Shown here: piece after piece, positions 1 through 64,000 of the stretch
Numbering within the stretch: the stretch's first letter is position 1
How the letters are laid out: each line of letters begins with the position of its first letter
Virus record (IMG/VR): IMGVR_UViG_3300033148_002931
Coordinates: 1 to 64,000 of that record
Reading direction: 5' to 3' (one strand)
Length of the DNA stretch: 64,000 bases
Source: a virus
Translations under genes and position numbers: made by a program
The notes under the pieces: generated by a model
Seen by the model: only the letters and a program-made list of their open reading frames with translations
The model's database searches: none
Told to the model about the DNA's origin: nothing

Positions 1-2067
1 ATGTCAATGGAAGATCACTTTTGGATGAGCGAACCATCATTAGAAAGAAGAGAAGTTGATGCTCTTTCTTACTTAGAAATGGGCGGAATAGCTTATTATG
101 GCCCTGTTTCAGATAAGTTTGATGCTTTTATGGGTTGCGCCCCTGGTACAGAGCCTAGCTTACAAGGCAAGATGGAAGAGCATCAAGGATTAGCTTTAGC
201 ATCACAATCTCAGCTAAATGCCTTAGTCGGTAATGTATATGCTTGGAAGAATGCTCAATATCCTAGATTGAATTATTATTTATCTAGTGCATTTAAGAAT
301 TTAGATATAGCACCACAAGAAATAATATCTGCTAACCTGTCTATTGATGATACACCCAAACGAATAACATTTACAGAAAAACCATTTATTCCACAAGAAA
401 TAACTTGGACATACAAGTCTAAAAACAAAACCCTATTGCAGTCAGTCACAATGCACGAGGTAACAGAGGGATTTGATGGAGATACAATAATCATTCCTGA
501 TGAGCCACCTAAAGATATTCCACCCAGAGATACTATCCCACCAATTATCATACCTCCAATTATAGTTATTCCGCCAACATTGAGTGGGGATATATTTGTA
601 GCTTCCGCTAATGCGATAAAAACAACTCCTGATTTTGCAGTCTCTACTGGTACTACTTGGATAGATAAAACAAGTAATCTAACTGGCACTTTTATTATAG
701 ATGCTTGTTATGATGAAACTGATACCAACAATGATACATTCTATGTTGCAGCCGATAGTGGAATATATAAAACAACAAATTTCCAAACTGACCCTCCCAC
801 TTGGACTAAAGTGTATGATGCGGGTACAGGTAGTGCTAGTAGTTTAGACCCACAAGTTAGACGAGTAGTAATGTCTCCTGCTAGTGGAAATCAAGTATAT
901 GCTTTGCTTAATACAAGAGAAGCGGTGGCATCATCTACAGCGAAGACGTATGTTTTGTATTCTAGCAATGCTGGTGGGAGTTGGGGACAAACAGAATTAG
1001 AAACTAATCCTGATGCAGTAGAGGATTTCAAAGTTGATAAACAAACAACCTCTATTAATAAACCGGCAGATTGGTGGTATGGACATGGGTATACTACTCA
1101 TAGACGAGAAGATGAACATGATGATGTGAACCCTTGGGGTGTAGCTATAAATGTTATTAATCCTAATGCTAATCTTAGTAATTTTGCTTTTGAATATAGA
1201 ACAAGTCAAGGAATTCCCGCCCCCGAAAGTGCTTATATAAACTCATTTTTTAATAGTACTCCAACACAAAAAGCATTGCCTTTAACTGGGATAAATAAAT
1301 TGTATCTAACACCAGCCGAAGAAATAGAAATGGGTGCTTATTTTAATACCTATTTTGGTAATGGAGCATGGATTGAGGCGGCAGAATCCGATAGTGGGAA
1401 AATGATAAAAGACCCTGATAGAGTAAGATTAGGTATTGGTTTAGCCGGTGCAAAAGACCCACCCTATGTGCAAGGGATGATAGGTTATGTCTTTTGGAGA
1501 ATGACTAATTATGATACAGCAAGAGCAATAGATTGTGGGCAACAAGATGCTCTAGTTGTTTACGTTGGTGGTGAGCTAGGTATATATAGATCGGAAGATG
1601 GTGGCGCAACTTTTGAGTTACTTATAGAAGACAAAATAGTACATGACATAGAATGTTATGTTCCTCAACCTCCTTATGATCCACAAACAAAGTGTTATAG
1701 AGATAATGGTGGAGCATATACAACATTTGATACTTATTTAATGGGTAATGCTTGGCATATAGAAACTGACCCGTTGGATGTTCCGTTGAGAATTGCTAGC
1801 CATGATACAGATGGATGGCCTGCTTTCTTGTTATCTCATAATGGAGGAGAAGATTTTAATTTAGTAAAATGTGCAGATTCGTCTGAAACAGTTAGACAGA
1901 CTGATATAACTTTGGGAAGGTCTGTTAAACAAAAAGATGATGTTATATATTGGTTAGAAGCAAGCGATATTTGTTTCTCGGATGACGATGGAATGACTAA
2001 GACATCTCGTAAAGGAGATTGGACTGATTTTGGTAGTCCTGTGGTTATTATTCCACTCAATGAGTAG
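1..2067 (+). CDS. Tail-associated protein with sialidase-like Asp-box repeats (5' end may lie outside window)
   Basis: The reading frame is open from the first base, so the true start may be upstream. The product has an N-terminal structural part, a Pro/Ile-rich linker at about residues 165-193, and a C-terminal region carrying several Asp-box (BNR) type motifs, S-x-[ND]-x-G-x-[ST]-[WF]. Examples are SSNAGGSWG near residue 320, SEDGGATFE near 530 and SHNGGEDFN near 610. Asp boxes mark beta-propeller folds of the sialidase/VPS10 type. With a long fibre gene directly downstream, a host-surface-binding tail tip or baseplate role is the simplest reading. No catalytic residues could be assigned, so enzyme activity is not claimed. 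Confidence 0.7.
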   Translation: MSMEDHFWMSEPSLERREVDALSYLEMGGIAYYGPVSDKFDAFMGCAPGTEPSLQGKMEEHQGLALASQSQLNALVGNVYAWKNAQYPRLNYYLSSAFKNLDIAPQEIISANLSIDDTPKRITFTEKPFIPQEITWTYKSKNKTLLQSVTMHEVTEGFDGDTIIIPDEPPKDIPPRDTIPPIIIPPIIVIPPTLSGDIFVASANAIKTTPDFAVSTGTTWIDKTSNLTGTFIIDACYDETDTNNDTFYVAADSGIYKTTNFQTDPPTWTKVYDAGTGSASSLDPQVRRVVMSPASGNQVYALLNTREAVASSTAKTYVLYSSNAGGSWGQTELETNPDAVEDFKVDKQTTSINKPADWWYGHGYTTHRREDEHDDVNPWGVAINVINPNANLSNFAFEYRTSQGIPAPESAYINSFFNSTPTQKALPLTGINKLYLTPAEEIEMGAYFNTYFGNGAWIEAAESDSGKMIKDPDRVRLGIGLAGAKDPPYVQGMIGYVFWRMTNYDTARAIDCGQQDALVVYVGGELGIYRSEDGGATFELLIEDKIVHDIECYVPQPPYDPQTKCYRDNGGAYTTFDTYLMGNAWHIETDPLDVPLRIASHDTDGWPAFLLSHNGGEDFNLVKCADSSETVRQTDITLGRSVKQKDDVIYWLEASDICFSDDDGMTKTSRKGDWTDFGSPVVIIPLNE

Positions 2068-2072
2068 ATATT

Positions 2073-5000
2073 ATGACTGGTAGACGTAGACTAGAGAAAT
2101 CTATATCCAAAACTAATGCACAAAAACAGAATGTTATTAATTACATCTCTGGCGTATTAGGTTTTTATATAGATGGGCGACAAGTAGTAGAAGTACCTGG
2201 CAAGGAAGGTTATGTTTATGTAAGAGTTAGAAATAATTTATCGGAAACAATAAAAGCATATAATGAACAGGTAGCTCCCGTATTTGGTTTACCCGTATTA
2301 ATTTATCGTAATAAAGATGATAAGAGAAAATGGCAAGTAAAAGGTAGAGATTTAGGAGTATATAGTCGTTGGGGCAATGAACCATATATGCCTCGACATG
2401 GTAGTACCCATGCGTTTGATGGAAGCGATATAGTGTGGGTACACAGTGAACAAATGCTTCCGTTGCAACCATTTCCTTCTGGTTCTGTTGGAAGTAGCTG
2501 TTTGATGATACATGGTGCATACCCATATAACTTCAACGATGAATGGAAATGCTTTAATACTACTGGAACTGCCGATCTGCTTGCTTATAATCCTACTGGT
2601 ACTAATGCTAGAACAGTATTAGTTTATTTAGATCAATCTACTAACTTGCTTGGTTATGAGGCGGGTAGTTATTTTAGTGAAAGCATTACAGGTACTTGTG
2701 AAGTAGTAAATGAATTACCTGATCTAACTGAAGATTATTATATTCCTATTGCAGGAATAAGGCTAACATCAACTACCTCAGTGCTGGGGTGGAATAATAT
2801 ATATGATGTAAGACCTTGGATCACCGGTGGCGGAAGTACATCTACTGGTACTTATACTACTGACCATGCCGCTCTTTCTCATTTAGATTATGCTTCTGCT
2901 GGTCATACTGGTTTCCTAGAAGATACAAATGATGTAATAAAGGATTTTCACATTGATTGGGGAACTGGTTCTAATCAAGTAGATAGTGCTGATATTCCAG
3001 ACCATAATGGGCATAATGTGAATGATACTTTCAATCATTTATTAAATAAAGGGAAAGCGGAAGCAATTACAATAGGATTAACCGGAGGATTAGGTATTAG
3101 TTGGACTTCTGGTGAGGTATATGACCAAGCTAATGATCTTTTTGTGTCTACTAATGCAGGCACTGGAATATTAACTGATAATGATGTCAACTACCTAAAA
3201 TATGATAATAGCCCTATATTAGTTATAGAAACAACTTCTTCTGAAGACGATGAGATTACTATTGCTACCTTTTCTGTTTATGACGGTGTAATAAATAGTT
3301 ATAGAGAAACAGCATTAATGAATGAAACAACAGCTAATACTCGTAGAGGGTTGAGAGCATTATTCCCTACTCGGATAATAAGTGGAATGAGTGTTAGTGA
3401 AGATACAGATGTTACTAATCCATTAGATGTAAAAATGGATGCAGGTGTATTGTATAAAGATGTTCTTGTAAAGAAAACTGCCAATGAAATACTATCTAGG
3501 AATACCAATCTTGTTAGACACTTTCATACTGGTGGAAATTGGGATTATGATACAAATGCTGAAATAGATACTGATAATTACGATGATGGGAATGACTTAG
3601 CCGCTATTCCAAATAATAAATGGGTTAAAGCATTATTTATTTACCAAAGCGAGAAAATAGGATGGATATATCCTACCGCTTATTATAATACAAAAGCTGA
3701 GGCTGAAATGGCTTCGTTACCAGGTAAGCCCCCTGGATTAGAACTTTTGCCAAGTCTTACTGCTATTGTATACACAGAGAGCGCGGCAGATTTTACTACC
3801 GCAGTATGGCAGGATGTTAGAGCGGGAATAGGTACAGAATCATTCAGTGGGGTATCAGACCATGGTGCATTAGCGGGATTGGGAGATGAAGAAGATCACC
3901 CATACGCATTATTACATGATGGTTCTCGTGCTTTGTCTGGTGCATGGGATATGGGTAGTCAAGCTCTTACTAATGTGAATATAGATAGTGGAGAAATCAC
4001 TGGAATTACTGATTTAGCAATAGCTGATGGTGGAACAGCAGCTTCTACTGCCGCAGATGCAAGGATTAATTTGGGACTTGCTGCTGGTGGAACGGGGGAT
4101 ATATGGGTAGAGAAAGCTGGCGATATTATGATAGGGGCAAACAGCACTACTTTCTTCCAGATACAGCAGGCAGATACTACTCCAGTTTTTAATGTAGATA
4201 CTACCAATGCAAGGGTGGGGGTTGGAATTAATAACCCAACATTCAAGATAGATACAGGGCAATCTACAGACAATGCTCGTATTGGATATGCAGAAATTGG
4301 AGACTGGCCTGCATCAACCACCTACGCCTATTTTGGAAACGAAACACTAGACCATTCTGCTGTGGGGAATTATGCAATAATGCAAAATACTACTGGATAC
4401 ACATTTATTAATGCCGCCTCTGCAACAAGCATATCTAATAGAATAAATAATGTAGAAAAAATGAATATTAATAATATTAGATTATATAGTGTTGTAGATG
4501 TGGGCATTCAAACCGCATCACCTGGGACTGCCCTCGATGTTCAAGGGACAGGTTTAACCGTCAACCGTAGCGCAATAGCATCTATTGGGGAAACCATTGC
4601 TACCTTTACAATATCAGATGACGCTATTGCATATATAAAAGTATTAAACGCGTCCTCTGTGGATGGGGTATTTGCACCAAGTTTTTATGCTAAAGCATCA
4701 TCTACTTATGTCCCGCTCTTTTTTATTGGTGCGGTGACAACAGATACTGGTATAAATCCTGCAATAATATTTGATGGTAGAGTGGCCTCAGCAGCTCTTA
4801 CAGCACGACCCATTATTGATTTTAGAAGTTATGGTAATTCTAAAATGCTTATTGACGCTAGTGGCAATGTAGGGATAGGTGAATCTATTCCATTAGCAAG
4901 ATGTCATATTAAAGGTTCTGCAGATGACCAACAACTAATAATCCAAGCTCACTCTTCTCAAACAGCTAATATAGTAGAGGTACAAGATAGTAGTGATAAT

Positions 5001-5336
5001 GTAAAACTAGCGATTGCGGGTAATGGATTAGATTTAGTTTTAGATACAACCACAGGCACTAAAATTGGGACGGCTACAAATCAGAAACTAGGCTTTTATA
5101 ACGCAACTCCAATTGTCCAACCAACCGAGATAACAGACGAGCTTACTACTATCACTCACACAGCACCAGGCACTCTCGATTATGCTATTCAGGATTTGAC
5201 TAATAGTTCGCCTTTCGGGTTTGTGACTAAAGATGAGGGTAATACGGTCTTGTCAGTTATAGCCAACTTACAAACAAGAGTAAACGAATTAGAAACAGCA
5301 TTGGCAAGTTTAGGATTATTAGCTGATGCAGACTAG
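2073..5336 (+). CDS. Long tail fibre protein
   Basis: 1087 residues, starting 5 bp after the preceding stop. It contains short motifs common in phage fibres: DHAALSHLDYASAGHTGF near residue 265, a DHPYALLHDGSRAL-x-GAWDMG block near residue 610, and VG(I/V)-type repeats in the last third. The C-terminus is a short heptad-like stretch (about 1055-1087) that could trimerise the fibre. The low-complexity, Gly/Thr/Asn-rich composition is typical of a beta-structured receptor-binding fibre. No peptidase-chaperone domain was recognised. Confidence 0.85.
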   Translation: MTGRRRLEKSISKTNAQKQNVINYISGVLGFYIDGRQVVEVPGKEGYVYVRVRNNLSETIKAYNEQVAPVFGLPVLIYRNKDDKRKWQVKGRDLGVYSRWGNEPYMPRHGSTHAFDGSDIVWVHSEQMLPLQPFPSGSVGSSCLMIHGAYPYNFNDEWKCFNTTGTADLLAYNPTGTNARTVLVYLDQSTNLLGYEAGSYFSESITGTCEVVNELPDLTEDYYIPIAGIRLTSTTSVLGWNNIYDVRPWITGGGSTSTGTYTTDHAALSHLDYASAGHTGFLEDTNDVIKDFHIDWGTGSNQVDSADIPDHNGHNVNDTFNHLLNKGKAEAITIGLTGGLGISWTSGEVYDQANDLFVSTNAGTGILTDNDVNYLKYDNSPILVIETTSSEDDEITIATFSVYDGVINSYRETALMNETTANTRRGLRALFPTRIISGMSVSEDTDVTNPLDVKMDAGVLYKDVLVKKTANEILSRNTNLVRHFHTGGNWDYDTNAEIDTDNYDDGNDLAAIPNNKWVKALFIYQSEKIGWIYPTAYYNTKAEAEMASLPGKPPGLELLPSLTAIVYTESAADFTTAVWQDVRAGIGTESFSGVSDHGALAGLGDEEDHPYALLHDGSRALSGAWDMGSQALTNVNIDSGEITGITDLAIADGGTAASTAADARINLGLAAGGTGDIWVEKAGDIMIGANSTTFFQIQQADTTPVFNVDTTNARVGVGINNPTFKIDTGQSTDNARIGYAEIGDWPASTTYAYFGNETLDHSAVGNYAIMQNTTGYTFINAASATSISNRINNVEKMNINNIRLYSVVDVGIQTASPGTALDVQGTGLTVNRSAIASIGETIATFTISDDAIAYIKVLNASSVDGVFAPSFYAKASSTYVPLFFIGAVTTDTGINPAIIFDGRVASAALTARPIIDFRSYGNSKMLIDASGNVGIGESIPLARCHIKGSADDQQLIIQAHSSQTANIVEVQDSSDNVKLAIAGNGLDLVLDTTTGTKIGTATNQKLGFYNATPIVQPTEITDELTTITHTAPGTLDYAIQDLTNSSPFGFVTKDEGNTVLSVIANLQTRVNELETALASLGLLADAD

Positions 5337-5348
5337 GAGAATAAAATT

Positions 5349-5687
5349 ATGACAGCAACAATTACAATAGATGGAACACAATCAACTCTAATAATAGAAT
5401 ATACAGCACTCAAAGAGAAAGTGAACTCAACTGCTGACGATGCCGTTCATTGTCTATTTGATAGGAATTTCTTAGGAAGCAAAATAGAGATAATAGAAGA
5501 TATAGAAGGTGGGAGTACAAAATCTGATTGGGAAGATGTAACTACTGCACAGAAATTGAGTATCTTGGATGATTATGTAAAGAAAACTATTCTAGGATTA
5601 GCTAAACAATATTATATTGATGACGCTAAGTCTGATGCTCAAGTAATTGCAGAAACAGAAATAGAAACTAAATATATAGGAGAATAA
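5349..5687 (+). CDS. Small protein downstream of tail fibre, function unknown
   Basis: 112 residues with a clear AGGAG about 8 bp before the ATG. The N-terminal third is beta-like and the C-terminal half looks helical and acidic. It lies between the fibre gene and a 59-residue gene with tight spacing, so it is probably a late-expressed tail or fibre accessory protein. No family recognised. Confidence 0.75.
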   Translation: MTATITIDGTQSTLIIEYTALKEKVNSTADDAVHCLFDRNFLGSKIEIIEDIEGGSTKSDWEDVTTAQKLSILDDYVKKTILGLAKQYYIDDAKSDAQVIAETEIETKYIGE

Positions 5688-5689
5688 AT

Positions 5690-5869
5690 ATGACAAACGA
5701 AGAACAAGCTAAAGCACAAGAGTTCTTGGAAGAATACCAAGCATTATGCGCAGAGTATGGATTACAAATCGTTTCCTCCCCAGAGTGGAGAGCAAGGGAT
5801 GATGGAACATGGTCTATGCTTGTACGACAGCAAATAGGGAATTATGTTCCACAAAATAGTTCACAATAA
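5690..5869 (+). CDS. 59-residue protein, function unknown
   Basis: A short frame that starts 3 bp after the previous stop and whose stop overlaps the next start (TAATG). The N-terminus is helical and acidic (EEQAKAQEFLEEYQ) followed by W/R-rich sequence. The tight coupling on both sides argues that it is real. Function cannot be inferred beyond membership of the tail-accessory operon. Confidence 0.65.
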   Translation: MTNEEQAKAQEFLEEYQALCAEYGLQIVSSPEWRARDDGTWSMLVRQQIGNYVPQNSSQ

Positions 5870-6789
5870 TGTTCAAAACATTCCTTCCGGTAATTCTCAA
5901 GCCTAAGAAACAACCTAAAGTATTAGGCACTCAAATAGAGGGCAAAATAGTTCCTGAACAAGTTGCTCCAAGAGCTTGGATACATAAGGCTATCAAGTGG
6001 TTTGAATGTGAGTTATCTGAAGGTAATATTGTATGGACACAAAAATTATTGGATATATATGAGTTCTTACAAGATAGAGATGTAGTTTGGGGAACAAGAG
6101 GATGCGCTGAGTATGCTAGAGAGATACCAGAATATCCAAACAGCCCGCCAAAGGTAGAATATTATGCTAAGTATGCTAATCTAGTTATAAAAGCTATTGA
6201 AGATTTTAATCTAAAATATGTGGAGGTTTGGAATGAACCAGATACAGACCCACATTATATGTCTTCCGAAGCACGCCCTTATTATGGGGGATGGGGAACA
6301 TGGGATAATCCATACCAAGGTGGAGTATATTATGGAGAATTTCTTAGTATAATTTATCCAATTATCAAATCTGCTTACCCTGATGTAACAATAATTGCTG
6401 GTGCATTAGCTTGCCATGAATATACAGAACCATTTCTAGAAGGATTTGCTCAATTTGAATATGATGCTATTTCTTTTCATGCTTATCCTTATTGGAAACA
6501 GAGCTTAGACACAATGAAACAGCATGTTTCTATGATTAGACAGTATACAGATTGTCCATTATATTGCACTGAGACAAGTCTAATCAAATATGATAGTATT
6601 ACTAATCCCGAATTCGAGAATGACCAAGCCGATTATTGGGATTATGTAATACAAAAAGGATATGAGCTTGAACTAACTGGATTATTCTGGTATAGTATGG
6701 ATAGTGAATGGAAATGTACTAACTTGGTTAGTCATAGTAGAAAGAAACCAGCATGGGAAAGATATTGGAATAGTTTATCATGGAAGTAA
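5869..6789 (+). CDS. Clan GH-A glycoside hydrolase (GH5/GH39-like)
   Basis: 306 residues with the layout of a (beta/alpha)8 glycosidase. EVWNEPD near residue 122 carries the conserved Asn-Glu pair of the acid/base, and YCTETS near residue 227 places the second Glu where the nucleophile is expected. The N-terminus (FLPVIL followed by Lys/Pro) is hydrophobic but too short for a clear signal peptide. Lying directly after the fibre genes and before a small membrane protein, it could be a virion-associated depolymerase or a cell-wall glycosidase; the exact GH family and substrate are not decidable here. The coding end overlaps the next small frame. Confidence 0.75.
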   Translation: MFKTFLPVILKPKKQPKVLGTQIEGKIVPEQVAPRAWIHKAIKWFECELSEGNIVWTQKLLDIYEFLQDRDVVWGTRGCAEYAREIPEYPNSPPKVEYYAKYANLVIKAIEDFNLKYVEVWNEPDTDPHYMSSEARPYYGGWGTWDNPYQGGVYYGEFLSIIYPIIKSAYPDVTIIAGALACHEYTEPFLEGFAQFEYDAISFHAYPYWKQSLDTMKQHVSMIRQYTDCPLYCTETSLIKYDSITNPEFENDQADYWDYVIQKGYELELTGLFWYSMDSEWKCTNLVSHSRKKPAWERYWNSLSWK

Positions 6790-6887
6790 ATGCAATACTT
6801 TTATTTCTAACTTTTTTAGTTTTCATTTTATATCTTTTGATATTAGTTTTCTTTGGAAGCTACCTATTATGGATATTATTTATATAG
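6780..6887 (+). CDS. 35-residue single-pass membrane protein (holin- or spanin-like size)
   Basis: The ATG overlaps the last codons of the glycosidase gene. The product is almost entirely hydrophobic (Leu/Ile/Phe from residue 5 to the end), a single membrane segment with an acidic N-terminus. The stop is followed at once by GGAG, the ribosome site of the next gene. Overlap and spacing support a real gene; a role in lysis or membrane anchoring is a guess. Confidence 0.5.
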   Translation: MEVNAILLFLTFLVFILYLLILVFFGSYLLWILFI

Positions 6888-6896
6888 AGGAGATAT

Positions 6897-7784
6897 ATGG
6901 CGAAATCTAAACGATGTATAGTTGTTGCAGAGAGTGACTCGCATGGGGGTAATAAGTTGGGGTTACTCAATCCTAATACTGTGCTTCCTAAGGAGGAAAT
7001 ACATGAAGATGGAGAAACAATTTCAGAATGGGTACAACCTACCCTTACAAAAACACAAGAACGATTATGGGAAATAAGACAAGATGGAATAAAGAAAGTA
7101 AGTGATTTAGCAAATAGAGACCCTATTCATGTGCTTGAATTAGGTGATCTGACACAAGGAAATAAATATCCTAATGAGCTAGTTAGTTCCAGAGATGGAG
7201 ATCAATCGCTAATAGCATATTATAATATGCTCCCTTGGTATAAAGAGAAAAATGTAAAGTCAGTAACTTATAGTAAAGGTACTGGCGGTCATACATTTGG
7301 ATTTGCTTCTTCTGAGATAAATGTATGTCATAGACTTAAGAAAGAATATCCAAAGATACAATCAGAAATAGCGTATCATTGGTTGTTAGATATTGATGGT
7401 GTAATATTTGATACTGCTCATCATGGGCCGAGTGCCGGTATTAGGCATTGGCTAAAAGGTAACACTGCTAGATATTATCTCAAAGACTTAATGTATACAG
7501 AGTTCTTTGCAGGACGCAGACCACCTGATATAGTATTGAGGGCACATTATCATACTTATCTAAAAGAGTTAGTTACAATGACATTTCAAGATAAGGAATA
7601 TGAAAGTTGGATATATGTATTGCCTCCTCTTTGTGTACCAGGAGATTTTGCAATACAAATAATTAGAAGTGTTTATTCAATTCAAGCTGGAATATTAGCA
7701 TGGGAAATAGTGGATGGACAAATTCGTAAAGCGTATAAGTTTACACAGAGTTTTGATACAAGGATTAAAGCAAAATTATTATGA
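6897..7784 (+). CDS. Calcineurin-like metallophosphoesterase
   Basis: 295 residues. Metal-ligand motifs of the metallophosphoesterase fold appear in order: ESDSHGG near residue 12 (D-x-H), LGDLTQG near residue 82 (GD), TAHHGPS near residue 177 and RAHYHTY near residue 219 (H-x-H). GGAG precedes the ATG by 5 bp. Such enzymes hydrolyse phosphomono- or diesters (nucleic acid ends, cyclic nucleotides or phosphoproteins). It lies in the tail-side late operon and is coupled by ATGA to a winged-helix gene. The substrate is unknown. Confidence 0.8.
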   Translation: MAKSKRCIVVAESDSHGGNKLGLLNPNTVLPKEEIHEDGETISEWVQPTLTKTQERLWEIRQDGIKKVSDLANRDPIHVLELGDLTQGNKYPNELVSSRDGDQSLIAYYNMLPWYKEKNVKSVTYSKGTGGHTFGFASSEINVCHRLKKEYPKIQSEIAYHWLLDIDGVIFDTAHHGPSAGIRHWLKGNTARYYLKDLMYTEFFAGRRPPDIVLRAHYHTYLKELVTMTFQDKEYESWIYVLPPLCVPGDFAIQIIRSVYSIQAGILAWEIVDGQIRKAYKFTQSFDTRIKAKLL

Positions 7785-7996
7785 TAGAACAAAACAACGA
7801 AATATGGAACGAAATAATAGAAATAACAAAAGAAAGATACCAGCCTCAGCAACCAAACGAATTAACAACGATACAGTTCAGCGAACAAAATAACATTCCT
7901 AAGCGAACTGCACATGATATACTCAAGAAATATGTCAAGGAAGGTAAATTGAAAGTAAGACGATACAAAAATCATAATCTCTATTCCCCCGTATAG
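7781..7996 (+). CDS. Small winged-helix DNA-binding protein
   Basis: 71 residues, starting inside the stop of the phosphoesterase gene (ATGA). The central part, IQFSEQNNIPKRTAHDILKK, reads as a helix-turn-helix, followed by a beta wing (GKLKVRRYKNHNLY). It could be a regulator or a sequence-specific partner of the upstream phosphoesterase. The pairing is inferred from coupling only. Confidence 0.65.
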   Translation: MIEQNNEIWNEIIEITKERYQPQQPNELTTIQFSEQNNIPKRTAHDILKKYVKEGKLKVRRYKNHNLYSPV

Positions 7997-8019
7997 TATA
8001 ATAGAGGTTGGAGGTAATT

Positions 8020-8325
8020 ATGCCTGGTGTAAAAGAATTTTATTATAGTAACTTTATTTACAATGATATTGGACACGTTACTGGGTCTACTACATCTCAT
8101 CAGTTTCCTGATGTGTATGGTGCGGCAGTAATGTTTAAGGCGCATTCAGATAATGTTGGCCCTTTCTTTATTGATGATGTATCTGGTACTACCGTAACTG
8201 GATGGGAAGTAGAAGCAGGTGGACAAACTGACATATTCCCTCTAGCAAATTACAATTTAGATAATTTATATTATACTGGGTGCAGTGGATCGACTGACCA
8301 ATTAACTTATTGGGTATTCCGATAA
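8020..8325 (+). CDS. Small beta-rich late protein, possibly structural
   Basis: 101 residues. The start at 8020 is chosen because GGAGG lies 5 bp upstream; a TTG four codons earlier overlaps that site. The same GGAGGTAATTATG start context precedes the major capsid gene, suggesting high late expression. The sequence is rich in Gly, Thr, Asp and aromatic residues. A possible TATAAT at 7997-8002 lies just upstream. It is the last plus-strand gene before a terminator. Decoration or fibre-tip roles are possible but unproven. Confidence 0.7.
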   Translation: MPGVKEFYYSNFIYNDIGHVTGSTTSHQFPDVYGAAVMFKAHSDNVGPFFIDDVSGTTVTGWEVEAGGQTDIFPLANYNLDNLYYTGCSGSTDQLTYWVFR

Positions 8326-8339
8326 TTCAAAAATAAAAT

Positions 8340-8363
8340 AGCCCCAAAATTTGAATTGGGGCT
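8340..8363. terminator. Hairpin between convergent modules
   Basis: AGCCCCAA pairs with TTGGGGCT (8-bp stem, 8-nt loop). It sits between the convergent stops of the plus-strand tail module and the minus-strand RuvC gene, with A/T tracts on both sides, so it probably terminates both transcripts. Confidence 0.75.
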
Positions 8364-8391
8364 GTCACTTATTAAGTTATATTTTATCTTT

Positions 8392-8946
8392 TTAATAATA
8401 AATACATGATAATGCGGCAAGGGCATCATTAGGTAATCCAGACCATACTTCTTGCGCTTTAATCTTTCCGTTACCAAAGACATTCTTTCTAATGCTATTA
8501 GGGGCTATTATTTGAACATCAAATCTATGATCTTTTCCCCATATAGCCATAGTAGCTCTAGCTTCTCCTAATTCTACTTGTCTAAATCTAGCCCCAAAAG
8601 CAGAACCTTCGATAATCATTTTTCTTGGTTCAATAACACGAGTAGGGAAGCCTATTCCTACATTAAGCAACAATGACATAATACCTCGGAAATTATCTAT
8701 TCTTATTATGGGGTCTTTATCCCTTACCATCTTTACTTGATAAACAATAAGGTTATTAGCAAAATAATGCGCAAATCCTAGGTTGACCGTGCCAGGATCA
8801 CAGCCGATAATCTGTCCATTATAATCAATCGGTTTCGGTGGAATTATCTTGTAAATTTGTGTCGTTACTGTTTTCAGTTTCTGTACTGATTGGTTCAATA
8901 TTTTTATCTCTTTTTGTTCTACTTTCTTCTTGTCTTGCTTTCTCAT
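8392..8946 (-). CDS. RuvC-like Holliday junction resolvase
   Basis: 184 residues. RNase H-fold active-site landmarks are present: IIGCDPGTVNLGFA near residue 46 (first Asp), MIIEGSAFGAR near residue 111 (Glu) and PNDALAAL at the C-terminus (last acidic). The enzyme would resolve recombination or replication intermediates before packaging. The only ATG gives a 122-bp overlap with the recA-like gene and a Lys-rich, possibly untranslated N-terminus. The conserved core begins near residue 44, just after the RecA stop, so a non-canonical start there cannot be excluded. Confidence 0.8.
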   Translation of the reverse strand: MRKQDKKKVEQKEIKILNQSVQKLKTVTTQIYKIIPPKPIDYNGQIIGCDPGTVNLGFAHYFANNLIVYQVKMVRDKDPIIRIDNFRGIMSLLLNVGIGFPTRVIEPRKMIIEGSAFGARFRQVELGEARATMAIWGKDHRFDVQIIAPNSIRKNVFGNGKIKAQEVWSGLPNDALAALSCIYY

Positions 8947-9862
8947 TTTCTATTTCCTCATAAAATGGTTGGAAGAACTCATCATTTCCTAATTGTGCTT
9001 GTTCTGTAATATCTTTCAGATAGCCAAAGCTTTTATCACCTATTCTTATTGTTCTTTTTATATCAACTATACCCAAAATAATACAATCATATAGTGCAGT
9101 AAGTCCTCTATGTATTCCAGAACCACCTAATACAAAGAAGTAGAATTCACCATCTTTATATCCCCAGCGGTTCTTTTTTACTGTTCCTTTAATAACATAA
9201 CTCCCATCAGGATAGGTTTCTTCTTTATTACTTCTGTACAATCTTTTTAGTTGCACTCTAATAGATGATAAATATTTCTTACTCTCCCCACCAGGAGTAT
9301 TCCAGCCTCTTGTTCCAATATTAGGATGCTGATGATTAACCAAGAAGAAACATTTAGATTTATCATTGAGTAATATATGGGATGCTTTTCTGGAGAATTG
9401 ATTAATAAGTAAAGCACGTCTACCCATATTAGCATCTCCTAAATCGCCTTCTGATTCAGCAATAGGAGAAATAGCCCCAATGCTATCAAGTATACCAATC
9501 CGAAAGTCATTATCTTTATCTTTAACTTTATATAGCAAATTACTTAAGACTTCTTCATCTTTAGGGTCTTCAACAGAATATATTTCACCATCAAATTTTT
9601 GTGATGCAAATACACTCTCCAGAAATATAGGATCAAAGCCTTCAAAATCAGCTAATACTATATCACTGTTAGTCTTTGCCCCAATAAGACCAGAAAGAGA
9701 CCACACAACAGTAGATTTCCCAGTATGATTAGCCCCATAGAACTCAGCTATTGTGCCTAATGGATAACCTCGTGCTCCTTGTCTATTTCTAAATGCCTCA
9801 TCAAAAGAATAGAATTGTGTCTCTATTCTAGGTATTTGTGGTGCATTACCAGTAATTTTCAT
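8825..9862 (-). CDS. RecA-like recombinase
   Basis: 345 residues. Walker A GANHTGKST is near residue 43, Walker B IGILDSIG near residue 123, and an L2-like stretch (TPGGESKKYLSSIRVQL) near residue 195. The family forms ATP-dependent filaments on ssDNA for strand exchange. The acidic, Asn/Thr-rich tail (last about 45 residues) overlaps the RuvC frame. It lies in the early replication operon with RuvC and uracil-DNA glycosylase. Confidence 0.88.
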   Translation of the reverse strand: MKITGNAPQIPRIETQFYSFDEAFRNRQGARGYPLGTIAEFYGANHTGKSTVVWSLSGLIGAKTNSDIVLADFEGFDPIFLESVFASQKFDGEIYSVEDPKDEEVLSNLLYKVKDKDNDFRIGILDSIGAISPIAESEGDLGDANMGRRALLINQFSRKASHILLNDKSKCFFLVNHQHPNIGTRGWNTPGGESKKYLSSIRVQLKRLYRSNKEETYPDGSYVIKGTVKKNRWGYKDGEFYFFVLGGSGIHRGLTALYDCIILGIVDIKRTIRIGDKSFGYLKDITEQAQLGNDEFFQPFYEEIENEKARQEESRTKRDKNIEPISTETENSNDTNLQDNSTETD

Positions 9863-10086
9863 TATACTAACTCCGTTTTTTCTTTATTCCATAAGTTTGC
9901 CATACAATTATAGGTAAAGGTTTTTATATGGTTAGATAAATAAGAAGTGCGTATATGTCCTCCCGAATGGCCGCAATTTTTACATTTCAAATATGATACT
10001 TCGTAAAGAATATCTTCTATATATAATATGTTCACACCCCCACATTTGGGGCAAGGATTTATATTTATTACTTCTGACGAGTTCAT
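9862..10086 (-). CDS. Zinc-ribbon protein
   Basis: 74 residues with CPKCGG near residue 12 and CKNCGH near residue 35, a CxxC...CxxC zinc ribbon. The stop and start overlap with neighbouring genes shows tight coupling to recA and to the upstream HTH gene. Similar small ribbons include restriction-alleviation (Lar-like) proteins, but function is not assigned. Confidence 0.7.
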   Translation of the reverse strand: MNSSEVININPCPKCGGVNILYIEDILYEVSYLKCKNCGHSGGHIRTSYLSNHIKTFTYNCMANLWNKEKTELV

Positions 10087-10757
10087 TTTGCTAATACTCC
10101 TGTGTGTTTCCTAATTCTCTCAATAGCCTGTTGTACTATTTCATTCTTCTCATCAATATCCAACCAACCTAAATAATATATACCCCCTCCTTTAGAACAC
10201 TTTAATGTGCCGTCTCTTTCCATCCAGATACTAAGAGCTTGGGGTCTAGGTTCTTTACCTTTTAACTCCCTCAGCTTGGCGGAAACAGAATGAAAATCTG
10301 GTTCTCCAATTAACTCTTTCCAATCATCATCTTCTATTTCATATCCCGCATCCAGGTGATTGGCAATAGGAATTTGAGACTGTATTCCTATTTGTTTGAC
10401 ATCTTCTTTATATTTGTCAGGAACATTTGACCCTTCTAGCATACGCCATATTTTCTCGTATCTGGAAATGGTGGACTTGTGTTTACCGAAATAAGCAAAG
10501 GCAACATCTTCAAATGGTTCATCCATCTCAAACACATCCCAGCTTTGTTTTATCATGTAGATAGCCTTCGCTAATGCCAATCCACTAATCTTTTGTACCA
10601 AGATGATTTGTCTTGGTATGTTTAGGGCAGCCTCTACATCTTTATCTTTAATTGCTTGTTGCACTAATTGTTCTACTCGTTGCAGTATCTCATCTTCAGA
10701 CCCATTTGTTTCTATGGATTGGTCTAGCGATGTGATTATTTCTAATTCATTTACCAT
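10083..10757 (-). CDS. Putative helix-turn-helix DNA-binding protein
   Basis: 224 residues. An acidic N-terminal segment is followed by a helical region with an HTH-like stretch FGKHKSTISRYEKIWRML near residue 103, and a C-terminal beta/alpha part. It is the gene between uracil-DNA glycosylase and the zinc ribbon, in a tightly spaced operon. It may be a replication or recombination accessory factor or a regulator; no catalytic motif was seen. Confidence 0.6.
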   Translation of the reverse strand: MVNELEIITSLDQSIETNGSEDEILQRVEQLVQQAIKDKDVEAALNIPRQIILVQKISGLALAKAIYMIKQSWDVFEMDEPFEDVAFAYFGKHKSTISRYEKIWRMLEGSNVPDKYKEDVKQIGIQSQIPIANHLDAGYEIEDDDWKELIGEPDFHSVSAKLRELKGKEPRPQALSIWMERDGTLKCSKGGGIYYLGWLDIDEKNEIVQQAIERIRKHTGVLAK

Positions 10758-10766
10758 TATTTTCTC

Positions 10767-11300
10767 CTATAATAAATTCCTCACATTTACATATCTAGCA
10801 AACTTCTGTAATGCTAATCTCAATTCCCCTAATCCCTGATGGAATACTTGTGCAGGATTAACACTAGCAAATACTATTCCACTAAAATAATCTGATGGAA
10901 CAACAAGACTGCTTACATTGCTCACTTTCTTTCCAGTAAAATATGTTACTGTATCACTTCCCAATAGAAGTATAACCTCTTTTCCTATACAGTTAGTAAC
11001 AACTTGTTGTGCTCCATATTGTAAACATTCTTCATTTCCGTTCTTAGCATGATGCCAGAGATTACCTATTCTACATCGTTGTAAGTCTATTCCTAGTTTT
11101 CCCAATTCTTTAGATAATACTTCTCCCATTCTGCCTACCATTGGTCTACCTTTGATTATTTCTTCTTTTCCAGGGAACTCTCCAATGATAGCGATAGGCG
11201 AATCAGGATTGTTAGCCATAGGAACACAACCTTTACTCTTGCATATTGGGCACTTAAATGGATTGCCAAGAACAATTTCTAATGCCTCTTTTTCATTCAT
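10767..11300 (-). CDS. Uracil-DNA glycosylase, family 4-like
   Basis: 177 residues. IIGEFPGKEEIIKGRPMVGR near residue 38 matches the GE-x-PG...GRPFVGR signature of family 4 UDGs, and VNPAQVFHQ near residue 148 occupies the place of the HPS loop. Cysteines in CPICKSKGC and later positions could bind a cluster, but the usual four-Cys set is not evident. It would remove uracil from DNA; phage versions protect genomes or degrade uracil DNA. Confidence 0.75.
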   Translation of the reverse strand: MNEKEALEIVLGNPFKCPICKSKGCVPMANNPDSPIAIIGEFPGKEEIIKGRPMVGRMGEVLSKELGKLGIDLQRCRIGNLWHHAKNGNEECLQYGAQQVVTNCIGKEVILLLGSDTVTYFTGKKVSNVSSLVVPSDYFSGIVFASVNPAQVFHQGLGELRLALQKFARYVNVRNLL

Positions 11301-11493
11301 TTTGCTTCTCTTGTAGTTTTTGTAGACGATCTACATAGCTTGCTATACACGCAGACGAGCAAAAGTCATAAGTGGGATATGTTAGAAAATCACCAGTTCG
11401 ATTTCCATCAATATATATCTGGCAAAAACATAATTGTATCTTATTGGTTTTTACTCCACAATAATCACATAATCTTGTTATTTTCTCACTCAT
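11293..11493 (-). CDS. Small zinc-finger protein
   Basis: 66 residues with CDYCG near the N-terminus and CSSAC near residue 48, consistent with a treble-clef or MYM-type finger. It overlaps the UDG start. The next-but-one upstream gene (11690-11863) is similar in layout (CEICG...CSDEC), suggesting paralogues. Confidence 0.6.
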   Translation of the reverse strand: MSEKITRLCDYCGVKTNKIQLCFCQIYIDGNRTGDFLTYPTYDFCSSACIASYVDRLQKLQEKQNE

Positions 11494-11510
11494 ATTATTC
11501 TCCTTTATAA

Positions 11511-11690
11511 TTATTCATAATATACATCTGTAACCCAATGACCATAAACATCTCTAATGTGAATCTTATCTTTGTAAATTTCATATACTAAATTACCATA
11601 ACCATCTTTAGTTTCATAAATAGCATCAATATCATCATTTTCAATTGTTATTGCTATTAGTGGTGGATATCTTTCTAATTTTATTATCAT
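11511..11690 (-). CDS. 59-residue protein, function unknown
   Basis: Short frame with AAGGA before the ATG and a TAATG overlap with the upstream gene's stop. The product is Tyr/Asp-rich with alternating hydrophobics (beta-like). No family recognised. Confidence 0.6.
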   Translation of the reverse strand: MIIKLERYPPLIAITIENDDIDAIYETKDGYGNLVYEIYKDKIHIRDVYGHWVTDVYYE

Positions 11691-11863
11691 TATTTATTTC
11701 CTTGTTCCTCATCAGAAAATTTTCGGAGTGCAGCATAAATTGCTAAACACTCATCAGAGCAAAACCCACAGATAGGGAGGAACGATCCCGATAAACACAA
11801 CCAAAGAGCTTTGTTGTCAAGCTCTTTTCCACAAATTTCACACTTATCTATTTTGTTCGTCAT
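11690..11863 (-). CDS. 57-residue zinc-finger protein
   Basis: Contains CEICGKEL, then CGFCSDECLAIY: two paired-Cys knuckles like the 11293-11493 gene. AAGGAG is 8 bp upstream of the ATG. The stop overlaps the next start. Likely an early accessory protein; a partner is not evident. Confidence 0.65.
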   Translation of the reverse strand: MTNKIDKCEICGKELDNKALWLCLSGSFLPICGFCSDECLAIYAALRKFSDEEQGNK

Positions 11864-11879
11864 ATTGTTCTCCTTTTCA

Positions 11880-13568
11880 TTATTTTATCGACCAATTGCT
11901 TCCTATTTTTGCCTCGGCAATGAATGGTACACCAGGGCATTGTTCTTCAGCCGCTTGTATCATTTCTTTTACTACAAAATCCTTTACTTTTTCTACTTTA
12001 TCTTCAGGAACACTGAATACTAACTCATCATGCACAAACATAATTAAACTAAACGGAAAATCAAATTGCTCATTCCATTTCTTATATATTCTACCAATGG
12101 CTACTTTTTGTTGATCTGCTGCTGTTCCTTGAATAGGACTATTCTTAGCATTACGCTCTACTTGGTTAGAGTATTCATTCAAATACATTTTCCTACCCAT
12201 TATAGTAGAAACAGACTGTTTCTTCAAGGATTGAATATGTAAAAATGATGCTAAAGTAGGAAATACATTAAAGAAATCATTAAATGCTTTCTCTGCATCA
12301 GTAATAGTTCCACCATATCTATCAGTGAACCCTTCAGGAGACATTCCATAAGTTAATCCATACACAATATTCTTTATTTGCTTTCTCAATGGGTTACTTT
12401 TTGTTATTTTCACATTATATATTAATTTAGCCATTTCTATAAATATATCTTTATCTGTTTGAGTAAACAAATGTATTAGCTTTTTATCCTGTGAGAGATA
12501 AGCAGCTATTCTAGCTTCCTGTTGTCCCATATCTACTATTAGCATCTTATGTCCAGGATGAGGAATAAAACATTCTCTATAAACAGGAGTAGCTCTACCA
12601 GGGATGTTCTGCATATTTGGTCTGGATGAGCTTGTCCTGCCAGTTTCTGCTCCAATTACTTTATAATCAGAATATATTTTGTCATCTTCTTCTACATAAT
12701 TTTTTATCCAATTCTTTCCATAGGTACTAGATCGCTTTTGTATCTTGCGATATTGCAAGAGTTGTTTAGTTATCTTGCCTGCTTTGGTAGTAGCTTGTTT
12801 AGGATTAGTCAATCTAGCTAACAAGGTTTTTTCTTGTGTATTCCGCAATCTAGGAAATCCATTCTTAGAAAGATACTTTTTTGTTTGTATAGATGAACGA
12901 GGATTAAATTCAAATTGCTCTGCTAGTTCTTTTGTTGTCTTTTCATTTTTATTTGCTATACCAGTCCATTTATCTATATCAATCCTTACAGGCATCATAT
13001 CAATAAATGCCCACATTGCATCTCTATCTACTTCCTTCCAAATTTTTATTGCATTACTCTTGGCTAATTTGTATTGTTTTTTGCATATCTTTCTAGTAAT
13101 AAAAGGATCAATAGCCGAGTATTTGATTAGTTCTTTATCTAATGTTGTTGCATTTTCAAATCGGCTTTTAATATCTTTATCTATTTCCATATCCAGATAA
13201 CGTCTAGCAAGATCATTCAAGGCAAATAAATTATAATATCCGCCCCATAGAATACGATCTATCAATAAGGTATCCCATATTCTAGCTCTATAAGGAACAT
13301 CAGCCCAACGTCTAAGATGAGTAATATCAAACTTAGCATTATGAAATATCCAAACAGCCTGGTCTACTCTATCTAATGCTTCTTGAACTTGTGTCTTGTC
13401 TGTAATTATATAAACATCTTCTTCATTATAGCAGAAAGTTAGACAAGCAAATTTACCAGTAGTAGGTCTATGTAACTTGGATTTCTTTGCTTCAAATAAT
13501 TCGAGATCAATAGCACACCAATCTTTCTTAGAAAGAATAGGTGGAAGATCACGTATTATATTCATCAT
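11880..13568 (-). CDS. Family A DNA polymerase with 3'-5' exonuclease domain
   Basis: 562 residues, lacking the 5' nuclease domain as in many phage PolA proteins. Exonuclease motifs: AIDLELF near residue 19 (DxE), HNAKFDITHL near 76, YSAID near 149. Polymerase motifs: A, DMGQQEARIA near 347; B, RKQIKNIVYGLTYG near 399; C, FVHDELVF near 512. This is the replicative polymerase of the phage. It lies in the minus-strand replication operon with helicase and primase and overlaps the upstream small gene by 20 bp. Confidence 0.93.
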   Translation of the reverse strand: MMNIIRDLPPILSKKDWCAIDLELFEAKKSKLHRPTTGKFACLTFCYNEEDVYIITDKTQVQEALDRVDQAVWIFHNAKFDITHLRRWADVPYRARIWDTLLIDRILWGGYYNLFALNDLARRYLDMEIDKDIKSRFENATTLDKELIKYSAIDPFITRKICKKQYKLAKSNAIKIWKEVDRDAMWAFIDMMPVRIDIDKWTGIANKNEKTTKELAEQFEFNPRSSIQTKKYLSKNGFPRLRNTQEKTLLARLTNPKQATTKAGKITKQLLQYRKIQKRSSTYGKNWIKNYVEEDDKIYSDYKVIGAETGRTSSSRPNMQNIPGRATPVYRECFIPHPGHKMLIVDMGQQEARIAAYLSQDKKLIHLFTQTDKDIFIEMAKLIYNVKITKSNPLRKQIKNIVYGLTYGMSPEGFTDRYGGTITDAEKAFNDFFNVFPTLASFLHIQSLKKQSVSTIMGRKMYLNEYSNQVERNAKNSPIQGTAADQQKVAIGRIYKKWNEQFDFPFSLIMFVHDELVFSVPEDKVEKVKDFVVKEMIQAAEEQCPGVPFIAEAKIGSNWSIK

Positions 13569-13734
13569 CCTCTCCTACCAGATCATCTAAATTAATCTTC
13601 TTTATATCACCAGTAAGAGAGCCACCAATAGACTGAACAGAATTGACAAACTTATCCCATATCTCAGTGGATTGTTTTGCAGTTATATCGTAAATAATAA
13701 ATTCCGCTTTGTAATAAATCTTTTTATCGTTCAT
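13549..13734 (-). CDS. 61-residue protein, function unknown
   Basis: Overlaps the polymerase start by 20 bp; AAAAGGAGAA precedes the ATG. The C-terminus is acidic (NLDDLVGEDDEYNT). Overlap suggests coupled translation with polymerase. No family recognised. Confidence 0.6.
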   Translation of the reverse strand: MNDKKIYYKAEFIIYDITAKQSTEIWDKFVNSVQSIGGSLTGDIKKINLDDLVGEDDEYNT

Positions 13735-13748
13735 TCTTTATTCTCCTT

Positions 13749-13934
13749 TTATTTATTCATTATCATTAGTATTTGTGATTTTATATGTTTTAGTCTCCAA
13801 ACATTAAATTTGGAAACAGGATTACGGGAATATGATTTAGCTATTATACATTCAACATATTCATTTAATAAGTTTTCCGAGTTAAGATCTTTTATGTATT
13901 CAGAATATCTTTTTTGTTTTTCTTTTAATTCCAT
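13749..13934 (-). CDS. Small charged helical protein
   Basis: 61 residues from the ATG at 13934, chosen because AAGGAG lies 7 bp upstream; an earlier ATG at 13958 overlaps that site. Mostly charged, probably helical. Function unknown. Confidence 0.55.
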   Translation of the reverse strand: MELKEKQKRYSEYIKDLNSENLLNEYVECIIAKSYSRNPVSKFNVWRLKHIKSQILMIMNK

Positions 13935-13944
13935 TCCATTCTCC

Positions 13945-14133
13945 TTAATATGTTCCATAAATAACTAAAAACATTGCAATAAATATAAAGAAAGCTAAAA
14001 ATACTAAGTAACCCCATTCAATTCCAAATCGTTCTGTTATAAATCCTGCTAATTTCCCCACAAAAATCAAAACAGTTAAAATACCTAAGACTGCTATTAT
14101 TGCCCAAAATGTTGTATATATTATTGCTGCCAT
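13945..14133 (-). CDS. Two-pass membrane protein
   Basis: Start at 14133 (AAGGAG 6 bp upstream). 62 residues with hydrophobic stretches at about 2-25 and 39-60, separated by a short charged loop. Several such small membrane genes are scattered through this early module. Function unknown. Confidence 0.6.
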   Translation of the reverse strand: MAAIIYTTFWAIIAVLGILTVLIFVGKLAGFITERFGIEWGYLVFLAFFIFIAMFLVIYGTY

Positions 14134-14144
14134 TTCATTCTCCT

Positions 14145-14342
14145 TTATATATGTTTTGAGTAACAATGTAATGTTACATCATCAGCCTCAAATGTAATCT
14201 TAATCTGTCTATTAGATTTTCTTTCCACGGCTATTGACATGCCCGATTTGCTATCTGGAACTAGAAAAATATCTTTGGCGTCATCAATATTAAATTCATG
14301 TATTTTTGTAATAGTAAGCTCATAATATTTCTTTGTTTTCAT
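14145..14342 (-). CDS. 65-residue protein, function unknown
   Basis: AAGGAG precedes the ATG. Lys-rich with alternating hydrophobics; no motif. It sits between the helicase gene and a small membrane gene in the replication operon. Confidence 0.6.
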   Translation of the reverse strand: MKTKKYYELTITKIHEFNIDDAKDIFLVPDSKSGMSIAVERKSNRQIKITFEADDVTLHCYSKHI

Positions 14343-14353
14343 TTTATTCTCCT

Positions 14354-15535
14354 TTATATATTCTTTAGACTAAACCATTTGCCATTAACGTAATGATCTT
14401 GCCACCAGCCCCAACCCTTTGTGCCATCAAACGGCATTTGTATAGCGCCAGGACTTTCATCTCTGTGTTTCCTAAACCCTCCTCTCACTTTCCAAATTAC
14501 CATATAACCAATACCATCCATTGTAGGTAATTTGTCTTGTTGTGAGTAATAATCCTTACTGGGCGAATATAACATAATTTGCATCCAGGCTAATATCTCA
14601 GCACTTTTAGACCACCTTATATCAGTAGGTTTGGGTATCCCACCATGATATTTGTAACTAAATTGTGCAAGAGCAATAAGCGGTGCGCTTAGTTGTTTCG
14701 ACCCAATAGCAAGAGTAAGATATGCAGTAGACATAGACGACTCGCTTAGTTCTCCTCTCACTACAAAATCCATAAAATCTACTACTATAAGACCGAGATT
14801 AGTAATTGCAGAAGCATCAGCAATTATTTCGCTTGCAGATAATGGGTCACAATTAATTAATATTCTACCTTTTTCTTCTTTTGCTAGGTTAGTTATTTCA
14901 TTGAACCTTAAAGCTATTTCTGGTAACATCATTTCAAGAGAATAAAATGCTACCTTTTTATCGGGATGTTTTTTGACAAACTCAGCAGTTACATTAATAG
15001 CCCAAGTAGTCTTACCAATACCAGGATTGCCCCCAACTACTATCATCCCAACTGTAGGAATGCCGCCAAGATGACAATCTAATGGTTTATAGCCTGTCAA
15101 TATAAAAGGTACTTCACTGGCATCTATTTGGTCTAAACTAACCCTACCAGTTTTGCCTTGACCAAATTGATTGGCAACATGACGTATTTCTGCACCATCT
15201 ATATATTCTCCTCGTTTTAGTTTTTTACTTATTCGTTCTAATCTATTTCCCATTTGGTATCTTTGTCTAGTTTCTTCTAAGATAGCCAACCAGTCTAATG
15301 TACCAGTACCATCGAGGTTTTGAATTGAGTTGACGCTAGATTGAAATATACCTATCCCTGCCTTCTGTATTAGCGTTTCTGGTTCAGTGTTTCCTTCTTG
15401 ATAGAACCTAACTAATTCATTATATGGAGGGAACAATGACTCAGAACTTGCAGAACTACTAGCAATCTTATTAGTAATGATTAATCCAGAAACTATCTCG
15501 CTTGCATCTTCCCATGTTGTACCAATTTGTGCCAT
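14354..15535 (-). CDS. DnaB-like replicative helicase
   Basis: 393 residues. Walker A GGNPGIGKTT is near residue 165, Walker B LIVVDFMDF near residue 253, with downstream SxQ-like and Arg-rich segments (LIALAQFSYKYHGG, KVRGGFRKHR). RecA-fold hexameric helicases of this family unwind the fork 5'-3'. The N-terminal primase-interaction domain is shorter than in bacterial DnaB. A DnaG-like primase gene is two genes upstream, so the two probably work together. Confidence 0.85.
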   Translation of the reverse strand: MAQIGTTWEDASEIVSGLIITNKIASSSASSESLFPPYNELVRFYQEGNTEPETLIQKAGIGIFQSSVNSIQNLDGTGTLDWLAILEETRQRYQMGNRLERISKKLKRGEYIDGAEIRHVANQFGQGKTGRVSLDQIDASEVPFILTGYKPLDCHLGGIPTVGMIVVGGNPGIGKTTWAINVTAEFVKKHPDKKVAFYSLEMMLPEIALRFNEITNLAKEEKGRILINCDPLSASEIIADASAITNLGLIVVDFMDFVVRGELSESSMSTAYLTLAIGSKQLSAPLIALAQFSYKYHGGIPKPTDIRWSKSAEILAWMQIMLYSPSKDYYSQQDKLPTMDGIGYMVIWKVRGGFRKHRDESPGAIQMPFDGTKGWGWWQDHYVNGKWFSLKNI

Positions 15536-15538
15536 TTA

Positions 15539-15748
15539 TTACTGTCCTTTTAGTGTTCCATAAGCGGATATAAAAAGCAGGATACATAAGCAAGATATTA
15601 AGAATGTAAAAATCCATACTTTACAATCAAATCGCTTTATTAAGAATACACAAATACAACAACCAACAATTATACAAGCTAAAAGAGCGAAGCCATTTAC
15701 TGTTGCTAAAAATATAGCATGTAGTATTACTGCAATTTCAGTTTCCAT
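15539..15748 (-). CDS. Two-pass membrane protein
   Basis: Start at 15748, 7 bp after GGAG; an ATG two codons earlier is less well placed. Hydrophobic stretches at about 6-33 and 39-60 with Cys residues. It lies between helicase and primase genes, an odd place for a membrane protein. Function unknown. Confidence 0.55.
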   Translation of the reverse strand: METEIAVILHAIFLATVNGFALLACIIVGCCICVFLIKRFDCKVWIFTFLISCLCILLFISAYGTLKGQ

Positions 15749-15983
15749 TTTCATTCTCCATTATTTGATATGCTAATAAGTGTAACTTTCCTTCTGTTTC
15801 TTCCGTACCATCATACATTACCATAATTGGGTTAATTAATTGTTGGATAGATACTTCTAGAAATTGTTCCCTGAGAACTTTCCAGAACGTTTTTGCTTTT
15901 TTGTCATCTGTAAAACAAAATATTATAGTAGGTAATTCGTTTCCACATTCATCAATTGAAACTAAACGACTTTTATATTTCAT
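15738..15983 (-). CDS. 81-residue protein, function unknown
   Basis: Starts inside the primase stop (overlap of one base) and overlaps the next membrane gene. Mixed alpha/beta composition, no motif recognised. Confidence 0.6.
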   Translation of the reverse strand: MKYKSRLVSIDECGNELPTIIFCFTDDKKAKTFWKVLREQFLEVSIQQLINPIMVMYDGTEETEGKLHLLAYQIMENENGN

Positions 15984-16831
15984 TAATTAACTCCTAATTC
16001 CATCTGTAATAATTCTTCTAAGTGAGGTCTATACCTTATAAACAAATCGTTCACATCTTTCATACCATCAGCCCATTCTATCTTCATTACTTTACCCCTC
16101 CAGCCTAAGTTGGCAGACAACCAAACAGCTTCTACCACCTCACCATCATCAGGAATAATAACTATTTTTTTTCTTATTCCAGAGAGAGCATCAGGGTTCA
16201 ATCTCTTCCCAGTAGTAGTAGACATTGAAGCATACCCTAGTTGGTAAATTGATATAGCATCTATTATTCCGAAAGTAAGAAAAACAGTCTGTTTGTCTAT
16301 TACTCTTTGCCATGATGGCACAAATAACATATCAGGGTCTTGCCCTTTGGGATTAATATACTTACTTTCAGTTACCTTATCTTTTCCTGCTCTTGCTGTA
16401 CCACCAATGACATGATTATGCTGATCGAATATAGGAAACACTATCCAATTATCTCTATAACCTAATCGCAAATCTTTTATTGTTTGTAAGTTTATACCTC
16501 TCTCTTTCATATAGATTGTCTTATTATTCTCTATACATTGAAGATGAGCTTGTTCAGTAATACGAATTAGGCTATGACTTCTCATCCAAATAGTCCAGGG
16601 ATTAGTAAAATAATATTTCTTGGTAGGAACTACATTGCCTGATATTAAACTTAATTTATCTAATAAATCAGAAGTTTTGCCTTTTGCGTCACAAGAAAAA
16701 CATTTGTAGCTATCCTCATAAACAAAGAAGCTAGGTCTAGTATCATCATGGAAAGGACAGAGAGCACAAATATAGTGATCGTAGCGTGTTGCCTTCTCTA
16801 AATACTGAAAAATCTCATCTAAATTATTCAT
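15983..16831 (-). CDS. Compact DnaG-like primase with diverged Toprim motif
   Basis: 282 residues, about half a bacterial DnaG. The N-terminal zinc finger is C-x2-C...H...C-x2-C (CALCPFHDDTRPSF and CFSCDAKG, residues 21-48). The RNA-polymerase core includes WIVFPIFDQHNHVIGG near residue 128. The Toprim region reads TFGIIDAIS near residue 185 and VIIPDDGE near 222. The Glu normally preceding Gly in the first Toprim motif (EGxxD) is Phe here. The helicase-binding C-terminal domain is absent. It would make primers for the family A polymerase. Confidence 0.8.
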   Translation of the reverse strand: MNNLDEIFQYLEKATRYDHYICALCPFHDDTRPSFFVYEDSYKCFSCDAKGKTSDLLDKLSLISGNVVPTKKYYFTNPWTIWMRSHSLIRITEQAHLQCIENNKTIYMKERGINLQTIKDLRLGYRDNWIVFPIFDQHNHVIGGTARAGKDKVTESKYINPKGQDPDMLFVPSWQRVIDKQTVFLTFGIIDAISIYQLGYASMSTTTGKRLNPDALSGIRKKIVIIPDDGEVVEAVWLSANLGWRGKVMKIEWADGMKDVNDLFIRYRPHLEELLQMELGVN

Positions 16832-16853
16832 TATCTAAATCGCTCATTATTTA

Positions 16854-17183
16854 CTAGCCACCAGGGTAAGGGGTTGGAATATTAATATATTCGTTTTTAA
16901 TGTCGATGGCTATTTTTTCAATCCATGTACTACCATCATATTGAGCAGGGAAATAAATATATTTATTATCCTTAGCAATAAATCGCGGCATTTGTGGGCC
17001 GCCATAACCTGTCTGAAAGTTTTTGGTCAATATTGGGTGAGTATGCTTAATTTCAATTCCAGGAATTATCATACTATTCGGAGTCCATCCTGGCGAATAA
17101 TCATCGGGAGTTTCCTGATAGATAATAATCCCGCTTTCCCAATCAAAATCTGATATAGTTAATTCTTCTTTTATTGTTGTCAT
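16854..17183 (-). CDS. Conserved-in-window protein, paralogue of 46253-46594
   Basis: 109 residues. It shares EEL...FDW...GIIIYQ at the N-terminus and IAKD-x-YIYF...YDG-[AS]-TW-[FI]-EKIAI in the C-terminal half with the plus-strand gene at 46253-46594. The two therefore form an intragenomic paralogue pair in opposite modules. The fold looks beta-rich; function unknown. Confidence 0.65.
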   Translation of the reverse strand: MTTIKEELTISDFDWESGIIIYQETPDDYSPGWTPNSMIIPGIEIKHTHPILTKNFQTGYGGPQMPRFIAKDNKYIYFPAQYDGSTWIEKIAIDIKNEYINIPTPYPGG

Positions 17184-17216
17184 ATTATATTCCTTTTATT
17201 CGCTATTTATTTTTTG

Positions 17217-17672
17217 TTAGTTTGCTGCCAATAACTCTGGTATTTGTTCCTGTTCCTGTCGTGCTGTGTTCCATGCTAAGCTAACATCTTTATTATCTAT
17301 ATCGGATTTATCATTTAGTATCTCTATCATTCTATCAAGGATCAAACCACCTTCTACTGCATATCTACACCACTTAATAATATTTGCTTTGGGATAATCT
17401 TCCCAAATTACAAGATAATCTTTATAAACTGTATATATCCACTCAGCAAATTGTATTGCTTCATATATTTCCAGAAATCTGCTTTGAACAATAGGCTTAC
17501 CAGATTTGGAATTATATATTCTATATCCTTTACCAACCGCTATATAACCTTCAGTTCCTATCATTAGCCCTGTTAGTGTCATGGATTTATTTGTGAGCTT
17601 AGAATTGAATTTTACAATTTCATAAGCTTTTCCATTTATGAATACAATATTATCTTCATTTATATTTTTCAT
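17217..17672 (-). CDS. 151-residue protein, function unknown
   Basis: N-terminal half beta-rich (NGKAYEIVKF..., GTEGYIAVGKGYRIY), C-terminal half helical (WIYTVYKDYL..., GGLILDRMIEIL). Preceded by a 12-bp stem-loop. No family recognised. Confidence 0.6.
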   Translation of the reverse strand: MKNINEDNIVFINGKAYEIVKFNSKLTNKSMTLTGLMIGTEGYIAVGKGYRIYNSKSGKPIVQSRFLEIYEAIQFAEWIYTVYKDYLVIWEDYPKANIIKWCRYAVEGGLILDRMIEILNDKSDIDNKDVSLAWNTARQEQEQIPELLAAN

Positions 17673-17696
17673 AACTAATTACTTTTATCCCCTTCG

Positions 17697-17734
17697 GTGG
17701 GGCATACGCTGTATAATAAATTCGTATGCCCCAC
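17697..17734 (-). terminator. 12-bp stem-loop between genes
   Basis: GTGGGGCATACG (17697-17708) pairs with CGTATGCCCCAC (17723-17734) across a 14-nt loop. It lies after the SSB-like gene and before the next start in the minus direction. No clear U-tract follows, so it may be an RNA processing or stability element rather than a terminator. Confidence 0.6.
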
Positions 17735-17771
17735 ATCAAAGAAAGGAAGGAATAAGTAATTCAATTATACC

Positions 17772-18587
17772 TTATTCAAAATCTGCATCAGATTGAGGAG
17801 ATTGAGTAAGAGTTTCATTATCATCTTCATCAAAATCAGGCATATCAGATTGAGTTTGTTCTGATGGGGCTTGTGTTTCAGTAGTAGTTTCTTCCCAAGG
17901 AACTTCCTCTTGATCAGGTTCATCATAGGACATAATAGAACCATTAACAATCCAGCCATCTTTCAATGTCACGGAGAATTGGTTAGCCGCGTGTAGAATA
18001 CGTTTCTGTAATTCAGGAAGAATATTGTCTGAATATTCAATTGGGCCTAATTCCCATGCTTTAGTAGCATCCAGAAAGTCTTGTAAGTCGCTGGTGTATT
18101 TGGAAGTGGGTTTGGTATAGCCTACTAAATCCTTACCCTCAGCGCTTATTTCGCCAACCCCGAAATGATAACGCATCATGGCCGTAATTTCTAACCCTGC
18201 ATATCGTTCAGGTTCTAGGATTTCCAGTAAGACCATAAAATATTCATAAGAATATTCATGTTTTTTGCCATCACGAACAAATGATACTTCTTTCAAGCGC
18301 GGTTCTGGAATACCACTATCACGAACAACAAACTCTTTTACTTTTACAGTGAATGTGCCTTTTTCGGGTTTGAAACTAAACATTATAGTCTCATCCTCAG
18401 ATAACGATACAATCCACTTGCCTGCCTTGATATTATCAGGACAATCCTCAGCGAAGAGTATAATCGGATTTTGTGGATCATCTTTGAATAACACTTGCAC
18501 CTTGCTTTTATCTTTGGAAATTGCTACCTTAGCCAATCCCCATCTTGCACTTCCACCACTTGATATAGTTTTTGGTTTGTATGACAT
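17772..18587 (-). CDS. Putative single-stranded DNA-binding protein
   Basis: 271 residues from the ATG at 18587, about 12 bp after AAAGGAG. The body is beta-rich, and the C-terminal 45 residues are Asp/Glu/Gln/Thr-rich and end DADFE, resembling the acidic tail of SSB proteins that recruits partners. Its place in the replication operon fits. No OB-fold signature can be proven by eye, so the assignment rests on the tail and context. Confidence 0.45.
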   Translation of the reverse strand: MSYKPKTISSGGSARWGLAKVAISKDKSKVQVLFKDDPQNPIILFAEDCPDNIKAGKWIVSLSEDETIMFSFKPEKGTFTVKVKEFVVRDSGIPEPRLKEVSFVRDGKKHEYSYEYFMVLLEILEPERYAGLEITAMMRYHFGVGEISAEGKDLVGYTKPTSKYTSDLQDFLDATKAWELGPIEYSDNILPELQKRILHAANQFSVTLKDGWIVNGSIMSYDEPDQEEVPWEETTTETQAPSEQTQSDMPDFDEDDNETLTQSPQSDADFE

Positions 18588-18591
18588 AATA

Positions 18592-18792
18592 TTATTTTTC
18601 TCCTTTACTATAAAATTCTTTTGCACATTTTTCACAACAAAATTCGGCATATGGAATCATTCCTAAAGAATAGTTAAGATTAAATTCATGTATTCCAAGT
18701 CCATAAAACTCTTTTTTGCAATTAGTACATATATGAGGGATCGCATCCTTTTGATACATATCTTGTAATTTTTTAATTTCTTTTTCATTCAT
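18592..18792 (-). CDS. Small zinc-finger protein
   Basis: 66 residues: CTNCKKEFYG near residue 18 and CCEKCAKEFY near residue 52, paired CxxC knuckles. It ends just before the SSB-like start. Function unknown; several similar fingers occur in the module. Confidence 0.6.
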   Translation of the reverse strand: MNEKEIKKLQDMYQKDAIPHICTNCKKEFYGLGIHEFNLNYSLGMIPYAEFCCEKCAKEFYSKGEK

Positions 18793-18813
18793 TCTTATTT
18801 CTCCTTTTATTGT

Positions 18814-19176
18814 TTAATCTTCCCAAGTTAATTCGTCATCAAAGTCATTCTTAGAGGTTGTACTTGGGTTATTATTCTCTACTTCATTTTCTTTTATACG
18901 ACTACGGTCTAACAATTGTTGTTCACAATATCGTAATCCTTCAACCGTCAGAATAGGAGGAGGAACTTCTTCTCCCACTAATTGCAATCGCAGAATTTCT
19001 GCTGCATTATCTATGTATTCGTGTTTGACAGGAACATCTACTACTACCCATACTGTTATCTGCTCATCTATACGCCAAGATGGAATAAATGTTGGTTTAC
19101 TTGGCTTATATCGCTCAATATCTATTTGCGCCTGAGACCAAGCGAAATAAAGGGGGGAAGTTATTTCTTTAGTCAT
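18814..19176 (-). CDS. 120-residue protein, function unknown
   Basis: AGGATAAACA precedes the ATG. The central part is hydrophobic/beta (ITVWVVVDVPV), the C-terminus is Asn/Ser/Asp-rich and probably disordered, ending ELTWED. It sits upstream of the zinc-finger and SSB-like genes. No family recognised. Confidence 0.6.
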   Translation of the reverse strand: MTKEITSPLYFAWSQAQIDIERYKPSKPTFIPSWRIDEQITVWVVVDVPVKHEYIDNAAEILRLQLVGEEVPPPILTVEGLRYCEQQLLDRSRIKENEVENNNPSTTSKNDFDDELTWED

Positions 19177-19179
19177 TGT

Positions 19180-19449
19180 TTATCCTCTATCATATCTATA
19201 TACTTCTTCACGCGTTACTAAAAAGTTTTGTGTAGTATCAATAAGTTTCCAACCATAAATTGGTTTATCAGTAACCCATTGATATAGTTCTATATCATCA
19301 TCAAATACAAGACGAAAACGACTATCATTTATTTGCATCCAGACATATGTTTGAAAGTTTTCATACCCATCTACGTCTAATTCAGCATAATCAATGTTAT
19401 CAGTAGTAAATTCTTCTGTACCCATAACAATTTTATATCTTCTACTCAT
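19180..19449 (-). CDS. 89-residue protein, function unknown
   Basis: AAGGAG 10 bp before the ATG. Acidic, Tyr-rich, beta-like sequence. No motif. It is 3 bp from the next gene. Confidence 0.6.
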   Translation of the reverse strand: MSRRYKIVMGTEEFTTDNIDYAELDVDGYENFQTYVWMQINDSRFRLVFDDDIELYQWVTDKPIYGWKLIDTTQNFLVTREEVYRYDRG

Positions 19450-19463
19450 TGTTTATTCTCCTT

Positions 19464-19649
19464 TCAATCCTTTGTTAGTTGTAAAACAATCAATATCGCT
19501 ATCCACGCTAAAGTATTCCCCGCACAAATTCCCCACAATAATTGTGTGATTAATAGATTAGATATAATTATATTAATACCAGCAATTATAAAAGATAGAA
19601 TAATGAGCATTATGGCTATTCTTAAATAATATTCTCTAATATCGTCCAT
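19464..19649 (-). CDS. Two-pass membrane protein
   Basis: 61 residues with hydrophobic segments at about 11-34 and 38-57 and an acidic N-terminus (MDDIREYY). It overlaps the upstream gene by 14 bp. Function unknown. Confidence 0.6.
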   Translation of the reverse strand: MDDIREYYLRIAIMLIILSFIIAGINIIISNLLITQLLWGICAGNTLAWIAILIVLQLTKD

Positions 19650-20097
19650 TATTTTTTATTCCTATTCTTATTGCTAATTTTTCTAACTTTCTTGTTTCCC
19701 ATAATTTTTGTCTGTGATGAGTGTGATATTTATTCCACACCGATGCTATAAAAGGCATATTACGCTTTTTGCATAAAACATTATAACCTTGCCGAACAGC
19801 CCGCTTGAAGGCATATTGTTCGCCAATAAGCGGATTATTCTCATCATTAGGGTTCATTATTGCCACTCCACTATGCACAACTGGTATCCCAGAAAGTCGT
19901 AACAGACAAATAGTAATATTTTGTACCCTTTTATCTTTGCTGTCTATTGGGCAAATTACATGAATAAAAGTAACATCTACTGTTTGATCTTCTGTTGACT
20001 TATATTGATATTGGCTGATATTAAATATATCATGTTCATCTTGCAGTTTGTATAATTCATCTTGCTGATCTAACATAATATCTAATCTGTGTTCCAT
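19636..20097 (-). CDS. 153-residue protein, function unknown
   Basis: Alpha/beta sequence with a central hydrophobic strand (VTFIHVICPI) and a basic, His/Arg-rich C-terminus (YHTHHRQKLWETRKLEKLA). AGGAA precedes the ATG. The basic tail might bind nucleic acid. No family recognised. Confidence 0.6.
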   Translation of the reverse strand: MEHRLDIMLDQQDELYKLQDEHDIFNISQYQYKSTEDQTVDVTFIHVICPIDSKDKRVQNITICLLRLSGIPVVHSGVAIMNPNDENNPLIGEQYAFKRAVRQGYNVLCKKRNMPFIASVWNKYHTHHRQKLWETRKLEKLAIRIGIKNNGRY

Positions 20098-20127
20098 GTT
20101 TATTCCTTCCTTTTTTTTATATATTAT

Positions 20128-20466
20128 TTAGGCTAATCCACCGTGTTTGTCAATAAGATCATTGATTACTTCAACGGGAGTGTAGGGATATACATCTTGT
20201 GTTAATTTAGTATCCCCTCCGTCTCCTTCAGCATACTTAGTAATAAGATCATCAGTAGCCGAAGGAAAACCAGCCTCCACATGAGTATAAAAATAGGCAT
20301 CATCTATTCTAGGTTGACAATACATAGAACGACCAACTTGCACACTGATATTGAAACCATCTTTACAGACAATCCGTGGAGCTAAATCGCGGAATGTCAC
20401 TTTAGTCAGTTGTGTAATAGTCTTATGTTGTTCAAGATACTTATTTATATCAAATTTCTTTATCAT
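20128..20466 (-). CDS. 112-residue early protein, function unknown
   Basis: Start at 20466, preceded by AAAGGAA; an earlier in-frame ATG at 20505 lies at the probable transcription start. It is the first gene after the palindrome-bearing promoter at 20496-20545. C-terminal EVINDLIDKHGGLA looks helical. No family recognised. Confidence 0.6.
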   Translation of the reverse strand: MIKKFDINKYLEQHKTITQLTKVTFRDLAPRIVCKDGFNISVQVGRSMYCQPRIDDAYFYTHVEAGFPSATDDLITKYAEGDGGDTKLTQDVYPYTPVEVINDLIDKHGGLA

Positions 20467-20495
20467 TATATTTCCTTTCTGATTATTTTTATCTA

Positions 20496-20545
20496 TACTT
20501 ATCATAACACAGAAACAGTCTGTTTTACATTAGAGAATTATGAGA
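20496..20545 (-). promoter_or_regulatory. Minus-strand promoter with AAACAG-N-CTGTTT operator
   Basis: Read on the minus strand: CTCTCATAATTCTCTAA, then AAAACAG-A-CTGTTTC, then 5 to 6 bp later TATGAT as the -10. The palindrome lies between the -35 and -10 positions. The same composite recurs at 23.3 and 31.1 kb, and on the plus strand at 35.5 kb. Confidence 0.65.
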
Positions 20546-20547
20546 GT

Positions 20548-20805
20548 TTATAGCAAGATTGACATTTCTATTGGTTTATGTCTATAAGAATCATATTTTA
20601 TATCATAACCCAAAGCTATATGTCCATACCATTCTTGAGTAAGGCTATTAGAGAATTGTTTTACATAAAATGTGAGATTATTGATTTTAGTATATCCAAC
20701 TCTGTAATCTTGTTTCTCTGTTATATCATAAACAGTTCTGTATTTCTCAGCCCAAACAATATTATCTCCTGTGAGAATAACAACTTTTTGATTTTTCTCT
20801 TTCAT
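20548..20805 (-). CDS. 85-residue protein, function unknown
   Basis: Start at 20805, downstream of GGAG located in the end of the preceding gene. Sequence is beta-like (VVILTGDNIVW, VGYTKINNLTFYV). It directly precedes the 20.5-kb promoter element. No family recognised. Confidence 0.55.
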   Translation of the reverse strand: MKEKNQKVVILTGDNIVWAEKYRTVYDITEKQDYRVGYTKINNLTFYVKQFSNSLTQEWYGHIALGYDIKYDSYRHKPIEMSILL

Positions 20806-20806
20806 C

Positions 20807-20986
20807 TTATTCTTTCTCCAGTGATTGTGGTTCAAATTGATATATTTCTTTCATCACATAATTTAATAAGTAGGTGTGATAAATAAAAATATCGTATTCG
20901 GCATCATCTGTAAATTGAGTTCCTAATAAATCTATATTGTTTTCAAGTCTCTCTTTAATTATTATCCATTCTGGTAACATCAACAT
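20807..20986 (-). CDS. 59-residue acidic protein
   Basis: AAAGGAGAGG precedes the ATG at 20986. Helical, acidic composition (ERLENNIDLLG, DDAEYDIF). Stop and next start are 1 bp apart. Function unknown. Confidence 0.55.
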   Translation of the reverse strand: MLMLPEWIIIKERLENNIDLLGTQFTDDAEYDIFIYHTYLLNYVMKEIYQFEPQSLEKE

Positions 20987-21005
20987 TTATACCTCTCCTT
21001 TCATC

Positions 21006-21224
21006 TTATTTTCTCTCTATTGAGTTATAGTAACAATCAAAAATAGCATTAGCCATTGTATCCCCATTCCCTTTGTAATATATTTCATTGTAGTCTATAT
21101 CTACTATTATTACAACCCATCCAGACCCGCCCGACCATTTATTATTCTGTGCCATTAGTTCTGCTCCATGTTTATTAGCTAAATATTCTAATTCTGTAAG
21201 AGCTTGTTCATAATTGATAATCAT
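21006..21224 (-). CDS. 72-residue protein, function unknown
   Basis: Start at 21224, 8 bp after GGAG. Contains NKWSGGSGWVVIIVDIDYNEIYYKGN, a beta-like core. Overlaps the GIY-YIG gene end. No family recognised. Confidence 0.55.
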   Translation of the reverse strand: MIINYEQALTELEYLANKHGAELMAQNNKWSGGSGWVVIIVDIDYNEIYYKGNGDTMANAIFDCYYNSIERK

Positions 21225-21564
21225 TGTAATCACTCCTCATATATTGCATTGCAGTTTTTGGGTTGCACTTAGGGCAAAGTTTTTTACTATTCTTATATCG
21301 TTTCAGTTGTCTTTCCCATTGCATTGCAGTTTTTTGGTCAGAGCACAACCAGACACGTATTACATTATAATCTATTGCAGTCTTATTACAATATTGCAGT
21401 ATTCTAGCTCCACGTCCTGACCGATGTCTTTGTAGCCTTCCAGGAACATTATTGGTACTGCCAATATAGTGTTGTGCGGAATGTTTAGCAGTACCAATAG
21501 TTTGTTGGAAATGGATCAGATAGACAAACCACTTATTAGACTTCAATCTGATCCCAGACATCAT
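21208..21564 (-). CDS. GIY-YIG endonuclease
   Basis: 118 residues. FVYLIHF near residue 13 provides the first Tyr of the domain and YIGSTNNVPGRLQRHRSGRG near residue 37 matches the second motif with its conserved Arg. The C-terminus has paired Cys in KKLCPKCNP, resembling URI-type stand-alone nucleases. It could be a free-standing homing endonuclease or a DNA-processing enzyme. It carries three or four copies of the TTGCAGT word found across this region. Confidence 0.8.
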   Translation of the reverse strand: MMSGIRLKSNKWFVYLIHFQQTIGTAKHSAQHYIGSTNNVPGRLQRHRSGRGARILQYCNKTAIDYNVIRVWLCSDQKTAMQWERQLKRYKNSKKLCPKCNPKTAMQYMRSDYNDYQL

Positions 21565-21787
21565 TAATCATTCGTTCAAAGTGATTAATAATAATTCGTC
21601 TCTCATCTTTATCATATATCTCATCGTTGACAGATATAAAGTCACGAACACAATCTGATACATAATCCTCTTTATTGCTATTATAATCCTTTGCATCATA
21701 CTCAGTGTAGCCTAAACATTGTAAGTATTCATTTACTTGATTATGTAACTCATTCACTCTATCATTCCAGTTCTGATTTCTTTTCAT
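21536..21787 (-). CDS. 83-residue acidic protein
   Basis: Start at 21787 after GGAG; it begins inside the end of the clamp-like gene and overlaps the GIY-YIG start by 29 bp. Charged, probably helical. Function unknown. Confidence 0.55.
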   Translation of the reverse strand: MKRNQNWNDRVNELHNQVNEYLQCLGYTEYDAKDYNSNKEDYVSDCVRDFISVNDEIYDKDERRIIINHFERMINDVWDQIEV

Positions 21788-22289
21788 TGTCTTGCTCCTC
21801 TCTTTTTTCAGGTTTCCAATGATCCCCATTATATTGATCTAAGTTTGCTGGCATAATCATAGCATATTTTTCCTCACCACTGACTTCCATCGGGTGATTA
21901 GGGGAATAAAACGTCAATTTGACTGTTTCACCTTTGTCGAACCCTGACAAGGCATCAATTAAATATTGTGGATTGATACCAATCTCTAAGATTGGCTCTT
22001 TGTCCGGCACAATCTGACTTGTGTCAGGAAAAGTAACTTTTTCAAGCGATTGCACAATCCAATTTCCAGTCTTACCGGTAACCGCGTCTATTCCATGCAA
22101 TCCCTCAGGAAAGTTTTCAATTGCATTGGTTGCATGTAAACGGAAACCGTCAACCGCTTCCAGATGACCATTTTCATTGTTGACCGCTTGCAGTGCTAAT
22201 CTTGCGGCGTCTTTTGAAACGGCTTTTTTCAGCCATTTCATGGTCTTATTGTCATCTCTATCTAATTCTAATTTGATTATTTCATTCAT
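21762..22289 (-). CDS. Half-length sliding-clamp-like protein (DnaN C-terminal type)
   Basis: 175 residues. LEAVDGFRLHATN near residue 43 resembles the ATDGHRLA motif of the beta clamp, and YAMIMPANL near residue 143 resembles its C-terminal MPMRL signature. Beta clamps are about 370 residues in three domains; this one has room for about one and a half. It may assemble as a higher-order ring or act as a clamp decoy or partner of the family A polymerase. Assignment is by motif only. Confidence 0.55.
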   Translation of the reverse strand: MNEIIKLELDRDDNKTMKWLKKAVSKDAARLALQAVNNENGHLEAVDGFRLHATNAIENFPEGLHGIDAVTGKTGNWIVQSLEKVTFPDTSQIVPDKEPILEIGINPQYLIDALSGFDKGETVKLTFYSPNHPMEVSGEEKYAMIMPANLDQYNGDHWKPEKREEQDNEKKSELE

Positions 22290-22945
22290 TGCATTTTCTC
22301 CTCTTTTTTGTGATAATCAATTATATCTTTAGCTTCCTCAATTATGTATTTCTCACTATCATATCCATAATATCCCCAACACGAATCAATTGATTCGCCA
22401 TCTGGATCAATCACATTATATCCAAATACTGTACCAGTCAAATAATTATCATAAGTAGCAACCTCATTCCTAAGATACTCTTCAATTTTCTTTATTCGTT
22501 GCTTAGTAATGTAAGTCCATCCATATTCAGATTTTAGTTTCTCATATGAAACATATATCCAACCCACTTGACCACTATCCCAAGGGCAAGAGAAAGATGA
22601 AGTTTTCATAGTAATACCACTATGATTGTAGAGATAAAGTGGTAGAATTATATAATTCTTTTCAATGTATTTGTCTACTCTCTCTTGTTGTTCTTCACTA
22701 AATCCGTATAAAGAACAATCCATATATTCATCATCTGAAATAGTGACACTAAATTCAATCAAGTCTAATTGAAAATCTGATGGTCGTTCATAATCGTGTT
22801 TATCTCCTAATGTATAGCGATTATGCCAGCATATCATTGTGCCCAAACTATCCCAACAATCTCGTGGTGACATAGGATAATTCTCATATTCAATTCTAAT
22901 ATTATAATCTTTATAACTTGTTTCGTTATATATTTCGTTATCCAT
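22286..22945 (-). CDS. Conserved phage protein of unknown function
   Basis: 219 residues, coupled to the clamp-like gene by ATGA. Features ICWHNRYTLGD near residue 38 and PLYLYNHSGITM near 101, then PWDSGQVGWIYV near 121; this combination is familiar from uncharacterised proteins of many Gram-positive-host phages. Trp- and Tyr-rich. The function of that family is not known to me. Confidence 0.65.
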   Translation of the reverse strand: MDNEIYNETSYKDYNIRIEYENYPMSPRDCWDSLGTMICWHNRYTLGDKHDYERPSDFQLDLIEFSVTISDDEYMDCSLYGFSEEQQERVDKYIEKNYIILPLYLYNHSGITMKTSSFSCPWDSGQVGWIYVSYEKLKSEYGWTYITKQRIKKIEEYLRNEVATYDNYLTGTVFGYNVIDPDGESIDSCWGYYGYDSEKYIIEEAKDIIDYHKKEEKMQ

Positions 22946-23006
22946 TGCAGTTTTTCCTTTCTAATATATTCTAGCAACTTCACTAGATTGATAAAACAAT
23001 TAGTAT

Positions 23007-23029
23007 AACCTATCCACTCAAGATAGGTT
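23007..23029 (-). terminator. Intergenic stem-loop
   Basis: AACCTATC pairs with GATAGGTT (8 bp, 7-nt loop). On the minus strand the loop contains TTGAG, as in the loops at 23.93 and 24.65 kb. A 16-residue ORF starting at 23055 runs into it, so a leader peptide with attenuation is possible but speculative. Confidence 0.5.
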
Positions 23030-23072
23030 TTCCGATATAATTTACCTTTTTTGTTCCCATTGCATTTTCTCC

Positions 23073-23261
23073 TTATATTACGCTTGCGGCAAGATATGTT
23101 TCCCTTGCTAGTTTCTCACCCATTTTATCAAAGTCCTCTGGATCAATTCCGTACTGATAATCTCTATCATAGGTGTCAACCAAATACCATTGTTTGGTAC
23201 GCGTACCATAAACTAATTTCGCCCTCAGAGAACAACTATTGATTATTATTTTTGTGTCCAT
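23073..23261 (-). CDS. 62-residue protein, function unknown
   Basis: CGGAGG lies 8 bp before the ATG; the spacer contains the AAAACTGCAATG word typical of this region. First gene downstream of the 23.3-kb operator-promoter. Tyr/Asp-rich. No family recognised. Confidence 0.6.
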   Translation of the reverse strand: MDTKIIINSCSLRAKLVYGTRTKQWYLVDTYDRDYQYGIDPEDFDKMGEKLARETYLAASVI

Positions 23262-23301
23262 TGCAGTTTTCCTCCGTTTCTAATTTTGATTATCTAATCT
23301 A

Positions 23302-23346
23302 ATCATACCATAAAACAGGCTGTTTTAGATTAGAGGATTATGAGAG
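23302..23346 (-). promoter_or_regulatory. Minus-strand promoter with AAAACAG-N-CTGTTTT operator
   Basis: AAAACAGGCTGTTTT (23312-23326) has perfect 7-bp arms. It is flanked on the minus strand by CTCTCATAATCCTCTAATCT upstream and TATGAT downstream, the same order and spacing as at 20.5 kb. Confidence 0.65.
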
Positions 23347-23402
23347 TGTAAAATGTATATCGTCATTAACTTACCCGAATTAACAGGGTTATACATTTTA
23401 CA
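23347..23402 (-). repeat. 13-bp inverted repeat with 30-nt spacer
   Basis: TGTAAAATGTATA (23347-23359) pairs with TATACATTTTACA (23390-23402). It lies between the operator-promoter and a small membrane gene and may be an mRNA 3'-end or processing structure. Confidence 0.55.
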
Positions 23403-23414
23403 TTATTGCAGTTT

Positions 23415-23495
23415 TTATACGCGTTCAGCCCAATAAAGCATTGCACAGAATACTATAATTATTATAACGCTGGCGGGGATTATTTCAAAGTTCAT
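23415..23495 (-). CDS. 26-residue membrane miniprotein
   Basis: AAGGAAAATAGAAAATG start context; begins inside the preceding stop region (11-bp overlap). Product is one hydrophobic helix (IIPASVIIIIVFCAMLYW) with short polar ends. Its short length keeps confidence low, but overlap and ribosome site support it. Confidence 0.4.
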   Translation of the reverse strand: MNFEIIPASVIIIIVFCAMLYWAERV

Positions 23496-23877
23496 TTTCT
23501 ATTTTCCTTGCTTGATCTAATGTATCAATAATATACGCAATATAATAAGCATAACTATAAAACAAACGTTCATTTTCAATGCTAGTAATATCATTGACAC
23601 CATAAAAACTTTTACAGGCATTGGCAAGAATATATTTATGTTTATCAATCAAGTAAAATTGTATATCATTTATATTAAGGTTCGTACGATAATCCCATTG
23701 TACTGGACGCAGATTGCAGTCTCTAATAATTTCTAGCAATAGTTTATCGTAATAATTATCATCTGATAATGTAACTAAATCACCATGAAAATAACTTTTT
23801 AGCGTAATAATATCTTTTTCATTTGCAGTATTGCTAATTATTGGAGTCGTACGCGTGGTTGTTATTGCAGTTTTCAT
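23485..23877 (-). CDS. 130-residue protein, function unknown
   Basis: AAAGGATAAAATAAC precedes the ATG. Helical C-terminus (YAYYIAYIIDTLDQARKIENEL). It lies after the 23.93-kb stem-loop. No family recognised. Confidence 0.55.
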   Translation of the reverse strand: MKTAITTTRTTPIISNTANEKDIITLKSYFHGDLVTLSDDNYYDKLLLEIIRDCNLRPVQWDYRTNLNINDIQFYLIDKHKYILANACKSFYGVNDITSIENERLFYSYAYYIAYIIDTLDQARKIENEL

Positions 23878-23916
23878 GTTATTTTATCCTTTCATTATTG
23901 AATAATAAATCAATTG

Positions 23917-23949
23917 GTAGAATATAGCAACCTCAAGGCTATATTCTAC
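23917..23949 (-). terminator. 12-bp intergenic stem-loop
   Basis: GTAGAATATAGC pairs perfectly with GCTATATTCTAC across a 9-nt loop reading CTTGAGGTT on the minus strand. It starts 8 bp after the stop of the upstream gene. No U-tract, so termination is uncertain. Confidence 0.6.
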
Positions 23950-23956
23950 GGATTGA

Positions 23957-24322
23957 TTAATTATGCAGTTTCTTGCAGTGAATTATTTCAGTGTTGTCAC
24001 CATATTGTACCCCCCACCATTTATTATTATTGGCATCAGTAAACCAAGCATCCCGACGCGTTATGCCCCAATTATGCCCATTAGGTTTTATACTGACCGT
24101 CGCAGCCATTTGCAGTGAATTGGGCCAGTTTGTCACAACCCATTTTTCATTGATTGTAGTGAGATATAAACAAATACGGTCATGTGTTGCCATATATTCA
24201 ATGTCCTGTATTGCACAACACTGGTAACAGAATTTCTTACCATCTTTATTTATACCATACCCTACCCCTATCCCATCCCCACCATTTTTTACTAGAGTGT
24301 GTCCACAATCTAATTTTTCCAT
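23957..24322 (-). CDS. 121-residue Cys-containing protein
   Basis: Start at 24322 with AAGGAA upstream. CGH near residue 6 and FCYQCC near residue 31 suggest a zinc site. The rest is Trp-rich (WVVTNWPN, DAWFTDANNNKWWGVQYG), like small phage proteins of unknown function. Confidence 0.6.
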   Translation of the reverse strand: MEKLDCGHTLVKNGGDGIGVGYGINKDGKKFCYQCCAIQDIEYMATHDRICLYLTTINEKWVVTNWPNSLQMAATVSIKPNGHNWGITRRDAWFTDANNNKWWGVQYGDNTEIIHCKKLHN

Positions 24323-24344
24323 GATTTTATTCCTTTTCAATTGA

Positions 24345-24587
24345 TTAACTATTGATTTTCCTTGTTACTTGTGGAAAATGAACGTTTGCATGATTATCAT
24401 AATAATATAACATTTCCGCTTCATCTTGATAAACTCTTGAGTTTGCTTTATGACAACCGTGATCATGCACAATCATTGCGTAACTCTCAGAAAATGCAAT
24501 CCCTACCTTAATTGTGTCACCAAAATAACCATCTTTTACATAACATTCCCGCTTGACACTTTCTTTTACTTTATAATAGTTCACCAT
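24345..24587 (-). CDS. 80-residue protein, function unknown
   Basis: AAAGGAAATAAAATC precedes the ATG. His/Tyr-rich, beta-like, no motif. Follows the 24.65-kb stem-loop. Confidence 0.55.
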   Translation of the reverse strand: MVNYYKVKESVKRECYVKDGYFGDTIKVGIAFSESYAMIVHDHGCHKANSRVYQDEAEMLYYYDNHANVHFPQVTRKINS

Positions 24588-24631
24588 GATTTTATTTCCT
24601 TTCTGATTAGACTAAATTATAAAACCTCACC

Positions 24632-24664
24632 TATAATCATTATCTCAAGGGAATAATGATTATA
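24632..24664 (-). terminator. 12-bp intergenic stem-loop
   Basis: TATAATCATTAT pairs perfectly with ATAATGATTATA across a 9-nt loop reading TCCCTTGAG on the minus strand. It begins 9 bp after the upstream stop. The loop shares CTTGAG with the 23.93-kb element. Confidence 0.6.
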
Positions 24665-24672
24665 AGTCAAGT

Positions 24673-24972
24673 TTAATAAGCCGCTATTAGAATACCAGTT
24701 TCAAATTCAATAACAGACGTTCGATCATAAAAATAATTTAATGCTTCTTGTTCTGAATAATCAGTATCAATACAATAATCTTGAAATGCTTCCTTTGTAG
24801 TGGGATATTCCATCCAATCACAACAAATCGCGATAACGTCTAATTCAACGTTATTGTCTGCGTTATCATAATAATCAAATAATGCAGTCAATGCATTATA
24901 TGAAAATTGATCACCACGCCCCATATTATGAAAAGCTTGTCTAAAATCATACTCATTAATATTTTTATACAT
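24673..24972 (-). CDS. Conserved phage/plasmid-type protein of unknown function
   Basis: 99 residues. FSYNALTALFDYYDN...ELDVIAICCDW near residues 23-52 resembles a small acidic family common on Gram-positive mobile elements. Highly acidic throughout, which in phages often accompanies DNA-mimic or anti-restriction roles, but that is inference. Confidence 0.6.
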   Translation of the reverse strand: MYKNINEYDFRQAFHNMGRGDQFSYNALTALFDYYDNADNNVELDVIAICCDWMEYPTTKEAFQDYCIDTDYSEQEALNYFYDRTSVIEFETGILIAAY

Positions 24973-24977
24973 TGTAA

Positions 24978-25166
24978 TTATCCTTTCATTTCTACGTAAT
25001 AGTAAGTTAAATTTGTTTGACGTGATTGTATATCTTTTATTTTTATTGCTAATTCACTAACTTTGTCCCAATTTTCTTTAGTGATAGTAGAATATATTTC
25101 ACGTAATAACACATTTTCAATATTGCATAAATCATTCATTGCAACTTTTATTTCTTGTTTATTCAT
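24978..25166 (-). CDS. 62-residue helical protein
   Basis: AAGGAAAAATAAC precedes the ATG. Helical, charged. First gene downstream of the 25.2-kb operator-promoter. Function unknown. Confidence 0.55.
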   Translation of the reverse strand: MNKQEIKVAMNDLCNIENVLLREIYSTITKENWDKVSELAIKIKDIQSRQTNLTYYYVEMKG

Positions 25167-25210
25167 GTTATTTTTCCTTTTCGTGATATAATTAAATTTA
25201 TCTTATAACT

Positions 25211-25235
25211 ATTGTATCATAAAACAGACTGTTTT
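25211..25235 (-). promoter_or_regulatory. Minus-strand promoter with AAAACAG-N-CTGTTTT operator
   Basis: AAAACAGACTGTTTT at 25221-25235 (perfect 7-bp arms) is followed on the minus strand after 5 bp by TACAAT as the -10. The conserved CTCATAATTCTC block of the other copies is missing here. Confidence 0.6.
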
Positions 25236-25263
25236 TAGATTAATGTTTGATTAAAATATTTTC

Positions 25264-25316
25264 ATATTGCAGTTTAAAATTATATTGCAGTTTATTTATA
25301 TTGCACTATTGCAGTC
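25264..25316 (+). repeat. Short iteron-like repeats, ATATTGCAGTTT
   Basis: Two exact copies of ATATTGCAGTTT (25264-25275 and 25282-25293) and two partial copies follow within 53 bp. The same core, ATTGCAGT, occurs at about a dozen places from 21.2 to 28.1 kb, often in the spacer between ribosome site and start codon. Confidence 0.55.
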
Positions 25317-25343
25317 TATCTTAATCCAACTGCCAAAGAATCC

Positions 25344-25397
25344 TTGAACGTTTGTGCTAGTTATCTGATTAATCGGATTAATAAAACGTTTGTTCTA
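25344..25397 (+). repeat. Two outlying copies of the GAACGTTTGTTCTA element
   Basis: TTGAACGTTTGTGCTA (25344-25359) and TAAAACGTTTGTTCTA (25382-25397) match the 16-bp element clustered at 27.56-27.81 kb, in the same orientation. They lie in the 300-bp non-coding gap with the operator and iteron-like repeats. Confidence 0.6.
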
Positions 25398-25424
25398 AAA
25401 ATATCGCGGTCTCTGTAAATAATT

Positions 25425-25458
25425 ATGCCCCCCTGTTAGAATTCTAACAGGGGGGCAT
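25425..25458 (-). terminator. 34-bp perfect palindrome, probable terminator
   Basis: Two 17-bp arms with no spacer, six G-C pairs at the base (GCCCCCC...GGGGGGC) and GAATTC at the centre. It lies 8 bp after the stop of the 25466-25783 gene. A strong cruciform or hairpin; no long U-tract follows. Confidence 0.65.
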
Positions 25459-25465
25459 TGGTATG

Positions 25466-25783
25466 CTATGCTACTAATGTTACGTTGACTGGTAGTACAG
25501 TCCAGTCGTCTAAATCATCACTGTTGACACTTGAAAATCCGTTATTAAGCCATGCCCCACCCGCGTATACTTCAGGATGATGTTTTTTATCAAATTCGAT
25601 AAACAATTCAAACAATTGATTATTGGTATATTCATTAATAGTAGGAAAGCCATTAACTGATTGAATATTATTCCATTCAGGATATACCATCTTATACAAC
25701 CCTATAATAATGTTTGATTGATGATCACTTTCCTGAAACAATAATTCTACTTTATTCTTATCTAATGCTACAGTTTTTAACAT
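25466..25783 (-). CDS. 105-residue protein, function unknown
   Basis: AAAGGTAAAATC precedes the ATG. Contains GGAWLNNGFSSVNSDDLDDW near residue 75. Bounded by hairpins on both sides. No family recognised. Confidence 0.6.
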   Translation of the reverse strand: MLKTVALDKNKVELLFQESDHQSNIIIGLYKMVYPEWNNIQSVNGFPTINEYTNNQLFELFIEFDKKHHPEVYAGGAWLNNGFSSVNSDDLDDWTVLPVNVTLVA

Positions 25784-25812
25784 GATTTTACCTTTCTTTT
25801 CTTATGATTAAT

Positions 25813-25877
25813 TTTACTCTTTTGAGTAAATTGAAAAATCTAATTGAAGTAGCATATCTTATCAGGATATGCTACTT
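25813..25877 (-). repeat. Two adjacent stem-loops
   Basis: AAGTAGCATATC pairs with GATATGCTACTT (12 bp, 25847-25877), and TTTACTC pairs with GAGTAAA (7 bp, 25813-25830). They lie between two minus-strand genes; the minus-strand sequence after the larger hairpin includes a short T-run. Confidence 0.55.
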
Positions 25878-25888
25878 GGATTAGATTA

Positions 25889-26047
25889 TTATCCCGATGA
25901 TACTAAATCAGGATAATAGTTATCCAACAGTATAGCCAATAGAATCGAATCTTTTCGGTTGTGGACTTCCTGATCAATAAAATTAATCAAATAATCCATA
26001 GAATAAAACGTCATTTCTTGTACTTGCGATAATACTTTTTCTATCAT
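25889..26047 (-). CDS. 52-residue protein, function unknown
   Basis: The ATG overlaps the end of the preceding gene by 4 bp. Helical, hydrophobic/acidic. The stop lies just before the 25.85-kb hairpins. Function unknown. Confidence 0.5.
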   Translation of the reverse strand: MIEKVLSQVQEMTFYSMDYLINFIDQEVHNRKDSILLAILLDNYYPDLVSSG

Positions 26048-26277
26048 ACTATCATCGCCTTTAACTCTTTTTTAACTTCCCTTGCTACTTCACCACGCCA
26101 ACCCCCCGCATTCGCTAAAAAGTATAATACAACTGATTTGGCAGAATCAAACATATAATGGTCTGTAATATCATCCAATTCTACCATTGCGTCAAGGTAA
26201 GGCTGTGCAGCGTAGTTAACATTCTTCCAATTATCGCGAATTTCAATCGCGATTTCCCATAGTTTGCGGTTTTTCAT
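26044..26277 (-). CDS. 77-residue protein, function unknown
   Basis: Coupled by ATGA to the upstream 45-residue gene and by 4 bp to the downstream one. GGWRGEVAREVKKELKAMIV at the C-terminus is helical. No family recognised. Confidence 0.55.
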   Translation of the reverse strand: MKNRKLWEIAIEIRDNWKNVNYAAQPYLDAMVELDDITDHYMFDSAKSVVLYFLANAGGWRGEVAREVKKELKAMIV

Positions 26278-26411
26278 GATTTTATCTTTCCTTTGTTGAT
26301 ATCCGATATGATTAATTTCCTTAACAGGGGGGATTGTATTTTCTTAGCGCGTTCAAGAGCCGCTTCCCGCTTTATCCAAGCTTCCCATTTTTTACTTGTC
26401 GTTCGTTCCAT
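26274..26411 (-). CDS. 45-residue basic protein
   Basis: Ends in ATGA overlap with the next start. Lys/Arg/Ala-rich helix (KKWEAWIKREAALERAKK). AAGGATGGTAAATT upstream. Could bind nucleic acid; not assignable. Confidence 0.5.
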   Translation of the reverse strand: MERTTSKKWEAWIKREAALERAKKIQSPLLRKLIISDINKGKIKS

Positions 26412-26438
26412 AATTTACCATCCTTTATATTGATTATT

Positions 26439-26505
26439 CTATCCCAGGTAGGATAGATTAATAAAAAAATTGGTATAATCCTATCCTGGTGTAGATAGGA
26501 TTATA
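26439..26505 (-). terminator. Stem-loop with T-run
   Basis: Twelve base pairs (26474-26485 with 26494-26505, 8-nt loop), followed on the minus strand by ATTTTTTTATT: a fair intrinsic terminator. A second hairpin, CTATCC/GGATAG, lies at 26439-26456. Confidence 0.65.
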
Positions 26506-26517
26506 TGGATTATTCTA

Positions 26518-26697
26518 TTAATTCGTGTATTCCGACAACCATCGAGCCGTTTCAGAATAAGTCAAAAATGGGCCGTCAATATATTCTATTGATGTGAATG
26601 GTTTATTTTCACCTTTACATTGGATAATTTGTGGGCCTAAAATTGAATTGCTATATTCAACTATGTAATATGCTTTGGTATTTTCTGGTATTTTCAT
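26518..26697 (-). CDS. 59-residue protein, function unknown
   Basis: AAGGATGAT precedes the ATG. Beta-like sequence ending WLSEYTN; stop lies 12 bp before the 26.5-kb stem-loop. No family recognised. Confidence 0.5.
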   Translation of the reverse strand: MKIPENTKAYYIVEYSNSILGPQIIQCKGENKPFTSIEYIDGPFLTYSETARWLSEYTN

Positions 26698-26765
26698 ATC
26701 ATCCTTCCTTAAGTTAATTTTATACTTATAACAAAAGTGTAAATTTTATACCGATACAATCTTGC

Positions 26766-26789
26766 TATACTTGTACCGATACAAGTATA
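26766..26789 (-). terminator. 10-bp stem, CCGA/TCGG tetraloop
   Basis: TATACTTGTA pairs with TACAAGTATA across a 4-nt loop, immediately after the stop at 26793. The loop word ACCGATACAA is repeated at about 26750. Confidence 0.6.
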
Positions 26790-26792
26790 CAG

Positions 26793-27023
26793 TTATCTTA
26801 TCTTATACGTGTCCATACCTTCACGTGATATTCCAGTGTGCTTAATTAATCCGCGGTATTCGCAATAATCTAAAAAGCTAGAATACTCATGCCAGTTTTT
26901 GTTTATGCCTGATGCTTTTTGATGATCGGATTTTAAAGACATCCCATCATAAGTGTAACCTTCTGCTAGCATAAATATACAATCTAACTTTTCTTGAGCC
27001 GTTAACTTGCGTTCTGTAGTCAT
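26793..27023 (-). CDS. 76-residue protein, function unknown
   Basis: AAAGGATAATTGAC precedes the ATG. The end (EYRGLIKHTGISREGMDTYKIR) resembles a small winged-helix-like tail. First gene after the 1.1-kb repeat island, so it may be transcribed from it. Confidence 0.5.
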   Translation of the reverse strand: MTTERKLTAQEKLDCIFMLAEGYTYDGMSLKSDHQKASGINKNWHEYSSFLDYCEYRGLIKHTGISREGMDTYKIR

Positions 27024-28138
27024 GTCAATTATCCTTTCAATACAATTTGGTTAACTTCTATATTTATTATAGCAAATTTCAGAAGTGATTGTATTAATCT
27101 AGCATTAAAATCAGATGAGAGTATTTTAATATAGCCTTACTTGTCAGACAACCTTTACATTTTATCGTTTCTTAGAGAGCGTGGTAACGCGCGTTACCTT
27201 TGATTTATCAATTATAGGTCATTTACTACCTATCCACTATTCTAATAATCTTTTACCATTATAAGTGACACCATAGTGTAGGTTATACAATAAGGATACC
27301 AGTCCCTGATAATAAACAAATGTAATATAAACAACAAATGTAGTATACATTATACATGGTATCATATGCTATTGGTTGTCACATATACTATGCATAATAA
27401 CATAAGCAATAGGTTGTCACTTATAATACATTGTGTATCATATCTATTATTGACAATCATTATCATTTAGCTATTGCGATTATATACTAGTACAATCACT
27501 TGCTACTACTACTATGTGCTATTGCGATTATATGCAATAAGATTAGATCGCTGGTATTGTTAGTACATTTGTTCTAATTATAATTATTAGCACACTTGTT
27601 CTAGTTCCTGGAACTAGAACACCAGAACGTTTGTTCTAATTATCCTACTTGTCAGACAACTACCAATTATTAGAATACTTGTTCTAATGTTACATGGTAT
27701 GTCAGAACATTTGTTCTAGACCAGCCGGTAGAACGTTTGTTCTAATCTTCCGGCTTCTAGTAGTAGAACGTTTGTTCTATTATCCCCATTGTTAGCACAT
27801 ATGTTCTAGTATTCTACCTACCATACCAACATTAACCCTACATTAATCTCACATTAGAATTAGATTAGAGCGCCCCCTACCACACTAGCATTAAAAGAAC
27901 ATTAATCTAAGATGAGAGTTTGGATAGAGTAACGCGGGAAGTGCGTGTATACTAACGCACCAGTATCCCTGAATTTTGTCTCGGAATTTTGATATTGCAG
28001 TTTTGGGATTATGTATATACAATCAATTTCTAAAATTTTGTTCCCATTTTTTCGTATTTATTTTATCTAAAACAGTATGTTTCTATTCTTACTTGCATTG
28101 CAGTATTGTTCATTTATATCACAACTAACAAGATTTCT
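27024..28138. other. 1.1-kb non-coding repeat island (candidate origin or control locus)
   Basis: No convincing gene on either strand. It holds eight 16-bp GTTCTA elements, two copies of ACTTGTCAGACAAC (27139-27152, 27647-27660), two of CTATTGCGATTATAT (27471-27485, 27529-27543), two of GGTTGTCAC (27374, 27412), a palindrome CTAGTTCCTGGAACTAG (27601-27617), an operator-like AAAACAGTATGTTTC (28069-28083) and two TTGCAGT words. Repeat density and lack of genes fit an origin or a multi-site regulatory locus. Confidence 0.65.
27561..27808 (+). repeat. Array of eight 16-bp elements, consensus TAGAACRTTTGTTCTA
   Basis: Copies start at 27561, 27588, 27623, 27671, 27703, 27729, 27764 and 27793. The right half GTTCTA is invariant; the left half varies (GAAC, GTAC, GCAC, GAAT), so all copies point the same way. 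The best copies contain GAAC-N4-GTTC, the core of LexA boxes of Gram-positive type. Spacing is irregular, unlike CRISPR. Confidence 0.75.
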
Positions 28139-28315
28139 TTATTGTTCAAATGGGAAATATGATGCAAATACATTTACATAACACAGAACCGCCATTATCC
28201 CTAACCCTATCTTTACAAATGGATTAGACACAATTTCTATAAGTGCAAAGGATATTAATGCAATACCCATTAACGTTATTCTTGATATTATTAGTGTTTT
28301 TCTTGTATTATTCAT
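28139..28315 (-). CDS. 58-residue two-pass membrane protein
   Basis: AAAGGAGAAATAATAAAA precedes the ATG. Basic N-terminus, hydrophobic segments at about 8-28 and 33-55. First gene on the other side of the repeat island. Function unknown. Confidence 0.5.
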   Translation of the reverse strand: MNNTRKTLIISRITLMGIALISFALIEIVSNPFVKIGLGIMAVLCYVNVFASYFPFEQ

Positions 28316-28334
28316 TTTTATTATTTCTCCTTTT

Positions 28335-28547
28335 CTATATATTTAATCTTAGTTGTCGTTTGGCATATTCAATTCGTTTTCTAGCAAATTCCAAGTTTCT
28401 CTCATATTCCTCTCTATCATCATAAGCATTGTGTATCACTATTGATACGCCATTCTCTACAATAATACGCGGGCCGCAGTGACATTCAGTTCCATCTTCA
28501 TTGTGTTCAAACCAATCATTAAGTGGCACTACATGAATTATTTTCAT
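28335..28547 (-). CDS. 70-residue protein, function unknown
   Basis: Overlaps the end of the interrupted frame upstream. CHCG near residue 23 and a basic helical C-terminus (ERNLEFARKRIEYAKRQLRLNI). Function unknown. Confidence 0.55.
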   Translation of the reverse strand: MKIIHVVPLNDWFEHNEDGTECHCGPRIIVENGVSIVIHNAYDDREEYERNLEFARKRIEYAKRQLRLNI

Positions 28548-28755
28548 CCGGAACTTCTGGTGGTACTATCTCACACACAATAACACAATCTTTATCCCAA
28601 TCTCTATTGCGAATAATTTCATCACTACCTATTACCATCACGATATTGCCATCATCCCACATTTCACAACGCAAAACATTAAATCCTCCAAATTTTTTGC
28701 TATAAGTATAATATCAATAAAATTTCTCAATTTCTAAATCATCAAACGCCATCAT
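28519..28755 (-). pseudogene. Small gene interrupted by one in-frame TGA
   Basis: From ATGATG at 28755, a 79-codon frame reads MMAFDDLEIEKFY, then TGA (28714-28716), then continues YYTYSKKFGGFN and on to a stop at 28519. AAGGA precedes the start. A GGAGG after the TGA could also drive a TTG or ATG restart. Either a recent nonsense mutation, readthrough or two tiny genes. Confidence 0.5.
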
Positions 28756-28782
28756 ATTTTTATATTCCTTATATTTTAACTA

Positions 28783-28986
28783 TTAAGTATTCTTTAACGG
28801 TTGATCTTCCAAATTATCTCTCATGCGAATTAATTTGTCTCTTAGTTGTTCAGTGGATACCAAGTAATTAGTTATTGTTTTACTCCACTTCAGCTAGTTA
28901 CCCATATCAACTTCCTTTAATTCACTAATTACACTGTTCTGAGACCCGATAAGCATTAAATATTCTTTTTTAGTTAGTTGTTCCAT
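28783..28986 (-). pseudogene. Small gene interrupted by one in-frame TAG
   Basis: A 68-codon frame starts MEQLTKKEYLMLIG, meets TAG at 28894-28896 after EVDMGN, and continues LKWSKTITNYLVSTEQL to a stop at 28783. Charged helical composition is similar on both sides of the stop. It lies next to another interrupted gene; both neighbours beyond are intact. Confidence 0.45.
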
Positions 28987-28993
28987 TATTTAT

Positions 28994-29167
28994 TTATTCT
29001 TCTGTTACCTCTAATCTTACTTGTTCAAGAAACGCTTGTATATCTTTTAGGTCTTGAAGATGATCCCATTCCCCTTTTGTATAACGACCTCCAAGATTAT
29101 ATTTTTGTACTTCTTTGTTTATATAATTAGCTATTATAACTAATTGCTTATTAGTCAACTTTCTCAT
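28994..29167 (-). CDS. 57-residue protein, function unknown
   Basis: AAAGGAGAAAAAAC precedes the ATG. Helical, with NLGGRYTKGEWDHLQDLKDI in the middle. Overlaps the upstream gene end by 17 bp. Function unknown. Confidence 0.55.
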   Translation of the reverse strand: MRKLTNKQLVIIANYINKEVQKYNLGGRYTKGEWDHLQDLKDIQAFLEQVRLEVTEE

Positions 29168-29432
29168 TTTGTTTTTTCTCCTTTTCTAGTTTTATTTCAT
29201 TATAATCTATTGTTTTTATCTTGTCATAAATTAATACTTCTTTATCCAAACAGTCTATCATCCATTTTAGAGATTGGCGCAATTCTTCTACACTTTCACA
29301 TTGAATATTTCTAGGTTCTTCTGTATAAGACCAGATTAAGTCATCATCGTTATAATATACCTCATAGATACCATACAGAACTTTATCATGTGGGTAAATT
29401 CTCTTTATTACTCTATGATTCCAATATGACAT
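29151..29432 (-). CDS. 93-residue protein, function unknown
   Basis: Start at 29432 (GAGG 7 bp upstream). N-terminal YWNHRVIKR...YGIYEVYYNDD resembles a small family common in phages (short beta-sheet with W/Y). C-terminus Lys/Glu-rich. Function unknown. Confidence 0.6.
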   Translation of the reverse strand: MSYWNHRVIKRIYPHDKVLYGIYEVYYNDDDLIWSYTEEPRNIQCESVEELRQSLKWMIDCLDKEVLIYDKIKTIDYNEIKLEKEKKQNEKVD

Positions 29433-29685
29433 CTTCAACCTCTGATTTTAATTTGAAATATTCCTCACTTAATTTATCATATTTACCTAATATCTCTATT
29501 ATCTTTAATCCTAATTCTTCTTCGATTGGACGTGTATTATATGATTTAATCATATCTTTCCGCGCTGGTGCGGCTAAATAAAAATCTATAATCACTCCAC
29601 AATGACTACATTCTATTGTTTTATAAAACATATCGTTTTCATTATGTTCAGCACCACAAAAAGGGCATTGTTTTAATTTATTCAT
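29413..29685 (-). CDS. Lar-like restriction-alleviation zinc ribbon
   Basis: 90 residues: LKQCPFCGAEH near residue 4, CSHCG near residue 27, and KSYNTRP near residue 48, the CPFCG...C..CG...WN-x-R layout of Lar family proteins, followed by a coiled-coil-like tail. Lar proteins modulate type I restriction. Function here is by motif only. Confidence 0.65.
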   Translation of the reverse strand: MNKLKQCPFCGAEHNENDMFYKTIECSHCGVIIDFYLAAPARKDMIKSYNTRPIEEELGLKIIEILGKYDKLSEEYFKLKSEVEDVILES

Positions 29686-29879
29686 TATCTATCCTTATCC
29701 ATCCAATGATAGTCTGTATGGTTAGAATGCAATGAAGTTTTATACCAATCAGGACAACTTATTTTTACCCAAATAAGCTGGCTGTTAGAAATAGCAACCT
29801 CTTCTCGTATTAATTGTTTGCCGCATACCTCACAATATTTTGGTTTATTATCTAATTTATATAACAACTTATCAAACAT
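29685..29879 (-). CDS. Small zinc-finger protein
   Basis: 64 residues with CEVCGKQL near residue 17; a later Cys and His residues could complete a site. Stop overlaps the next start. Function unknown. Confidence 0.55.
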   Translation of the reverse strand: MFDKLLYKLDNKPKYCEVCGKQLIREEVAISNSQLIWVKISCPDWYKTSLHSNHTDYHWMDKDR

Positions 29880-29881
29880 GA

Positions 29882-29995
29882 TTATCTACTTTCCCAATGT
29901 ATATTAAACATTGTATACATTGCATATCCTAACACACCCAGCACGGCTAATATCAGTATTATTATAATAAATATTATTATTCTACATATTTTCAT
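29882..29995 (-). CDS. 37-residue membrane miniprotein
   Basis: Basic N-terminus (MKICR), one Ile/Leu-rich membrane helix, polar C-terminus (NIHWESR). Ends 3 bp before the next start. Function unknown. Confidence 0.4.
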   Translation of the reverse strand: MKICRIIIFIIIILILAVLGVLGYAMYTMFNIHWESR

Positions 29996-30006
29996 TTATT
30001 TTCTCT

Positions 30007-30021
30007 AAAACAGACTGTTTC
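30007..30021. promoter_or_regulatory. Operator-like palindrome AAAACAG-A-CTGTTTC
   Basis: Six of seven arm positions pair. It lies just upstream of the 37-residue membrane gene and is preceded by TTCTCT, matching the 20.5 and 35.5-kb context in plus orientation. Confidence 0.5.
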
Positions 30022-30086
30022 TGCATTATTCTGAGTTATTATGTGTATATTGAATACGTTTTGTATCCATAATGCATTTATTTTCC

Positions 30087-30185
30087 TTATTTATTTTTGA
30101 TTTTATTCTCTACCTTTGCGGTTAGAAATATACCCATTATCCAGAGAGTTCCTATTATTATTCCAAATATTGCTAAGTCTTCCAT
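30087..30185 (-). CDS. 32-residue membrane miniprotein
   Basis: AAAGGAGAATGAATA precedes the ATG. One hydrophobic helix (LAIFGIIIGTLWIMGIFL) and a Lys-rich end. Function unknown. Confidence 0.45.
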   Translation of the reverse strand: MEDLAIFGIIIGTLWIMGIFLTAKVENKIKNK

Positions 30186-30208
30186 TATTCATTCTCCTTT
30201 CGTTTCTG

Positions 30209-30841
30209 TCAACTATTCTTATCAAAAGCATCAAGCAATTTGAATTCGTGTACCCAAACCCAGGGGTTATTAAACCAACTAAAACCGCGCTTTGCATAAA
30301 TACCATCCCATAGACTGATGAACTTGTCTATCAATAACCAATCATCTGTGTTAGCTGTTAGCGAATTGTGATTCTCTTGCTTTATTCCTTCTGCCACAAT
30401 GTCAGCATAAGATATACTATGTAATGGCTCAAACCGTACATTCGTTATTTCAATTCTAGTTCTAATCGCGTCTTTCGTCATGTAAATAGATGGTCGCCAC
30501 TTTGGGGCGTCTGGGTTTCCTTTCGCATTTTCTTCTTCCCATTCTGCGGGATAAGGTGCTAGAGTATCAGCATAGTATTCAATATGATCTTCCCCTCCAT
30601 ATTGAGCATCCATTATATAAGCATGACGTTCTCGGATGTTTTTTATAGCTCCAACCTCTCCGTATGGGGATTGTATTCCTCCTCGTCCAAGAGGATAGCC
30701 TCCATAAGTTTTTATCTGTTTTTCGGTATCCCATCGTATATTACCTGTTTCTAATTGTGGGATCATTGGATGTCGAGTTTGTGTTTTACGTCCCGCACGC
30801 AATGCTATTATCATTTCGGTATTGAATAAAAATTCTTTCAT
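30209..30841 (-). CDS. ASCH-domain-like phage protein
   Basis: 210 residues. LFNTEMIIALRAGRKTQTRH at the N-terminus, PYGEVG...RERHA in the middle, KWRPSIYM near residue 114 and a C-terminal LWDGIYAKRG...NPWVWVHEF match a family widespread in phages that includes an ASCH-type (PUA-like) fold. ASCH domains are thought to bind RNA or modified nucleotides. AGGAG lies upstream. The molecular role is not established. Confidence 0.7.
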   Translation of the reverse strand: MKEFLFNTEMIIALRAGRKTQTRHPMIPQLETGNIRWDTEKQIKTYGGYPLGRGGIQSPYGEVGAIKNIRERHAYIMDAQYGGEDHIEYYADTLAPYPAEWEEENAKGNPDAPKWRPSIYMTKDAIRTRIEITNVRFEPLHSISYADIVAEGIKQENHNSLTANTDDWLLIDKFISLWDGIYAKRGFSWFNNPWVWVHEFKLLDAFDKNS

Positions 30842-30844
30842 TAT

Positions 30845-31063
30845 TCATTCTCCTTTTTCATCATATATTACTTCTTCTACACAACCACTGTTTATTCTAG
30901 CTTTTATCTCTCCGGCAAAGATAACTGCAAACCATAATACAGTCTTTTCATAATAAGGCACAATTTCATCAATTGTTGGATTTACTGTATTTACTATACC
31001 CCGCGTCAATATCAAACGATGTATTTTTCTATTATCTGCTATCATTGTTATTGTTGTTGTCAT
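30845..31063 (-). CDS. 72-residue protein, function unknown
   Basis: AAAGGAGAATGAAC precedes the ATG. First gene downstream of the 31.1-kb promoter. Mid-section hydrophobic (TVLWFAVIFAGEI). Function unknown. Confidence 0.55.
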   Translation of the reverse strand: MTTTITMIADNRKIHRLILTRGIVNTVNPTIDEIVPYYEKTVLWFAVIFAGEIKARINSGCVEEVIYDEKGE

Positions 31064-31084
31064 TGTTCATTCTCCTTTTCATTA

Positions 31085-31130
31085 TCATATCATAGAATAT
31101 GTTATTTTACATTAGAGAATTATGAGAATT
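31085..31130 (-). promoter_or_regulatory. Minus-strand promoter, degenerate operator
   Basis: Minus strand reads TTCTCATAATTCTCTAATGTAAAA, a degenerate ATAACATATTCT in place of the palindrome, then TATGATA as the -10. The outer blocks match the 20.5-kb promoter while the operator has decayed, which may remove its control. Confidence 0.55.
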
Positions 31131-31424
31131 TTATTTCCGTGGTAGTGATTGATACATTCTTAGCCAACCTTCATTTCCTCCTTTCCCATGATTATCAATT
31201 CTATTGATTAAATATGACGCATCACGCACTAACATTTTAGCGCACATGGCGATTGTTTGACGCTCTTCTTCAGTAAAATGTTTACATATTACTTTAGCGC
31301 CTAAAGAGTATATCATATTGCTCATATTCTCTGTATCTTCTATAAAGTAATCAATCCATATCTCCTCTTTACTTTTGTCAAAATCATTTCCATCATTTGC
31401 AAGCTCGAATTCATTTATATTCAT
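31131..31424 (-). CDS. 97-residue protein, function unknown
   Basis: AAAGGAAATAAAAA precedes the ATG. Acidic N-terminus, helical centre (EEERQTIAMCAKMLVRDASYLINRI). It directly follows the 31.46-kb palindrome. Function unknown. Confidence 0.55.
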   Translation of the reverse strand: MNINEFELANDGNDFDKSKEEIWIDYFIEDTENMSNMIYSLGAKVICKHFTEEERQTIAMCAKMLVRDASYLINRIDNHGKGGNEGWLRMYQSLPRK

Positions 31425-31449
31425 TTTTTATTTCCTTTTCAATTAATAC

Positions 31450-31469
31450 AATTGGTTATATAACCAATT
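31450..31469. repeat. 20-bp perfect palindrome
   Basis: AATTGGTTATATAACCAATT, followed by a half copy TTTGGTTGGTT. It lies between two minus-strand genes and could be an operator or a hairpin. Confidence 0.5.
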
Positions 31470-31511
31470 TGGTTGGTTTCAACTATCTTGATTGAATATC
31501 ACATTTTCAAC

Positions 31512-31727
31512 CTATTTATTTGCTAATTCTTTCCATATTTCTTTATATTCTTCTAAGATTTTTGTAGCCGATTTATTCCAAGCAGAACTACAAGCATAAG
31601 AAATATTACACCATCCCCAATTACAAATAGGGCAATGAACATTCTGACCATAATCATAAGAAATCATCTTTGTCTTTTTATGCGGAGGTAATCCGTCTAT
31701 TCCACCATTACAATAGTATTTAATCAT
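31512..31727 (-). CDS. 71-residue Cys-containing protein
   Basis: Start at 31727 (GGAAAAGG upstream, inside the end of the previous gene). CPICNWGWCN near residue 32 suggests a metal site. Function unknown. Confidence 0.55.
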   Translation of the reverse strand: MIKYYCNGGIDGLPPHKKTKMISYDYGQNVHCPICNWGWCNISYACSSAWNKSATKILEEYKEIWKELANK

Positions 31728-32130
31728 TAGGCCTTTTCCTGTAACATTCTTTAGAACATCTAGCATCACCAGGACGCACAACTACCATCTCGGCTCCACA
31801 TTTGGGACAATATTTATCCCAATAATTGCCAAATCCATCTGTAAGATATCCCATCGCTTCTAATTCATCATCAGTGGGGAAACCATATTGAGATTGCGAT
31901 CCTCTTTTTTGATATTGGAGCATTTTTATAACATTCTTATCTATATTATTGCTTAGTTTAGCCGTTTCCATCGCGCTAAATAATGTGACAAAAAACAGAA
32001 ACAGCCCAGCAAAAATGAATACACCAATAGTTATAACTTGCGTCCAAGTCATAATTGTGTATCCTCTTAACATTATACATATTGGAAAATCAAATATAAG
32101 AGCGAAAAATATAGATTGTCTAATTATCAT
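31720..32130 (-). CDS. Membrane protein with C-terminal zinc ribbon
   Basis: 136 residues. Two hydrophobic N-terminal segments (about 4-21 and 27-52), then a soluble part with CPKCGAEM near residue 108 and CSKEC near 126. Start at 32130 follows AAAGAAAATAAATA; an internal ATG at 32052 with AGGA is an alternative giving one membrane segment. Function unknown. Confidence 0.6.
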   Translation of the reverse strand: MIIRQSIFFALIFDFPICIMLRGYTIMTWTQVITIGVFIFAGLFLFFVTLFSAMETAKLSNNIDKNVIKMLQYQKRGSQSQYGFPTDDELEAMGYLTDGFGNYWDKYCPKCGAEMVVVRPGDARCSKECYRKRPND

Positions 32131-32142
32131 TATTTATTTTCT

Positions 32143-32406
32143 TTACCACACAATATTATCTCTTTTTACTTTGTTATATTCAATGATTTCGTAAAGTATT
32201 TTGTCCATCAAGGCTCTATTTGATTCCCAACTGATCTCATCTGTGTGATCTAGGGCAATCTCGCACAGAACAAGAATTCTTTCCAGTTCTCTTTGTGTGA
32301 ATTGCTTTGACCTTTCGTCTGCATTTTGTTGCAATACGCGAACGACATCATATACAAGAGCATGTGACCCCTCTATAAACTTTCTTATTGCTTGTTCCCT
32401 TTTCAT
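32143..32406 (-). CDS. 87-residue helical protein
   Basis: Start at 32406, 8 bp after AAGGAG. Charged helices (ERSKQFTQRELERILVLCEIAL). It is the first gene after the terminator hairpin at 32.5 kb. Function unknown. Confidence 0.6.
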   Translation of the reverse strand: MKREQAIRKFIEGSHALVYDVVRVLQQNADERSKQFTQRELERILVLCEIALDHTDEISWESNRALMDKILYEIIEYNKVKRDNIVW

Positions 32407-32456
32407 TTCTTTATCTCCTTTTGTCTTAATATTACTCCACTTACTCAAAACTGGTG

Positions 32457-32545
32457 TATAATATACTCAATCCATTAGTGGAGATGAATGCCCACTGGGT
32501 ATCGAAAAGCCAGAGTCGCCACGCGTCGCTGGCTTTTTTATTACT
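32457..32545 (+). ncRNA. Candidate small plus-strand RNA with own -10 and terminator
   Basis: TATAAT at 32457-32462 (preceded by TGGTG) is followed about 40 bp later by a stem, AAAAGCCAG/CTGGCTTTT, and a six-T run. This would give an RNA of about 75 nt on the plus strand inside a minus-strand gene region. A 76-codon plus frame crosses it but reads through the hairpin and looks spurious. Confidence 0.4.
32505..32538. terminator. Bidirectional intrinsic terminator
   Basis: Nine-bp stem with T-rich ends on both strands (TTTTTT on plus, TTTT on minus). It would end the minus-strand tRNA-like transcript and the candidate plus-strand RNA. Confidence 0.7.
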
Positions 32546-32754
32546 CCTCCTGGCTCTGATTGTATTTTCTAATCCCATAGATACTACAATCAGAGCACTT
32601 CGAGGGGCAATATTTATTCTTGCCATACCTAGACTACTGCTTAGTCTAATCTGCTTCCTAAGTTATTCTTTCATTATTAGTTAATCTTATAAACGCAGTT
32701 TTTTTATAAGACTTACGGGCGCGGGGCATAAGCCTCTGCGCGGTCCCGTTTATC

Positions 32755-32829
32755 AGAATAGCCAGGAATCGAACCTGGGACACCACCATAAAGGTTAAGT
32801 AGCTTTTACCAACTGAGCGTTACTATTCC
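32755..32829 (-). tRNA. tRNA-like gene, anticodon not assignable
   Basis: 75 nt. Acceptor GGAATAG pairs with CTATTCT (one G-T), the T-arm is CCAGG-TTCGATT-CCTGG, and the D-arm has GCTC-AGTTGGTA-AAAGC with one mismatch. Two extra bases separate acceptor and D-stem and the anticodon stem pairs poorly; CTT or TTA could lie in the loop depending on register. No CCA is encoded. A degenerate or atypical phage tRNA. Confidence 0.6.
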
Positions 32830-32833
32830 GAGA

Positions 32834-32956
32834 TGGCCGGGTCAGATCGCCCTATTCAATACGCTATAAATTGCCTGGGTACCATCAGCAGCTTATAGAT
32901 AACCCAAGACAGAACCTTGGGGAATAAACAGTACTCTGCTCGCGTCACCATCATAT
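32834..32956 (-). other. Structured non-coding segment between tRNA-like genes
   Basis: Contains CCCAAG-GTTCTGT-CTTGGG, an arm with a 7-nt loop that does not match the TTCRA consensus, and CTATAA/TTATAG. GATGG near one end could pair with CCATC at the other. Not recognised as a tRNA. A separate GC-rich hairpin lies at about 32719-32748. No coding potential. Confidence 0.4.
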
Positions 32957-32975
32957 AAATTGTTAATGTACTAGA

Positions 32976-33087
32976 GCGAATGGTGTGATTCGAACACTTT
33001 TACTCCCGTGCTGAACGGTATCCTGGTCGGCGTGGGCAATTACGGGGGATCAATCCCAACCAACAGCATCATCCACGCCGCATTCGC
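32976..33087 (-). tRNA. tRNA-like element with extra internal hairpin
   Basis: 112 nt. Acceptor GCGAATG pairs perfectly with CATTCGC; the 3' side has a TTCGAAT loop closed by three good T-stem pairs. An anticodon-like arm CCG-TTCAGCA-CGG would read CAG (Leu). Where a D-arm is expected there is a region of about 55 nt closed by CGGCGTGG/CCACGCCG. Either a remodelled tRNA or a tRNA-mimic RNA. Confidence 0.45.
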
Positions 33088-33133
33088 GTATAAATTATAA
33101 ACGTTTTTCTTCCAGTGTATCGAATTGCTCGTC

Positions 33134-33388
33134 CTACTGCATATTGTTGCGCAGGGCGTCCTCAGTAGAGTCAATTTGTATCCAATCTTTTATGCTCCTG
33201 CTGTCAGTTTGGATATGTGGTAACCACTTATACAGTATAGCGTCGTCATCGAGTTCTATATTAAAGAATGTATTATCAATGAGAATATTAACGGAGTATT
33301 CCTCATCTTCAGAAGCATCAATACCAGCTGCTTTAGCCTTGAAGTAAATATTTGTTCTTTCGTCTATGGTAAGTCTGTATTTATTCAT
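33134..33388 (-). CDS. 84-residue protein, function unknown
   Basis: Start at 33388 with GGAAAGAAT upstream; a longer frame to 33502 has no better start. Acidic middle (DASEDEEYSVNILI). Last gene before the tRNA-like cluster in the minus direction. Function unknown. Confidence 0.55.
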   Translation of the reverse strand: MNKYRLTIDERTNIYFKAKAAGIDASEDEEYSVNILIDNTFFNIELDDDAILYKWLPHIQTDSRSIKDWIQIDSTEDALRNNMQ

Positions 33389-33614
33389 GGATAATTCTTT
33401 CCAATAATTGATCATGACCATTGTCACAAACTGTATCATCCGCTGGTACATGAGCACCACATAAATAGCACTTATAGCAAAGGGGCAGACCCATTCGCGC
33501 AAATTCAGAATCTCTACATATGTAACAATTTGGATTGTAAATTTCGGGATCGGGGATAGAGGCTACCCCATCCAATAATAATATACGAGCAGGATCGTTC
33601 GGTTTTAATTTCAT
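33381..33614 (-). CDS. Small multi-Cys zinc protein
   Basis: 77 residues: CYIC, CYKCYLCG and a later CDNGH give enough ligands for one or two zinc sites (residues 30-67). AGGAGAAATAAATA precedes the ATG. Function unknown. Confidence 0.6.
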   Translation of the reverse strand: MKLKPNDPARILLLDGVASIPDPEIYNPNCYICRDSEFARMGLPLCYKCYLCGAHVPADDTVCDNGHDQLLERIIHE

Positions 33615-33684
33615 TATTTATTTCTCCTGTTGATATGTTTCGTTCTTCCTCTTGCCTGGGCAGGCTCACCAACCCGCTAATATT

Positions 33685-33876
33685 TTATTCATCCAGGAAA
33701 TCTATATCATCTAATCGTTCTTCTAGTTCGCGTATAATTCTGCTTTGTTCCCATACTCCTATTTCACTTGTAGTCAAAGACATCATTTGATCTATTACTT
33801 CATCAAACAATTCGCGATTAGTCATAGTATATATCTTGTCTAAGTATTTCTCTTGTGATAGGGATAACTTCTTCAT
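33685..33876 (-). CDS. 63-residue acidic helical protein
   Basis: AAGGAAAAATAAAAA precedes the ATG. C-terminus ELEERLDDIDFLDE. Close to the next gene (3 bp). Function unknown. Confidence 0.55.
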   Translation of the reverse strand: MKKLSLSQEKYLDKIYTMTNRELFDEVIDQMMSLTTSEIGVWEQSRIIRELEERLDDIDFLDE

Positions 33877-33879
33877 TTT

Positions 33880-34077
33880 TTATTTTTCCTTTTTTATAAT
33901 TAATTGGTTTATTTTATCAAGCATTAATTGAAGCTCTTTTTCTTCTTGTTCTAATTCTTGTTTTTCATCTATTCCACGAGATAATACATCATATTTTTCA
34001 AATTTTAACCAAGTTACATAATCTTGTTGTTTTCTTGCTTTTTCTTGTAGTTCTTTAATTTTAACATCTATATCCAT
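33880..34077 (-). CDS. 65-residue coiled-coil protein
   Basis: AGGAGAATAAA precedes the ATG; the gene begins just after the lysozyme stop. Heptad-like Lys/Glu/Leu/Gln pattern throughout. Could be a lysis accessory or structural coil. Function unknown. Confidence 0.55.
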   Translation of the reverse strand: MDIDVKIKELQEKARKQQDYVTWLKFEKYDVLSRGIDEKQELEQEEKELQLMLDKINQLIIKKEK

Positions 34078-34078
34078 T

Positions 34079-34825
34079 TTATTCTCCTCTCTTTACTACA
34101 CCTCTATATTCATAATTATGAAAATTAATTGTTACAACCATTGTCTTGGGAAATTCTTCTGGAGGAGGGGGAACAGGAGGAGGCTCAGTTGTTTTTAGTA
34201 TTCTATTCATATCTATTCCCTGTGATCCAAAACCATAAAGATACCCTTTAGTCTTTAATACAGTATATTGCCATATATCCCAATTTATCCAATCTCTTGG
34301 TAGATATGGTTGATTAGCAGTAGTCCAATTTGCTACCCAAAGAGGTAATTGAGACCAATAACTAGAAGGTAATACATTATGATTCCACCAACCCTGTGAG
34401 GTATAAATACCAGGATATAAACCAGAAGTAATATGTTTTTTTACATATTCACAAGCGGTTCTCAATACACTGCTAATGTAATCTGGTTGCATTCCATCAC
34501 TATGTTCACAATCTAGGAATACTACACCAGGAAGCGTTTTAATGTTAGGTGTAGGTTTATCTTCCATCTGTGCCTGAAACCATTCCATTTGTTCATTTAT
34601 ATCATGTCCAGGTTTAAAAAAGTGATAAGCAGAAATGCCATAGGGATAATTGGCTTCGCTGGCTCTCGTGTAGAAGTCATTAAATTTGCTATCATGGTTT
34701 TGATATTTTCCATAAGTAGCTCTCATAATCAGAAAATCAATGTCAGCTTTCTTATTCTTTTCTGGATTATAAATTCTTTGATGATAACTAATATCATTTC
34801 CTAAAATATATATTTGGTTGTTCAT
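34079..34825 (-). CDS. GH25 lysozyme (endolysin)
   Basis: 248 residues. GNDISYHQ near residue 9 and VVFLDCEHSDG near residue 101 carry the Asp and DxE acidic residues of the GH25 muramidase barrel; GIYTSQGWW near 139, PLWVANWT near 161 and WDIWQYT near 181 are also typical. A Pro-rich linker (PPPVPPPPEE, about 217-226) leads to a short C-terminal segment, possibly a wall-binding remnant. It cleaves peptidoglycan between MurNAc and GlcNAc. It is in the early-strand module, next to a small membrane protein. Confidence 0.88.
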   Translation of the reverse strand: MNNQIYILGNDISYHQRIYNPEKNKKADIDFLIMRATYGKYQNHDSKFNDFYTRASEANYPYGISAYHFFKPGHDINEQMEWFQAQMEDKPTPNIKTLPGVVFLDCEHSDGMQPDYISSVLRTACEYVKKHITSGLYPGIYTSQGWWNHNVLPSSYWSQLPLWVANWTTANQPYLPRDWINWDIWQYTVLKTKGYLYGFGSQGIDMNRILKTTEPPPVPPPPEEFPKTMVVTINFHNYEYRGVVKRGE

Positions 34826-34829
34826 ATGA

Positions 34830-35000
34830 TTAACTCATCCGCAAAAATAAAGCATAAATAGATAATAGAGCTATAAGCACTAAAGATAAAGATTGAGATT
34901 TACTATATTTCTTATTTGATAATTCATTAATAAAAGCATTTATAAACATTATTTCTGCAATAATTAAAAAAATTATAAGTATTAATTCTATATATGCCAT
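34830..35000 (-). CDS. Candidate holin
   Basis: 56 residues from the ATG at 35000 (AAGGAG 8 bp upstream). Two hydrophobic helices (about 4-22 and 39-55) with a Lys/Ser/Asn loop. It ends 5 bp before the GH25 lysozyme start, the classic holin-endolysin order. A second two-pass membrane gene lies upstream and is an alternative holin or antiholin. Confidence 0.55.
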   Translation of the reverse strand: MAYIELILIIFLIIAEIMFINAFINELSNKKYSKSQSLSLVLIALLSIYALFLRMS

Positions 35001-35013
35001 TTTCATTCTCCTT

Positions 35014-35211
35014 TTAGCCTATAAAACTACAGTAATTCCATATAACTAACCATCCTCCGACAGTTACAAGTCCCAGCACAATTATTCCTAATATTATATC
35101 TATATTTGATTTATTGGGCATAAGAATTACAGTAAATGATCCTGCCAAATAACCTACCATTGCTAAAATAAAAATCAGTAAAATTCTATCTGTTGCTCCT
35201 AGTATACACAT
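35014..35211 (-). CDS. Two-pass membrane protein, lysis-associated position
   Basis: 65 residues; GGAG 8 bp before the ATG at 35211 (an ATG one codon earlier is possible). Hydrophobic segments at about 9-30 and 37-59 with a charged turn (NKSNID). First gene of the leftward transcript. Possible holin or antiholin. Confidence 0.55.
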   Translation of the reverse strand: MCILGATDRILLIFILAMVGYLAGSFTVILMPNKSNIDIILGIIVLGLVTVGGWLVIWNYCSFIG

Positions 35212-35236
35212 CATGTTACTCCTTTCTAAGTTTGAT

Positions 35237-35344
35237 GCTACCTTGTTCCTTATTCGAAAATTATCAAATGAACATCATTTTCTAGTTCTACATATAAGAA
35301 AACTTTATTTAGGTTAAGTTTACTAATTAACAGAACAAGGTAGC
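35237..35344 (-). repeat. 12-bp inverted repeat with 84-nt spacer in leftward leader
   Basis: GCTACCTTGTTC (35237-35248) and GAACAAGGTAGC (35333-35344). It lies downstream of the leftward promoter, so the leader RNA could fold into a long stem-loop before the first gene. Confidence 0.55.
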
Positions 35345-35422
35345 AATAAGTTAACAGATGATATGCTTTTAAGGATTTTGTATTTACCTATAACTCTTAC
35401 GTTATTCCATATCATTAAATAC

Positions 35423-35450
35423 AGTATATCACTATTTCCAAAAAAATCAA
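35423..35450 (-). promoter_or_regulatory. Leftward sigma70-type promoter
   Basis: Minus strand TTGATT (35445-35450), 16-bp spacer, TATACT (35423-35428). It would start the lysis and small-gene transcript. No operator palindrome overlaps it. Confidence 0.55.
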
Positions 35451-35470
35451 TAGTAATTTGGTTTTATTAA

Positions 35471-35506
35471 TCTAACTCTCATAATTCTCTAAAAACAGTA
35501 TGTTTT
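35471..35506 (+). promoter_or_regulatory. Operator composite in plus orientation
   Basis: CTCTCATAATTCTCTAA followed by AAAACAGTATGTTTT (35492-35506), the same order as in the minus-strand promoters but reversed in direction. The -10 downstream is weak. A second AAAACAGTATGTTTT lies at 35577-35591. Confidence 0.6.
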
Positions 35507-35791
35507 ACCCCATATTTCTTCATTTTTATTTTTCATTTTTTTTAATTCCAGAGAGACAATTTTACCTGTTTTCTGTAAAACAGTATGTTTTTACCTATTT
35601 TTCTCTGTTTTTAGCTTGTTTTTCTTCAAAAATATTGATTTTCTGATAAAAAATTTGAAATTTCTGGCCATTAATTAATTAATAACTTTATTAATTTATA
35701 AATATACTTTCCTTCGGTTTAACGCCCTGATATTATACCTAAGAATTTCGTTTTGTCAAGGGGGAAAATAAAATTACTAGAAAACAAGTCA

Positions 35792-35819
35792 TTGACATAT
35801 TTCCCGATGATGCTATAAT
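35792..35819 (+). promoter_or_regulatory. Consensus promoter of the packaging/head operon
   Basis: TTGACA (35792-35797), 16-bp spacer, TATAAT (35814-35819): a full sigma70-type consensus, 38 bp before the first gene's ATG. Confidence 0.8.
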
Positions 35820-35856
35820 ATAGATGATATAATAATATTAATAAAGGAGAAATAAA

Positions 35857-36255
35857 ATGATTAGAATAGGAGCACCTAGAATATTAGATGGAAAAGAGTG
35901 TTTTGATCTCTGGAATAAGTTAGGAAGCCTAAAGAAAGTAAGTCAGGAATTTGAACGTAGAGGAATGACTGGAAAGAATGGAAAAGGTCATCCCACTGGT
36001 ACTACTGTTGCTAATTCTGCCTGGAGATATGTACTTAGTCATTTAGATGAAGCAAGATTAGAAATGGAAAAGTATGGGGTTTTCTTTGATACTGATACCG
36101 AGTGGAATGAAGTGGTTGTTACAAAAGCTACTTACATTCTGGGTTCGTCTAGGAAAAGATTTTTTAGATGGATAGAGGAAAATGATTTTTGGGATTATGC
36201 CTATGTATTCGAAACAAGAATGGGAAAAGCTGATCGCAACGAAGTACAAAAATAG
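35857..36255 (+). CDS. Putative DNA-binding protein, first gene of packaging operon
   Basis: 132 residues with AAAGGAG 8 bp upstream. CFDLWNKLGSLKKVSQEFERRG near residue 15 reads as a helix-turn-helix, and SRKRFFRWIEENDFW near residue 98 as another helical, basic segment. It could be a regulator or an extra small-terminase-like protein. It overlaps the HNH gene. Confidence 0.6.
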   Translation: MIRIGAPRILDGKECFDLWNKLGSLKKVSQEFERRGMTGKNGKGHPTGTTVANSAWRYVLSHLDEARLEMEKYGVFFDTDTEWNEVVVTKATYILGSSRKRFFRWIEENDFWDYAYVFETRMGKADRNEVQK

Positions 36256-36475
36256 ATGTATAATTTGTATGCAACCTTATGACACAATACACGAGATAAT
36301 ACCCAAGTCCCAAAGACCAAAAACCTGGCAAACTAAGGATAATTGTATTCCTGTGTGTAACAAATGTCATACAATGATACATGCTGCTGGGGCTAAAACA
36401 TACGTTATGACACTTAGAGGATTACAAAAACAAAGGATAAAAGACTTTGGCACACAAATATCTAAAAACAACTAA
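36182..36475 (+). CDS. HNH endonuclease
   Basis: 97 residues. CIICMQPYDTIHEIIPKS near residue 26 and NCIPVCNKCHTMIH near residue 53 form the CxxC-bounded HNH/treble-clef site. HNH proteins beside terminase genes often assist packaging cleavage in phages. It overlaps both neighbours (74 and 29 bp). Confidence 0.82.
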   Translation: MIFGIMPMYSKQEWEKLIATKYKNRCIICMQPYDTIHEIIPKSQRPKTWQTKDNCIPVCNKCHTMIHAAGAKTYVMTLRGLQKQRIKDFGTQISKNN

Positions 36476-37004
36476 ACCTAAAAACTTTACTGCTGACTAT
36501 AAAGAAGATTGTTTTTACCAATGGTATAGCTTAGGTAAACCTAGTATGCAAGTATTCTCCGCAAAGGCTAATCCTGATATTGATGGGTTTGTACCCAGCA
36601 AAGCATCATTCGATAGTTGGTCTAAAGAATGGAGAGAAAGAGCGCGGATTCTGGATGAACAAGTAATGAGAGAACTTGAAACCAGAATGGTTGCTGAAAA
36701 AGTAGAAATGCTCAGACGGCACGCTGATGTGGGGAAAGATATGCAGGATATTGCAATAGAATATTTAGATAAAGAAGAAAACATAAAGAAAGTTACACCT
36801 TCTGTTGCTCTAAGATTACTGGTAGAAGGAATAAAGATAGAAAGAGCATCTAGGGGAATGCCTGATGTTCTGGAAGAAGCAATAAATAAGTCTGACGAGG
36901 AATTGATGGATGATATAGCAGGATTATTCGAAAAGACAAATATGGAGATAACAGAAGATGAAGGAGAACCCCCAAACCACTTCCTGCCCGATTTGCAAGG
37001 GTAA
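36447..37004 (+). CDS. Probable terminase small subunit
   Basis: 185 residues from a TTG start with AAAGGA about 10 bp upstream. Helical and charged throughout, with an acidic C-terminus. An N-terminal segment (KEDCFYQWYSLGKPSMQVFS) could be the DNA-binding helix pair. Position between HNH and TerL is the main evidence. Confidence 0.6.
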   Translation: MAHKYLKTTKPKNFTADYKEDCFYQWYSLGKPSMQVFSAKANPDIDGFVPSKASFDSWSKEWRERARILDEQVMRELETRMVAEKVEMLRRHADVGKDMQDIAIEYLDKEENIKKVTPSVALRLLVEGIKIERASRGMPDVLEEAINKSDEELMDDIAGLFEKTNMEITEDEGEPPNHFLPDLQG

Positions 37005-37206
37005 TTACCTAGATATATGGGACTCTGAGGAAGTATGTGAGGAACATAGTGATTGGGTAGTAACTTTTTGCCTATATTGTAAAAACCATTGTTTTAGTTT
37101 GATACCAGGGATGTGTTTGGGATGCTTTCAGAATTTTTTATTAGATGAAAGAATACAACAAAACATAGATTTAAGTTTAATAATAGATAATGCCAATACT
37201 TCATAA
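36958..37206 (+). CDS. Small multi-Cys protein between terminase subunits
   Basis: 82 residues overlapping TerS (47 bp) and TerL (17 bp). CPICKGN near residue 10, CEEH near 27, then CLYCKNHC and CLGCF give a double zinc site. Function unknown; it may be a packaging accessory. Confidence 0.6.
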   Translation: MKENPQTTSCPICKGNYLDIWDSEEVCEEHSDWVVTFCLYCKNHCFSLIPGMCLGCFQNFLLDERIQQNIDLSLIIDNANTS

Positions 37207-38701
37207 ACAGACTGTTTTATCTAAAAAAGAAAAACAACAATTAAAAGCGTATTTGGCAGAAATGAGGTCTAGGGGGTTAGAAATACCTGAAGAAATAAAA
37301 CAAAAGATAAGAAAAACAGAAGTCGCTTGGCCCGTTTCCAAAGAAGGTTATCTTATAAAAAATACTGGGTTATTGTATAATGCCTCAGAAGCACAAGCAA
37401 GTTTTATTGCAAATAAATCGCGGTTCTCATTATTTGTGGGCGGCAGGGGAAGTGGAAAATCGGCAGCGGGAGCACAAAAAGCACTCCATAAAATAATGGA
37501 AGGTCAGTCTGGGGCTATTTATAATCCAGATTTTGAAAATTTCAAGGTGTCTACATGGCCTGAGTTTAAGGATTGGATACCTTGGCAACACATAGTACCT
37601 GCTCATCAATATAGAGCAAAGGAAGAATATGACCCATCACGCCCATTTTCTCTTGTATTTAATAATGGTGCAAGAGTATATTGCAAAGGATTAAAAGACC
37701 CTGGAAGCGCTCGTGGCCCTAATATCAATTGGCTTTGGTATGATGAGGCCGGTAGAGACCATGATGGAATGTCTTGGAAAGTGGCTATTGCTTCTGTTCG
37801 TATTGGTACAAATCCCCAAGCATGGTGCACTGCTACTGGACGTGGTAAGTCTCACTGGATGTATGAGTTCTTTGTAGAACAAAACTTTCCTCCTGATATA
37901 CAAGGAGTAATTGATGATTTGCTAAAAGATTACCCTGATGATATAAATTTAATTGATTGGTTTAAAGGTTCAATTGAAGATAATAAAGATAACCTTGATC
38001 CATTCTTTTATGCATCCATGTTAGCCAGTTATCCAGCAGGATACCTGCGAGAACAGGAATTATACGGTGAGTTTGCAGATGAGGGGGGTGCATTAGGAGA
38101 TGCTTCTTGGTTCAATGGCAAGATAGTTCCTGCCCCTCCTAAAACAGTAAAATCAAGAGTAAGATATTGGGATTTGGCAGCTTCTGAAGTAAAAATAGTA
38201 AGAGGAAAGAAAAGAACTGATCCTGATGAGACTGTTGGAACATTGTTATCTCATGTTCCAACTGAGGATATACAAGATGATTTTTATATTGAACATCAAA
38301 GATCAGGGCAATGGGAATGGGATGATATAATAAAAAATATAGTAGAAGTAGCGGAGATGGATGGTGCATTTGTACCTATTTACATAGAACAAGAACCGGC
38401 GGCAGGCGGTAAGAACCAAGTAGCTGCAATAAAAAAAGAAGTAAATGCTGTATTGCCTGCTTGGACAGTACATGGACATAGACCAGAAGGTGATAAGGTT
38501 ATTAGAGCTAATATATGGTTCGGTGAAGCCGCTAATGGTCACTTCCGAATGGTGCAGGGTAATTGGAATGATGGTTTTCTTAAGCAACTATCTTCATTCC
38601 CACATGGTAGACATGATGATAAAATAGATAGTGTTAGCGGAGCAAGAATTTGTTGCGCACCATTACGAAAATGGAAACATATAGACTTCTTGTCACTTTA
38701 A
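37190..38701 (+). CDS. terL: Terminase large subunit
   Basis: 503 residues. Walker A GGRGSGKSAAG near residue 84, Walker B INWLWYDEAG near residue 178, coupling motif CTATGRGKS near 211. Nuclease acidic residues lie in RYWDLAA near 324 and HDDKIDSVSG near 480. It powers DNA packaging and cuts headful or site-specific ends. A copy of the AAACAGACTGTTT operator word overlaps codons 5-10. Confidence 0.93.
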   Translation: MPILHKQTVLSKKEKQQLKAYLAEMRSRGLEIPEEIKQKIRKTEVAWPVSKEGYLIKNTGLLYNASEAQASFIANKSRFSLFVGGRGSGKSAAGAQKALHKIMEGQSGAIYNPDFENFKVSTWPEFKDWIPWQHIVPAHQYRAKEEYDPSRPFSLVFNNGARVYCKGLKDPGSARGPNINWLWYDEAGRDHDGMSWKVAIASVRIGTNPQAWCTATGRGKSHWMYEFFVEQNFPPDIQGVIDDLLKDYPDDINLIDWFKGSIEDNKDNLDPFFYASMLASYPAGYLREQELYGEFADEGGALGDASWFNGKIVPAPPKTVKSRVRYWDLAASEVKIVRGKKRTDPDETVGTLLSHVPTEDIQDDFYIEHQRSGQWEWDDIIKNIVEVAEMDGAFVPIYIEQEPAAGGKNQVAAIKKEVNAVLPAWTVHGHRPEGDKVIRANIWFGEAANGHFRMVQGNWNDGFLKQLSSFPHGRHDDKIDSVSGARICCAPLRKWKHIDFLSL

Positions 38702-38737
38702 TTAGTGTTATAATATATTCGCGCGTATTGGTGAAAT

Positions 38738-40435
38738 ATGCCTAGAACAAAAAGAACAGCACCACGACCAACCAGAGATAAAGGTCAAAGAAGCCTTGAT
38801 CTTCCTGAGAATGGTTATCTTTATCGTATTATTCCAGCATTATTGCAGCCCAATTGGTTTCAAGCTAAACGCTGGAGAAGTTTTGTATTAAATCAATCCA
38901 TAGCAATAGTATGTAGAGAAACTCTAATTGCTCAAATTTCTAGTATGGACTGGAAAGTAGATGCAGTTGATCCACAAATGCGGGATGAGTATAAAACAGA
39001 TATTGATTATTATACAAAGTTTTTTAATAATAATCAAGATTATGATTTTATCGAGATGATTGAATGGATTGCTAAGGATTATTTAGACTTGCCTTTTGGC
39101 GGCGCTGCTGAGATTGGTAGAGAGGGGGATCGCCCAGACGGCAAAGTATTATGGTTAGAATTACTAGACGGTGGAACATTATTCCCTAGTTATAGTAGAG
39201 AATGGCCTGTCGGGCAACGAGTTGAGAGTAATCCACTTGATACAGTTTGGTTTCCAAAACATGCAATAAATCGCATTTATATGTCACCTCGCACAGAGAT
39301 AGATCGCAAAGGTTGGGGTATGGCCCCACCCGAAAAGATATATCTTTCAATAGAATTACTCAATCGTGGTGATATATATTATGCAAATTTATTATTAGAC
39401 ACTCCTGAAGCCGGTATTCTTGATCTTGCTGATATGGATAAGACATCAGCAGAAGAATGGGTAAAAGCATTTAGAAGTATGTTAGGCGGAATAGACCCAT
39501 TAAAAGTTCCTATTTTATATGAACATGATAGTCCTGCTAAATGGATACCATTTGGTAGACCACCTACAGAGATGATGTTTGATAGAATAACAACAAAATA
39601 TGCTTCTATTGTCGCTGGTGGTTATGGAATGTCCTTGTCAGATATTGGTATTCAGGCAGTAACAAGTGGTGGAGAAACATTAGCTGGTTCTATAAGACAA
39701 GAGCGTAGGTTAAAGAGAACTGGATTTAGTAGGCTGAAGAAGAAATTATCTTATTTTTTCAATAGATTATTGCCAGAACATTTGGTATTCAATTGGATTG
39801 ATCTGGATGATGAGCTTGGAGTTTCTATTGGTAGAGCAAGATTAGCCACGTCTCAGGCTGGCAAGGAGCTTATTACACTTGGAGTATTTACTGCAAACGA
39901 GTGGCGGCAGCAAATGGTTGCGGATGGAATAATAACTATACCCGTTCCTGACGAGATAGATCAATCCGAGGTATATAAGTTATCTTCTCCTGGATCAAAT
40001 GGCAAAAGCCCAGATTTGCTTGGTAATCCTGTTGCCCCTAGTGCAGGTGGGCATGGTGAAATTAAGACTAAATTTGAAATGGCAGTCAATCAAAGTCTAG
40101 CTAATCTGGCTGATGCAATAGAAAGTGGAGAACCAGATTTATTTGAATTTGATATTAATTTTGATGAATTAGCTGAGGAATGGAATTATTTAGTTGCTGA
40201 AGAATATAGAGAAGAATTTAGAAGAAGAATAAAAGAGGAGTTTGATACAATATGGCCCAATAAGTTTCTGTCTAGTGCAAAAGATTTGAATAAATACATA
40301 AGTTTAGGCAGAGTAGGATATGGATATGTAGCAGATGAACTAAAAAATGTAGGTTATAATATAGTAGAAGATTTTAGTTATAATATATCAAATATTGTAA
40401 AGGAGATTAAGAATGGCAATGACAGGAAAAACTAA
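38738..40435 (+). CDS. Portal protein
   Basis: 565 residues. IVCRETLIAQISSMDWKVD near residue 64 and a downstream NRIYMSPRTEIDRKGWGMAPPEK near 184 are typical of siphovirus portals, which form a 12-mer ring at one capsid vertex. The C-terminal 120 residues are helical. It follows terL by 36 bp. Confidence 0.85.
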   Translation: MPRTKRTAPRPTRDKGQRSLDLPENGYLYRIIPALLQPNWFQAKRWRSFVLNQSIAIVCRETLIAQISSMDWKVDAVDPQMRDEYKTDIDYYTKFFNNNQDYDFIEMIEWIAKDYLDLPFGGAAEIGREGDRPDGKVLWLELLDGGTLFPSYSREWPVGQRVESNPLDTVWFPKHAINRIYMSPRTEIDRKGWGMAPPEKIYLSIELLNRGDIYYANLLLDTPEAGILDLADMDKTSAEEWVKAFRSMLGGIDPLKVPILYEHDSPAKWIPFGRPPTEMMFDRITTKYASIVAGGYGMSLSDIGIQAVTSGGETLAGSIRQERRLKRTGFSRLKKKLSYFFNRLLPEHLVFNWIDLDDELGVSIGRARLATSQAGKELITLGVFTANEWRQQMVADGIITIPVPDEIDQSEVYKLSSPGSNGKSPDLLGNPVAPSAGGHGEIKTKFEMAVNQSLANLADAIESGEPDLFEFDINFDELAEEWNYLVAEEYREEFRRRIKEEFDTIWPNKFLSSAKDLNKYISLGRVGYGYVADELKNVGYNIVEDFSYNISNIVKEIKNGNDRKN

Positions 40436-40724
40436 AACAAAAATAACTGATGATAATGGAAAAGAACCAATGGAAGAAAGCACTGATGTGTTAGATGAAT
40501 TAAGTGCTAGTCAGCCAGTAATATTAGCGAAGCAGTTTGTTCGCGGAATATCTAAGCAGAACATTACAAATCCGGATATGAATATTTGGCGCGTAGAAGA
40601 AGTGGATGCATATATTAATCATTGGATGGAATTAGGATATAGGTTAGTAGGCCCTCCCTCATTTATGGGAGAGATACCTGATGGTGCTTATATGATGTTC
40701 TATACAATGGTTAAAGATGTATGA
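40413..40724 (+). CDS. 103-residue protein, function unknown
   Basis: AAGGAG 7 bp before the ATG; overlaps the portal end. The C-terminal half (EVDAYINHWMELGYRLVGPPSF...YMMFYTMVKD) resembles small DUF-type alpha/beta sequences that occur as phage accessory proteins. Function unknown. Confidence 0.6.
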   Translation: MAMTGKTKTKITDDNGKEPMEESTDVLDELSASQPVILAKQFVRGISKQNITNPDMNIWRVEEVDAYINHWMELGYRLVGPPSFMGEIPDGAYMMFYTMVKDV

Positions 40725-41022
40725 ATTAATAGTTTATGTACTTATTGGTAGATTATTGGTATACCTTGCTCAGAGTTTCCCGTTCCAAGATGTATATTTT
40801 ATTGGTGAATGGTTTGAGGAAGGGAGGTTCTTGGGCAAGTTGGTTACGTGTGACTTATGTATAGGTGTATGGATATACTTTTTTCTAGCAATAAGTTGTA
40901 GATACAGTATATTTGGAAATAATATATTAGGACAATTTCTTACTGGAGCAAGTGCCTCATTTATAATGCACATTTTTGCAATTGGATGGCAAATCAAGTT
41001 TGGAATAGTAGAGATAAAATAA
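40717..41022 (+). CDS. Membrane protein in head operon
   Basis: 101 residues with hydrophobic segments at about 2-20, 45-62 and 72-95 and a CDLC motif near residue 45. DUF1360-like by appearance. Its presence between portal and protease is unusual; possible superinfection or membrane role. Confidence 0.55.
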   Translation: MYELIVYVLIGRLLVYLAQSFPFQDVYFIGEWFEEGRFLGKLVTCDLCIGVWIYFFLAISCRYSIFGNNILGQFLTGASASFIMHIFAIGWQIKFGIVEIK

Positions 41023-41023
41023 C

Positions 41024-42535
41024 ATGCCTTATAAAGATAATAGTGGATTACCTAAAAACGTAAAGAGCTTGCCACAAGAAGCACAAACAATGTGGCGGAA
41101 AATATTCAATTCCGCTTATGCAGGTACATGTAAGGGTAGGGATGATAAAGATGCTTGTGCCGCGAAGATAGCCTGGAGTCAAGTTAGTAAGAAGTACAAG
41201 AAAGAGAAAAGTAATCTTACTGAGTTTTCTCTTTTAATTAATGCTGCTACTCACAATAAAAAAGCAGATACATTACGTTGGAAAGCTAGCGCTTCTGATG
41301 TTCAAGATGACTTGTATGAAGATAATATGACTGCCGAGTTATTTAGCGACTTTATAAATAGAATTGATAAAAATGAGGCCGTGCCAGAATTTTATCAAAG
41401 CGATTACTGGAAAGGCGGTATGCCTTATCTATCTGTATCACATTATTTAGATCAAGGCGGTAAGGCTGTACCAGGGCCAATAGACAAAGTTTATGTTGAT
41501 GGTAATTATCTAAAAGCTACTGGGGAGTTTGATAAGACACCATTAGGTTTGGCTTGTTATCATGCAATATGTGAAGATTTATATGCGGAAAAAGTAGAAA
41601 ATAAGAATCCAATTCGGATTAGTATAGGATTTCTGGATTGGAAACATAGACATAAAGATGATGGAACAGTTTTTGATAGAGAAAATTCTGATGATTATTG
41701 TCCTAAATGCTTTTTAGAGGAAATGACTGGTAAACATTCTAGCAAAGAATACTTGCGTGGTCAACTTGTTCACTTAGCTCTAACAAGAGTACCAGTTAAT
41801 GAAAGAACGAAAATGGAGGTAAAAAGGTCTATGACTACAAGAAAAGAAGATGCCGCTTCCATCATTGGTGAAGAATTGACTGATGAGTTGGAGCAAGAAA
41901 ATTTAGGAGAACCGGTGGCTGACAAGCAAAAGGCGTTAGTTGAAATGTCTGATACAAAAGATAAGGAGAAAGAAAAAGTTGTTGAAGATGTTGAAATTAA
42001 ATCTGATGTTGCTGAAGTAGAACCAGATAAAATTGACGTTTTATCTACTAAATTTGATAAGTTTGTAGAGAGTTTCTCTAATACAGATGCAATACATCCT
42101 TTAGACGAGGTATTAGATGAGTTCAAATCAAACTATGATAAAATAGTAAAGGCGGATTTGACTGCCGAGGAAAAGTTACAAAGTTTGCAACCTTCGTTAG
42201 ATAGTATTGCAAATATAACTGTAAAGAACATTCAAGATGAATTGGTTGATCCAGAAGTGAAAGAATCTGTTGTGCAAGCTGATATAATTACTAAGGCTTT
42301 GGTTGAAGTTATGAGACCATTAATGAGCAAATTAGATTTGGTTTTGGATCAAACTACACAGAAAGCCAACACGGAAGTGCCTGTTCGTAGGTCTATTCAA
42401 GCTATAGATGAGCTTCGCGGAGTAATACCTACAGAGCGGGTGAGCGCGGAATCAAAAGTTACACAGTCTAATACACCCAAGTTGCGAGCAATGATTGAAC
42501 AATCAGTTGGCATACAGCCTGGACGTATTGGATAA
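41024..42535 (+). CDS. ChaB domain - head protease - scaffold fusion
   Basis: 503 residues. Residues 1-60 match a ChaB domain (LPKNVKSLPQEAQTMWRKIF...AYAGTCKGRDDKDACA..IAWSQVSKKY). Residues about 75-270 show prohead-protease-like layout (ISIGFLDWKHRH near 197; LVHLALTRVPVNE near 248). Residues 290-503 are acidic, coiled-coil and scaffold-like. ChaB fused to head proteases is known in phages. Catalytic residues not fixed by eye. Confidence 0.7.
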   Translation: MPYKDNSGLPKNVKSLPQEAQTMWRKIFNSAYAGTCKGRDDKDACAAKIAWSQVSKKYKKEKSNLTEFSLLINAATHNKKADTLRWKASASDVQDDLYEDNMTAELFSDFINRIDKNEAVPEFYQSDYWKGGMPYLSVSHYLDQGGKAVPGPIDKVYVDGNYLKATGEFDKTPLGLACYHAICEDLYAEKVENKNPIRISIGFLDWKHRHKDDGTVFDRENSDDYCPKCFLEEMTGKHSSKEYLRGQLVHLALTRVPVNERTKMEVKRSMTTRKEDAASIIGEELTDELEQENLGEPVADKQKALVEMSDTKDKEKEKVVEDVEIKSDVAEVEPDKIDVLSTKFDKFVESFSNTDAIHPLDEVLDEFKSNYDKIVKADLTAEEKLQSLQPSLDSIANITVKNIQDELVDPEVKESVVQADIITKALVEVMRPLMSKLDLVLDQTTQKANTEVPVRRSIQAIDELRGVIPTERVSAESKVTQSNTPKLRAMIEQSVGIQPGRIG

Positions 42536-42608
42536 AGAAAACAGCAACTCCGGTTAAACCATTATAGGTGTCGGATATAACAATTATTGGTAAATATTGG
42601 AGGTAATT

Positions 42609-43811
42609 ATGTCCGATTTATCGGGTGAAAAAGTATTAAATCTTGGTGCAGACGCGCAAAAAGAGAAATCTTTTATTGCATCTACTGAGGCGGGAGTTGT
42701 AACACGCGCGACTGATCCAGTTATTAGTCCAACTTACAGCACTCCAGGTGACTTTGCCGCTCAATATCCTCAACCATTAGACCCAACTGAAATTTTGGCG
42801 ATGTGTGATGAGATTACTCTTTATCGACACATTCCAGAATTACGAACTGGTTTGAAACAGGATATGTGGCGTGAAATGGATGAGCTAGACTTTACTTCTG
42901 GCTCTACTTATATTGCTTTTGCGGATGGTTATTGCCCAGAAGAATATGAGCACGATGGTGACAATATTACTATTACATTAAAGAATCTTGGTACTAAGAA
43001 ATCTTTAGGCATTTCTGATCTAATGCACTCATCTTCTGTGGCAATGGGTTATGGTGATGCTATCAACGCTCTCAATCCTGGTTTTCCTTCTAGTGAGGGA
43101 TTACCTGGTGGGCTAGATATGGCGGCTTTCCAACGTCAAACAATAGCAGACTTGAAAGAGAAAGAAGTAACCCTCGGAATGGCATTGACGCTGAACGGTT
43201 TAGATGATATGTTAATCAATGGTGATACCAATACTAACTCTTTGGAGTTTGATGGTATAGAATATTGGGCAGCCAATCAATCTTGTACCATGCACACTAA
43301 TAGTAATACCGCATCTGGTACTTTCTCTGCAAGCAGTTTCGATCGTTTCTTAGCAGAAAGTTGTGCTAAGGCACAGGAAGTTTGGGGACATCCTCAGGCT
43401 ATTCAGGAAATGATGGCGGGCTATTTCCAGCTTGGTTATGCCGGTAGCCAGATAGTTAATCATGCGAGTGGTAATCGTCTTACTCCAGGGTTCAACTTTG
43501 GCGGAGAGGTCAATACTGGAGTTGGTGCTCTCAAGGTGGTTGCAGATAACAACTTTGCAAGAGTAGATATTGGAGGTGGGGGCTTCCAGGCATCTCTGTG
43601 GACATTGAGAACTACACATAATGGGCAGCCATTAGTATATCGTAGAACACAGATACCACTGAGTATGAAAGACCTTGTTCCTGGTTGTACTGCAATTAGT
43701 TTTGAGATTTGGACTAAGACAGCCCTTATTATCAAGGCTTGTTGTGCACAAGGACAATATACTTCTCAGTTTACTGGAAGGATAGTCTCGACCTGCGCTA
43801 CAATTGGGTAA
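42609..43811 (+). CDS. Major capsid protein, HK97-fold type
   Basis: 400 residues. Start at 42609 is set by GGAGG 5 bp upstream; the TTG at 42597 overlaps it. Features such as LINGDTNTNSLEFDGIEYW near residue 200 are seen in HK97-fold capsid proteins. The order portal, protease/scaffold, capsid supports the call. It ends just before a 13-bp hairpin. Confidence 0.85.
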   Translation: MSDLSGEKVLNLGADAQKEKSFIASTEAGVVTRATDPVISPTYSTPGDFAAQYPQPLDPTEILAMCDEITLYRHIPELRTGLKQDMWREMDELDFTSGSTYIAFADGYCPEEYEHDGDNITITLKNLGTKKSLGISDLMHSSSVAMGYGDAINALNPGFPSSEGLPGGLDMAAFQRQTIADLKEKEVTLGMALTLNGLDDMLINGDTNTNSLEFDGIEYWAANQSCTMHTNSNTASGTFSASSFDRFLAESCAKAQEVWGHPQAIQEMMAGYFQLGYAGSQIVNHASGNRLTPGFNFGGEVNTGVGALKVVADNNFARVDIGGGGFQASLWTLRTTHNGQPLVYRRTQIPLSMKDLVPGCTAISFEIWTKTALIIKACCAQGQYTSQFTGRIVSTCATIG

Positions 43812-43820
43812 ATAAATAAT

Positions 43821-43850
43821 GTAGCTGGCATTTGATTAAATGCCAGCTAC
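43821..43850 (+). terminator. 13-bp stem-loop after capsid gene
   Basis: GTAGCTGGCATTT pairs perfectly with AAATGCCAGCTAC over a GATT loop. No U-tract follows, so it may stabilise the capsid mRNA or partly terminate. Confidence 0.6.
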
Positions 43851-43866
43851 AAATAAGAGGTAACAA

Positions 43867-44514
43867 ATGACAATAAGAGAACAGTATTCTGAAACTGAAA
43901 GTCTTAACCGTTTATTAAAAACCCTAAAAGGCAGTGCACCAACAGAGGACGCACCCGGCACTTTGACTGGCGAAATTCTGGCTTCAAATATAGTTTGGTC
44001 AGATATAGCAGAAATATTTGCAGGATCATTACCTGGTGAACAGCTTTATTTCCCTGACTATATGCGTATGAGATATGGTCAAATATATATGTCTACTGCT
44101 ACTGGTACTTCTCAGGCGTTTGCTTCGGGCACATGGGAAGCTGTTGAGGGTTTTCAAGCGGCAGTTGGTAGTTGTTCTTATATAACCGGTGATTATGCTA
44201 ATAACAGGTTATTTGTAACAAAATCTGGTACTTACCTGGCTAATTTTGGTGTTACTTATGATGCTGTTACTGGTACTGCCAATGTTATAGAATGGCAACT
44301 AACGGTTGAAGGAACACAGCAAGCAAATATGGCAACTAGAAATACATTGCTTTATACTACTGATTGTATTCTATATGCTGGTGCAGAAGGATTTGTAACG
44401 ATTGATGCTGGAACAACTGGCGTATCTGTTGAAGTGGATGCCCGTTTATTGACAGAAGATAGAACATTACATACTTACGAGGCACAACTTAATCTAGTAA
44501 AAATTAGCAATTAG
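43867..44514 (+). CDS. Head decoration or fibre protein
   Basis: 215 residues, GAGG 7 bp upstream. N-terminal helical segment, then a beta-rich C1q/TNF-like domain from about residue 70 (SGTYLANFGVTYDAVTG, EWQLTVEGTQ, LHTYEAQLNLVKIS). Such jelly-rolls serve as capsid decoration or fibre tips. It is the last virion gene before the island promoter. Confidence 0.65.
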   Translation: MTIREQYSETESLNRLLKTLKGSAPTEDAPGTLTGEILASNIVWSDIAEIFAGSLPGEQLYFPDYMRMRYGQIYMSTATGTSQAFASGTWEAVEGFQAAVGSCSYITGDYANNRLFVTKSGTYLANFGVTYDAVTGTANVIEWQLTVEGTQQANMATRNTLLYTTDCILYAGAEGFVTIDAGTTGVSVEVDARLLTEDRTLHTYEAQLNLVKISN

Positions 44515-44517
44515 TCC

Positions 44518-44545
44518 TTGACAAATAAGTAATAATGATTATAAT
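44518..44545 (+). promoter_or_regulatory. Consensus promoter of the accessory island
   Basis: TTGACA (44518-44523), 16-bp spacer, TATAAT (44540-44545). It lies directly after the decoration gene stop and gives the downstream accessory genes independent expression, as in morons. Confidence 0.8.
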
Positions 44546-44651
44546 ATAGGTAGGGTATTTCATGTTTCCCTCCTTTCTTGGCGAAGCCCTATCTTATTGT
44601 CTGCCCTGACTTTGAGATAGGGCTGAAATTTAATAAATAATGGAGAAAATA
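44546..44651 (+). promoter_or_regulatory. Structured 5' leader
   Basis: About 95 nt between promoter and first ATG. AGCCCTATCT (44585-44594) pairs with AGATAGGGCT (44615-44624) around a 20-nt loop. The upstream GGTAGGGTA could pair with GCCCTATC instead, giving an alternative fold. A regulatory RNA role is inference. Confidence 0.45.
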
Positions 44652-44927
44652 ATGATAGAAACAACGGATATGTACCTTGCGGCTGCTCTTTTGGCTTATG
44701 GCGGGAACTATCAAGGTACTGACAAGAGTGATATAAAAAGACAAAAGTTCTTATTTGATGATGATATAGGGGTAGAGAAAGTATTTATAATGCTTGATAA
44801 TCAAGTAGCCGCGCAATATGACCCTACTTTTGAAGAAATAGAAAATCTCTCTGATTCATTTAAGTTAGTGTATCCACCCAATTATCCACAAGCATTAAAG
44901 AGAATAAAAACAATAATTCATAAATGA
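44652..44927 (+). CDS. 91-residue protein, function unknown
   Basis: Start at 44652 after GGAG. First gene of the accessory island. Mixed alpha/beta (YLAAALLAYGGNYQG...KRQKFLFDD, QALKRIKTIIHK). Coupled to the next gene. DUF-type proteins with this layout are common in phages. Confidence 0.6.
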   Translation: MIETTDMYLAAALLAYGGNYQGTDKSDIKRQKFLFDDDIGVEKVFIMLDNQVAAQYDPTFEEIENLSDSFKLVYPPNYPQALKRIKTIIHK

Positions 44928-45169
44928 TAAGTGTTAATAATAAGACAGCAATAAAATATTTCCAAACTATTCCACATACAGTTAAGATGGGCAATAATCA
45001 TTATACTTTTGTAGTGCAGGCGAATATTTGTCTTTGCTGGGTAGACAATTGGAATGTAGAAAGAATATTGAGTAAAACAAAATCTTGTTGTGGTGGTAAT
45101 AAGAATAGAGTATATCGTCTAGCAAATGAATCAGATGTTAGACGTTGGACTAATAAAGGTGGTAGATAA
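44924..45169 (+). CDS. 81-residue protein, function unknown
   Basis: ATGA coupling with the previous gene. Cys pair in TKSCCGG, basic C-terminus (RRWTNKGGR). Function unknown. Confidence 0.6.
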   Translation: MISVNNKTAIKYFQTIPHTVKMGNNHYTFVVQANICLCWVDNWNVERILSKTKSCCGGNKNRVYRLANESDVRRWTNKGGR

Positions 45170-45234
45170 TGAATATTAAAAATATGGTAAAATAAATTAT
45201 TGGTTAATCAATTTGAAAATAAGGAGAAAAAGAG

Positions 45235-45534
45235 ATGACTGTTGAAATTTTGACTGGATATGCCGCAGCTACACTATCACTATTGGTTGCGTATGTCCCT
45301 GGACTGAATACTTGGTTTGAGGGATTAAGCGGAATATACAAACGTCTTGTTATGCTGGTCTTGTTATTTATAGTGTCATTGGGAGCACTAGGAATTGCTT
45401 GCACTGGAAATGCAGATGTGTTTGGACTTACGACTATATGTGATTATAATGGTATGGTTGCGCTAGCGCGAGTATTCGCGACTGCTGTAATTGCTAATCA
45501 GGCAACATTCTTGATAACACCCAAGAAACATTAA
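45235..45534 (+). CDS. Holin-like membrane protein
   Basis: 99 residues, AAGGAG upstream. Three hydrophobic segments at about 3-23, 35-56 and 72-92. The layout resembles uncharacterised siphovirus holin-like proteins. No endolysin is adjacent (GH25 is on the other strand), so it may act elsewhere, for example in membrane exclusion. Confidence 0.6.
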   Translation: MTVEILTGYAAATLSLLVAYVPGLNTWFEGLSGIYKRLVMLVLLFIVSLGALGIACTGNADVFGLTTICDYNGMVALARVFATAVIANQATFLITPKKH

Positions 45535-45535
45535 T

Positions 45536-45607
45536 CTAACGTTAATGTTAGAGAGCAAAATTTAGGATATAATTAGTCTAGGTATAACTATGTACCTAGA
45601 CTAATTA
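45536..45607 (+). repeat. Two palindromes, one with a 15-bp perfect stem
   Basis: CTAAC/GTTAG at 45537-45552, and a 15-bp perfect stem (45570-45584 with 45593-45607, 8-nt loop). TATAAT at about 45568 overlaps the second stem's base. Could be a regulated internal promoter or processing site. Confidence 0.5.
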
Positions 45608-45627
45608 GTTTATAAAGGAGAATGAAA

Positions 45628-45744
45628 ATGAATGATTGGATTACTACTGTTATAATAGCACTTTTTATAGCGGCGATAGGCGCGGCCGGAATCGCAATGG
45701 TAATTTTGTTGGTTGGTTCTTGTATGATAAAGTTTTTGGGCTAA
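45628..45744 (+). CDS. 38-residue membrane miniprotein
   Basis: AAAGGAG 7 bp before the ATG at 45628. One Ala/Ile/Val-rich helix (VIIALFIAAIGAAGIAMVIL). Follows the 15-bp stem-loop. Function unknown. Confidence 0.5.
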   Translation: MNDWITTVIIALFIAAIGAAGIAMVILLVGSCMIKFLG

Positions 45745-45766
45745 TTATTTATAGGTGAGAATGAAA

Positions 45767-46021
45767 ATGAATAATGAGGTTGATGATGAGACTGAACGAT
45801 TTCAAAGTGCCTTAGAGCAATTTGTTGACGATATTTATAATCTAATGCAGAGGCATGAAACTATTTTATTGAAGTCGGAGCGGAAATTTATTGATAGTCC
45901 ACTCAAAATTGATGATAAATATTTCAGGGAATTATTTGACGTTTGGAGTGAGTGGTATGCTACGAGATGTAAATATACCGCGAGAAAACTTTGCGCAAAG
46001 GAGAATGAAGATGAAAAATGA
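45767..46021 (+). CDS. 84-residue helical protein
   Basis: AGGTGAG upstream of the ATG at 45767 (an ATG two codons earlier is possible). Acidic N-terminus, helical. Overlaps the next gene by 11 bp. Function unknown. Confidence 0.55.
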   Translation: MNNEVDDETERFQSALEQFVDDIYNLMQRHETILLKSERKFIDSPLKIDDKYFRELFDVWSEWYATRCKYTARKLCAKENEDEK

Positions 46022-46241
46022 TTTTGTTGATTTGGCTATGATTGTATTTATGGTGGTTTTAATTATAGTGGCAATTTTAATGATTGTTTCCTGTATAATA
46101 AATGCAAATATTTCTTCGGCAGATTATAGTTTTTGTGTAGAACAAGGATATACTGGAATTATGGAAGTAGATAGAACTACATATTGCTATCGAAGTGATG
46201 GTGTTGAATTAATAAATATAGAAGAATTGAGAAAGAAATAA
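46011..46241 (+). CDS. Membrane protein, duplicated gene copy 1
   Basis: 76 residues from ATG 46011 (AAGGAG upstream). One membrane helix (about 7-32), then an outer domain FCVEQGYTG...YCY...INIEELRKK. The second copy at 46591-46821 shares this whole C-terminal domain, and the 49-bp sequences around their stops are nearly identical. Confidence 0.6.
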   Translation: MKNDFVDLAMIVFMVVLIIVAILMIVSCIINANISSADYSFCVEQGYTGIMEVDRTTYCYRSDGVELINIEELRKK

Positions 46242-46252
46242 TTGGATAAAAT

Positions 46253-46594
46253 ATGAAAACGGTTAGAGAAGAATTAACTAGATTAGGATTTGATTGGAAT
46301 AAAGGAATAATTATTTATCAAAAAGTTATTAATGATAATAATAAATTCCGCCGATATATAAAGTCTGCTAAAGGTAAAGTAATTAGTTCTTTTCATCCAA
46401 TATTAGATACAAAATATGATTCGAGTCTTAGTGGGTATGATGCTCCTCGAATAATTGCAAAAGATAAGCATTATATTTATTTTTTGTGTATATATGATGG
46501 AGCAACCTGGTTTGAAAAGATTGCCATTAATATTGAAAAAGAATATATTAATAATCTAATGCCATGTGCAGGATTGAGAGTAGATAAAATATGA
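46253..46594 (+). CDS. Paralogue of the 16854-17183 protein
   Basis: 113 residues. Shares FDW-x2-GIIIYQ and IAKD-x-HYIYF...YDGATWFEKIAI with the minus-strand 109-residue protein. It sits between the two duplicated membrane genes. Function unknown. Confidence 0.6.
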   Translation: MKTVREELTRLGFDWNKGIIIYQKVINDNNKFRRYIKSAKGKVISSFHPILDTKYDSSLSGYDAPRIIAKDKHYIYFLCIYDGATWFEKIAINIEKEYINNLMPCAGLRVDKI

Positions 46595-46821
46595 AAATGA
46601 GCAACAGTGAATTTATTGAGCGGGTACTTATAGTGCTTTTAATATTAGGCTTAATTATTAGAATGAGTTCTTGTATGGTAAATGTAGTTAATTCAAAAAT
46701 AAATTATAATTTTTGTGTAGAGCAAGGATATACTGGAAGTGTAGAAATAAATAAGATTGTCTATTGTTATCAAAACAATAATATGAAAATAATAAATATT
46801 GAGGAATTGAGAAAGAAATAA
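46591..46821 (+). CDS. Membrane protein, duplicated gene copy 2
   Basis: 76 residues; start overlaps the previous stop. One membrane helix (about 10-31), then FCVEQGYTGSVEINKIVYCYQ and INIEELRKK as in copy 1. Conserved Cys pairs suggest a disulphide in an exported domain. Confidence 0.6.
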   Translation: MKMSNSEFIERVLIVLLILGLIIRMSSCMVNVVNSKINYNFCVEQGYTGSVEINKIVYCYQNNNMKIINIEELRKK

Positions 46822-46832
46822 TTGGATAAAAT

Positions 46833-47687
46833 ATGAAAATTGCAGTTACAGGTTGGAAGGGAAGATTGGGAAGTCAATTAGTAGACAATGATTGTTATAT
46901 TCTTGATGTAGATATAACTGATAAAGCAGATGTTTATTCTAAAATAAAGTTATTAGCGCCAGATGTTGTAATCAATTGTGCCGCTATTACTGATGTAGAT
47001 GGTTGCGAAAGTGAAGATGGTTATACAAAAGCATTAGACGTAAATTATTTAGCAGTAGAGAATGTGCGTTGCGCTTGTAAGGAATACGATAGCAATTTAA
47101 TTCAAATAAGTACAGATTATATATTTGGTAGTAATAATGGCGCATATTCCGAGAAGAACAGACCATTAGCACAAAGTAATGGTGAACCAGTAAATAATTA
47201 TGGATGGAGCAAATTGGGTGGTGAGGATGTATTATTAACTACAAATATTTATAATAATTTGATAGTACGTACTACTGGTTTATATGGCAATCCGGATAAA
47301 CATGATTTTCTTCAATTAATACAAGAAACTGTGGGGGAAGGGAAAGAACTCAAAGTAACAAAAGAATTAATTGGAAATCAAACATATATTCCTCATTTAG
47401 CAAAGGCATTAATTTATGTTACTAACAATATTGAAATTATACGCAATAATAAAGTTTTGAATATTGCATCCGAAGATATAATTAGTAGATATGAATTTGC
47501 TCTTGCTATTGCCGATATATTTGGATATAATAAAGAATTGATTATTCCGTGTCTCAATAGTGAAATAGTAGAATGGAAAGCTAAGAGACCAAAAAAAGCA
47601 GGGCTAAAGACTTCTCTAGCAAAGAAATTAGGTGTGCCAATTTATACTATTGCAGAAGGGCTAAAAGAGTGTCGGAAAATAATATAG
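46833..47687 (+). CDS. RmlD-like NAD(P)-dependent sugar-nucleotide reductase
   Basis: 284 residues. Nucleotide-binding TGWKGRLG at residue 6, NCAAITDVDGCE near residue 50, STDYIFG near 92 and catalytic YGWSK near 128 (YxxxK). This matches extended SDRs of the dTDP-4-dehydrorhamnose reductase type, which reduce a 4-keto-sugar nucleotide. With the dehydrase gene 1.3 kb downstream, a deoxysugar pathway is suggested, but the NDP and sugar are not known. Confidence 0.82.
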   Translation: MKIAVTGWKGRLGSQLVDNDCYILDVDITDKADVYSKIKLLAPDVVINCAAITDVDGCESEDGYTKALDVNYLAVENVRCACKEYDSNLIQISTDYIFGSNNGAYSEKNRPLAQSNGEPVNNYGWSKLGGEDVLLTTNIYNNLIVRTTGLYGNPDKHDFLQLIQETVGEGKELKVTKELIGNQTYIPHLAKALIYVTNNIEIIRNNKVLNIASEDIISRYEFALAIADIFGYNKELIIPCLNSEIVEWKAKRPKKAGLKTSLAKKLGVPIYTIAEGLKECRKII

Positions 47688-47908
47688 AAACTTATATACA
47701 AGTGAGCGCTTGGGCGATGGATTTTTGGTATGCTTTTTTGGATCGTCCAAAATTTCTTAGGTGGATTGCTAAAATAGCTATGGGTAAATATGCTTATAGA
47801 GAATTATATGAGATAAAAGTTTGTTTTGAAAATGTTGATCTTTTGCCTAATATTGGGTATTCTCTTAAACATATGGATTACCACAAAGATAAGGTGGATT
47901 TAGGATGA
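47669..47908 (+). CDS. 79-residue protein, function unknown
   Basis: GTG start with AGAAGGG upstream, overlapping the reductase gene by 19 bp. Trp/Tyr-rich (SAWAMDFWYAFLDRPKFLRWIAK). Coupled to the next glycosyltransferase. Function unknown. Confidence 0.55.
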   Translation: MSENNIETYIQVSAWAMDFWYAFLDRPKFLRWIAKIAMGKYAYRELYEIKVCFENVDLLPNIGYSLKHMDYHKDKVDLG

Positions 47909-48618
47909 AAGTTAGTATCATAATACCGTTTTATAACTTATGGAATATGACTCATCAGAGATTGATGGAATTATTCAAATATGTTCCTGAACCATTAGAA
48001 ATTGTATTAGTAGACGATTGCTCTACTGATTTGGATTGCAAGTCCGGCATGGCTTGGTGGCAAAAATCTCCTATTCAGCATGATGTAAAGTATGTATGGA
48101 ACAAAGAGAACATTGGATTTGGTGGTTCTAATAATAGAGGGGCAAAGGCGGCTACTGGTGATATATTGATATTCCTCTCAAATGATGTTGTTATCAGTGG
48201 AGACTTTGTTCCTCGGATTGTGCAAATACTTCAAGAAAACAAAGATGTTATAATAGGAGGGCGAATAATTTATTGGGATAGTGGTTGGAACACTTTAGAT
48301 ATATACGGAAACAAAACCATTATCATGTATCCTGAAGGATGGTTAATTGCTTGTACTAAAGAAATGTGGAATAGAATTGGTGGTTTCGACAGGATATATG
48401 GCAAATTTGATGCAGAGGATATAGATATTGGCGCTTGGGCTGTTTATAATGATATTCCATTAATTGATTTAGAATCTCCATATTTGAATCATATATCTGG
48501 GCAAACTATTTATAAGATTTATCCTGATAGAATGGATTATACTAAACGAAACATTATAGCCTTGAAGCAAAAGTGGACATCATTGTTAGAGGAGAAATTT
48601 GTCGATGACACTAAATGA
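47905..48618 (+). CDS. GT2 family glycosyltransferase
   Basis: 237 residues. VSIIIPFYN at the N-terminus, LVDDCSTD near residue 35, NIGFGGSNNRGAK near 71 and FLSNDVV near 90: the GT-A fold with its metal-binding region. ATGA coupling to the previous gene. The FDAEDID motif near residue 170 fits the family's catalytic ED. Confidence 0.85.
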   Translation: MKVSIIIPFYNLWNMTHQRLMELFKYVPEPLEIVLVDDCSTDLDCKSGMAWWQKSPIQHDVKYVWNKENIGFGGSNNRGAKAATGDILIFLSNDVVISGDFVPRIVQILQENKDVIIGGRIIYWDSGWNTLDIYGNKTIIMYPEGWLIACTKEMWNRIGGFDRIYGKFDAEDIDIGAWAVYNDIPLIDLESPYLNHISGQTIYKIYPDRMDYTKRNIIALKQKWTSLLEEKFVDDTK

Positions 48619-48949
48619 GGAAACTAAATTTGCAAAAGAAATAGGGGCAATGCAATCAACTCTTACTATACAAACTAAAGCGATTAATCAATTATCACTA
48701 GATTTGAAAGAATATATTAAAAATCAATCTGAATTTGCTCAGGAATGTGCTAGAGCACATTATAGAATTAGTACCCATGATAAACAATTAGATACCCTTA
48801 CTATATGGGCTAGGGGTATAGATAAAATAATACCTTCGTTAGTATCTACTAATAAGATATTGATATTTATTGGTAGTGGATTAGGGCTTTCTATCATAGG
48901 ATTGATTTGGGCATTAATTACTGGACAAATAACATTAGTATTTTCTTAG
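48605..48949 (+). CDS. Coiled-coil protein with C-terminal membrane anchor
   Basis: 114 residues; ATG at 48605, though TTG at 48599 is also near GGAG. Long amphipathic N-terminal region, then one membrane segment (about 86-113). Layout resembles XhlA-type proteins, but this is weak. Overlaps the glycosyltransferase end. Confidence 0.5.
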   Translation: MTLNEETKFAKEIGAMQSTLTIQTKAINQLSLDLKEYIKNQSEFAQECARAHYRISTHDKQLDTLTIWARGIDKIIPSLVSTNKILIFIGSGLGLSIIGLIWALITGQITLVFS

Positions 48950-48956
48950 GAAAATA

Positions 48957-50240
48957 ATGAATAAAAAAGATGAAATATTAGAATTAGTAAATAAATATTG
49001 GTTGCCAAAGCAAGATAAATTATTTATACCAGGTGTATCTCCAATACCAGCCTCTTTCCCTACAATAAATAGTGAAGATATTGCATCTGTAATAGATATT
49101 ACACTTGATGGTTGGTTTACTGAATTCAAAGCATGTGCCCAATTTGGCAAGGCATTAGAAAAATACACGGGCAAGAAACATGCTGTTTTAGTCAATTCTG
49201 GTAGTTCTGCTAGTCTGGTAGCAATGTCTACGATGTTAGAGGGTAGGAGAGAGAAGTTTGTACTAACAACTGCGTTAGCATTTCCAACAACAGTAGCACC
49301 CATTTATCAAAATAACAAAATTCCTATCTATATTGATGTGGATATAGAAACTCTTTCTCCTAATTGGGAACAGGCTAGAGATATGCTAGACGAACATGGA
49401 GATGATATAGCTGGATCAATCTTTACTCATACACTTGGATTTCCTTATGATGAGCAGAGGTTTAGTGTTGCATTAAAAGAGAAAGATAAATTTTTAATAA
49501 GCGATTCGTGTGACTCTCTTGGGGCTAAGGTGGGAATAAATGGAGAGCATGCTGGAAGTTTTAGTGATGCAATGACATTATCATTCTTCCCCGCCCATCA
49601 GGTGACTTGTGGTGAGGGTGGCGCTATTTTATTTGATGATGATGAGTTATATAAGAAGGCAAGAAGTTATGTTAATTGGGGACGCTCATGTTATTGCTTA
49701 CCCGGACAAAGTAATGCTTGCGGAAAGAGATTTACATGGGAAAACAGAGGAACATTACCTGAGGGCTATGACCATAAATATATCTTTGATAGACTTGGGT
49801 ATAATCTGAAAATGACAGAATGGCAAGCTGCATTAGGTTTATCTCAGATAAATAAAATAGATGAATTTGTAGACATAAGACAATCAAATTATATTGATTT
49901 GAAGTTTAGAATTTGGCAACATATTTTTTTGCCCTCAATTAAATTATCTCATACATCCCCATTTGGTGTACCAATTATGGTACACAAAGATGCCCCATTT
50001 TCCGCTAACGAAATGATAAAGTTCTTAGAGTCAAAGAAAATCTATACAAGAAGGTTCTTTGCTGGTAATATTACAAGACAACCCGGATATATGAACTTGC
50101 CTTATATTTATAAAGATTTAACCAATACAGATTATATAATGAATAGTGGGTTCTGGATAGGTTGTCATCCAGGAATAACAAGACAGATGCTGGATTATAT
50201 GATAGAGATGATAAATGAATTTGTTGAAAAGTATGAATAA
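48957..50240 (+). CDS. CDP-4-dehydro-6-deoxyglucose-3-dehydrase (E1)-like enzyme
   Basis: 427 residues of the DegT/DnrJ/EryC1 fold. The PLP lysine is replaced by His214 (SFFPAHQVTCGEGG), the hallmark of E1/RfbH/DdhC, which removes the 3-hydroxyl in making 3,6-dideoxyhexoses. A C-x-C-x7-C cluster (RSCYCLPGQSNACGKRF, about 240-256) plus an upstream Cys matches the [2Fe-2S] site. LPEGYDHKYIFDRLGYNLKMT follows as in RfbH. No E3 reductase or CDP-glucose genes are in the window, so host partners would be needed. Confidence 0.82.
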   Translation: MNKKDEILELVNKYWLPKQDKLFIPGVSPIPASFPTINSEDIASVIDITLDGWFTEFKACAQFGKALEKYTGKKHAVLVNSGSSASLVAMSTMLEGRREKFVLTTALAFPTTVAPIYQNNKIPIYIDVDIETLSPNWEQARDMLDEHGDDIAGSIFTHTLGFPYDEQRFSVALKEKDKFLISDSCDSLGAKVGINGEHAGSFSDAMTLSFFPAHQVTCGEGGAILFDDDELYKKARSYVNWGRSCYCLPGQSNACGKRFTWENRGTLPEGYDHKYIFDRLGYNLKMTEWQAALGLSQINKIDEFVDIRQSNYIDLKFRIWQHIFLPSIKLSHTSPFGVPIMVHKDAPFSANEMIKFLESKKIYTRRFFAGNITRQPGYMNLPYIYKDLTNTDYIMNSGFWIGCHPGITRQMLDYMIEMINEFVEKYE

Positions 50241-50368
50241 TGTATTCAGTAATTGATACCATAATGTTTGTGATTATTCCTTATATGATTTTTATAGCAA
50301 TACTAATTCTTCCTCTAGCAATGATTTGGAAGATTATAAATATGATTTTTAGAAAGGAGAAAATGTGA
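50240..50368 (+). CDS. 42-residue membrane miniprotein
   Basis: Its ATG overlaps the previous stop by one base (TAATG) and its end overlaps the next GTG start. One hydrophobic helix (about 5-32) with a basic C-terminus (IINMIFRKEKM). The next gene's AAAGGAG lies within its last codons. Function unknown. Confidence 0.5.
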   Translation: MYSVIDTIMFVIIPYMIFIAILILPLAMIWKIINMIFRKEKM

Positions 50369-51288
50369 GAGTAGTTCTTAGCGGAATATTTTATCCATTT
50401 GCAATGCTTTCCTTTTTCTGGAGAGCATTAGAACGCAGAGAAGATGTAGAATTATGTACTGTGGGGCCATTCACAGGAACGTGGATACCTTGGAATCATT
50501 CTATGGATTTATCTCCAAAATATGTTAGAACACCAACAGTACCATTACCAAAAGAGGCAATACAACAACAGTTACCAGCAAAGTTTGTAGAAAACTTATT
50601 GCCAGGGAAATTCAAGAGCCCTGACTTATGGCTTCAGGTAGATGCCGGATGGCATGTAACTACTAAACCAGAAGCAACAGTAGTAGCATTAGTCAAAACC
50701 GATCCGCATGCTATTCCGAAGAAATATTATGATATTCCCGCAAGCTATTCTGATAGAGTATTTACAATGCAGACGCCATATCTCATTCCTGGCGAATTCT
50801 ACTTGCCTTATGCTTATGATCCAGAGATACATTATCCAATGAAAGAAGTAAAAAAGAAATATGATGTTTGCATGGTTGGATTATTATATCCAGAAAGAAA
50901 AAGAATACTAGATATGGCAAAGGCAAGAGGATTAAGTACATATTACAGCATAGGTGAAGTTTATGATGAGTATAGACTTCGCTATAATGAAAGCAGATGT
51001 GCAATAAATTGGTCTAGTGCTAAGGACTTGCCTACACGAGTGTTTGAATATGCAGCAATGGGTATTCCTATGGTAACAAATAGAGTACCCGACCTTAATA
51101 CATTCTTTGTAGAAAAAGATCACTTCCTCGGTGCAGATACAATAGAAGAGGCGATGGAACAAATAATGTTTATTATAGAGAACCCTGAAGAAGCTAATAA
51201 GATGGCTTATGCTGCACAAAGAAAAGTAAAAGCTCATACTTGGAAACATAGAATAAATCAAGTATTAGAAATATGTAAGTTAGTATAA
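50365..51288 (+). CDS. CgeB/GT4-like glycosyltransferase
   Basis: 307 residues, GTG start with AAAGGAG 6 bp upstream. C-terminal RVFEYAAMGIPMVTNRVPDLNTFF (about 222-245) is the nucleotide-sugar-binding EAxAxGxPV-type segment of GT-B enzymes of the CgeB group. N-terminal half is the acceptor-side domain. Substrate unknown. Confidence 0.72.
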   Translation: MRVVLSGIFYPFAMLSFFWRALERREDVELCTVGPFTGTWIPWNHSMDLSPKYVRTPTVPLPKEAIQQQLPAKFVENLLPGKFKSPDLWLQVDAGWHVTTKPEATVVALVKTDPHAIPKKYYDIPASYSDRVFTMQTPYLIPGEFYLPYAYDPEIHYPMKEVKKKYDVCMVGLLYPERKRILDMAKARGLSTYYSIGEVYDEYRLRYNESRCAINWSSAKDLPTRVFEYAAMGIPMVTNRVPDLNTFFVEKDHFLGADTIEEAMEQIMFIIENPEEANKMAYAAQRKVKAHTWKHRINQVLEICKLV

Positions 51289-51299
51289 GGAGAAAGAAT

Positions 51300-51650
51300 A
51301 TGAAAGATGTTAAAGATAAGATAAAGACATTGAAAGTAATTAAACATGCTGGAATACCAACAGAAACAACTACATTAGATGGGAAGAAAGTGTATAGACA
51401 AGAAAAGATATATTTGCCTAGTTATGGTAGATATGTAATGTGTGCTCCTTATGATAACCATTTTATATACTTGACAGATACAAAAGGTTGGGCAATTATG
51501 TGCACGTGTGGAAGTGCAGGAGTAATTTCAGGCTATAATGCTTATAAAAATGATGCTTCCCCTACAAGTGGAGAAGGAATAGTGCCAGGGGAGTTGCTTG
51601 TTTGTTATACTCATGCAAATACTGGGAGGCACGCTGATGGCACAAGTTAA
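51300..51650 (+). CDS. 116-residue protein, function unknown
   Basis: AAGGAG 8 bp upstream. Beta-rich, with MCTCGSAGVISGYNAYKN near residue 67, a Gly/Cys-rich loop. Similar sequences occur as uncharacterised phage proteins. Function unknown. Confidence 0.55.
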   Translation: MKDVKDKIKTLKVIKHAGIPTETTTLDGKKVYRQEKIYLPSYGRYVMCAPYDNHFIYLTDTKGWAIMCTCGSAGVISGYNAYKNDASPTSGEGIVPGELLVCYTHANTGRHADGTS

Positions 51651-51819
51651 AGTAACAGTAAACATTGAATATTTCAAACTAAAAATGAGAGACAAGAAAT
51701 GGCATATCTTTAGACGAATAGTAATTCCTAAACCATATCGTACACAGGAAGATATGGGATGGATATTTGAGGATGAGAAAGAAGTAGATATGCTAGTTAG
51801 TTTCTTGAATGAAGCATGA
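51637..51819 (+). CDS. 60-residue protein, function unknown
   Basis: ATG at 51637 chosen because GGAGG is 8 bp upstream; a longer frame begins at 51598. Basic, beta-like (VKVTVNIEYFKLKMRDKKWHIF). Overlaps both neighbours. Function unknown. Confidence 0.55.
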   Translation: MAQVKVTVNIEYFKLKMRDKKWHIFRRIVIPKPYRTQEDMGWIFEDEKEVDMLVSFLNEA

Positions 51820-52202
51820 AAATATTTGCGAATTTTGATTTCCAGTTAAATGGTTTAGGATATTCAATTGAGCACTCTAGTGTTACAATAAATAATGAGT
51901 ATATTAAAGACGTGGTACGTTATCATATTCATTATAACGAAATTGAGTTTTTCGAATTAATTGGTAAGGGATATATAAATCCTAAATTTAGGTTGGATTG
52001 CGTGGACATTCCAGGGGAACGTGGTGTTACACATTATTCTATGTATGCAGATCAAACATACGACTTTTCTTATATAGATATTCCTGAGAGTAAATTTCTT
52101 GAAGTTACTAAAAGCTTAGCAGAAATTGCATGTTGTGGTATTTATTATCGAAGCCATAGAGATTATCCAGAGGGTTATTGGGTATTATCTACTGAGGAAT
52201 AA
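51816..52202 (+). CDS. 128-residue protein, function unknown
   Basis: ATGA coupling to the previous gene. Tyr/His-rich mixed fold. Between small genes and a nucleotidyltransferase. No family recognised. Confidence 0.55.
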   Translation: MKIFANFDFQLNGLGYSIEHSSVTINNEYIKDVVRYHIHYNEIEFFELIGKGYINPKFRLDCVDIPGERGVTHYSMYADQTYDFSYIDIPESKFLEVTKSLAEIACCGIYYRSHRDYPEGYWVLSTEE

Positions 52203-52204
52203 TA

Positions 52205-52861
52205 ATGAAAATATATTTGATGGCGCAGGGTAAAGGTAGTAGATGGGAATGGAATAAGGGAAGAAAGTCTGCTAAGTATAAACAATTAGTCAAAGTTGGT
52301 GATGAACCATTGATTGTTAGAACTCTAAGACAATTACAAGATAGAGGAGAGACTAATACTTTAGTTATTGCTGATGGAGATTTCTTTCCAAAAGTAAAAG
52401 AATATGCTATGCTCCAAACTAATCCTGAGCCAGTAGGTACAATCAATGAAGGAATATTGTCTTTGTATCGAGGTTGGACGGAGGAGAAACAGTCTGTTTT
52501 TTTATTGGGTGATGTGGTATTTAGCAACCAAGCATTAGATACTATATTGCAAAGTAATCGTAGCTTTGCAATATTTGGTAGGAAAGGAAGAAATAAATAT
52601 ACAAGTAAAGTAGCCAGTGAAATATTTGCAGTTTCTGTTAGAGGTTCTAAAGTAAAGTGGCTTAAAGAATTATTAATGATACTCAAACGAAAGGAAGCAC
52701 CTAAGTTATGGGATATGTATGATGTAGTTAAATATCAACAGCCAAACCCAATGATAAAAATTGATGATTATACAGATGATGTAGACAGTCCAGGAGAATA
52801 CCAGGAGTGGTTCAAAACATTAGAAAAATTAGCCCTAGAGGATGATGCAAATTGGCAGTAA
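52205..52861 (+). CDS. Sugar nucleotidyltransferase (MobA/GalU-like fold)
   Basis: 218 residues. N-terminal MAQGKGSRW...KYKQLVKVGDEPLIVRTL gives the GxGxR nucleotide-binding loop and the Lys used by NTP transferases; FLLGDVVF near residue 99 and TDDVDSPGEY near 196 supply metal-binding acidics. The enzyme would activate a sugar-1-phosphate, or a related substrate, as NDP-sugar for the nearby glycosyltransferases. Contains an AAACAG-T-CTGTTT word at 52487. Confidence 0.75.
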   Translation: MKIYLMAQGKGSRWEWNKGRKSAKYKQLVKVGDEPLIVRTLRQLQDRGETNTLVIADGDFFPKVKEYAMLQTNPEPVGTINEGILSLYRGWTEEKQSVFLLGDVVFSNQALDTILQSNRSFAIFGRKGRNKYTSKVASEIFAVSVRGSKVKWLKELLMILKRKEAPKLWDMYDVVKYQQPNPMIKIDDYTDDVDSPGEYQEWFKTLEKLALEDDANWQ

Positions 52862-53694
52862 TAGATTGTTTTAGTTTTTTCAATGAACTTGAATTATTGA
52901 GAATACGTTTACATGAGTTATCTGATGTAGTAGATAAATTTGTATTAGTAGAGGCTACCAAGACACATTCGGGGTTAGATAAAGTATTACATTACGAAAT
53001 ACATAAAGAGGAATTTGTAGAATTTCAAGATAAGATTGTTCATGTTATTGTAGAAGATATGCCAATGACTAAAAAAGAGATAGAAAACGCTATTACACCA
53101 CAGGATAGACATTGGCTAGATACTGGTTATCAGCTAGGTGATAATTGGGTAAGAGAGCGATTTCAAAGAAACGCAATAATGAGGGCATTACAAGATACTA
53201 ATCCTAGAGATATTATTATTATCGAGGATGCGGATGAGATGGTTAGACCAGAGATAATATCTAATCTTGATGCTACAATGGTGGCTGGTTCTAATGCAGT
53301 GGGACAGACACTGCACTCTTATTATCTCAATTGGGAATGTGTAAATATGCCTTGGTGGGGAAGTAAAATATTGCATAGGGAATTTGTAACTAATCCTAGT
53401 GAGCATAGATTTCATACAGTTGCCTCTCAGTATATTCATAATGGTGGTTGGCATCTCAGCTATCTGGGTGGCATAAGTGCTATTCAAGATAAGATAAAAG
53501 CTTTTGCGCATCAAGAGTTCAATATTCCTGAAGTGTTCGATGTGATGGAACAAAAGCTTGCACAACAGAAGGATGGGATTGGTAGATTGTATGAATATGA
53601 GGTAGTGCCAATAGATGATAGTTACCCAAAGTATATACAAAATAACTTAAGAGAGTTTGAACATTGGATGTATAATGAACACTACAAGATTTAA
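52852..53694 (+). CDS. GT17 family glycosyltransferase
   Basis: 280 residues, TTG start (MAVIDCFSFFNELELLRIRL is the family's conserved N-terminus). FVLVEATKTHSG near residue 30, IIEDADEMVRPE near residue 123 and LNWECVNMPWWG near 161 fit GT17, known for beta-1,4-GlcNAc transfer to mannose in eukaryotes and also present in phages and bacteria. Overlaps the nucleotidyltransferase by 10 bp. Confidence 0.8.
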   Translation: MAVIDCFSFFNELELLRIRLHELSDVVDKFVLVEATKTHSGLDKVLHYEIHKEEFVEFQDKIVHVIVEDMPMTKKEIENAITPQDRHWLDTGYQLGDNWVRERFQRNAIMRALQDTNPRDIIIIEDADEMVRPEIISNLDATMVAGSNAVGQTLHSYYLNWECVNMPWWGSKILHREFVTNPSEHRFHTVASQYIHNGGWHLSYLGGISAIQDKIKAFAHQEFNIPEVFDVMEQKLAQQKDGIGRLYEYEVVPIDDSYPKYIQNNLREFEHWMYNEHYKI

Positions 53695-54376
53695 TCCTAC
53701 CCCGAATGGTGCATTACACTTAGGGCATGTTTATAATATACTTTTCAATGAACAATTTGCTCATAATAACGGCGGAAAATTTTATGTGCGGTTTGAGGAC
53801 ACTTGTCAAGCTCTTATTACAGAGAATATACCTCCAGAACATATAAAACCAATTATGCAATTACAAAGAAATGATATAGAATGGTTGGGAATAGATGTTG
53901 ATGTTTGGGATACTCAAGCTATCTGGAAGGATGAGGCAGATAAAAAGATAAGCCAATATATAAAACTTGATAAGTTACGTATACCTTATCCTCACAATAT
54001 GCCGGTATCTATTGGGACAGTAGATGAATTTTATCCATATACACCTTACCATACTGCGTTTCGAGTGGTTCTGGATAATATGATTGGTATCACTCATGTT
54101 ATTCGTGGTAATGAGTTTTTGACTGAGTATTCTTTATATTACTTTTTCTGCGATTTATTTGGTTATGATGTACCACATTTTCTTTATATACCGCGGTTAG
54201 TTAGTAGTTCTGGTGATATTTCTAAGTCTCATGGTGGTTACTCTATTGCAGAATTACGCGCTTCGGGGTATAATCCAAAAGAAATAAGGAAACTACTAAG
54301 AGAATCTTGTTTGAAGTGGCCCAATAATGGTTGGACATTCCAAAATCTTAAGGTAAACCCACGGGTTAATTTATGA
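53675..54376 (+). CDS. Stand-alone GluRS-like catalytic core (GluQ-RS/YadB-like)
   Basis: 233 residues from ATG 53675. TRFNPTPNGALHLGH at the N-terminus carries the HIGH-type signature of class I GluRS, RFEDT near residue 38 matches the RIEDTD segment, GITHVIRGNEFLTE near 144 is also GluRS-typical, and SGDISKSHGG near 182 is the KMSKS loop. The anticodon-binding domain and, partly, the stem-contact fold are missing, as in GluQ-RS, but it is shorter than that enzyme (about 300). It may attach glutamate to something other than a canonical tRNA. It overlaps GT17 and is ATGA-coupled to the ABC permease. Confidence 0.82.
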   Translation: MNTTRFNPTPNGALHLGHVYNILFNEQFAHNNGGKFYVRFEDTCQALITENIPPEHIKPIMQLQRNDIEWLGIDVDVWDTQAIWKDEADKKISQYIKLDKLRIPYPHNMPVSIGTVDEFYPYTPYHTAFRVVLDNMIGITHVIRGNEFLTEYSLYYFFCDLFGYDVPHFLYIPRLVSSSGDISKSHGGYSIAELRASGYNPKEIRKLLRESCLKWPNNGWTFQNLKVNPRVNL

Positions 54377-55287
54377 GACGAGTATTAGGATTAATAATTA
54401 TAAACATAATTTTTATTGTAATTCTTAGTATTGCTACACCTCATTTCTTTAGTAAAAGTAACCTGATAGTATTAGTAGACAACATGGCATTAGAGGCTAT
54501 TGTTTTGTCTGGATATACATTATTATTAGTAGGTGGAAACTTCGATCTTTCTGTTGATGGTATTGTGGCATTAAGTGGAGTTTCTGCTGGGCTTATGATG
54601 AACTCTGGTATACATTGGATAATCGCTGTTATAGCTTCTTTATTGCTGGCAGGGATAATTGGGGCAATCAATGGAGTAATAGTAACTAAGATTGGTATTA
54701 ATGGATTAATTGCTACATTAACAACATGGTGGATATGTCTTGGGATTACATTTGGAATGACTAAAGCACTTGCACCTTATGGTTTTCCTGAAGTATTTCA
54801 GTGGTTCGGACAGGTGAGAGTTCTTGGTTTCCGCTCTATTATTTTTTATGCTATCGTGATTACTATAATTTTATCTATTGTCTTACATTTCACAAAGCTA
54901 GGATCACATCTTTATCTTAGTGGTGATAATAAGCAAGCATCAGAAATGATGGGAATAGATACTGCGAGATTAGGAATAATGACATATGTATTAGTAGGTC
55001 TATTGGCGGGATTTGTTGGAATTATGCTAACATCTAAACTAAATGCTGCTAGTCCTATGGCAGTAGATGGAATGGCATTGCGAGTTATCGCGGCGTCTGT
55101 GTTAGGAGGTGCAAATTTAAGTGGTGGTAAAGGTTCGATTGTAAGTGGATTATTAGGTTTATGTTTGATGGGCATTCTTAGTAATGCCATTATTCAATTA
55201 GGTATATCCCCCTATTTTCAAAAAGCTATATTGGGTGGGGTATTATTAGTAGCAGTTTTAACAGAAAAAATAAGGAGAACAGAATGA
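54373..55287 (+). CDS. RbsC-type sugar ABC transporter permease
   Basis: 304 residues with about eight to ten hydrophobic segments. SGDNKQASEMMGI near residue 197 is the cytoplasmic EAA-like coupling loop, and VLGGANLSGGKGSIVSGLLG near 240 is the conserved motif of the ribose/xylose/galactose permease family. ATGA overlaps at both ends tie it to the GluRS-like and binding-protein genes. It forms the membrane pore of a pentose/hexose importer. Confidence 0.9.
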   Translation: MRRVLGLIIINIIFIVILSIATPHFFSKSNLIVLVDNMALEAIVLSGYTLLLVGGNFDLSVDGIVALSGVSAGLMMNSGIHWIIAVIASLLLAGIIGAINGVIVTKIGINGLIATLTTWWICLGITFGMTKALAPYGFPEVFQWFGQVRVLGFRSIIFYAIVITIILSIVLHFTKLGSHLYLSGDNKQASEMMGIDTARLGIMTYVLVGLLAGFVGIMLTSKLNAASPMAVDGMALRVIAASVLGGANLSGGKGSIVSGLLGLCLMGILSNAIIQLGISPYFQKAILGGVLLVAVLTEKIRRTE

Positions 55288-56231
55288 AATTACGATTATT
55301 AGTTTATATTTTGTTAGTTGTTTTATTAGCGGGATGTGTTGGAGCTAATCAGCCAGAAGTAGTAGGTGTAGAAGAAAGTAGAACTGGAACTTATTACTTT
55401 CTAGCAGCGAATAATGCTGATCCATTCTATATTCCTGGCGTAGCCGGATTTACTGATGCAGCCGATGCGGTCGGAATGAAGTCGGAATTTGTTGGGCCAA
55501 TGGAAGCAAGCACCAGTGAACAGATGAAAACATTTGAAGAGTTATTGGCTAATCCGAAAACGAAAGGTATTTTCTGGTATCCAATGGATACTAATGTTGG
55601 CGAGCCTTTAGTAAAAGAGGCAATTGCCAAAAATATACCATTTGTAATTGGTGCTGCCGACAGTGCGTTTAAGACTCGTAATGCTTTTATTGGTTATGAT
55701 AATACAGTTTTGGGAAACCAGGCTGCCGAGTGGGCAGCTAAGTTAATTGATTGCAAAGGTTCTGTTGGTACAATTGCTACCATTGGTGATAGTTTGACTG
55801 AACGTACAGAAGCATTTAATGCGCATATTGCAGAACTTTGCCCTGATGTAGAAGTACGTGAACGAGCATCGCATGATGGTAGTGCGGTTACAGCTAGTGC
55901 AACGATTGATGCTTATGTTGTTGCATATCCAGACTTGACGTTACTATGGTTTGCTGATGGAACATCAAGTCAAATGGTGCAGAACTGGAAAGATAAACAG
56001 GCACAAGGTATCAAGACACTATTCTTAGCAATGGATATGCCTCCTTCTACACTGGAAGCAGTAAGGGATGGTGTGTATGTCGGAAGCGTGGGGCAGGATA
56101 CTTATACAGAAGCCTTCTGGGGTGTAATGTTACTTGACGCGTTGAGTAAAGGTCAACGTGTTCCTGATACATTGTATTTATCGGTTATTATGGTTGATAA
56201 AAATAATGTAGATCAGTATATTGAGAAATGA
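55284..56231 (+). CDS. RbsB-type sugar-binding lipoprotein
   Basis: 315 residues. Signal peptide with lipobox LLAGC at about residues 15-19 gives a membrane-anchored binding protein. YYFLAANNADPFYIPGVAGF near residue 36, IFWYPMD near 96 and FIGYDN near 135 are typical of the periplasmic-binding protein 4 family (ribose/galactose-like). ATGA coupling on both sides. The sugar is unknown. Confidence 0.88.
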   Translation: MKLRLLVYILLVVLLAGCVGANQPEVVGVEESRTGTYYFLAANNADPFYIPGVAGFTDAADAVGMKSEFVGPMEASTSEQMKTFEELLANPKTKGIFWYPMDTNVGEPLVKEAIAKNIPFVIGAADSAFKTRNAFIGYDNTVLGNQAAEWAAKLIDCKGSVGTIATIGDSLTERTEAFNAHIAELCPDVEVRERASHDGSAVTASATIDAYVVAYPDLTLLWFADGTSSQMVQNWKDKQAQGIKTLFLAMDMPPSTLEAVRDGVYVGSVGQDTYTEAFWGVMLLDALSKGQRVPDTLYLSVIMVDKNNVDQYIEK

Positions 56232-56974
56232 CCCTTCTTGAAATGAGGAATATCTCCAAGTCTTTTGGGGATATTCATTCTCTTATTGATATAAACCTTG
56301 CTATACATCCAGGAGAAGTAGTCGGCTTACTTGGAGATAATGGTGCTGGCAAGTCTACTCTTATAAAGATAATGACAGGTTATTATCAACCTAATAATGG
56401 TGGTGAGATATACTGGAAGGGTGAGAAAGTAAAACTGACTGTTTCTAAAGGTAGAGATTTGGGAATAGAAACAGTTTATCAGGAACGCGCGTTGGCGGAG
56501 CAACAAGCTATTTGGCGTAATATTTTCATGGGGAGAGAGATAACTAGAAATGGGTTTATGAAAATAAAGGAAATGCAAGAAAAAGCTAATGACTTGATGG
56601 ATAGTATGGGATATAGTGGTTCTTCTATTACATCAACAAAGTTAGTAAACACTATGTCTGGAGGAGAAAGGCAAGGTATAGCTATTACTAGGGCATTATA
56701 CTTTCAGGCGGAACTGATAATCCTGGATGAACCAACCATGGGATTATCTATTGCGGAGACACGAAAAGTCTTGGAGTTTGTGAAGAATATAAAAGATGCA
56801 GGAAAATCTTGTGTATTCATTGACCACAACATTTTCCATGTTTATCCAGTTGCTGATAGAATAGTTGTATTAGATCGTGGGGTGGTAGCGGGTGAATATT
56901 ATAAGGATGATTTGACGTTAGATGAACTAACGGATAAATTGTATCATGTAGCACGTACAGGAACAATGTTATGA
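56228..56974 (+). CDS. Single-domain RbsA-type sugar ABC ATPase
   Basis: 248 residues. Walker A GDNGAGKST near residue 36, signature TMSGGERQG near residue 142, Walker B LIILDEPTMGLS near residue 163, switch His in FIDHN near 197. RbsA proteins usually fuse two such domains (about 500 residues); this has one, as in FrcA-type systems, so it would act as a homodimer. ATGA overlaps bind it to the binding protein and the glycosidase gene. Confidence 0.9.
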   Translation: MTLLEMRNISKSFGDIHSLIDINLAIHPGEVVGLLGDNGAGKSTLIKIMTGYYQPNNGGEIYWKGEKVKLTVSKGRDLGIETVYQERALAEQQAIWRNIFMGREITRNGFMKIKEMQEKANDLMDSMGYSGSSITSTKLVNTMSGGERQGIAITRALYFQAELIILDEPTMGLSIAETRKVLEFVKNIKDAGKSCVFIDHNIFHVYPVADRIVVLDRGVVAGEYYKDDLTLDELTDKLYHVARTGTML

Positions 56975-58005
56975 ATTTTATGGTAGATGATGAATTTTTA
57001 TTATTAATGAGCATTAATCCTGATTTAGATGTTCCTGGATATAATACCCAAATTCTTACTATAGACGAACGCAAAAAATTGCGGGATGTGGGGATACAAA
57101 CAGTATTAGAATATCTAAATTGGGAACAGATAAACCCCTCATTAAATCAATATAATTTTGAAGAGATTAGTAATATATTATATAGAAATCGAGAAGCTAA
57201 CATGAAAATTATTTGTCCAATAACGAATTGGAATTTTCCTGCCTGGATGCCAGACGAATGGTTTGCCAAACACCAAAGTGGAGAAATTGATCGCAGTGTA
57301 CTTTCTATATGGCATGAAGATGCACAAAGTGTTGCTGATGAATATTATCAGAACTTAATAAATTATTTTGGGGCTAATGATGTATTATTTATTTGGGGCG
57401 ATTGGCAAGGCGGAGAGGGAATTTATCCCGCCGGGTCTTGTTTTTATGATGACGCCGCGTTAAATGATTATAAACAAGTTTATGGCACTTCTGCTTATCC
57501 TGATATTAATACCCAAGAAACATTAGATTGGTATGGCAAGAAAATTATAGAGCATTCTCTTAAAAAACAACAAATATTTTACCCTCAATGTAATGAGATT
57601 TGGAATATGCAACAATTTTTGATGGACACTTGGACAAAGGGATTTGGAAACTTTGTTATACCAGAAACATTCCAGGCATTTCGTAATAAATATCCTGATG
57701 ATTCAATAGTATTCTTGCAATATACTTATTTTGATGATGCACATTATAAGATACCTAATGAGGAGTTTGTAGATAATATCAAAAATACATATAATAGTGA
57801 AGTAATTGTAGAAGCACATTTTGCCCAAGGATTAAGAGAAACAACACCAAAAGCTATTGCCAAAGGATTTCGTGGGCAAATTTGTAGTTTATTACATGCA
57901 CAAGCAGGCTATTTTGCGTTTGAAGATTGGATGTTGGAAGAAGTAAAAAAATCTAATGACTTGTGGAGAGAGGCAAGAATAAATGAAAATAATAACAATA
58001 GCTAG
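56971..58005 (+). CDS. Clan GH-A glycoside hydrolase (GH42-like)
   Basis: 344 residues, ATGA-coupled to the ABC ATPase. VGIQTVLEYLNWEQINPSLNQYNF near residue 35 is the early strand pattern of GH-A barrels, and LFIWGDWQGGEGIYP near residue 135 and VIVEAHFAQG near 278 are candidate Glu-bearing strands. No signal peptide, so the substrate is probably cytoplasmic, such as an imported oligosaccharide. Family assignment is tentative. Confidence 0.65.
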   Translation: MNFMVDDEFLLLMSINPDLDVPGYNTQILTIDERKKLRDVGIQTVLEYLNWEQINPSLNQYNFEEISNILYRNREANMKIICPITNWNFPAWMPDEWFAKHQSGEIDRSVLSIWHEDAQSVADEYYQNLINYFGANDVLFIWGDWQGGEGIYPAGSCFYDDAALNDYKQVYGTSAYPDINTQETLDWYGKKIIEHSLKKQQIFYPQCNEIWNMQQFLMDTWTKGFGNFVIPETFQAFRNKYPDDSIVFLQYTYFDDAHYKIPNEEFVDNIKNTYNSEVIVEAHFAQGLRETTPKAIAKGFRGQICSLLHAQAGYFAFEDWMLEEVKKSNDLWREARINENNNNS

Positions 58006-58726
58006 AACACTCAATGAGGAGCGGAATATAGAGAGGTTTTGTAATTCATATCAAAATATTTCTGACATGATTTTGGTGGCTGATGGTGGTAGTACCGATA
58101 ACACGATAGAGATTGCAAAATCTTTTCCAAACGTACAGGTAAGAGAATATACAGAGAAAATAGAATTAGAGAATGGGTTATGGCGTAATCCTGATTGGAA
58201 ACACATAAACTTTCTAATTGAATGGGCAGAAAATGAAGGCGCGGATTGGATAATGTTAGATGATTGTGACACTACTCCTAATTATTTACTTCAACAAGAT
58301 GGTAGAAATGCGTTACTAGAAACTGACCTATCATTTGTAATGACTGTAAGTCTTTTCTTATGGGGTGAAGATATGCACTTCCCAAGGTTATCTCGTGCAG
58401 GTATACATGCTGTTGGGCATATGGATTGGTATGCGGGGATATGGGCGTGGAGAACTAATCAAGAAATACGAGTGTATGGTGACCCACCACACTTTATGTT
58501 TGAGCGTAAGAGTAAACCTGGAATAATGGTAAATTTTGATACTGAAGATGGGTTGAAATTAATGCCTCCATATTGCAGATTACATAGAAATAGTCCTACG
58601 CCTGAAATAGCACAGGAGCGTCAGGATTATTACAAACAAAGTGGATTGATACCTGAGATGCTACACCCAATGGCTATTGGTGGAGCATTGGAGAAATTAC
58701 CAGAGTGGGCGAGGGATAATGAATAG
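57983..58726 (+). CDS. GT2-like glycosyltransferase
   Basis: 247 residues overlapping the glycosidase by 23 bp. IITIARTLNEERNIERF at the N-terminus and LVADGGSTDNTIEIAKSF near residue 30, then WIMLDDCDTTPN near 91 (DxD-like). A GT-A enzyme; substrate unknown. Confidence 0.8.
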   Translation: MKIITIARTLNEERNIERFCNSYQNISDMILVADGGSTDNTIEIAKSFPNVQVREYTEKIELENGLWRNPDWKHINFLIEWAENEGADWIMLDDCDTTPNYLLQQDGRNALLETDLSFVMTVSLFLWGEDMHFPRLSRAGIHAVGHMDWYAGIWAWRTNQEIRVYGDPPHFMFERKSKPGIMVNFDTEDGLKLMPPYCRLHRNSPTPEIAQERQDYYKQSGLIPEMLHPMAIGGALEKLPEWARDNE

Positions 58727-58931
58727 AAATGCTTGTATTTATAGATTAGATCATAACAATAATATGCGATTTGTTTGTAGTGGTAAGACAATAGAAAAGG
58801 CGGAAGAATTTCTAATGGCAAATTACAATCCTTCAGGTAAATCAGTAAATATAAATTGGACTGAAATACAGAGTACAGACTGGCGTGGTGGTGCAGGTAT
58901 GTGGCATGGAGTAATAAAAAATGAAAATTGA
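58719..58931 (+). CDS. 70-residue protein, function unknown
   Basis: ATG at 58719 overlaps the previous stop by 8 bp. Small alpha/beta sequence ending WRGGAGMWHGVIKNEN. Overlaps the next gene. Function unknown. Confidence 0.55.
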   Translation: MNRNACIYRLDHNNNMRFVCSGKTIEKAEEFLMANYNPSGKSVNINWTEIQSTDWRGGAGMWHGVIKNEN

Positions 58932-59946
58932 AATTCTTTGCAGCGATGGAAGCCCATTAGGTGTAACGAGTAAAACAATTTGGGGTGATAGTTTTCGTGT
59001 TGGGGTTGGTGGTGCTGAATATGCCTTACTGACTATGTGTGAGACATGGACTGAGGCAGGGCATGAAGTAATTCTTTATAATAATCCACATGAGCAGAAT
59101 GCTTCATCTTTCGAGCAACGTGCAATTTCTACATTTGATCCTAAAGCAAATAGAGATGTATTGATAGTATTTCGTTCGCCTAACCCTGCTGTACTTACCG
59201 CAAAGGGGTTGAAGGTATGGTGGAGTTGTGATCAAAGTAGTAGGGGTAATTTCAAAGAGTTTAGACCAATGGTAGATAAGGTGGTTTGTATCTCTGAATT
59301 TCATAAGAATTATTTCAAAACTACTTATAATATAAAAGATAGTATTGTAATAGATTTACCTGTTAGAGTGAATGATTATTTACAGCATGAAAGTTGGGGC
59401 ATGGAGAAAACGCCTAATTCATTTTTATTTTCTTCTGTTCCAGCGCGCGGATTGAAAGAATTATTGGATATTTGGGGCAGAATAAAGAAATATAATCCTG
59501 ATGCAATACTTACTATTACAAGTGATTATCGCTTATGGGGTGCATTACCATCAAACGATCACTTTAGAACTATGGTATTAGGTAAAAAAGACATACAATT
59601 TTTAGGAGCAGTTCCTAGAAATGAATTAATAGAAATAGAATTAAAATCAGAATGGTATGTATATCCATGCACTTATGATGAACTATTTTGTATAAGTTGT
59701 TCTGAGGCACAGCTTGCCGGAATCTATCCTATAACAAGTAATTTTGGAGCTTTACCAACAACCAATATGGGTACTGTTCTTGTTCATGATCCTGCTTCTA
59801 TTGAATTTGGGGTAGGAACTGTAGAAGAATTAGAAAGGCTGGAAGGTAATAAAATGAACCAGCAACTTTCAATAAGAACATTAGCATTAAATCGTTTCCA
59901 TCCTAACGATATAATGGAACAATGGGAGAATAAAGTATTCAAATGA
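58921..59946 (+). CDS. GT4-like glycosyltransferase
   Basis: 341 residues. Gly-rich N-terminus (SFRVGVGGAEYALLTMCETW), then GT-B layout with FLGAVPRNELIEIELKSEWYVYP near residue 222 and CISCSEAQLAGIYPITSNFGALP near 256, the donor-binding region. Coupled by ATGA to another GT4. Substrate unknown. Confidence 0.8.
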   Translation: MKIEILCSDGSPLGVTSKTIWGDSFRVGVGGAEYALLTMCETWTEAGHEVILYNNPHEQNASSFEQRAISTFDPKANRDVLIVFRSPNPAVLTAKGLKVWWSCDQSSRGNFKEFRPMVDKVVCISEFHKNYFKTTYNIKDSIVIDLPVRVNDYLQHESWGMEKTPNSFLFSSVPARGLKELLDIWGRIKKYNPDAILTITSDYRLWGALPSNDHFRTMVLGKKDIQFLGAVPRNELIEIELKSEWYVYPCTYDELFCISCSEAQLAGIYPITSNFGALPTTNMGTVLVHDPASIEFGVGTVEELERLEGNKMNQQLSIRTLALNRFHPNDIMEQWENKVFK

Positions 59947-61070
59947 AGATATTATGGTTAAGCGATTTTGACTTTAGAGGTAGTGGTTATTACAATATAA
60001 GCATTTCTCTTTGTAATGGATTAGCACAAAGAGGACACGATGTAAAAGCATTAGGAATGCACTATAAAGGACAGGAACATAATCACAATTTTTCTATTCT
60101 TCCTGTTTCTAATGCACAAGAAATATATGCAATGACAAAGAATTTAGAACAATTATGGAATTTTGATGTATTTGTATGTGCATTAGATATACCTCACCAT
60201 GAAGGCTTTCTACATCAAGAGATTTTTGCCACTAGAAGTTTCCCTTATATAGGAATAACCCCAATTGAAGCAGACCCATTGGTTATAGATTGGGCAATGG
60301 TGCTTATGCAATTCAATAAGTGTTTTATTATCTCGGAGTTTGGTACAAAAGAGGCGCAAAGGTTCAATATACCTGCCGAACACCTACAAATAGGTATAGA
60401 TACAGAAACTTGGCGACTGGCTAGTGATAAAGAGCGTGTATCGGGGCGCGGTGCATTAGGTATAAAAGAAGATGAATATGCGGTGCTTACAGTTGCAGAT
60501 AATCAGGAGCGCAAGAACCTGCATGCTGGTATGGAAATATTTGCAGAATTTGCTAAGGATAAGGAAGCTAAATATATCTTGGTTACAAGAGAATTCAATA
60601 GAGTAGGTGGGAAGTTACGTGCTTACGCTATGGAATTGGGAATTGCAGATAAGTTTATTATATTAGAGCGTGGAATGAGTTTTGCACAACTGTGGTCAGT
60701 TTATGTGGCATGTGATGTATTTTTATTAACCGCGAAGGCGGAGGGGCTTGGGATGATACTATTAGAAGCAATGGCAACAGGATTACCGTGTATTGCCACA
60801 AATTGTACCGGAATATCTGAGTTACTAGCCGATAATCGTGGTGTATTGGTGGATTATGAGTATACACATAGAGACTCGTTTGGTAATGGTCGCAGATACT
60901 GGATAAATAAACAGAAGGCAGTAACATCTTTAGAAAATGTATATCATAATGGATTTGATACATCACTTGGTAGGCAATATGCAATAGATAGAAACTGGAA
61001 TGTGGCTATTGACCAAGTAGATAAAGCTATAAGGGAACTGGAGAAAAACAAGAATGTCAAAAAAATATAG
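59943..61070 (+). CDS. GT4 family glycosyltransferase
   Basis: 375 residues. N-terminal LWLSDFDFRGSGYYNIS, and the C-terminal donor site FLLTAKAEGLGMILLEAMATGLPCIATNCTG (about 260-290) with the EGxG..xxEAMA motif typical of GT4. Overlaps the next gene by 17 bp. Confidence 0.87.
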   Translation: MKILWLSDFDFRGSGYYNISISLCNGLAQRGHDVKALGMHYKGQEHNHNFSILPVSNAQEIYAMTKNLEQLWNFDVFVCALDIPHHEGFLHQEIFATRSFPYIGITPIEADPLVIDWAMVLMQFNKCFIISEFGTKEAQRFNIPAEHLQIGIDTETWRLASDKERVSGRGALGIKEDEYAVLTVADNQERKNLHAGMEIFAEFAKDKEAKYILVTREFNRVGGKLRAYAMELGIADKFIILERGMSFAQLWSVYVACDVFLLTAKAEGLGMILLEAMATGLPCIATNCTGISELLADNRGVLVDYEYTHRDSFGNGRRYWINKQKAVTSLENVYHNGFDTSLGRQYAIDRNWNVAIDQVDKAIRELEKNKNVKKI

Positions 61071-61908
61071 AAAACGTGTTAAGAAATCGCATGTAGCTAC
61101 AATACCACATTCACGCACGTTACTAGATATAATAATTCCTGTTTATAATAGATTTGATTTATTGAAGAAATGCCTGGAGGCTATTCCCAAAGCATTAGGA
61201 GAATTAACATACCAAATAATAATTGTAGATAATGGAAGCGATAGAGAAATAGCAGATAAATTTTACAGTAACTACCCATTTGTAAAAATAATACGAAACA
61301 AGGAAAATCTTGGTTTCCCCAAGGCATGTAATAAGGGATTTAATAGAGGGGTTTCTCCTTTAGTATTCTTTTTAAATGATGATGTAATGTTAGAACCAAG
61401 TAGTATAGTGCAATTAGTAAAGAATATGGATGATCCCAAGGTGGGGGTAGTGGGGATGAAATTAATATTTCCAGAGAATACTGATTTGCCAAGTGATGAG
61501 GTAAATAGACCAAAGGGAACAGTGCAGCATGTAGGTCTTACCACTAACATTAGAGGAGATTTTCCGCACATTTTGTTAGGATGGAATCCAAATAATCCTA
61601 GAGTAAATGCAATTAGAGAAATTACTGCCGTGACTGGGGCTGCCCTTTTGACAAGAAGGAACTTATTCTTGCGCGTCGGTAGGTTTTTTGAAGGTTATGG
61701 AATGGGCACATGGGAAGATATTGACCTTTGCTTTGCAATAAGGGATATGGGATATAGTATAATAGTAGATGTAAATGCAGTAGGTTATCATTATACTGGT
61801 GCTACTGCCGTAACATACAAGGTGCAATATCCGATAATACCCAACAAAATGCTATTTTTGCAACGTTGGGGTCGTAAACTAACATGGGATGAATGGAAGG
61901 TATGGTAA
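61054..61908 (+). CDS. GT2 glycosyltransferase (rhamnosyltransferase-like)
   Basis: 284 residues. A basic N-terminus (KKYRKRVKKS), then LDIIIPVYNRFDLL, IVDNGSDREIA near residue 54, ENLGFPKACNKGF near 82 and FLNDDVML near 107 (DxD), and GTWEDIDLCFAI near 220 (ED). Closest in layout to rhamnosyltransferase-type GT2 enzymes. Last glycan gene of the island. Confidence 0.85.
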   Translation: MSKKYRKRVKKSHVATIPHSRTLLDIIIPVYNRFDLLKKCLEAIPKALGELTYQIIIVDNGSDREIADKFYSNYPFVKIIRNKENLGFPKACNKGFNRGVSPLVFFLNDDVMLEPSSIVQLVKNMDDPKVGVVGMKLIFPENTDLPSDEVNRPKGTVQHVGLTTNIRGDFPHILLGWNPNNPRVNAIREITAVTGAALLTRRNLFLRVGRFFEGYGMGTWEDIDLCFAIRDMGYSIIVDVNAVGYHYTGATAVTYKVQYPIIPNKMLFLQRWGRKLTWDEWKVW

Positions 61909-61909
61909 T

Positions 61910-62152
61910 ATGACAGAAATAAATGAAAAAGATAGCTATATATTTCTTAGATTTCAATCTCCTGGCTCAGCACAATTTGGTATAAAGATGAGTTCAGATA
62001 TTACTCCTACCCAATTATTTGCTGTTGCTGGATTTCTTCAGAAACACGCGGAGGTTGGATTAGTAGAACAAATGGCACAAGTCATGCAAGAAAAACAGAG
62101 AAATCAGATTATCAAGCCCGGCGGTGATACACCAAAAGGTATAATAAGGTAG
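61910..62152 (+). CDS. 80-residue protein at island/connector junction
   Basis: Start at 61910 with GGAAGG upstream in the previous gene. Mixed sequence with a hydrophobic centre (TPTQLFAVAGFLQKHAEVG). It ends 3 bp before the connector gene; it may belong to either block. Function unknown. Confidence 0.55.
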   Translation: MTEINEKDSYIFLRFQSPGSAQFGIKMSSDITPTQLFAVAGFLQKHAEVGLVEQMAQVMQEKQRNQIIKPGGDTPKGIIR

Positions 62153-62155
62153 ATA

Positions 62156-62836
62156 ATGAATGCTTATTATCCATTTACAACTCCATTAATCCTTACAGAT
62201 GATATATTTATTAATTATGGGGGTGGAACAGGTACTACAACTACAGCACAAAGACAGGCTGTTTATGCAATAGCAGAAGAATTTGTAGTCAGAGACATAA
62301 ATACTTTCTTATTGCCATATATAGTAACAGGAACTTATCCTCTTACTTATGATCTATTACCTATTATTCTTGATTATGGATATGTCAATAGTATAGAAGT
62401 TGTTAGGTTTATTGATACTGAAGAAGATATTTATTACACAATTAGTGGAACAGCCAATATTAAAGCAAGTCTACGTGATCCTGCAAGAGGAATACTGGAT
62501 ATACATTGGCTAATGGGTAACTATGCTGGTTGTGGTGCAACTTATCGAATGCCATATCAAGTACAAGTAGTATATAATGCTGGATTAGCTACGGGAACAG
62601 CTAATTCCCCTATATTTGAGCTTGCACTTACAACAATTGCAGACGAGTTCTTGAATGAAATAGAAGGATATGGTAATGAAGCACCCGGTGGCGTTGGAGT
62701 ACAACGGTATTTTAATCAACAATATAATGAAACAAGAGTAAAACTTCTCAGAACTACTTATGGTACATCTGCTAAGATGAACTTTGTGCATAAGTTATTA
62801 AGTAATTGGCGTAAGCCTAGATATATACGATTATGA
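62156..62836 (+). CDS. Head-tail connector protein, gp6-like position
   Basis: 226 residues. The order of this gene, a 125-residue gene and a gp10-like gene matches HK97/SPP1-type connector clusters. Helices around TTAQRQAVYAIAEEFVVRDI near residue 24 and the beta segment PYQVQVVYNAG fit adaptor proteins. Coupled by ATGA to the next gene. Confidence 0.65.
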   Translation: MNAYYPFTTPLILTDDIFINYGGGTGTTTTAQRQAVYAIAEEFVVRDINTFLLPYIVTGTYPLTYDLLPIILDYGYVNSIEVVRFIDTEEDIYYTISGTANIKASLRDPARGILDIHWLMGNYAGCGATYRMPYQVQVVYNAGLATGTANSPIFELALTTIADEFLNEIEGYGNEAPGGVGVQRYFNQQYNETRVKLLRTTYGTSAKMNFVHKLLSNWRKPRYIRL

Positions 62837-63210
62837 TAGCTGGATTAAATTTATTTTGTGATATTTGGCGCATGAATTATGCTGATGATGATACTGTTGG
62901 TGGTGCGGTTATTACTGGTACAGTAGTATATCAAAATATTGGGCTAAATATGCAAGAGTTACCGGTGGAACAATTATTGTTACAGCAAGGATTAGAGACA
63001 CAAAAGAGTTTCCGAGGTACTATTGCACCTGGTAACTTAGATGTTAGAGAAAGAGATGAAATAGAAATAACCTCACCATATAATCACCCATACTTTGAGG
63101 AGAGATTTCGTATTGTTAATGCTCGTCATTCCTCGTTTGTTCCTGATGATCCAAGGTCATATATAATGTTAACAATGGTAAGAAGTGTAAGAGCACACAG
63201 TCAACAATGA
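62833..63210 (+). CDS. Head-tail joining (stopper) protein
   Basis: 125 residues; mostly beta. RFRIVNARHSSFVPDDPRSYIMLTMVR at the end is typical of small head closure proteins. ATGA coupling on both sides supports a connector operon. Confidence 0.65.
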   Translation: MIAGLNLFCDIWRMNYADDDTVGGAVITGTVVYQNIGLNMQELPVEQLLLQQGLETQKSFRGTIAPGNLDVRERDEIEITSPYNHPYFEERFRIVNARHSSFVPDDPRSYIMLTMVRSVRAHSQQ

Positions 63211-63731
63211 GTTTAGTAGCTGTTGGTGGATTAAGTGATTTTGATGCTAGAGTATTGGCATTAATGGTTTGGATTGGTGACAAAGTTTATCGTTCCGCTG
63301 ATGCTAAAGCTAAGACACAGAGAATACGCTCTGCTATGAGTTTGGGGAATGCTTACAAATCAGGTGGTATTTATGGTATTGATATAACAGTAGATACAGT
63401 AAAAGCACCTGAGTTTATGGCTTATGAGTTTGGTTCTGGTTTACATCGAACTAAAGGTACACCAGGTACTTACCGAATCCCAGACAAGGAAAGTAAAAGT
63501 ATTTTAGCTTTTCATTGGGATAGTCATACTCCAGACTACCCAACAGGGAAAAAATATCTTGGTGAGGGTCGAGGTGGAAAGTTGTTGTTTGCTTATGTAG
63601 ACCATCCTGGCGTGAAGGCAGAGCCGATATTTGAACCAGCTTTCAATGAGGTAAAAGCAGTTGTTGGTGAAACAATAAGAGAAAGAATTGGTTTAGCTCT
63701 TGTATCTAGTTTCCGCGTAGAGATGTCATAA
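63207..63731 (+). CDS. HK97 gp10-like tail completion protein
   Basis: 174 residues. GIYGIDITVDTVKAPEFMAYEFGSG near residue 52, FVDHPGVKAEPIF-type segment YVDHPGVKAEPIFEPAF near residue 131 (conserved H-P-G-x-K-A..F), then an amphipathic C-terminal helix. This matches the gp10/neck family that joins head and tail. Confidence 0.78.
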   Translation: MSLVAVGGLSDFDARVLALMVWIGDKVYRSADAKAKTQRIRSAMSLGNAYKSGGIYGIDITVDTVKAPEFMAYEFGSGLHRTKGTPGTYRIPDKESKSILAFHWDSHTPDYPTGKKYLGEGRGGKLLFAYVDHPGVKAEPIFEPAFNEVKAVVGETIRERIGLALVSSFRVEMS

Positions 63732-64000
63732 TGTTAACTAATGAAGACATAAAAACTGGTTTAATAGCATATACAAAGAGTAGAACTGTTATTACTGATA
63801 CTCTGACCGATACTGATGAGATAAGAGAGTTCCAATGGCAAGGTACAAAATTTTCATATCCTTGCATAAGGTTGCGTATTATTGAAAATAGTCCATTCAA
63901 TGATTGTGCATATAATAATATAACTTTTAGTTTCTTAGTGTTTAGCGAAGATGCCTCTAGTAAAGAGGCAGATGAAATTGCTGGTATAATTGCTAATGAG
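63731..64000 (+). CDS. Probable tail terminator protein (3' end outside window)
   Basis: Starts in the previous stop (TAATG) and is still open at the window edge after 90 codons. N-terminal helical region, then beta strands (IRLRIIENSPF, ITFSFLVFSEDASS). Gene order suggests the tail terminator of a siphovirus. Incomplete. Confidence 0.55.
   Translation, partial: MLTNEDIKTGLIAYTKSRTVITDTLTDTDEIREFQWQGTKFSYPCIRLRIIENSPFNDCAYNNITFSFLVFSEDASSKEADEIAGIIANE

Follow-up and report, generated by a model that had tools for sequence, protein, structure and literature searches.

A dehydrase gene in a glycosyltransferase cassette

The window (the whole 64,000-nucleotide stretch of viral DNA that we analyzed) carries, at 48957-50240 on the plus strand, an intact open reading frame of 427 amino acids, with an ATG start preceded by the ribosome-binding-like site AGGA (CTTAGGAAAATAATG); the sequence-only reading that preceded this work had placed the gene at exactly these limits. 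What that reading had overlooked is the context: the gene lies in a cassette of glycosyltransferase genes bordered on the left by the major capsid gene (Table 1). The capsid assignment is taken from PHROGs, where all 12 of 12 capsid homologues match the major head protein family phrog_212 (best E value, 6.4e-6; the window copy itself, 0.01); the AlphaFold model of this protein is poor (pLDDT 36). The right border gene has no match in Pfam or PHROGs. The SDR gene upstream of the dehydrase scores 162 bits against NCBIfam rmlD, short of the cut-off of 224. The MobA/nucleotidyltransferase-like protein was considered for the dehydrase pathway and set aside, as a homologue is present in a cassette that has no dehydrase gene.

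Table 1. Features of the capsid-adjacent cassette, with the codons of the putative active site of the dehydrase
Feature	Position	Strand	Basis
Major capsid protein, left cassette border	42597..43811	+	PHROGs phrog_212
RmlD-like extended SDR, proposed partner 4-ketoreductase	46833..47687	+	Pfam RmlD_sub_bind 1.6e-49; YxxxK motif intact as YGWSK
GT2 glycosyltransferase, cassette core	47905..48618	+	Pfam; kept in 7 phages
E1/RfbH-type [2Fe-2S] sugar-nucleotide 3-dehydrase (predicted)	48957..50240	+	NCBIfam RfbH, PDB 3bcx, signature, trees, fold match
Cys185 codon, first presumed Fe-S ligand	49509..49511	+	alignment with E1, relatives
His214 codon, PLP-lysine position	49596..49598	+	alignment with E1, relatives
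Cys245-x-Cys247-x7-Cys255 codons, presumed Fe-S ligands	49689..49721	+	alignment with E1, relatives
Glycosyltransferase cluster c3, cassette core	50365..51288	+	Pfam Glyco_trans_1_2; kept in 7 phages
MobA/nucleotidyltransferase-like protein, not E1-linked	52205..52861	+	Pfam 3.3e-5, below cut-off; cluster c18
GT2-like glycosyltransferase, cluster c9	57983..58726	+	
GT1-group glycosyltransferase, cluster c5, cassette core	58921..59946	+	
GT1-group glycosyltransferase, cluster c6, cassette core	59943..61070	+	
GT2 glycosyltransferase, cassette core	61054..61908	+	
Right cassette border, putative head-tail connector (by position)	62156..62836	+	syntenic in relatives

The cassette of the window also contains genes of other kinds. 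At 54373-56974 it encodes all components of a sugar-type ABC importer (permease, lipoprotein substrate-binding protein, and ATPase), which the cassettes of the six related phages lack; in phage collections, the permease is matched mostly by records that are short or lack annotation, or by bacterial genomes deposited among the phages. Directly 3' of the importer lies a GH42-like glycoside hydrolase (56971-58005; Pfam, 21.5 bits against a cut-off of 21). A 239-amino-acid product of 53657-54376 resembles the catalytic domain of GluRS/GluQRS; it contains HLGH and a KMSKS-like SKS motif but is too short for the usual tRNA-binding domain.

Family, active-site signature, and phylogeny of the window protein

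The protein matches the Pfam family DegT/DnrJ/EryC1/StrS, and among NCBIfam equivalogs RfbH is by far the best (8.8e-124, 413.5 bits), followed by PseC (138.5 bits); the RfbH score is about 10 bits short of the curated cut-off of 423 (NF011936), which two E1 relatives from the same phage lineage exceed with 537 and 561. A sequence search of the PDB is led by the E1 dehydrase 3bcx (2.6e-92) and its H220K mutant (4.6e-91), with ColD next (7.8e-32). Likewise, the AlphaFold model (pLDDT 85.5, mostly low in the Fe-S loop 242-282) finds E1 3bcx as its top PDB match in Foldseek (E value, 1.6e-44; TM, 0.85). E1, AscC, DdhC, and RfbH of Yersinia and Salmonella thus share with the window protein the fold, the histidine in place of lysine, and four cysteines, and Salmonella RfbH is about 40% identical to it over a full-length alignment.

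The sequence-only reading had proposed that His214 replaces the PLP lysine and that a C-x-C-x7-C cluster is kept. Both are borne out: His214, in the context SFFPAHQVTCGEGG, aligns with His220 of E1, and the cysteine trio C245, C247, and C255 lines up with [2Fe-2S] cysteines of E1 (PDB 3bcx/3bb8), as does C185, a fourth ligand position that had been missed. The spacing is C185-x59-C-x-C-x7-C, the first gap having a two-residue insertion. The residues C/H/C/C/C occupy these five columns in 164 of 165 other full E1-type relatives (84 viral, 80 cellular), a unanimity that arises partly by selection because the retrieval patterns contained the motif; the remaining relative is viral and has alanine at position 185. 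The outgroups, selected otherwise, comprise 12 ColD-like relatives that have the histidine but not the cysteine trio and 5 that have lysine. The match of the window protein to the E1 signature is far beyond chance. It sets the protein apart from the DegT aminotransferases, with their catalytic lysine, and from ColD (GDP-4-keto-6-deoxymannose 3-dehydratase), which belongs to the same superfamily and also has histidine for lysine but lacks the Fe-S cysteines.

Alanine at the first cysteine position was seen in two E1 homologues, at L207:6150-7472 (minus strand) and L015:9944-11161; the L207 protein has a cysteine one residue earlier, and therefore the ligand may have shifted.

Phylogeny agrees with the signature. 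The window protein falls in the clade of E1 enzymes with histidine and four cysteines (SH-aLRT 96), apart from ColD-like proteins (99), whose phage members form a separate clade, and from lysine-bearing enzymes (100). In a first tree, with long outgroup branches kept, ColD-like rows lay inside the E1 set, whereas in a second tree, from which the longest rows had been removed, they were cleanly apart from it. Two of the checks that the sequence-only reading had proposed favor its assignment: the histidine and cysteine columns correspond to E1 in an alignment with E1 and ColD-like relatives, and the grouping with lysine-bearing aminotransferases that it had named as contrary evidence did not occur. 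By sequence, motif, tree, and fold, the product of 48957-50240 is an E1-type Fe-S 3-dehydrase, as had been supposed, with predicted binding of the cluster and of PMP and predicted deoxygenation at C3.

The enzyme class is already known, also in phages, and the window protein is a further family member. The earlier suggestion that phages rarely carry this branch is contradicted by at least 596 confirmed viral contigs with an E1-type enzyme, retrieved from IMG/VR with an alignment query; when a single protein served as the query, IMG/VR and GTDB contigs yielded no close relative. Full-length homologues in INPHARED come from Synechococcus phages (that of S-H68 is annotated as a 3-dehydratase), a single-cell marine virus, and a 642-kb phage, and surveys of viral auxiliary genes list rfbH/ddhC/ascC (PMC10653327, PMC11295528). 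The cyanophage homologues (S-H68, RB11-B, S-B43, and others) have the histidine and four cysteines and lie in a glycosyltransferase/nucleotide-sugar cluster with an RmlB-like dehydratase and a cytidylyltransferase nearby, but they are only 33-34% identical to the window protein and belong to another part of the tree. A Salmonella "phage" record (OR851175) was rejected as phage evidence; it is an unverified 2.6-kb contig that we take for host rfbH.

A conserved cassette and a co-occurring reductase

Record IMGVR_UViG_3300025154_000073 is syntenic with the window phage (TerL 47% and capsid 56% identical) and has an E1 gene at the same place. The capsid query found 15 loci in IMG/VR and no match in INPHARED, and seven capsid-sharing records, the window included, carry E1. 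Downstream of the capsid gene, all seven have the RmlD-like SDR, GT2, GT c3, E1, GT c5, GT c6, and GT2, with E1 before GT c3 in the window and after it in the other six, and the next conserved gene of the virion region closes the cassette wherever the retrieved stretch reaches that far. The GC content of the cassette region ranges from 35 to 59% across these phages. This capsid-adjacent glycan cassette is conserved in the lineage, and we found no earlier description of it.

The E1 proteins of the lineage fall into one group (SH-aLRT 98%) that takes in two further viral rows, and an AU test does not reject a single clade (p 0.71); together with the shared locus, this points to old residence and inheritance. 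That the gene was recently acquired from a host, or is an assembly error, and has no role in the phage is very improbable: the family is common in bacteria, but the gene has the GC content of the genome (0.347 for both), the genome is complete with a terminal repeat (see below), seven phages keep a clustering E1 at the same locus, and in the cellular set examined no relative exceeds about 45% identity.

In two further phages, G463 and G465, the capsid and the glycosyltransferases are the same but E1 is missing, and neither record has an RmlD_sub_bind match anywhere. The association of E1 with the RmlD-like reductase (7/0 versus 0/2) has a Fisher p of 0.028, for a small sample of fragment records that are not phylogenetically independent. 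This co-occurrence, seven phages with both genes against two with neither, is the main evidence that the SDR is the partner of E1; it could nevertheless serve a different sugar. The sequence-only reading had held that a partner reductase is lacking, which stands as far as E3 is concerned but misses this linked gene. Three of the seven phages carry RfbF-like and RfbG-like genes shortly upstream of E1. Both matches are below curated cut-offs; the nucleotidyltransferase is best matched by glucose-1-phosphate cytidylyltransferase (192-222 bits, against 62-95 for the next family), and the 4,6-dehydratase-like SDR is ambiguous between CDP and dTDP.

Missing pathway genes and a proposed route to a 3,6-dideoxyhexose

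The full record has 70,737 bp and an exact 114-bp direct repeat at both ends. This marks a complete genome, and the lack of E3, RfbF, and RfbG is therefore real: searches of the whole record found no CDP-glucose 4,6-dehydratase (RfbG), no glucose-1-phosphate cytidylyltransferase (RfbF), and no FAD_binding_6 or Fer2 domain. The absence of E3 and of CDP-glucose genes noted earlier for the window hence extends to the genome, and the earlier thought that they might lie outside the window does not hold. From the full CDP-3,6-dideoxyhexose set (RfbF, RfbG, E1, E3, and a terminal reductase), the phage has only E1 and the RmlD-like SDR. Compared with the known E1/RfbH systems, the window enzyme thus differs in being phage encoded, in lacking these companions, and in its unusual residues at nine conserved sites. 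Next to cellular E1 genes we counted RfbF in 59 of 81 cases, RfbG in 62, and E3 in at least 5, crude figures because the references were picked by motif.

The lack of E3, which the earlier reading had noted, is normal for viruses: none of 50 E1-bearing viral records, the window genome included, has the FAD_binding_6 domain. Nor is it an obstacle, since SpnQ, an Fe-S 3-dehydrase, works with generic ferredoxin or flavodoxin reductases in place of a dedicated E3 (PMC8987622), and the viral records are consistent with an electron supply of this type. SpnQ, which we liken to the window protein by its enzyme class, acts in a dTDP-sugar antibiotic (spinosyn) pathway and shares the histidine and four cysteines (PMC8987622), so the claim that the motif is specific to 3,6-dideoxyhexoses was overstated. 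A plant-type ferredoxin occurs in four of the 50 viral records; in two of these, the cyanophages S-H68 and RB11-B (loci L003 and L004), a ferredoxin in the same genome as E1 might feed it.

We consider it probable that the E1-type dehydrase and the RmlD-like reductase form an inherited 3,6-dideoxyhexose module that decorates a phage-specified glycan and is fed by the host with CDP-4-keto-6-deoxyglucose and electrons, neither CDP-glucose synthesis genes nor E3 being present in the genome. The substrate would be a nucleotide-4-keto-6-deoxyhexose, most likely CDP-4-keto-6-deoxyglucose, CDP being inferred from the cytidylyltransferase-like gene of the relatives. Because the window E1 departs from its relatives at nine near-invariant columns, it may have shifted to a different substrate. 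On a mechanism that is in part general knowledge of the family, PMP would form an imine with the 4-keto sugar, His214 as catalytic acid/base would remove a proton from the cofactor, and the C3 hydroxyl would leave; a [2Fe-2S] relay would then pass electrons to reduce the glucoseen intermediate, and the RmlD-like SDR would reduce the 4-keto group to yield an activated 3,6-dideoxyhexose. The dependence on PMP and Fe-S is that described for E1 and SpnQ, and the electrons may come, as for SpnQ, from host ferredoxin or flavodoxin reductases (PMC8987622). Finally, the glycosyltransferases of the cassette would add the sugar to a glycan that, judging from the location of the cassette beside the capsid gene, may be carried by the virion or the host surface.

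The same class of enzyme might instead act on a dTDP-linked 4-keto-6-deoxy substrate from the dTDP-glucose pathway of the host, the RmlD-like reductase acting on the dTDP product. Sugars linked to dTDP are common in hosts, RmlD-type reductases are classically dTDP linked, and a strong RmlB-like dTDP-glucose dehydratase is present in roughly half of 52 viral records with E1, which leaves room for this nucleotide; SpnQ sets a precedent (PMC8987622). We nonetheless regard it as unlikely, as the nucleotidyltransferase of three relatives is clearly nearest to glucose-1-phosphate cytidylyltransferase and the closest match in both sequence and fold is the CDP-specific E1. More doubtful still is a diverged homologue with another activity, such as SpnQ-like 4-transamination without a reductase, or a relic that is losing function. 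Across 70 near-invariant columns the window protein shows 9 deviations, more than all but one of 165 relatives, and its tree branch is long; the genome has no FAD_binding_6/Fer2 reductase gene, and SpnQ transaminates when its reductase is absent. E1 itself, however, did not do so under such conditions (PMC8987622), none of the deviations touches His214 or the four cysteines, the gene is full length with its ribosome-binding-like site and is kept in seven related phages, and the fold is confident outside the cluster loop.

The probable CDP route can be extended, with a little less than even confidence, to this uncultured phage lineage as a whole, which would inherit the capsid-adjacent cassette with E1 and the RmlD-like reductase as a detachable 3,6-dideoxyhexose module; some members would keep the CDP-glucose genes and others leave them to the host, and phage E1 enzymes would generally do without E3 and rely on ferredoxins of the host or, occasionally, of the phage. 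3,6-Dideoxyhexoses are familiar chiefly from Salmonella and Yersinia O-antigens. Phages that made these sugars could change glycans of the virion or host surface on which adsorption and superinfection depend. As E1 and the reductase are together present or absent on a constant glycosyltransferase backbone, the genes that would add the 3-deoxy sugar are directly testable, and with E3 generally lacking, the electron source becomes a concrete question.

As for the host, the capsid query found no match in 201 genomes of one phylum (a search without a positive control), the best matches of the ABC permease (34-38%) are spread across another phylum, and the phage has no tRNA genes. A GH25 muramidase, probably the endolysin, is encoded at 34079-34825 on the minus strand, and this enzyme and the lipoprotein binding protein together hint that the host may be monoderm.

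Some viral E1 loci have further enzymes next to them. An acetolactate-synthase-like thiamine-diphosphate enzyme lies within 5 kb of E1 in 30 of 83 viral loci and is directly adjacent in ten (examples of loci with such neighbors are L075:11263-12945, L016, L017, L019, L035, L042, and L058), and at other loci there are split proteins of transketolase-like or PDH-like type. Possibly, these phages make branched 3,6-dideoxysugars like yersiniose with a YerE-like enzyme (PMC4753412).

Follow-up and report, generated by a model that had tools for sequence, protein, structure and literature searches.

The window, i.e. the whole stretch of 64,000 nt that was analysed, makes up most of a virus record of 70,737 bases. 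It contains three intact ORFs for proteins of 304, 315 and 248 aa that are predicted to form the permease, binding protein and ATPase of an ABC importer. These genes are flanked by those for a GluRS-like and a glycosidase-like protein, and ATGA is found at all four junctions of the chain (54373, 55284, 56228, 56971). The features are as follows.

1..114, + strand: terminal repeat, an exact copy of the last 114 bases of the record
42597..43811, + strand: presumed major capsid protein, assigned by position and synteny; 62% and 58% identical to those of phages L007 and L008
46833..51650, + strand: upstream glycan genes (RmlD-like, GT2, DegT-like, GT1 and a 116-aa ORF), common to importer-less phages
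52205..52861, + strand: MobA-like nucleotidyltransferase, a weak match (PF12804, 24.6 bits, under the cut-off of 27)
52852..53694, + strand: GT17-like glycosyltransferase (PF04724, 4.1e-22); 58% identical in L111, near the module there too
53657..54376 (possible start 53675), + strand: minimal GluRS/GluQRS-like catalytic core (PF00749, 8.9e-28; HLGH and SKS motifs)
54373..55287, + strand: RbsC/AraH-type ABC permease, 304 aa (PF02653, 120.1 bits, cut-off 26.8, 1.2e-34)
55284..56231, + strand: RbsB-type sugar-binding lipoprotein, 315 aa (PF13407, 115.5 bits, cut-off 35.1, 4.1e-33)
56228..56974, + strand: single-domain ABC ATPase, 248 aa (PF00005, 104.2 bits, cut-off 25, 1.1e-29)
56971..58005, + strand: glycosidase-like TIM barrel, 344 aa (PF02449, 21.5 bits, cut-off 21)
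57983..58726, + strand: glycosyltransferase family 2-like protein (PF13704, 28.8 bits); 45% identical in L111, 38% in L007
58921..61908, + strand: downstream glycosyltransferases, common to importer-less phages
62156..63731, + strand: presumed head-tail connector region; L009 and L111 conserve its first two ORFs

The importer proteins and their companions

Chance is ruled out by the Pfam scores of the three importer proteins. The first-pass annotation was right in describing three intact genes (54373-55287, 55284-56231 and 56228-56974) coupled by ATGA, and the key motifs it named are all present: GGANLSGGKGS in the permease, the lipobox-like LAGC in the binding protein, and Walker A, Walker B and SGGE in the ATPase. 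Its assignment to the RbsC/RbsB/RbsA class holds, by Pfam, for the permease and the binding protein, but not for the ATPase, which has one domain instead of the two of RbsA. This protein matches only about the first 241 of the 492-513 positions of the RbsA, XylG, AraG and MglA models and is therefore of the single-domain type; its Walker A, Q, SGGE, Walker B and H residues are all kept in an alignment with bacterial single-domain ATPases. Against NCBIfam, the permease scores 173.9 bits with AraH (cut-off 378) and 165.9 bits with RbsC (cut-off 398), both under the cut-off, and searches of PDB sequences with it, single and as a profile, gave no match. As judged from its structure model (pLDDT 84.4), the binding protein has a sugar-binding fold: the model aligns to the arabinose-binding AraP with Z 32.3 and an rmsd of 2.3 over 278 residues, and the top 50 fold matches include binding proteins for arabinose, ribose, glucose/galactose and AI-2.

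With the RbsABC/AraFGH-type importers (CUT2 class), the phage system shares a PF13407 binding protein, a PF02653 permease and an ABC ATPase that falls into their sequence group. However, those ATPases contain two nucleotide-binding domains (about 500 aa) and the phage ATPase only one (248 aa), and the phage-encoded importer has no kinase, isomerase or regulator recognised alongside. Single-domain sugar importers of the FrcABC kind are represented by loci of Microvirga (L015), Rhizobium (L016), Haloterrigena (L017) and the Chloroflexi genome G005 (L021 and contig 118). Here, too, a permease and a binding protein are encoded in the vicinity of a one-domain ATPase (about 240-260 aa), but these loci are bacterial or archaeal, their permeases and binding proteins are much less similar, and no GluRS-like or glycosidase-like match was found there.

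The glycosidase gene had been described as fused to the importer chain, but it is a separate gene with a four-base overlap with the ATPase gene. Its PF02449 match, 21.5 bits against a Pfam gathering score of 21, covers one short profile stretch only; a glycoside hydrolase family 42 match at an E value of 0.001 is found in 11 of 13 members of the barrel family, and a single-query search of PDB sequences gave no match. The structure model (pLDDT 85.7) has beta-amylase and GH35 as closest folds. While Glu149 is present in all 13 aligned proteins, the second candidate acid column holds Glu in eight, Gln in three, His in the window and Met in L111, the last two having a Glu two columns before it. 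Activity of the window protein is doubtful, and it may be inactive. The scan of window ORFs turned up neither a sugar kinase nor a catabolic gene. Labels such as RecA, polymerase, RuvC, HNH, methyltransferase and TnpB are putative and were read off the sequences.

Viral setting and recurrence of the module

The earlier claim that a complete importer lies on a phage genome is borne out: the record has the 114-base end repeat and PHROG matches for terminase, portal and tape-measure genes together with the presumed capsid gene, gene overlaps are continuous through the importer, and GC skew is positive over the entire 44-64 kb. The same gene order, plus insertions, is seen in a related phage with 54% identity in terminase and portal. 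The importer genes lie inside a glycosyltransferase cassette, with the presumed capsid gene on one side and presumed head-tail genes on the other. PHROG searches gave no match for the capsid candidate (42597..43811), which forms the upstream edge of the cassette, or for the head-tail connector region (62156..63731), which forms the downstream edge; we infer the roles of these directly bordering genes.

Profile scans of IMG/VR revealed 11 more records in which a permease of this family is clustered with a minimal GluRS-like protein. Nine of them also encode the binding protein and the glycosidase-like barrel, the remaining two ending too early. The ATPase was found in five of the 11 but not in the other six, which are short records of 5.5 to 40.3 kb; a binding protein could be read in four of these six. 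Counted over the virus records searched, the permease occurs in 11 of 15 and the ATPase in five of 15, values which give co-occurrence and not frequency because 12 of the 15 came from scans with module genes. Because of apparent near copies (L205-L207 and L208-L210, each set with equal match values; L204, resembling L114), the 12 records and the window amount to about eight lineages. L204 stops inside the GluRS-like gene, and L206 and L207 stop inside the permease match or within about 0.5 kb of it. One profile scan yielded 77 loci, of which L111-L115 were separated out and the other 72, being weaker, were used only as ATPase tree candidates; as single queries against IMG/VR, the permease, the ATPase and the glycosidase-like protein each gave no relative, whereas the profile scans did. 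L112, with an ATPase at 47%, clusters among rhizobial ATPases and was left out of the count.

In L113 the module has portal, major head, neck and tape-measure genes nearby; in L210 its neighbours include portal and major head genes, and in L200 a neck gene. A phrog_2 terminase is present in two of the 12 records, eight of the other ten being under 14 kb. L115 (124 kb), in which phrog_2 detected no terminase, is counted as viral on the assignment of IMG/VR; of its 12 ORFs with a length of at least 380 aa, ten were scanned and one matched PHROGs (helicase/primase). As judged from these comparisons, the GluRS-like protein, permease, binding protein, often the ATPase, and the glycosidase-like barrel constitute a conserved phage module near glycosyltransferases, in what would be the virion operon, the GluRS-like and glycosidase-like genes recurring with the importer in several diverged phages. 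The importer is absent from L007 and L008 (presumed capsid proteins 62% and 58% identical to that of the window). Both have kept the glycan cassette, so the importer is not needed in every case for the glycan pathway. Such importer-less relatives are one half of the pattern that the first-pass annotation had named as counting against its reading; for the other half, the searches made turned up no identical block in bacteria.

The statement that such importers are very rare in phages stands for sequenced isolates, but it obscures a conserved family among uncultured phages. A DNA search of GenBank phages gave no match. Among 50,697 GenBank phage records, protein searches gave no match for the window binding protein at E 1e-3, for the window GluRS-like protein and the L208 binding protein at 1e-6, or for the L113 glycosidase-like protein (the query for its family there) at 1e-4. 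This absence does not extend to the permease and ATPase families, since the permease matched 24 records at E 1e-3 and the ATPase 608 at E 1e-10, every one under 60% identity. Two unannotated Campylobacter phage records, MG065691 and MG065686, speak against rarity in that their permease and ATPase matches are no more than about 2 kb apart; these genes are taken as E. coli-like rbs because the permease identity of 37.1% equals that of E. coli records, and they are perhaps host DNA. Similar matches occur in a 6-kb record named Escherichia phage and in Salmonella contigs filed as phages. No literature report of a module of this make-up, a viral set of importer and two companion proteins in several uncultured phages, was found in titles and abstract openings of a collection with few subscription journals and no bioRxiv preprints. 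Phage transporters for sodium/glucose, for nucleotides and for Mg appear in parts of Greiner et al. (2018, PMC6163359) and are likewise cellular-type transport genes on viral genomes, but the ABC transporters given there belong to mimiviruses and related viruses and to entomopoxviruses. In a study of a built-environment virome (PMC10169181), sugar ABC transporters are reported for a provirus of Paracoccus, but no module of this composition is reported in the parts of that source considered here.

Descent and selection of the importer genes

The permeases of the main group are 48-63% and the binding proteins 45-69% identical to those of the window; the bacterial permeases found reach at most 38% and the bacterial binding proteins found about 30%. 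A binding-protein match (E 1e-15) was present in six of 400 genomes of the phylum of G005, at 25-29% identity. The main-group phage permeases form one clade (SH-aLRT 99), as do the binding proteins, and the permease clade adjoins a Chloroflexota permease (SH-aLRT 95). This position would fit a cellular origin, but the tree was a quick one, with long branches and midpoint rooting. Once the ATPase-less group is included, the trees are compatible with one as well as with several origins of the phage permeases: the free quick tree splits them, yet forcing them together improved the likelihood (p-AU 0.70); for the binding proteins the p-AU is 0.36. A single clade of the six phage ATPases, in contrast, is rejected (AU p 0.00016) in favour of two lineages, indicating a separate gain or exchange of one ATPase lineage or more, which is what selection for transport would lead one to expect. 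The window ATPase is 70% identical to that of phage L111 and is placed with those of L021 (Chloroflexi) and L015 (Microvirga; SH-aLRT 95, quick tree); it is 55% identical to L021 among the matches listed, compared with 39-44% to L113, L114, L115 and L200, and nearer bacterial relatives than those listed may exist.

Purifying selection appears to act on the permease and the binding protein, the two proteins covered by dN/dS values of 0.04-0.08. These are 0.043 and 0.040, respectively, for the pair L205/L210, whose neck protein has 0.070, and 0.068 and 0.079 for L113/L114, all being rough because dS is large (1.0-2.7, or saturated).

Possible role during infection

We incline, by a narrow measure, to the view that the phage encodes a functional importer of the sugar class, maintained as a conserved module and used late in infection to import material for glycan synthesis. 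This view is favoured by the protein families and intact motifs, the sugar-binding fold, the recurring partner genes, the phage clades, the dN/dS values and the two ATPase lineages. Against it count the six short permease records in which no ATPase was found, the nearness of the window ATPase to a Chloroflexi one, the His in the glycosidase-like protein of the window, the roughness of the dN/dS values and the glycan cassettes of L007 and L008. It is likely that the importer carries out transport, and slightly less so that its cargo is a sugar; that this cargo would supply glycan synthesis and not general metabolism is read from the gene neighbourhood and has a little less than an even chance. 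The exported and usually lipid-anchored binding protein would capture a small sugar, perhaps freed by the glycosidase-like protein, and the permease would take it up in late infection, driven by the phage ATPase or by one of the host; the sugar would then enter phage glycan synthesis and serve to decorate the virion or the host surface. The earlier proposal, that the phage may import and process a sugar and so feed its glycan pathway or host metabolism, is supported in part: the gene neighbourhood suggests feeding of the glycan pathway, and processing by an active glycosidase is doubtful.

An importer that feeds host central metabolism, its adjacency to glycosyltransferases being incidental, would also be of the sugar class in binding protein and permease, and phage auxiliary genes of such kind are a known concept. 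This is nevertheless unlikely, given that the same two companion genes accompany the importer in several phages next to glycosyltransferases and that the scanned window ORFs offer no kinase or catabolic gene. It is more improbable that binding protein and permease act in the host envelope by blocking or altering the adsorption of other phages, with transport being secondary. The exported lipoprotein and the six permease records lacking an ATPase, four with a readable binding protein, would fit such a surface role, but ATPases with conserved motifs occur in six virus records, including the window, and in two separate lineages, and would hardly be retained for blocking alone. An assembly chimera or bacterial contamination could account for gene families of bacterial type and for relatives without the importer; it is highly improbable in view of the end repeat, the overlaps and positive GC skew through the region, the second, diverged phage record with the same gene order plus insertions, and the virion genes near the module in L113, L210 and L200.

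If the importer is indeed conserved, selected and complete, some phages would take up extracellular material in infection, while the common view is that phages live off existing cell contents. The constant GluRS-like and glycosidase-like partners beside glycosyltransferases would provide a concrete gene set for glycan building in uncultured phages and perhaps a new use of an aminoacyl-tRNA-synthetase core. A further idea, to which we attach little probability, is a self-contained pathway in which the sugar is imported and the GluRS-like enzyme adds glutamate or another amino acid without tRNA, yielding an amino-acid-decorated glycan on the virion or the infected-cell surface; permease and binding protein would be its constant core, with ATPases plugged in from cellular pools. 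GluQRS and queuosine offer an analogy for such an amino-acid transfer. The phage proteins share with it a GluRS-type catalytic core, apparently without the anticodon-binding part as judged from length, and HLGH is kept in all five aligned proteins (the window and four other records). They differ in being 233-239 aa long, in lying within a glycan cassette and in their scores with the GluQRS equivalog model, the best NCBIfam model: the window protein, top scorer of the five members scanned, reaches 91.4 bits, under the curated cut-off of 250.

Importer genes and partner proteins

The three importer genes named in the first-pass annotation are indeed present and intact, and they are joined to each other and to their neighbors by ATGA overlaps at 54373, 55284, 56228, and 56971:

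53657-54376, GluRS-like protein
54373-55287, permease
55284-56231, binding protein
56228-56974, ATPase
56971-58005, glycosidase-like protein

The importer ORFs match PF02653, PF13407, and PF00005 of Pfam far above the cut-offs. The ATPase carries both Walker motifs and the signature, as had been noticed, as well as the Q and H residues, all of which align with those of bacterial single-domain ATPases. Its assignment to the RbsA class needs the qualifier single-domain, because the protein, at 248 aa, covers no more than the first half of the RbsA/XylG/AraG models. The binding protein has a hydrophobic stretch and a lipobox-like LAGC at its start, the lipobox being in line with the annotation. 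Its predicted structure (pLDDT 84.4) is best matched by the arabinose-binding protein AraP (Z 32.3, rmsd 2.3 over 278 residues). Further sugar and AI-2 binding proteins come next, and the ligand is not fixed by these matches.

The GluRS-like protein contains HLGH in all five aligned rows. Its second signature is SKS in the window but SKT or SKR in the four remaining rows, and the homologs of virus records L205, L208, and L210 show HIGH instead of HLGH. Compared with known structures, its profile fits GluRS best (3.8e-19) and GluQRS more weakly (4e-10, no single stretch passing), and its score with the curated GluQRS model (91.4) is far below the cut-off of 250. The glycosidase-like protein found no PDB sequence match as a single query; used as a profile, it picks up beta-galactosidases at about 5e-7. 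It is modeled as a TIM barrel (pLDDT 85.7), whose nearest folds among the best 50 matches are beta-amylase and GH35 (TMq 0.55-0.68, rmsd 5.7-7.8). All 13 rows have Glu149, and the second candidate position is occupied by Glu (8/13), Gln (3/13), His (window), or Met (L111, a second phage), with the latter two proteins containing a Glu two columns before it. The protein may represent a weak enzyme, an unusual enzyme, or a binding protein. A 306-aa ORF amid the tail-region genes (5869-6789) also resembles a TIM-barrel glycosidase in sequence, without a Pfam match.

Phage context and relatives without the importer

The full virus record comprises 70,737 bases, with the window covering bases 1-64000, and its last 114 bases are identical to the first 114, which fits a closed circle. 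PHROGs matches identify a terminase (1.4e-39), a portal (2.6e-5), and a tape measure protein (5.8e-5), and putative RecA-, DNA polymerase-, helicase-, and primase-like ORFs were recognized by reading the sequence of the opposite strand. Minus-strand RuvC-like and RecA-like ORFs overlap there by about 120 bases (8825-8946), and a minus-strand GH25-type lysozyme gene (34079-34825; PF01183) likely codes for an endolysin. The importer sits within a cluster of glycan genes (RmlD-like, DegT-like, and several glycosyltransferases), which appears from position and synteny to be bordered by a capsid gene and head-tail genes; these presumed border genes yielded no PHROG hits.

The L111 record (59,720 bases) codes for a permease, binding protein, and ATPase 63, 68, and 70% identical to those of the window, and for a terminase and portal sharing 54% identity. 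The presumed RecA, polymerase, helicase, and primase are also matched (41-46%), as are tail genes. The order GT17, GluRS-like, permease, binding protein, ATPase, glycosidase-like, and GT2 is kept, interrupted by insertions of a methyltransferase-like, an HNH-like, and a small ORF, and the block occupies a different point of the glycan cassette. The HNH-nuclease-like ORF and an 80-aa ORF lie between the binding protein and ATPase genes (L111:6097-6858), which looks like the entry of a mobile gene into the operon.

Close relatives without the cassette, combined with the same block on a bacterial chromosome with identical junctions, had been named as evidence that would count against a phage importer. 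The contigs L007 and L008, both from one metagenome, code for presumed capsid proteins that share 62 and 58% identity with that of the window; they do lack the importer and contain related glycan genes in similar order, but the searches made revealed no identical bacterial block. The orthologs of 51300-51650 and 58921-59946 overlap directly in L008 and are separated by a single 94-aa ORF in L007, while the window contains 7.3 kb at this junction, including the importer; the ortholog of 57983-58726 is placed upstream in both. Neither PF02653 nor PF13407 matches anything in the records of L007 and L008 or in that of the more distantly related L003. The importer is thus an added block within a phage cassette common to the relatives.

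Distribution, selection, and descent of the module

Three profiles, built for the ATPase, the binding protein, and the GluRS-like protein, led in scans to another 12 virus records that contain all or part of the module, and the GluRS-like profile alone returned every one of them. Owing to near copies, these records plus the window represent about eight lineages, and L115 is counted as viral on its IMG/VR assignment only. A PF02653 permease is present in 11 of the 12 (11 of 15 with L007, L008, and L003 included); the twelfth record, L204, stops within the GluRS-like gene. ATPases occur in 5 of the 15 records (L111, L113, L114, L115, and L200) and were searched for but not found in L205 to L210, possibly fragmentary records of 5.5 to 40.3 kb. 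In three of the latter, the binding protein belongs to a different subfamily in the alignment made (22% identity to the window, 25-30% over local stretches). Of the 11 permease-bearing records, 9 (L111, L113-L115, L200, L205, L208, L209, and L210) contain a binding protein together with one or two glycosidase-like barrels, while L206 and L207 stop too early to show them. Genes close to the module match PHROGs portal, major head, neck, and tape-measure families in L113, portal and major head in L210, and neck in L200; two further neighbors, in L205 and L111, gave no PHROGs hit. An assembly chimera is very unlikely. The ATPase-less L210 also contains an ORF with a GIY-YIG-nuclease-like start and many similar short internal repeats between glycosyltransferase genes (8041-9000), and in L115 (124 kb) a gene for a TnpB-like transposon protein (16759-17991) lies a few kb away from the importer.

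All dN/dS values are rough because of high dS. Between L205 and L210, they amount to 0.057 (GluRS-like), 0.043 (permease), 0.040 (binding protein), and 0.115 (glycosidase-like), compared with 0.070 for a neck protein and saturation for a glycosyltransferase; between L113 and L114, to 0.102 (GluRS-like), 0.068 (permease), and 0.079 (binding protein), with the ATPase and one glycosidase-like gene saturated. Given these low if rough values, the module genes do not look like decaying cargo.

Among the matches listed, the closest bacterial proteins share 37-38% identity with the permease, about 30% with the binding protein, and 55% with the ATPase (Chloroflexi locus L021). The six ATPase-bearing phages, the window included, form one clade in a quick tree built from 74 permeases (SH-aLRT 99). 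It adjoins a Chloroflexi permease (SH-aLRT 95) whose locus also codes for a single-domain ATPase and sugar-binding domains. The binding proteins of the six phages form one clade as well (100/99). The ATPase-less group may share this origin, a grouping that the tree tests do not reject (p-AU 0.70 for permeases and 0.36 for binding proteins). A single clade of the ATPases of the window and L111 with those of the other four phages is rejected (p-AU 0.00016), and the window ATPase is closer to bacterial ATPases than to those four, so at least one separate gain or replacement of an ATPase has taken place. A host from the Chloroflexota would be compatible with these relations. A Chloroflexi sugar importer, on contig 118 of genome G005, has a binding protein encoded by one ORF as several near-identical domain repeats.

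Possible role and previously known viral transporters

The best reading is that a small sugar would be imported during late infection and would supply phage glycan synthesis. It builds on gene content, folds, motifs, conservation, and selection, from which we infer expression, timing, transport, ligand, and use. The main rivals are nutritional uptake and a surface-blocking role of the importer; the location within glycan genes is what the preferred import for glycan synthesis draws on. The module is of high interest because its function is open to direct test.

The protein families are known, and it is their viral setting that is unexpected and conserved. In their survey of viral transport proteins, Greiner et al. 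(2018; PMC6163359) assign ABC transporters to mimiviruses and their relatives as well as to entomopoxviruses, and a Paracoccus provirus with sugar ABC transporters is mentioned in PMC10169181. The module was not described in the literature searched, which does not mean that it is absent from print. PHROGs already holds ABC ATPase families, and its unnamed family phrog_27181 matches the permease at 1.6e-35. Two Campylobacter phage records (GenBank MG065691 and MG065686) contain RbsC- and RbsA-like matches about 2 kb apart or less; the RbsC-like match resembles the window to the same degree as E. coli RbsC does, and these genes are possibly host DNA.
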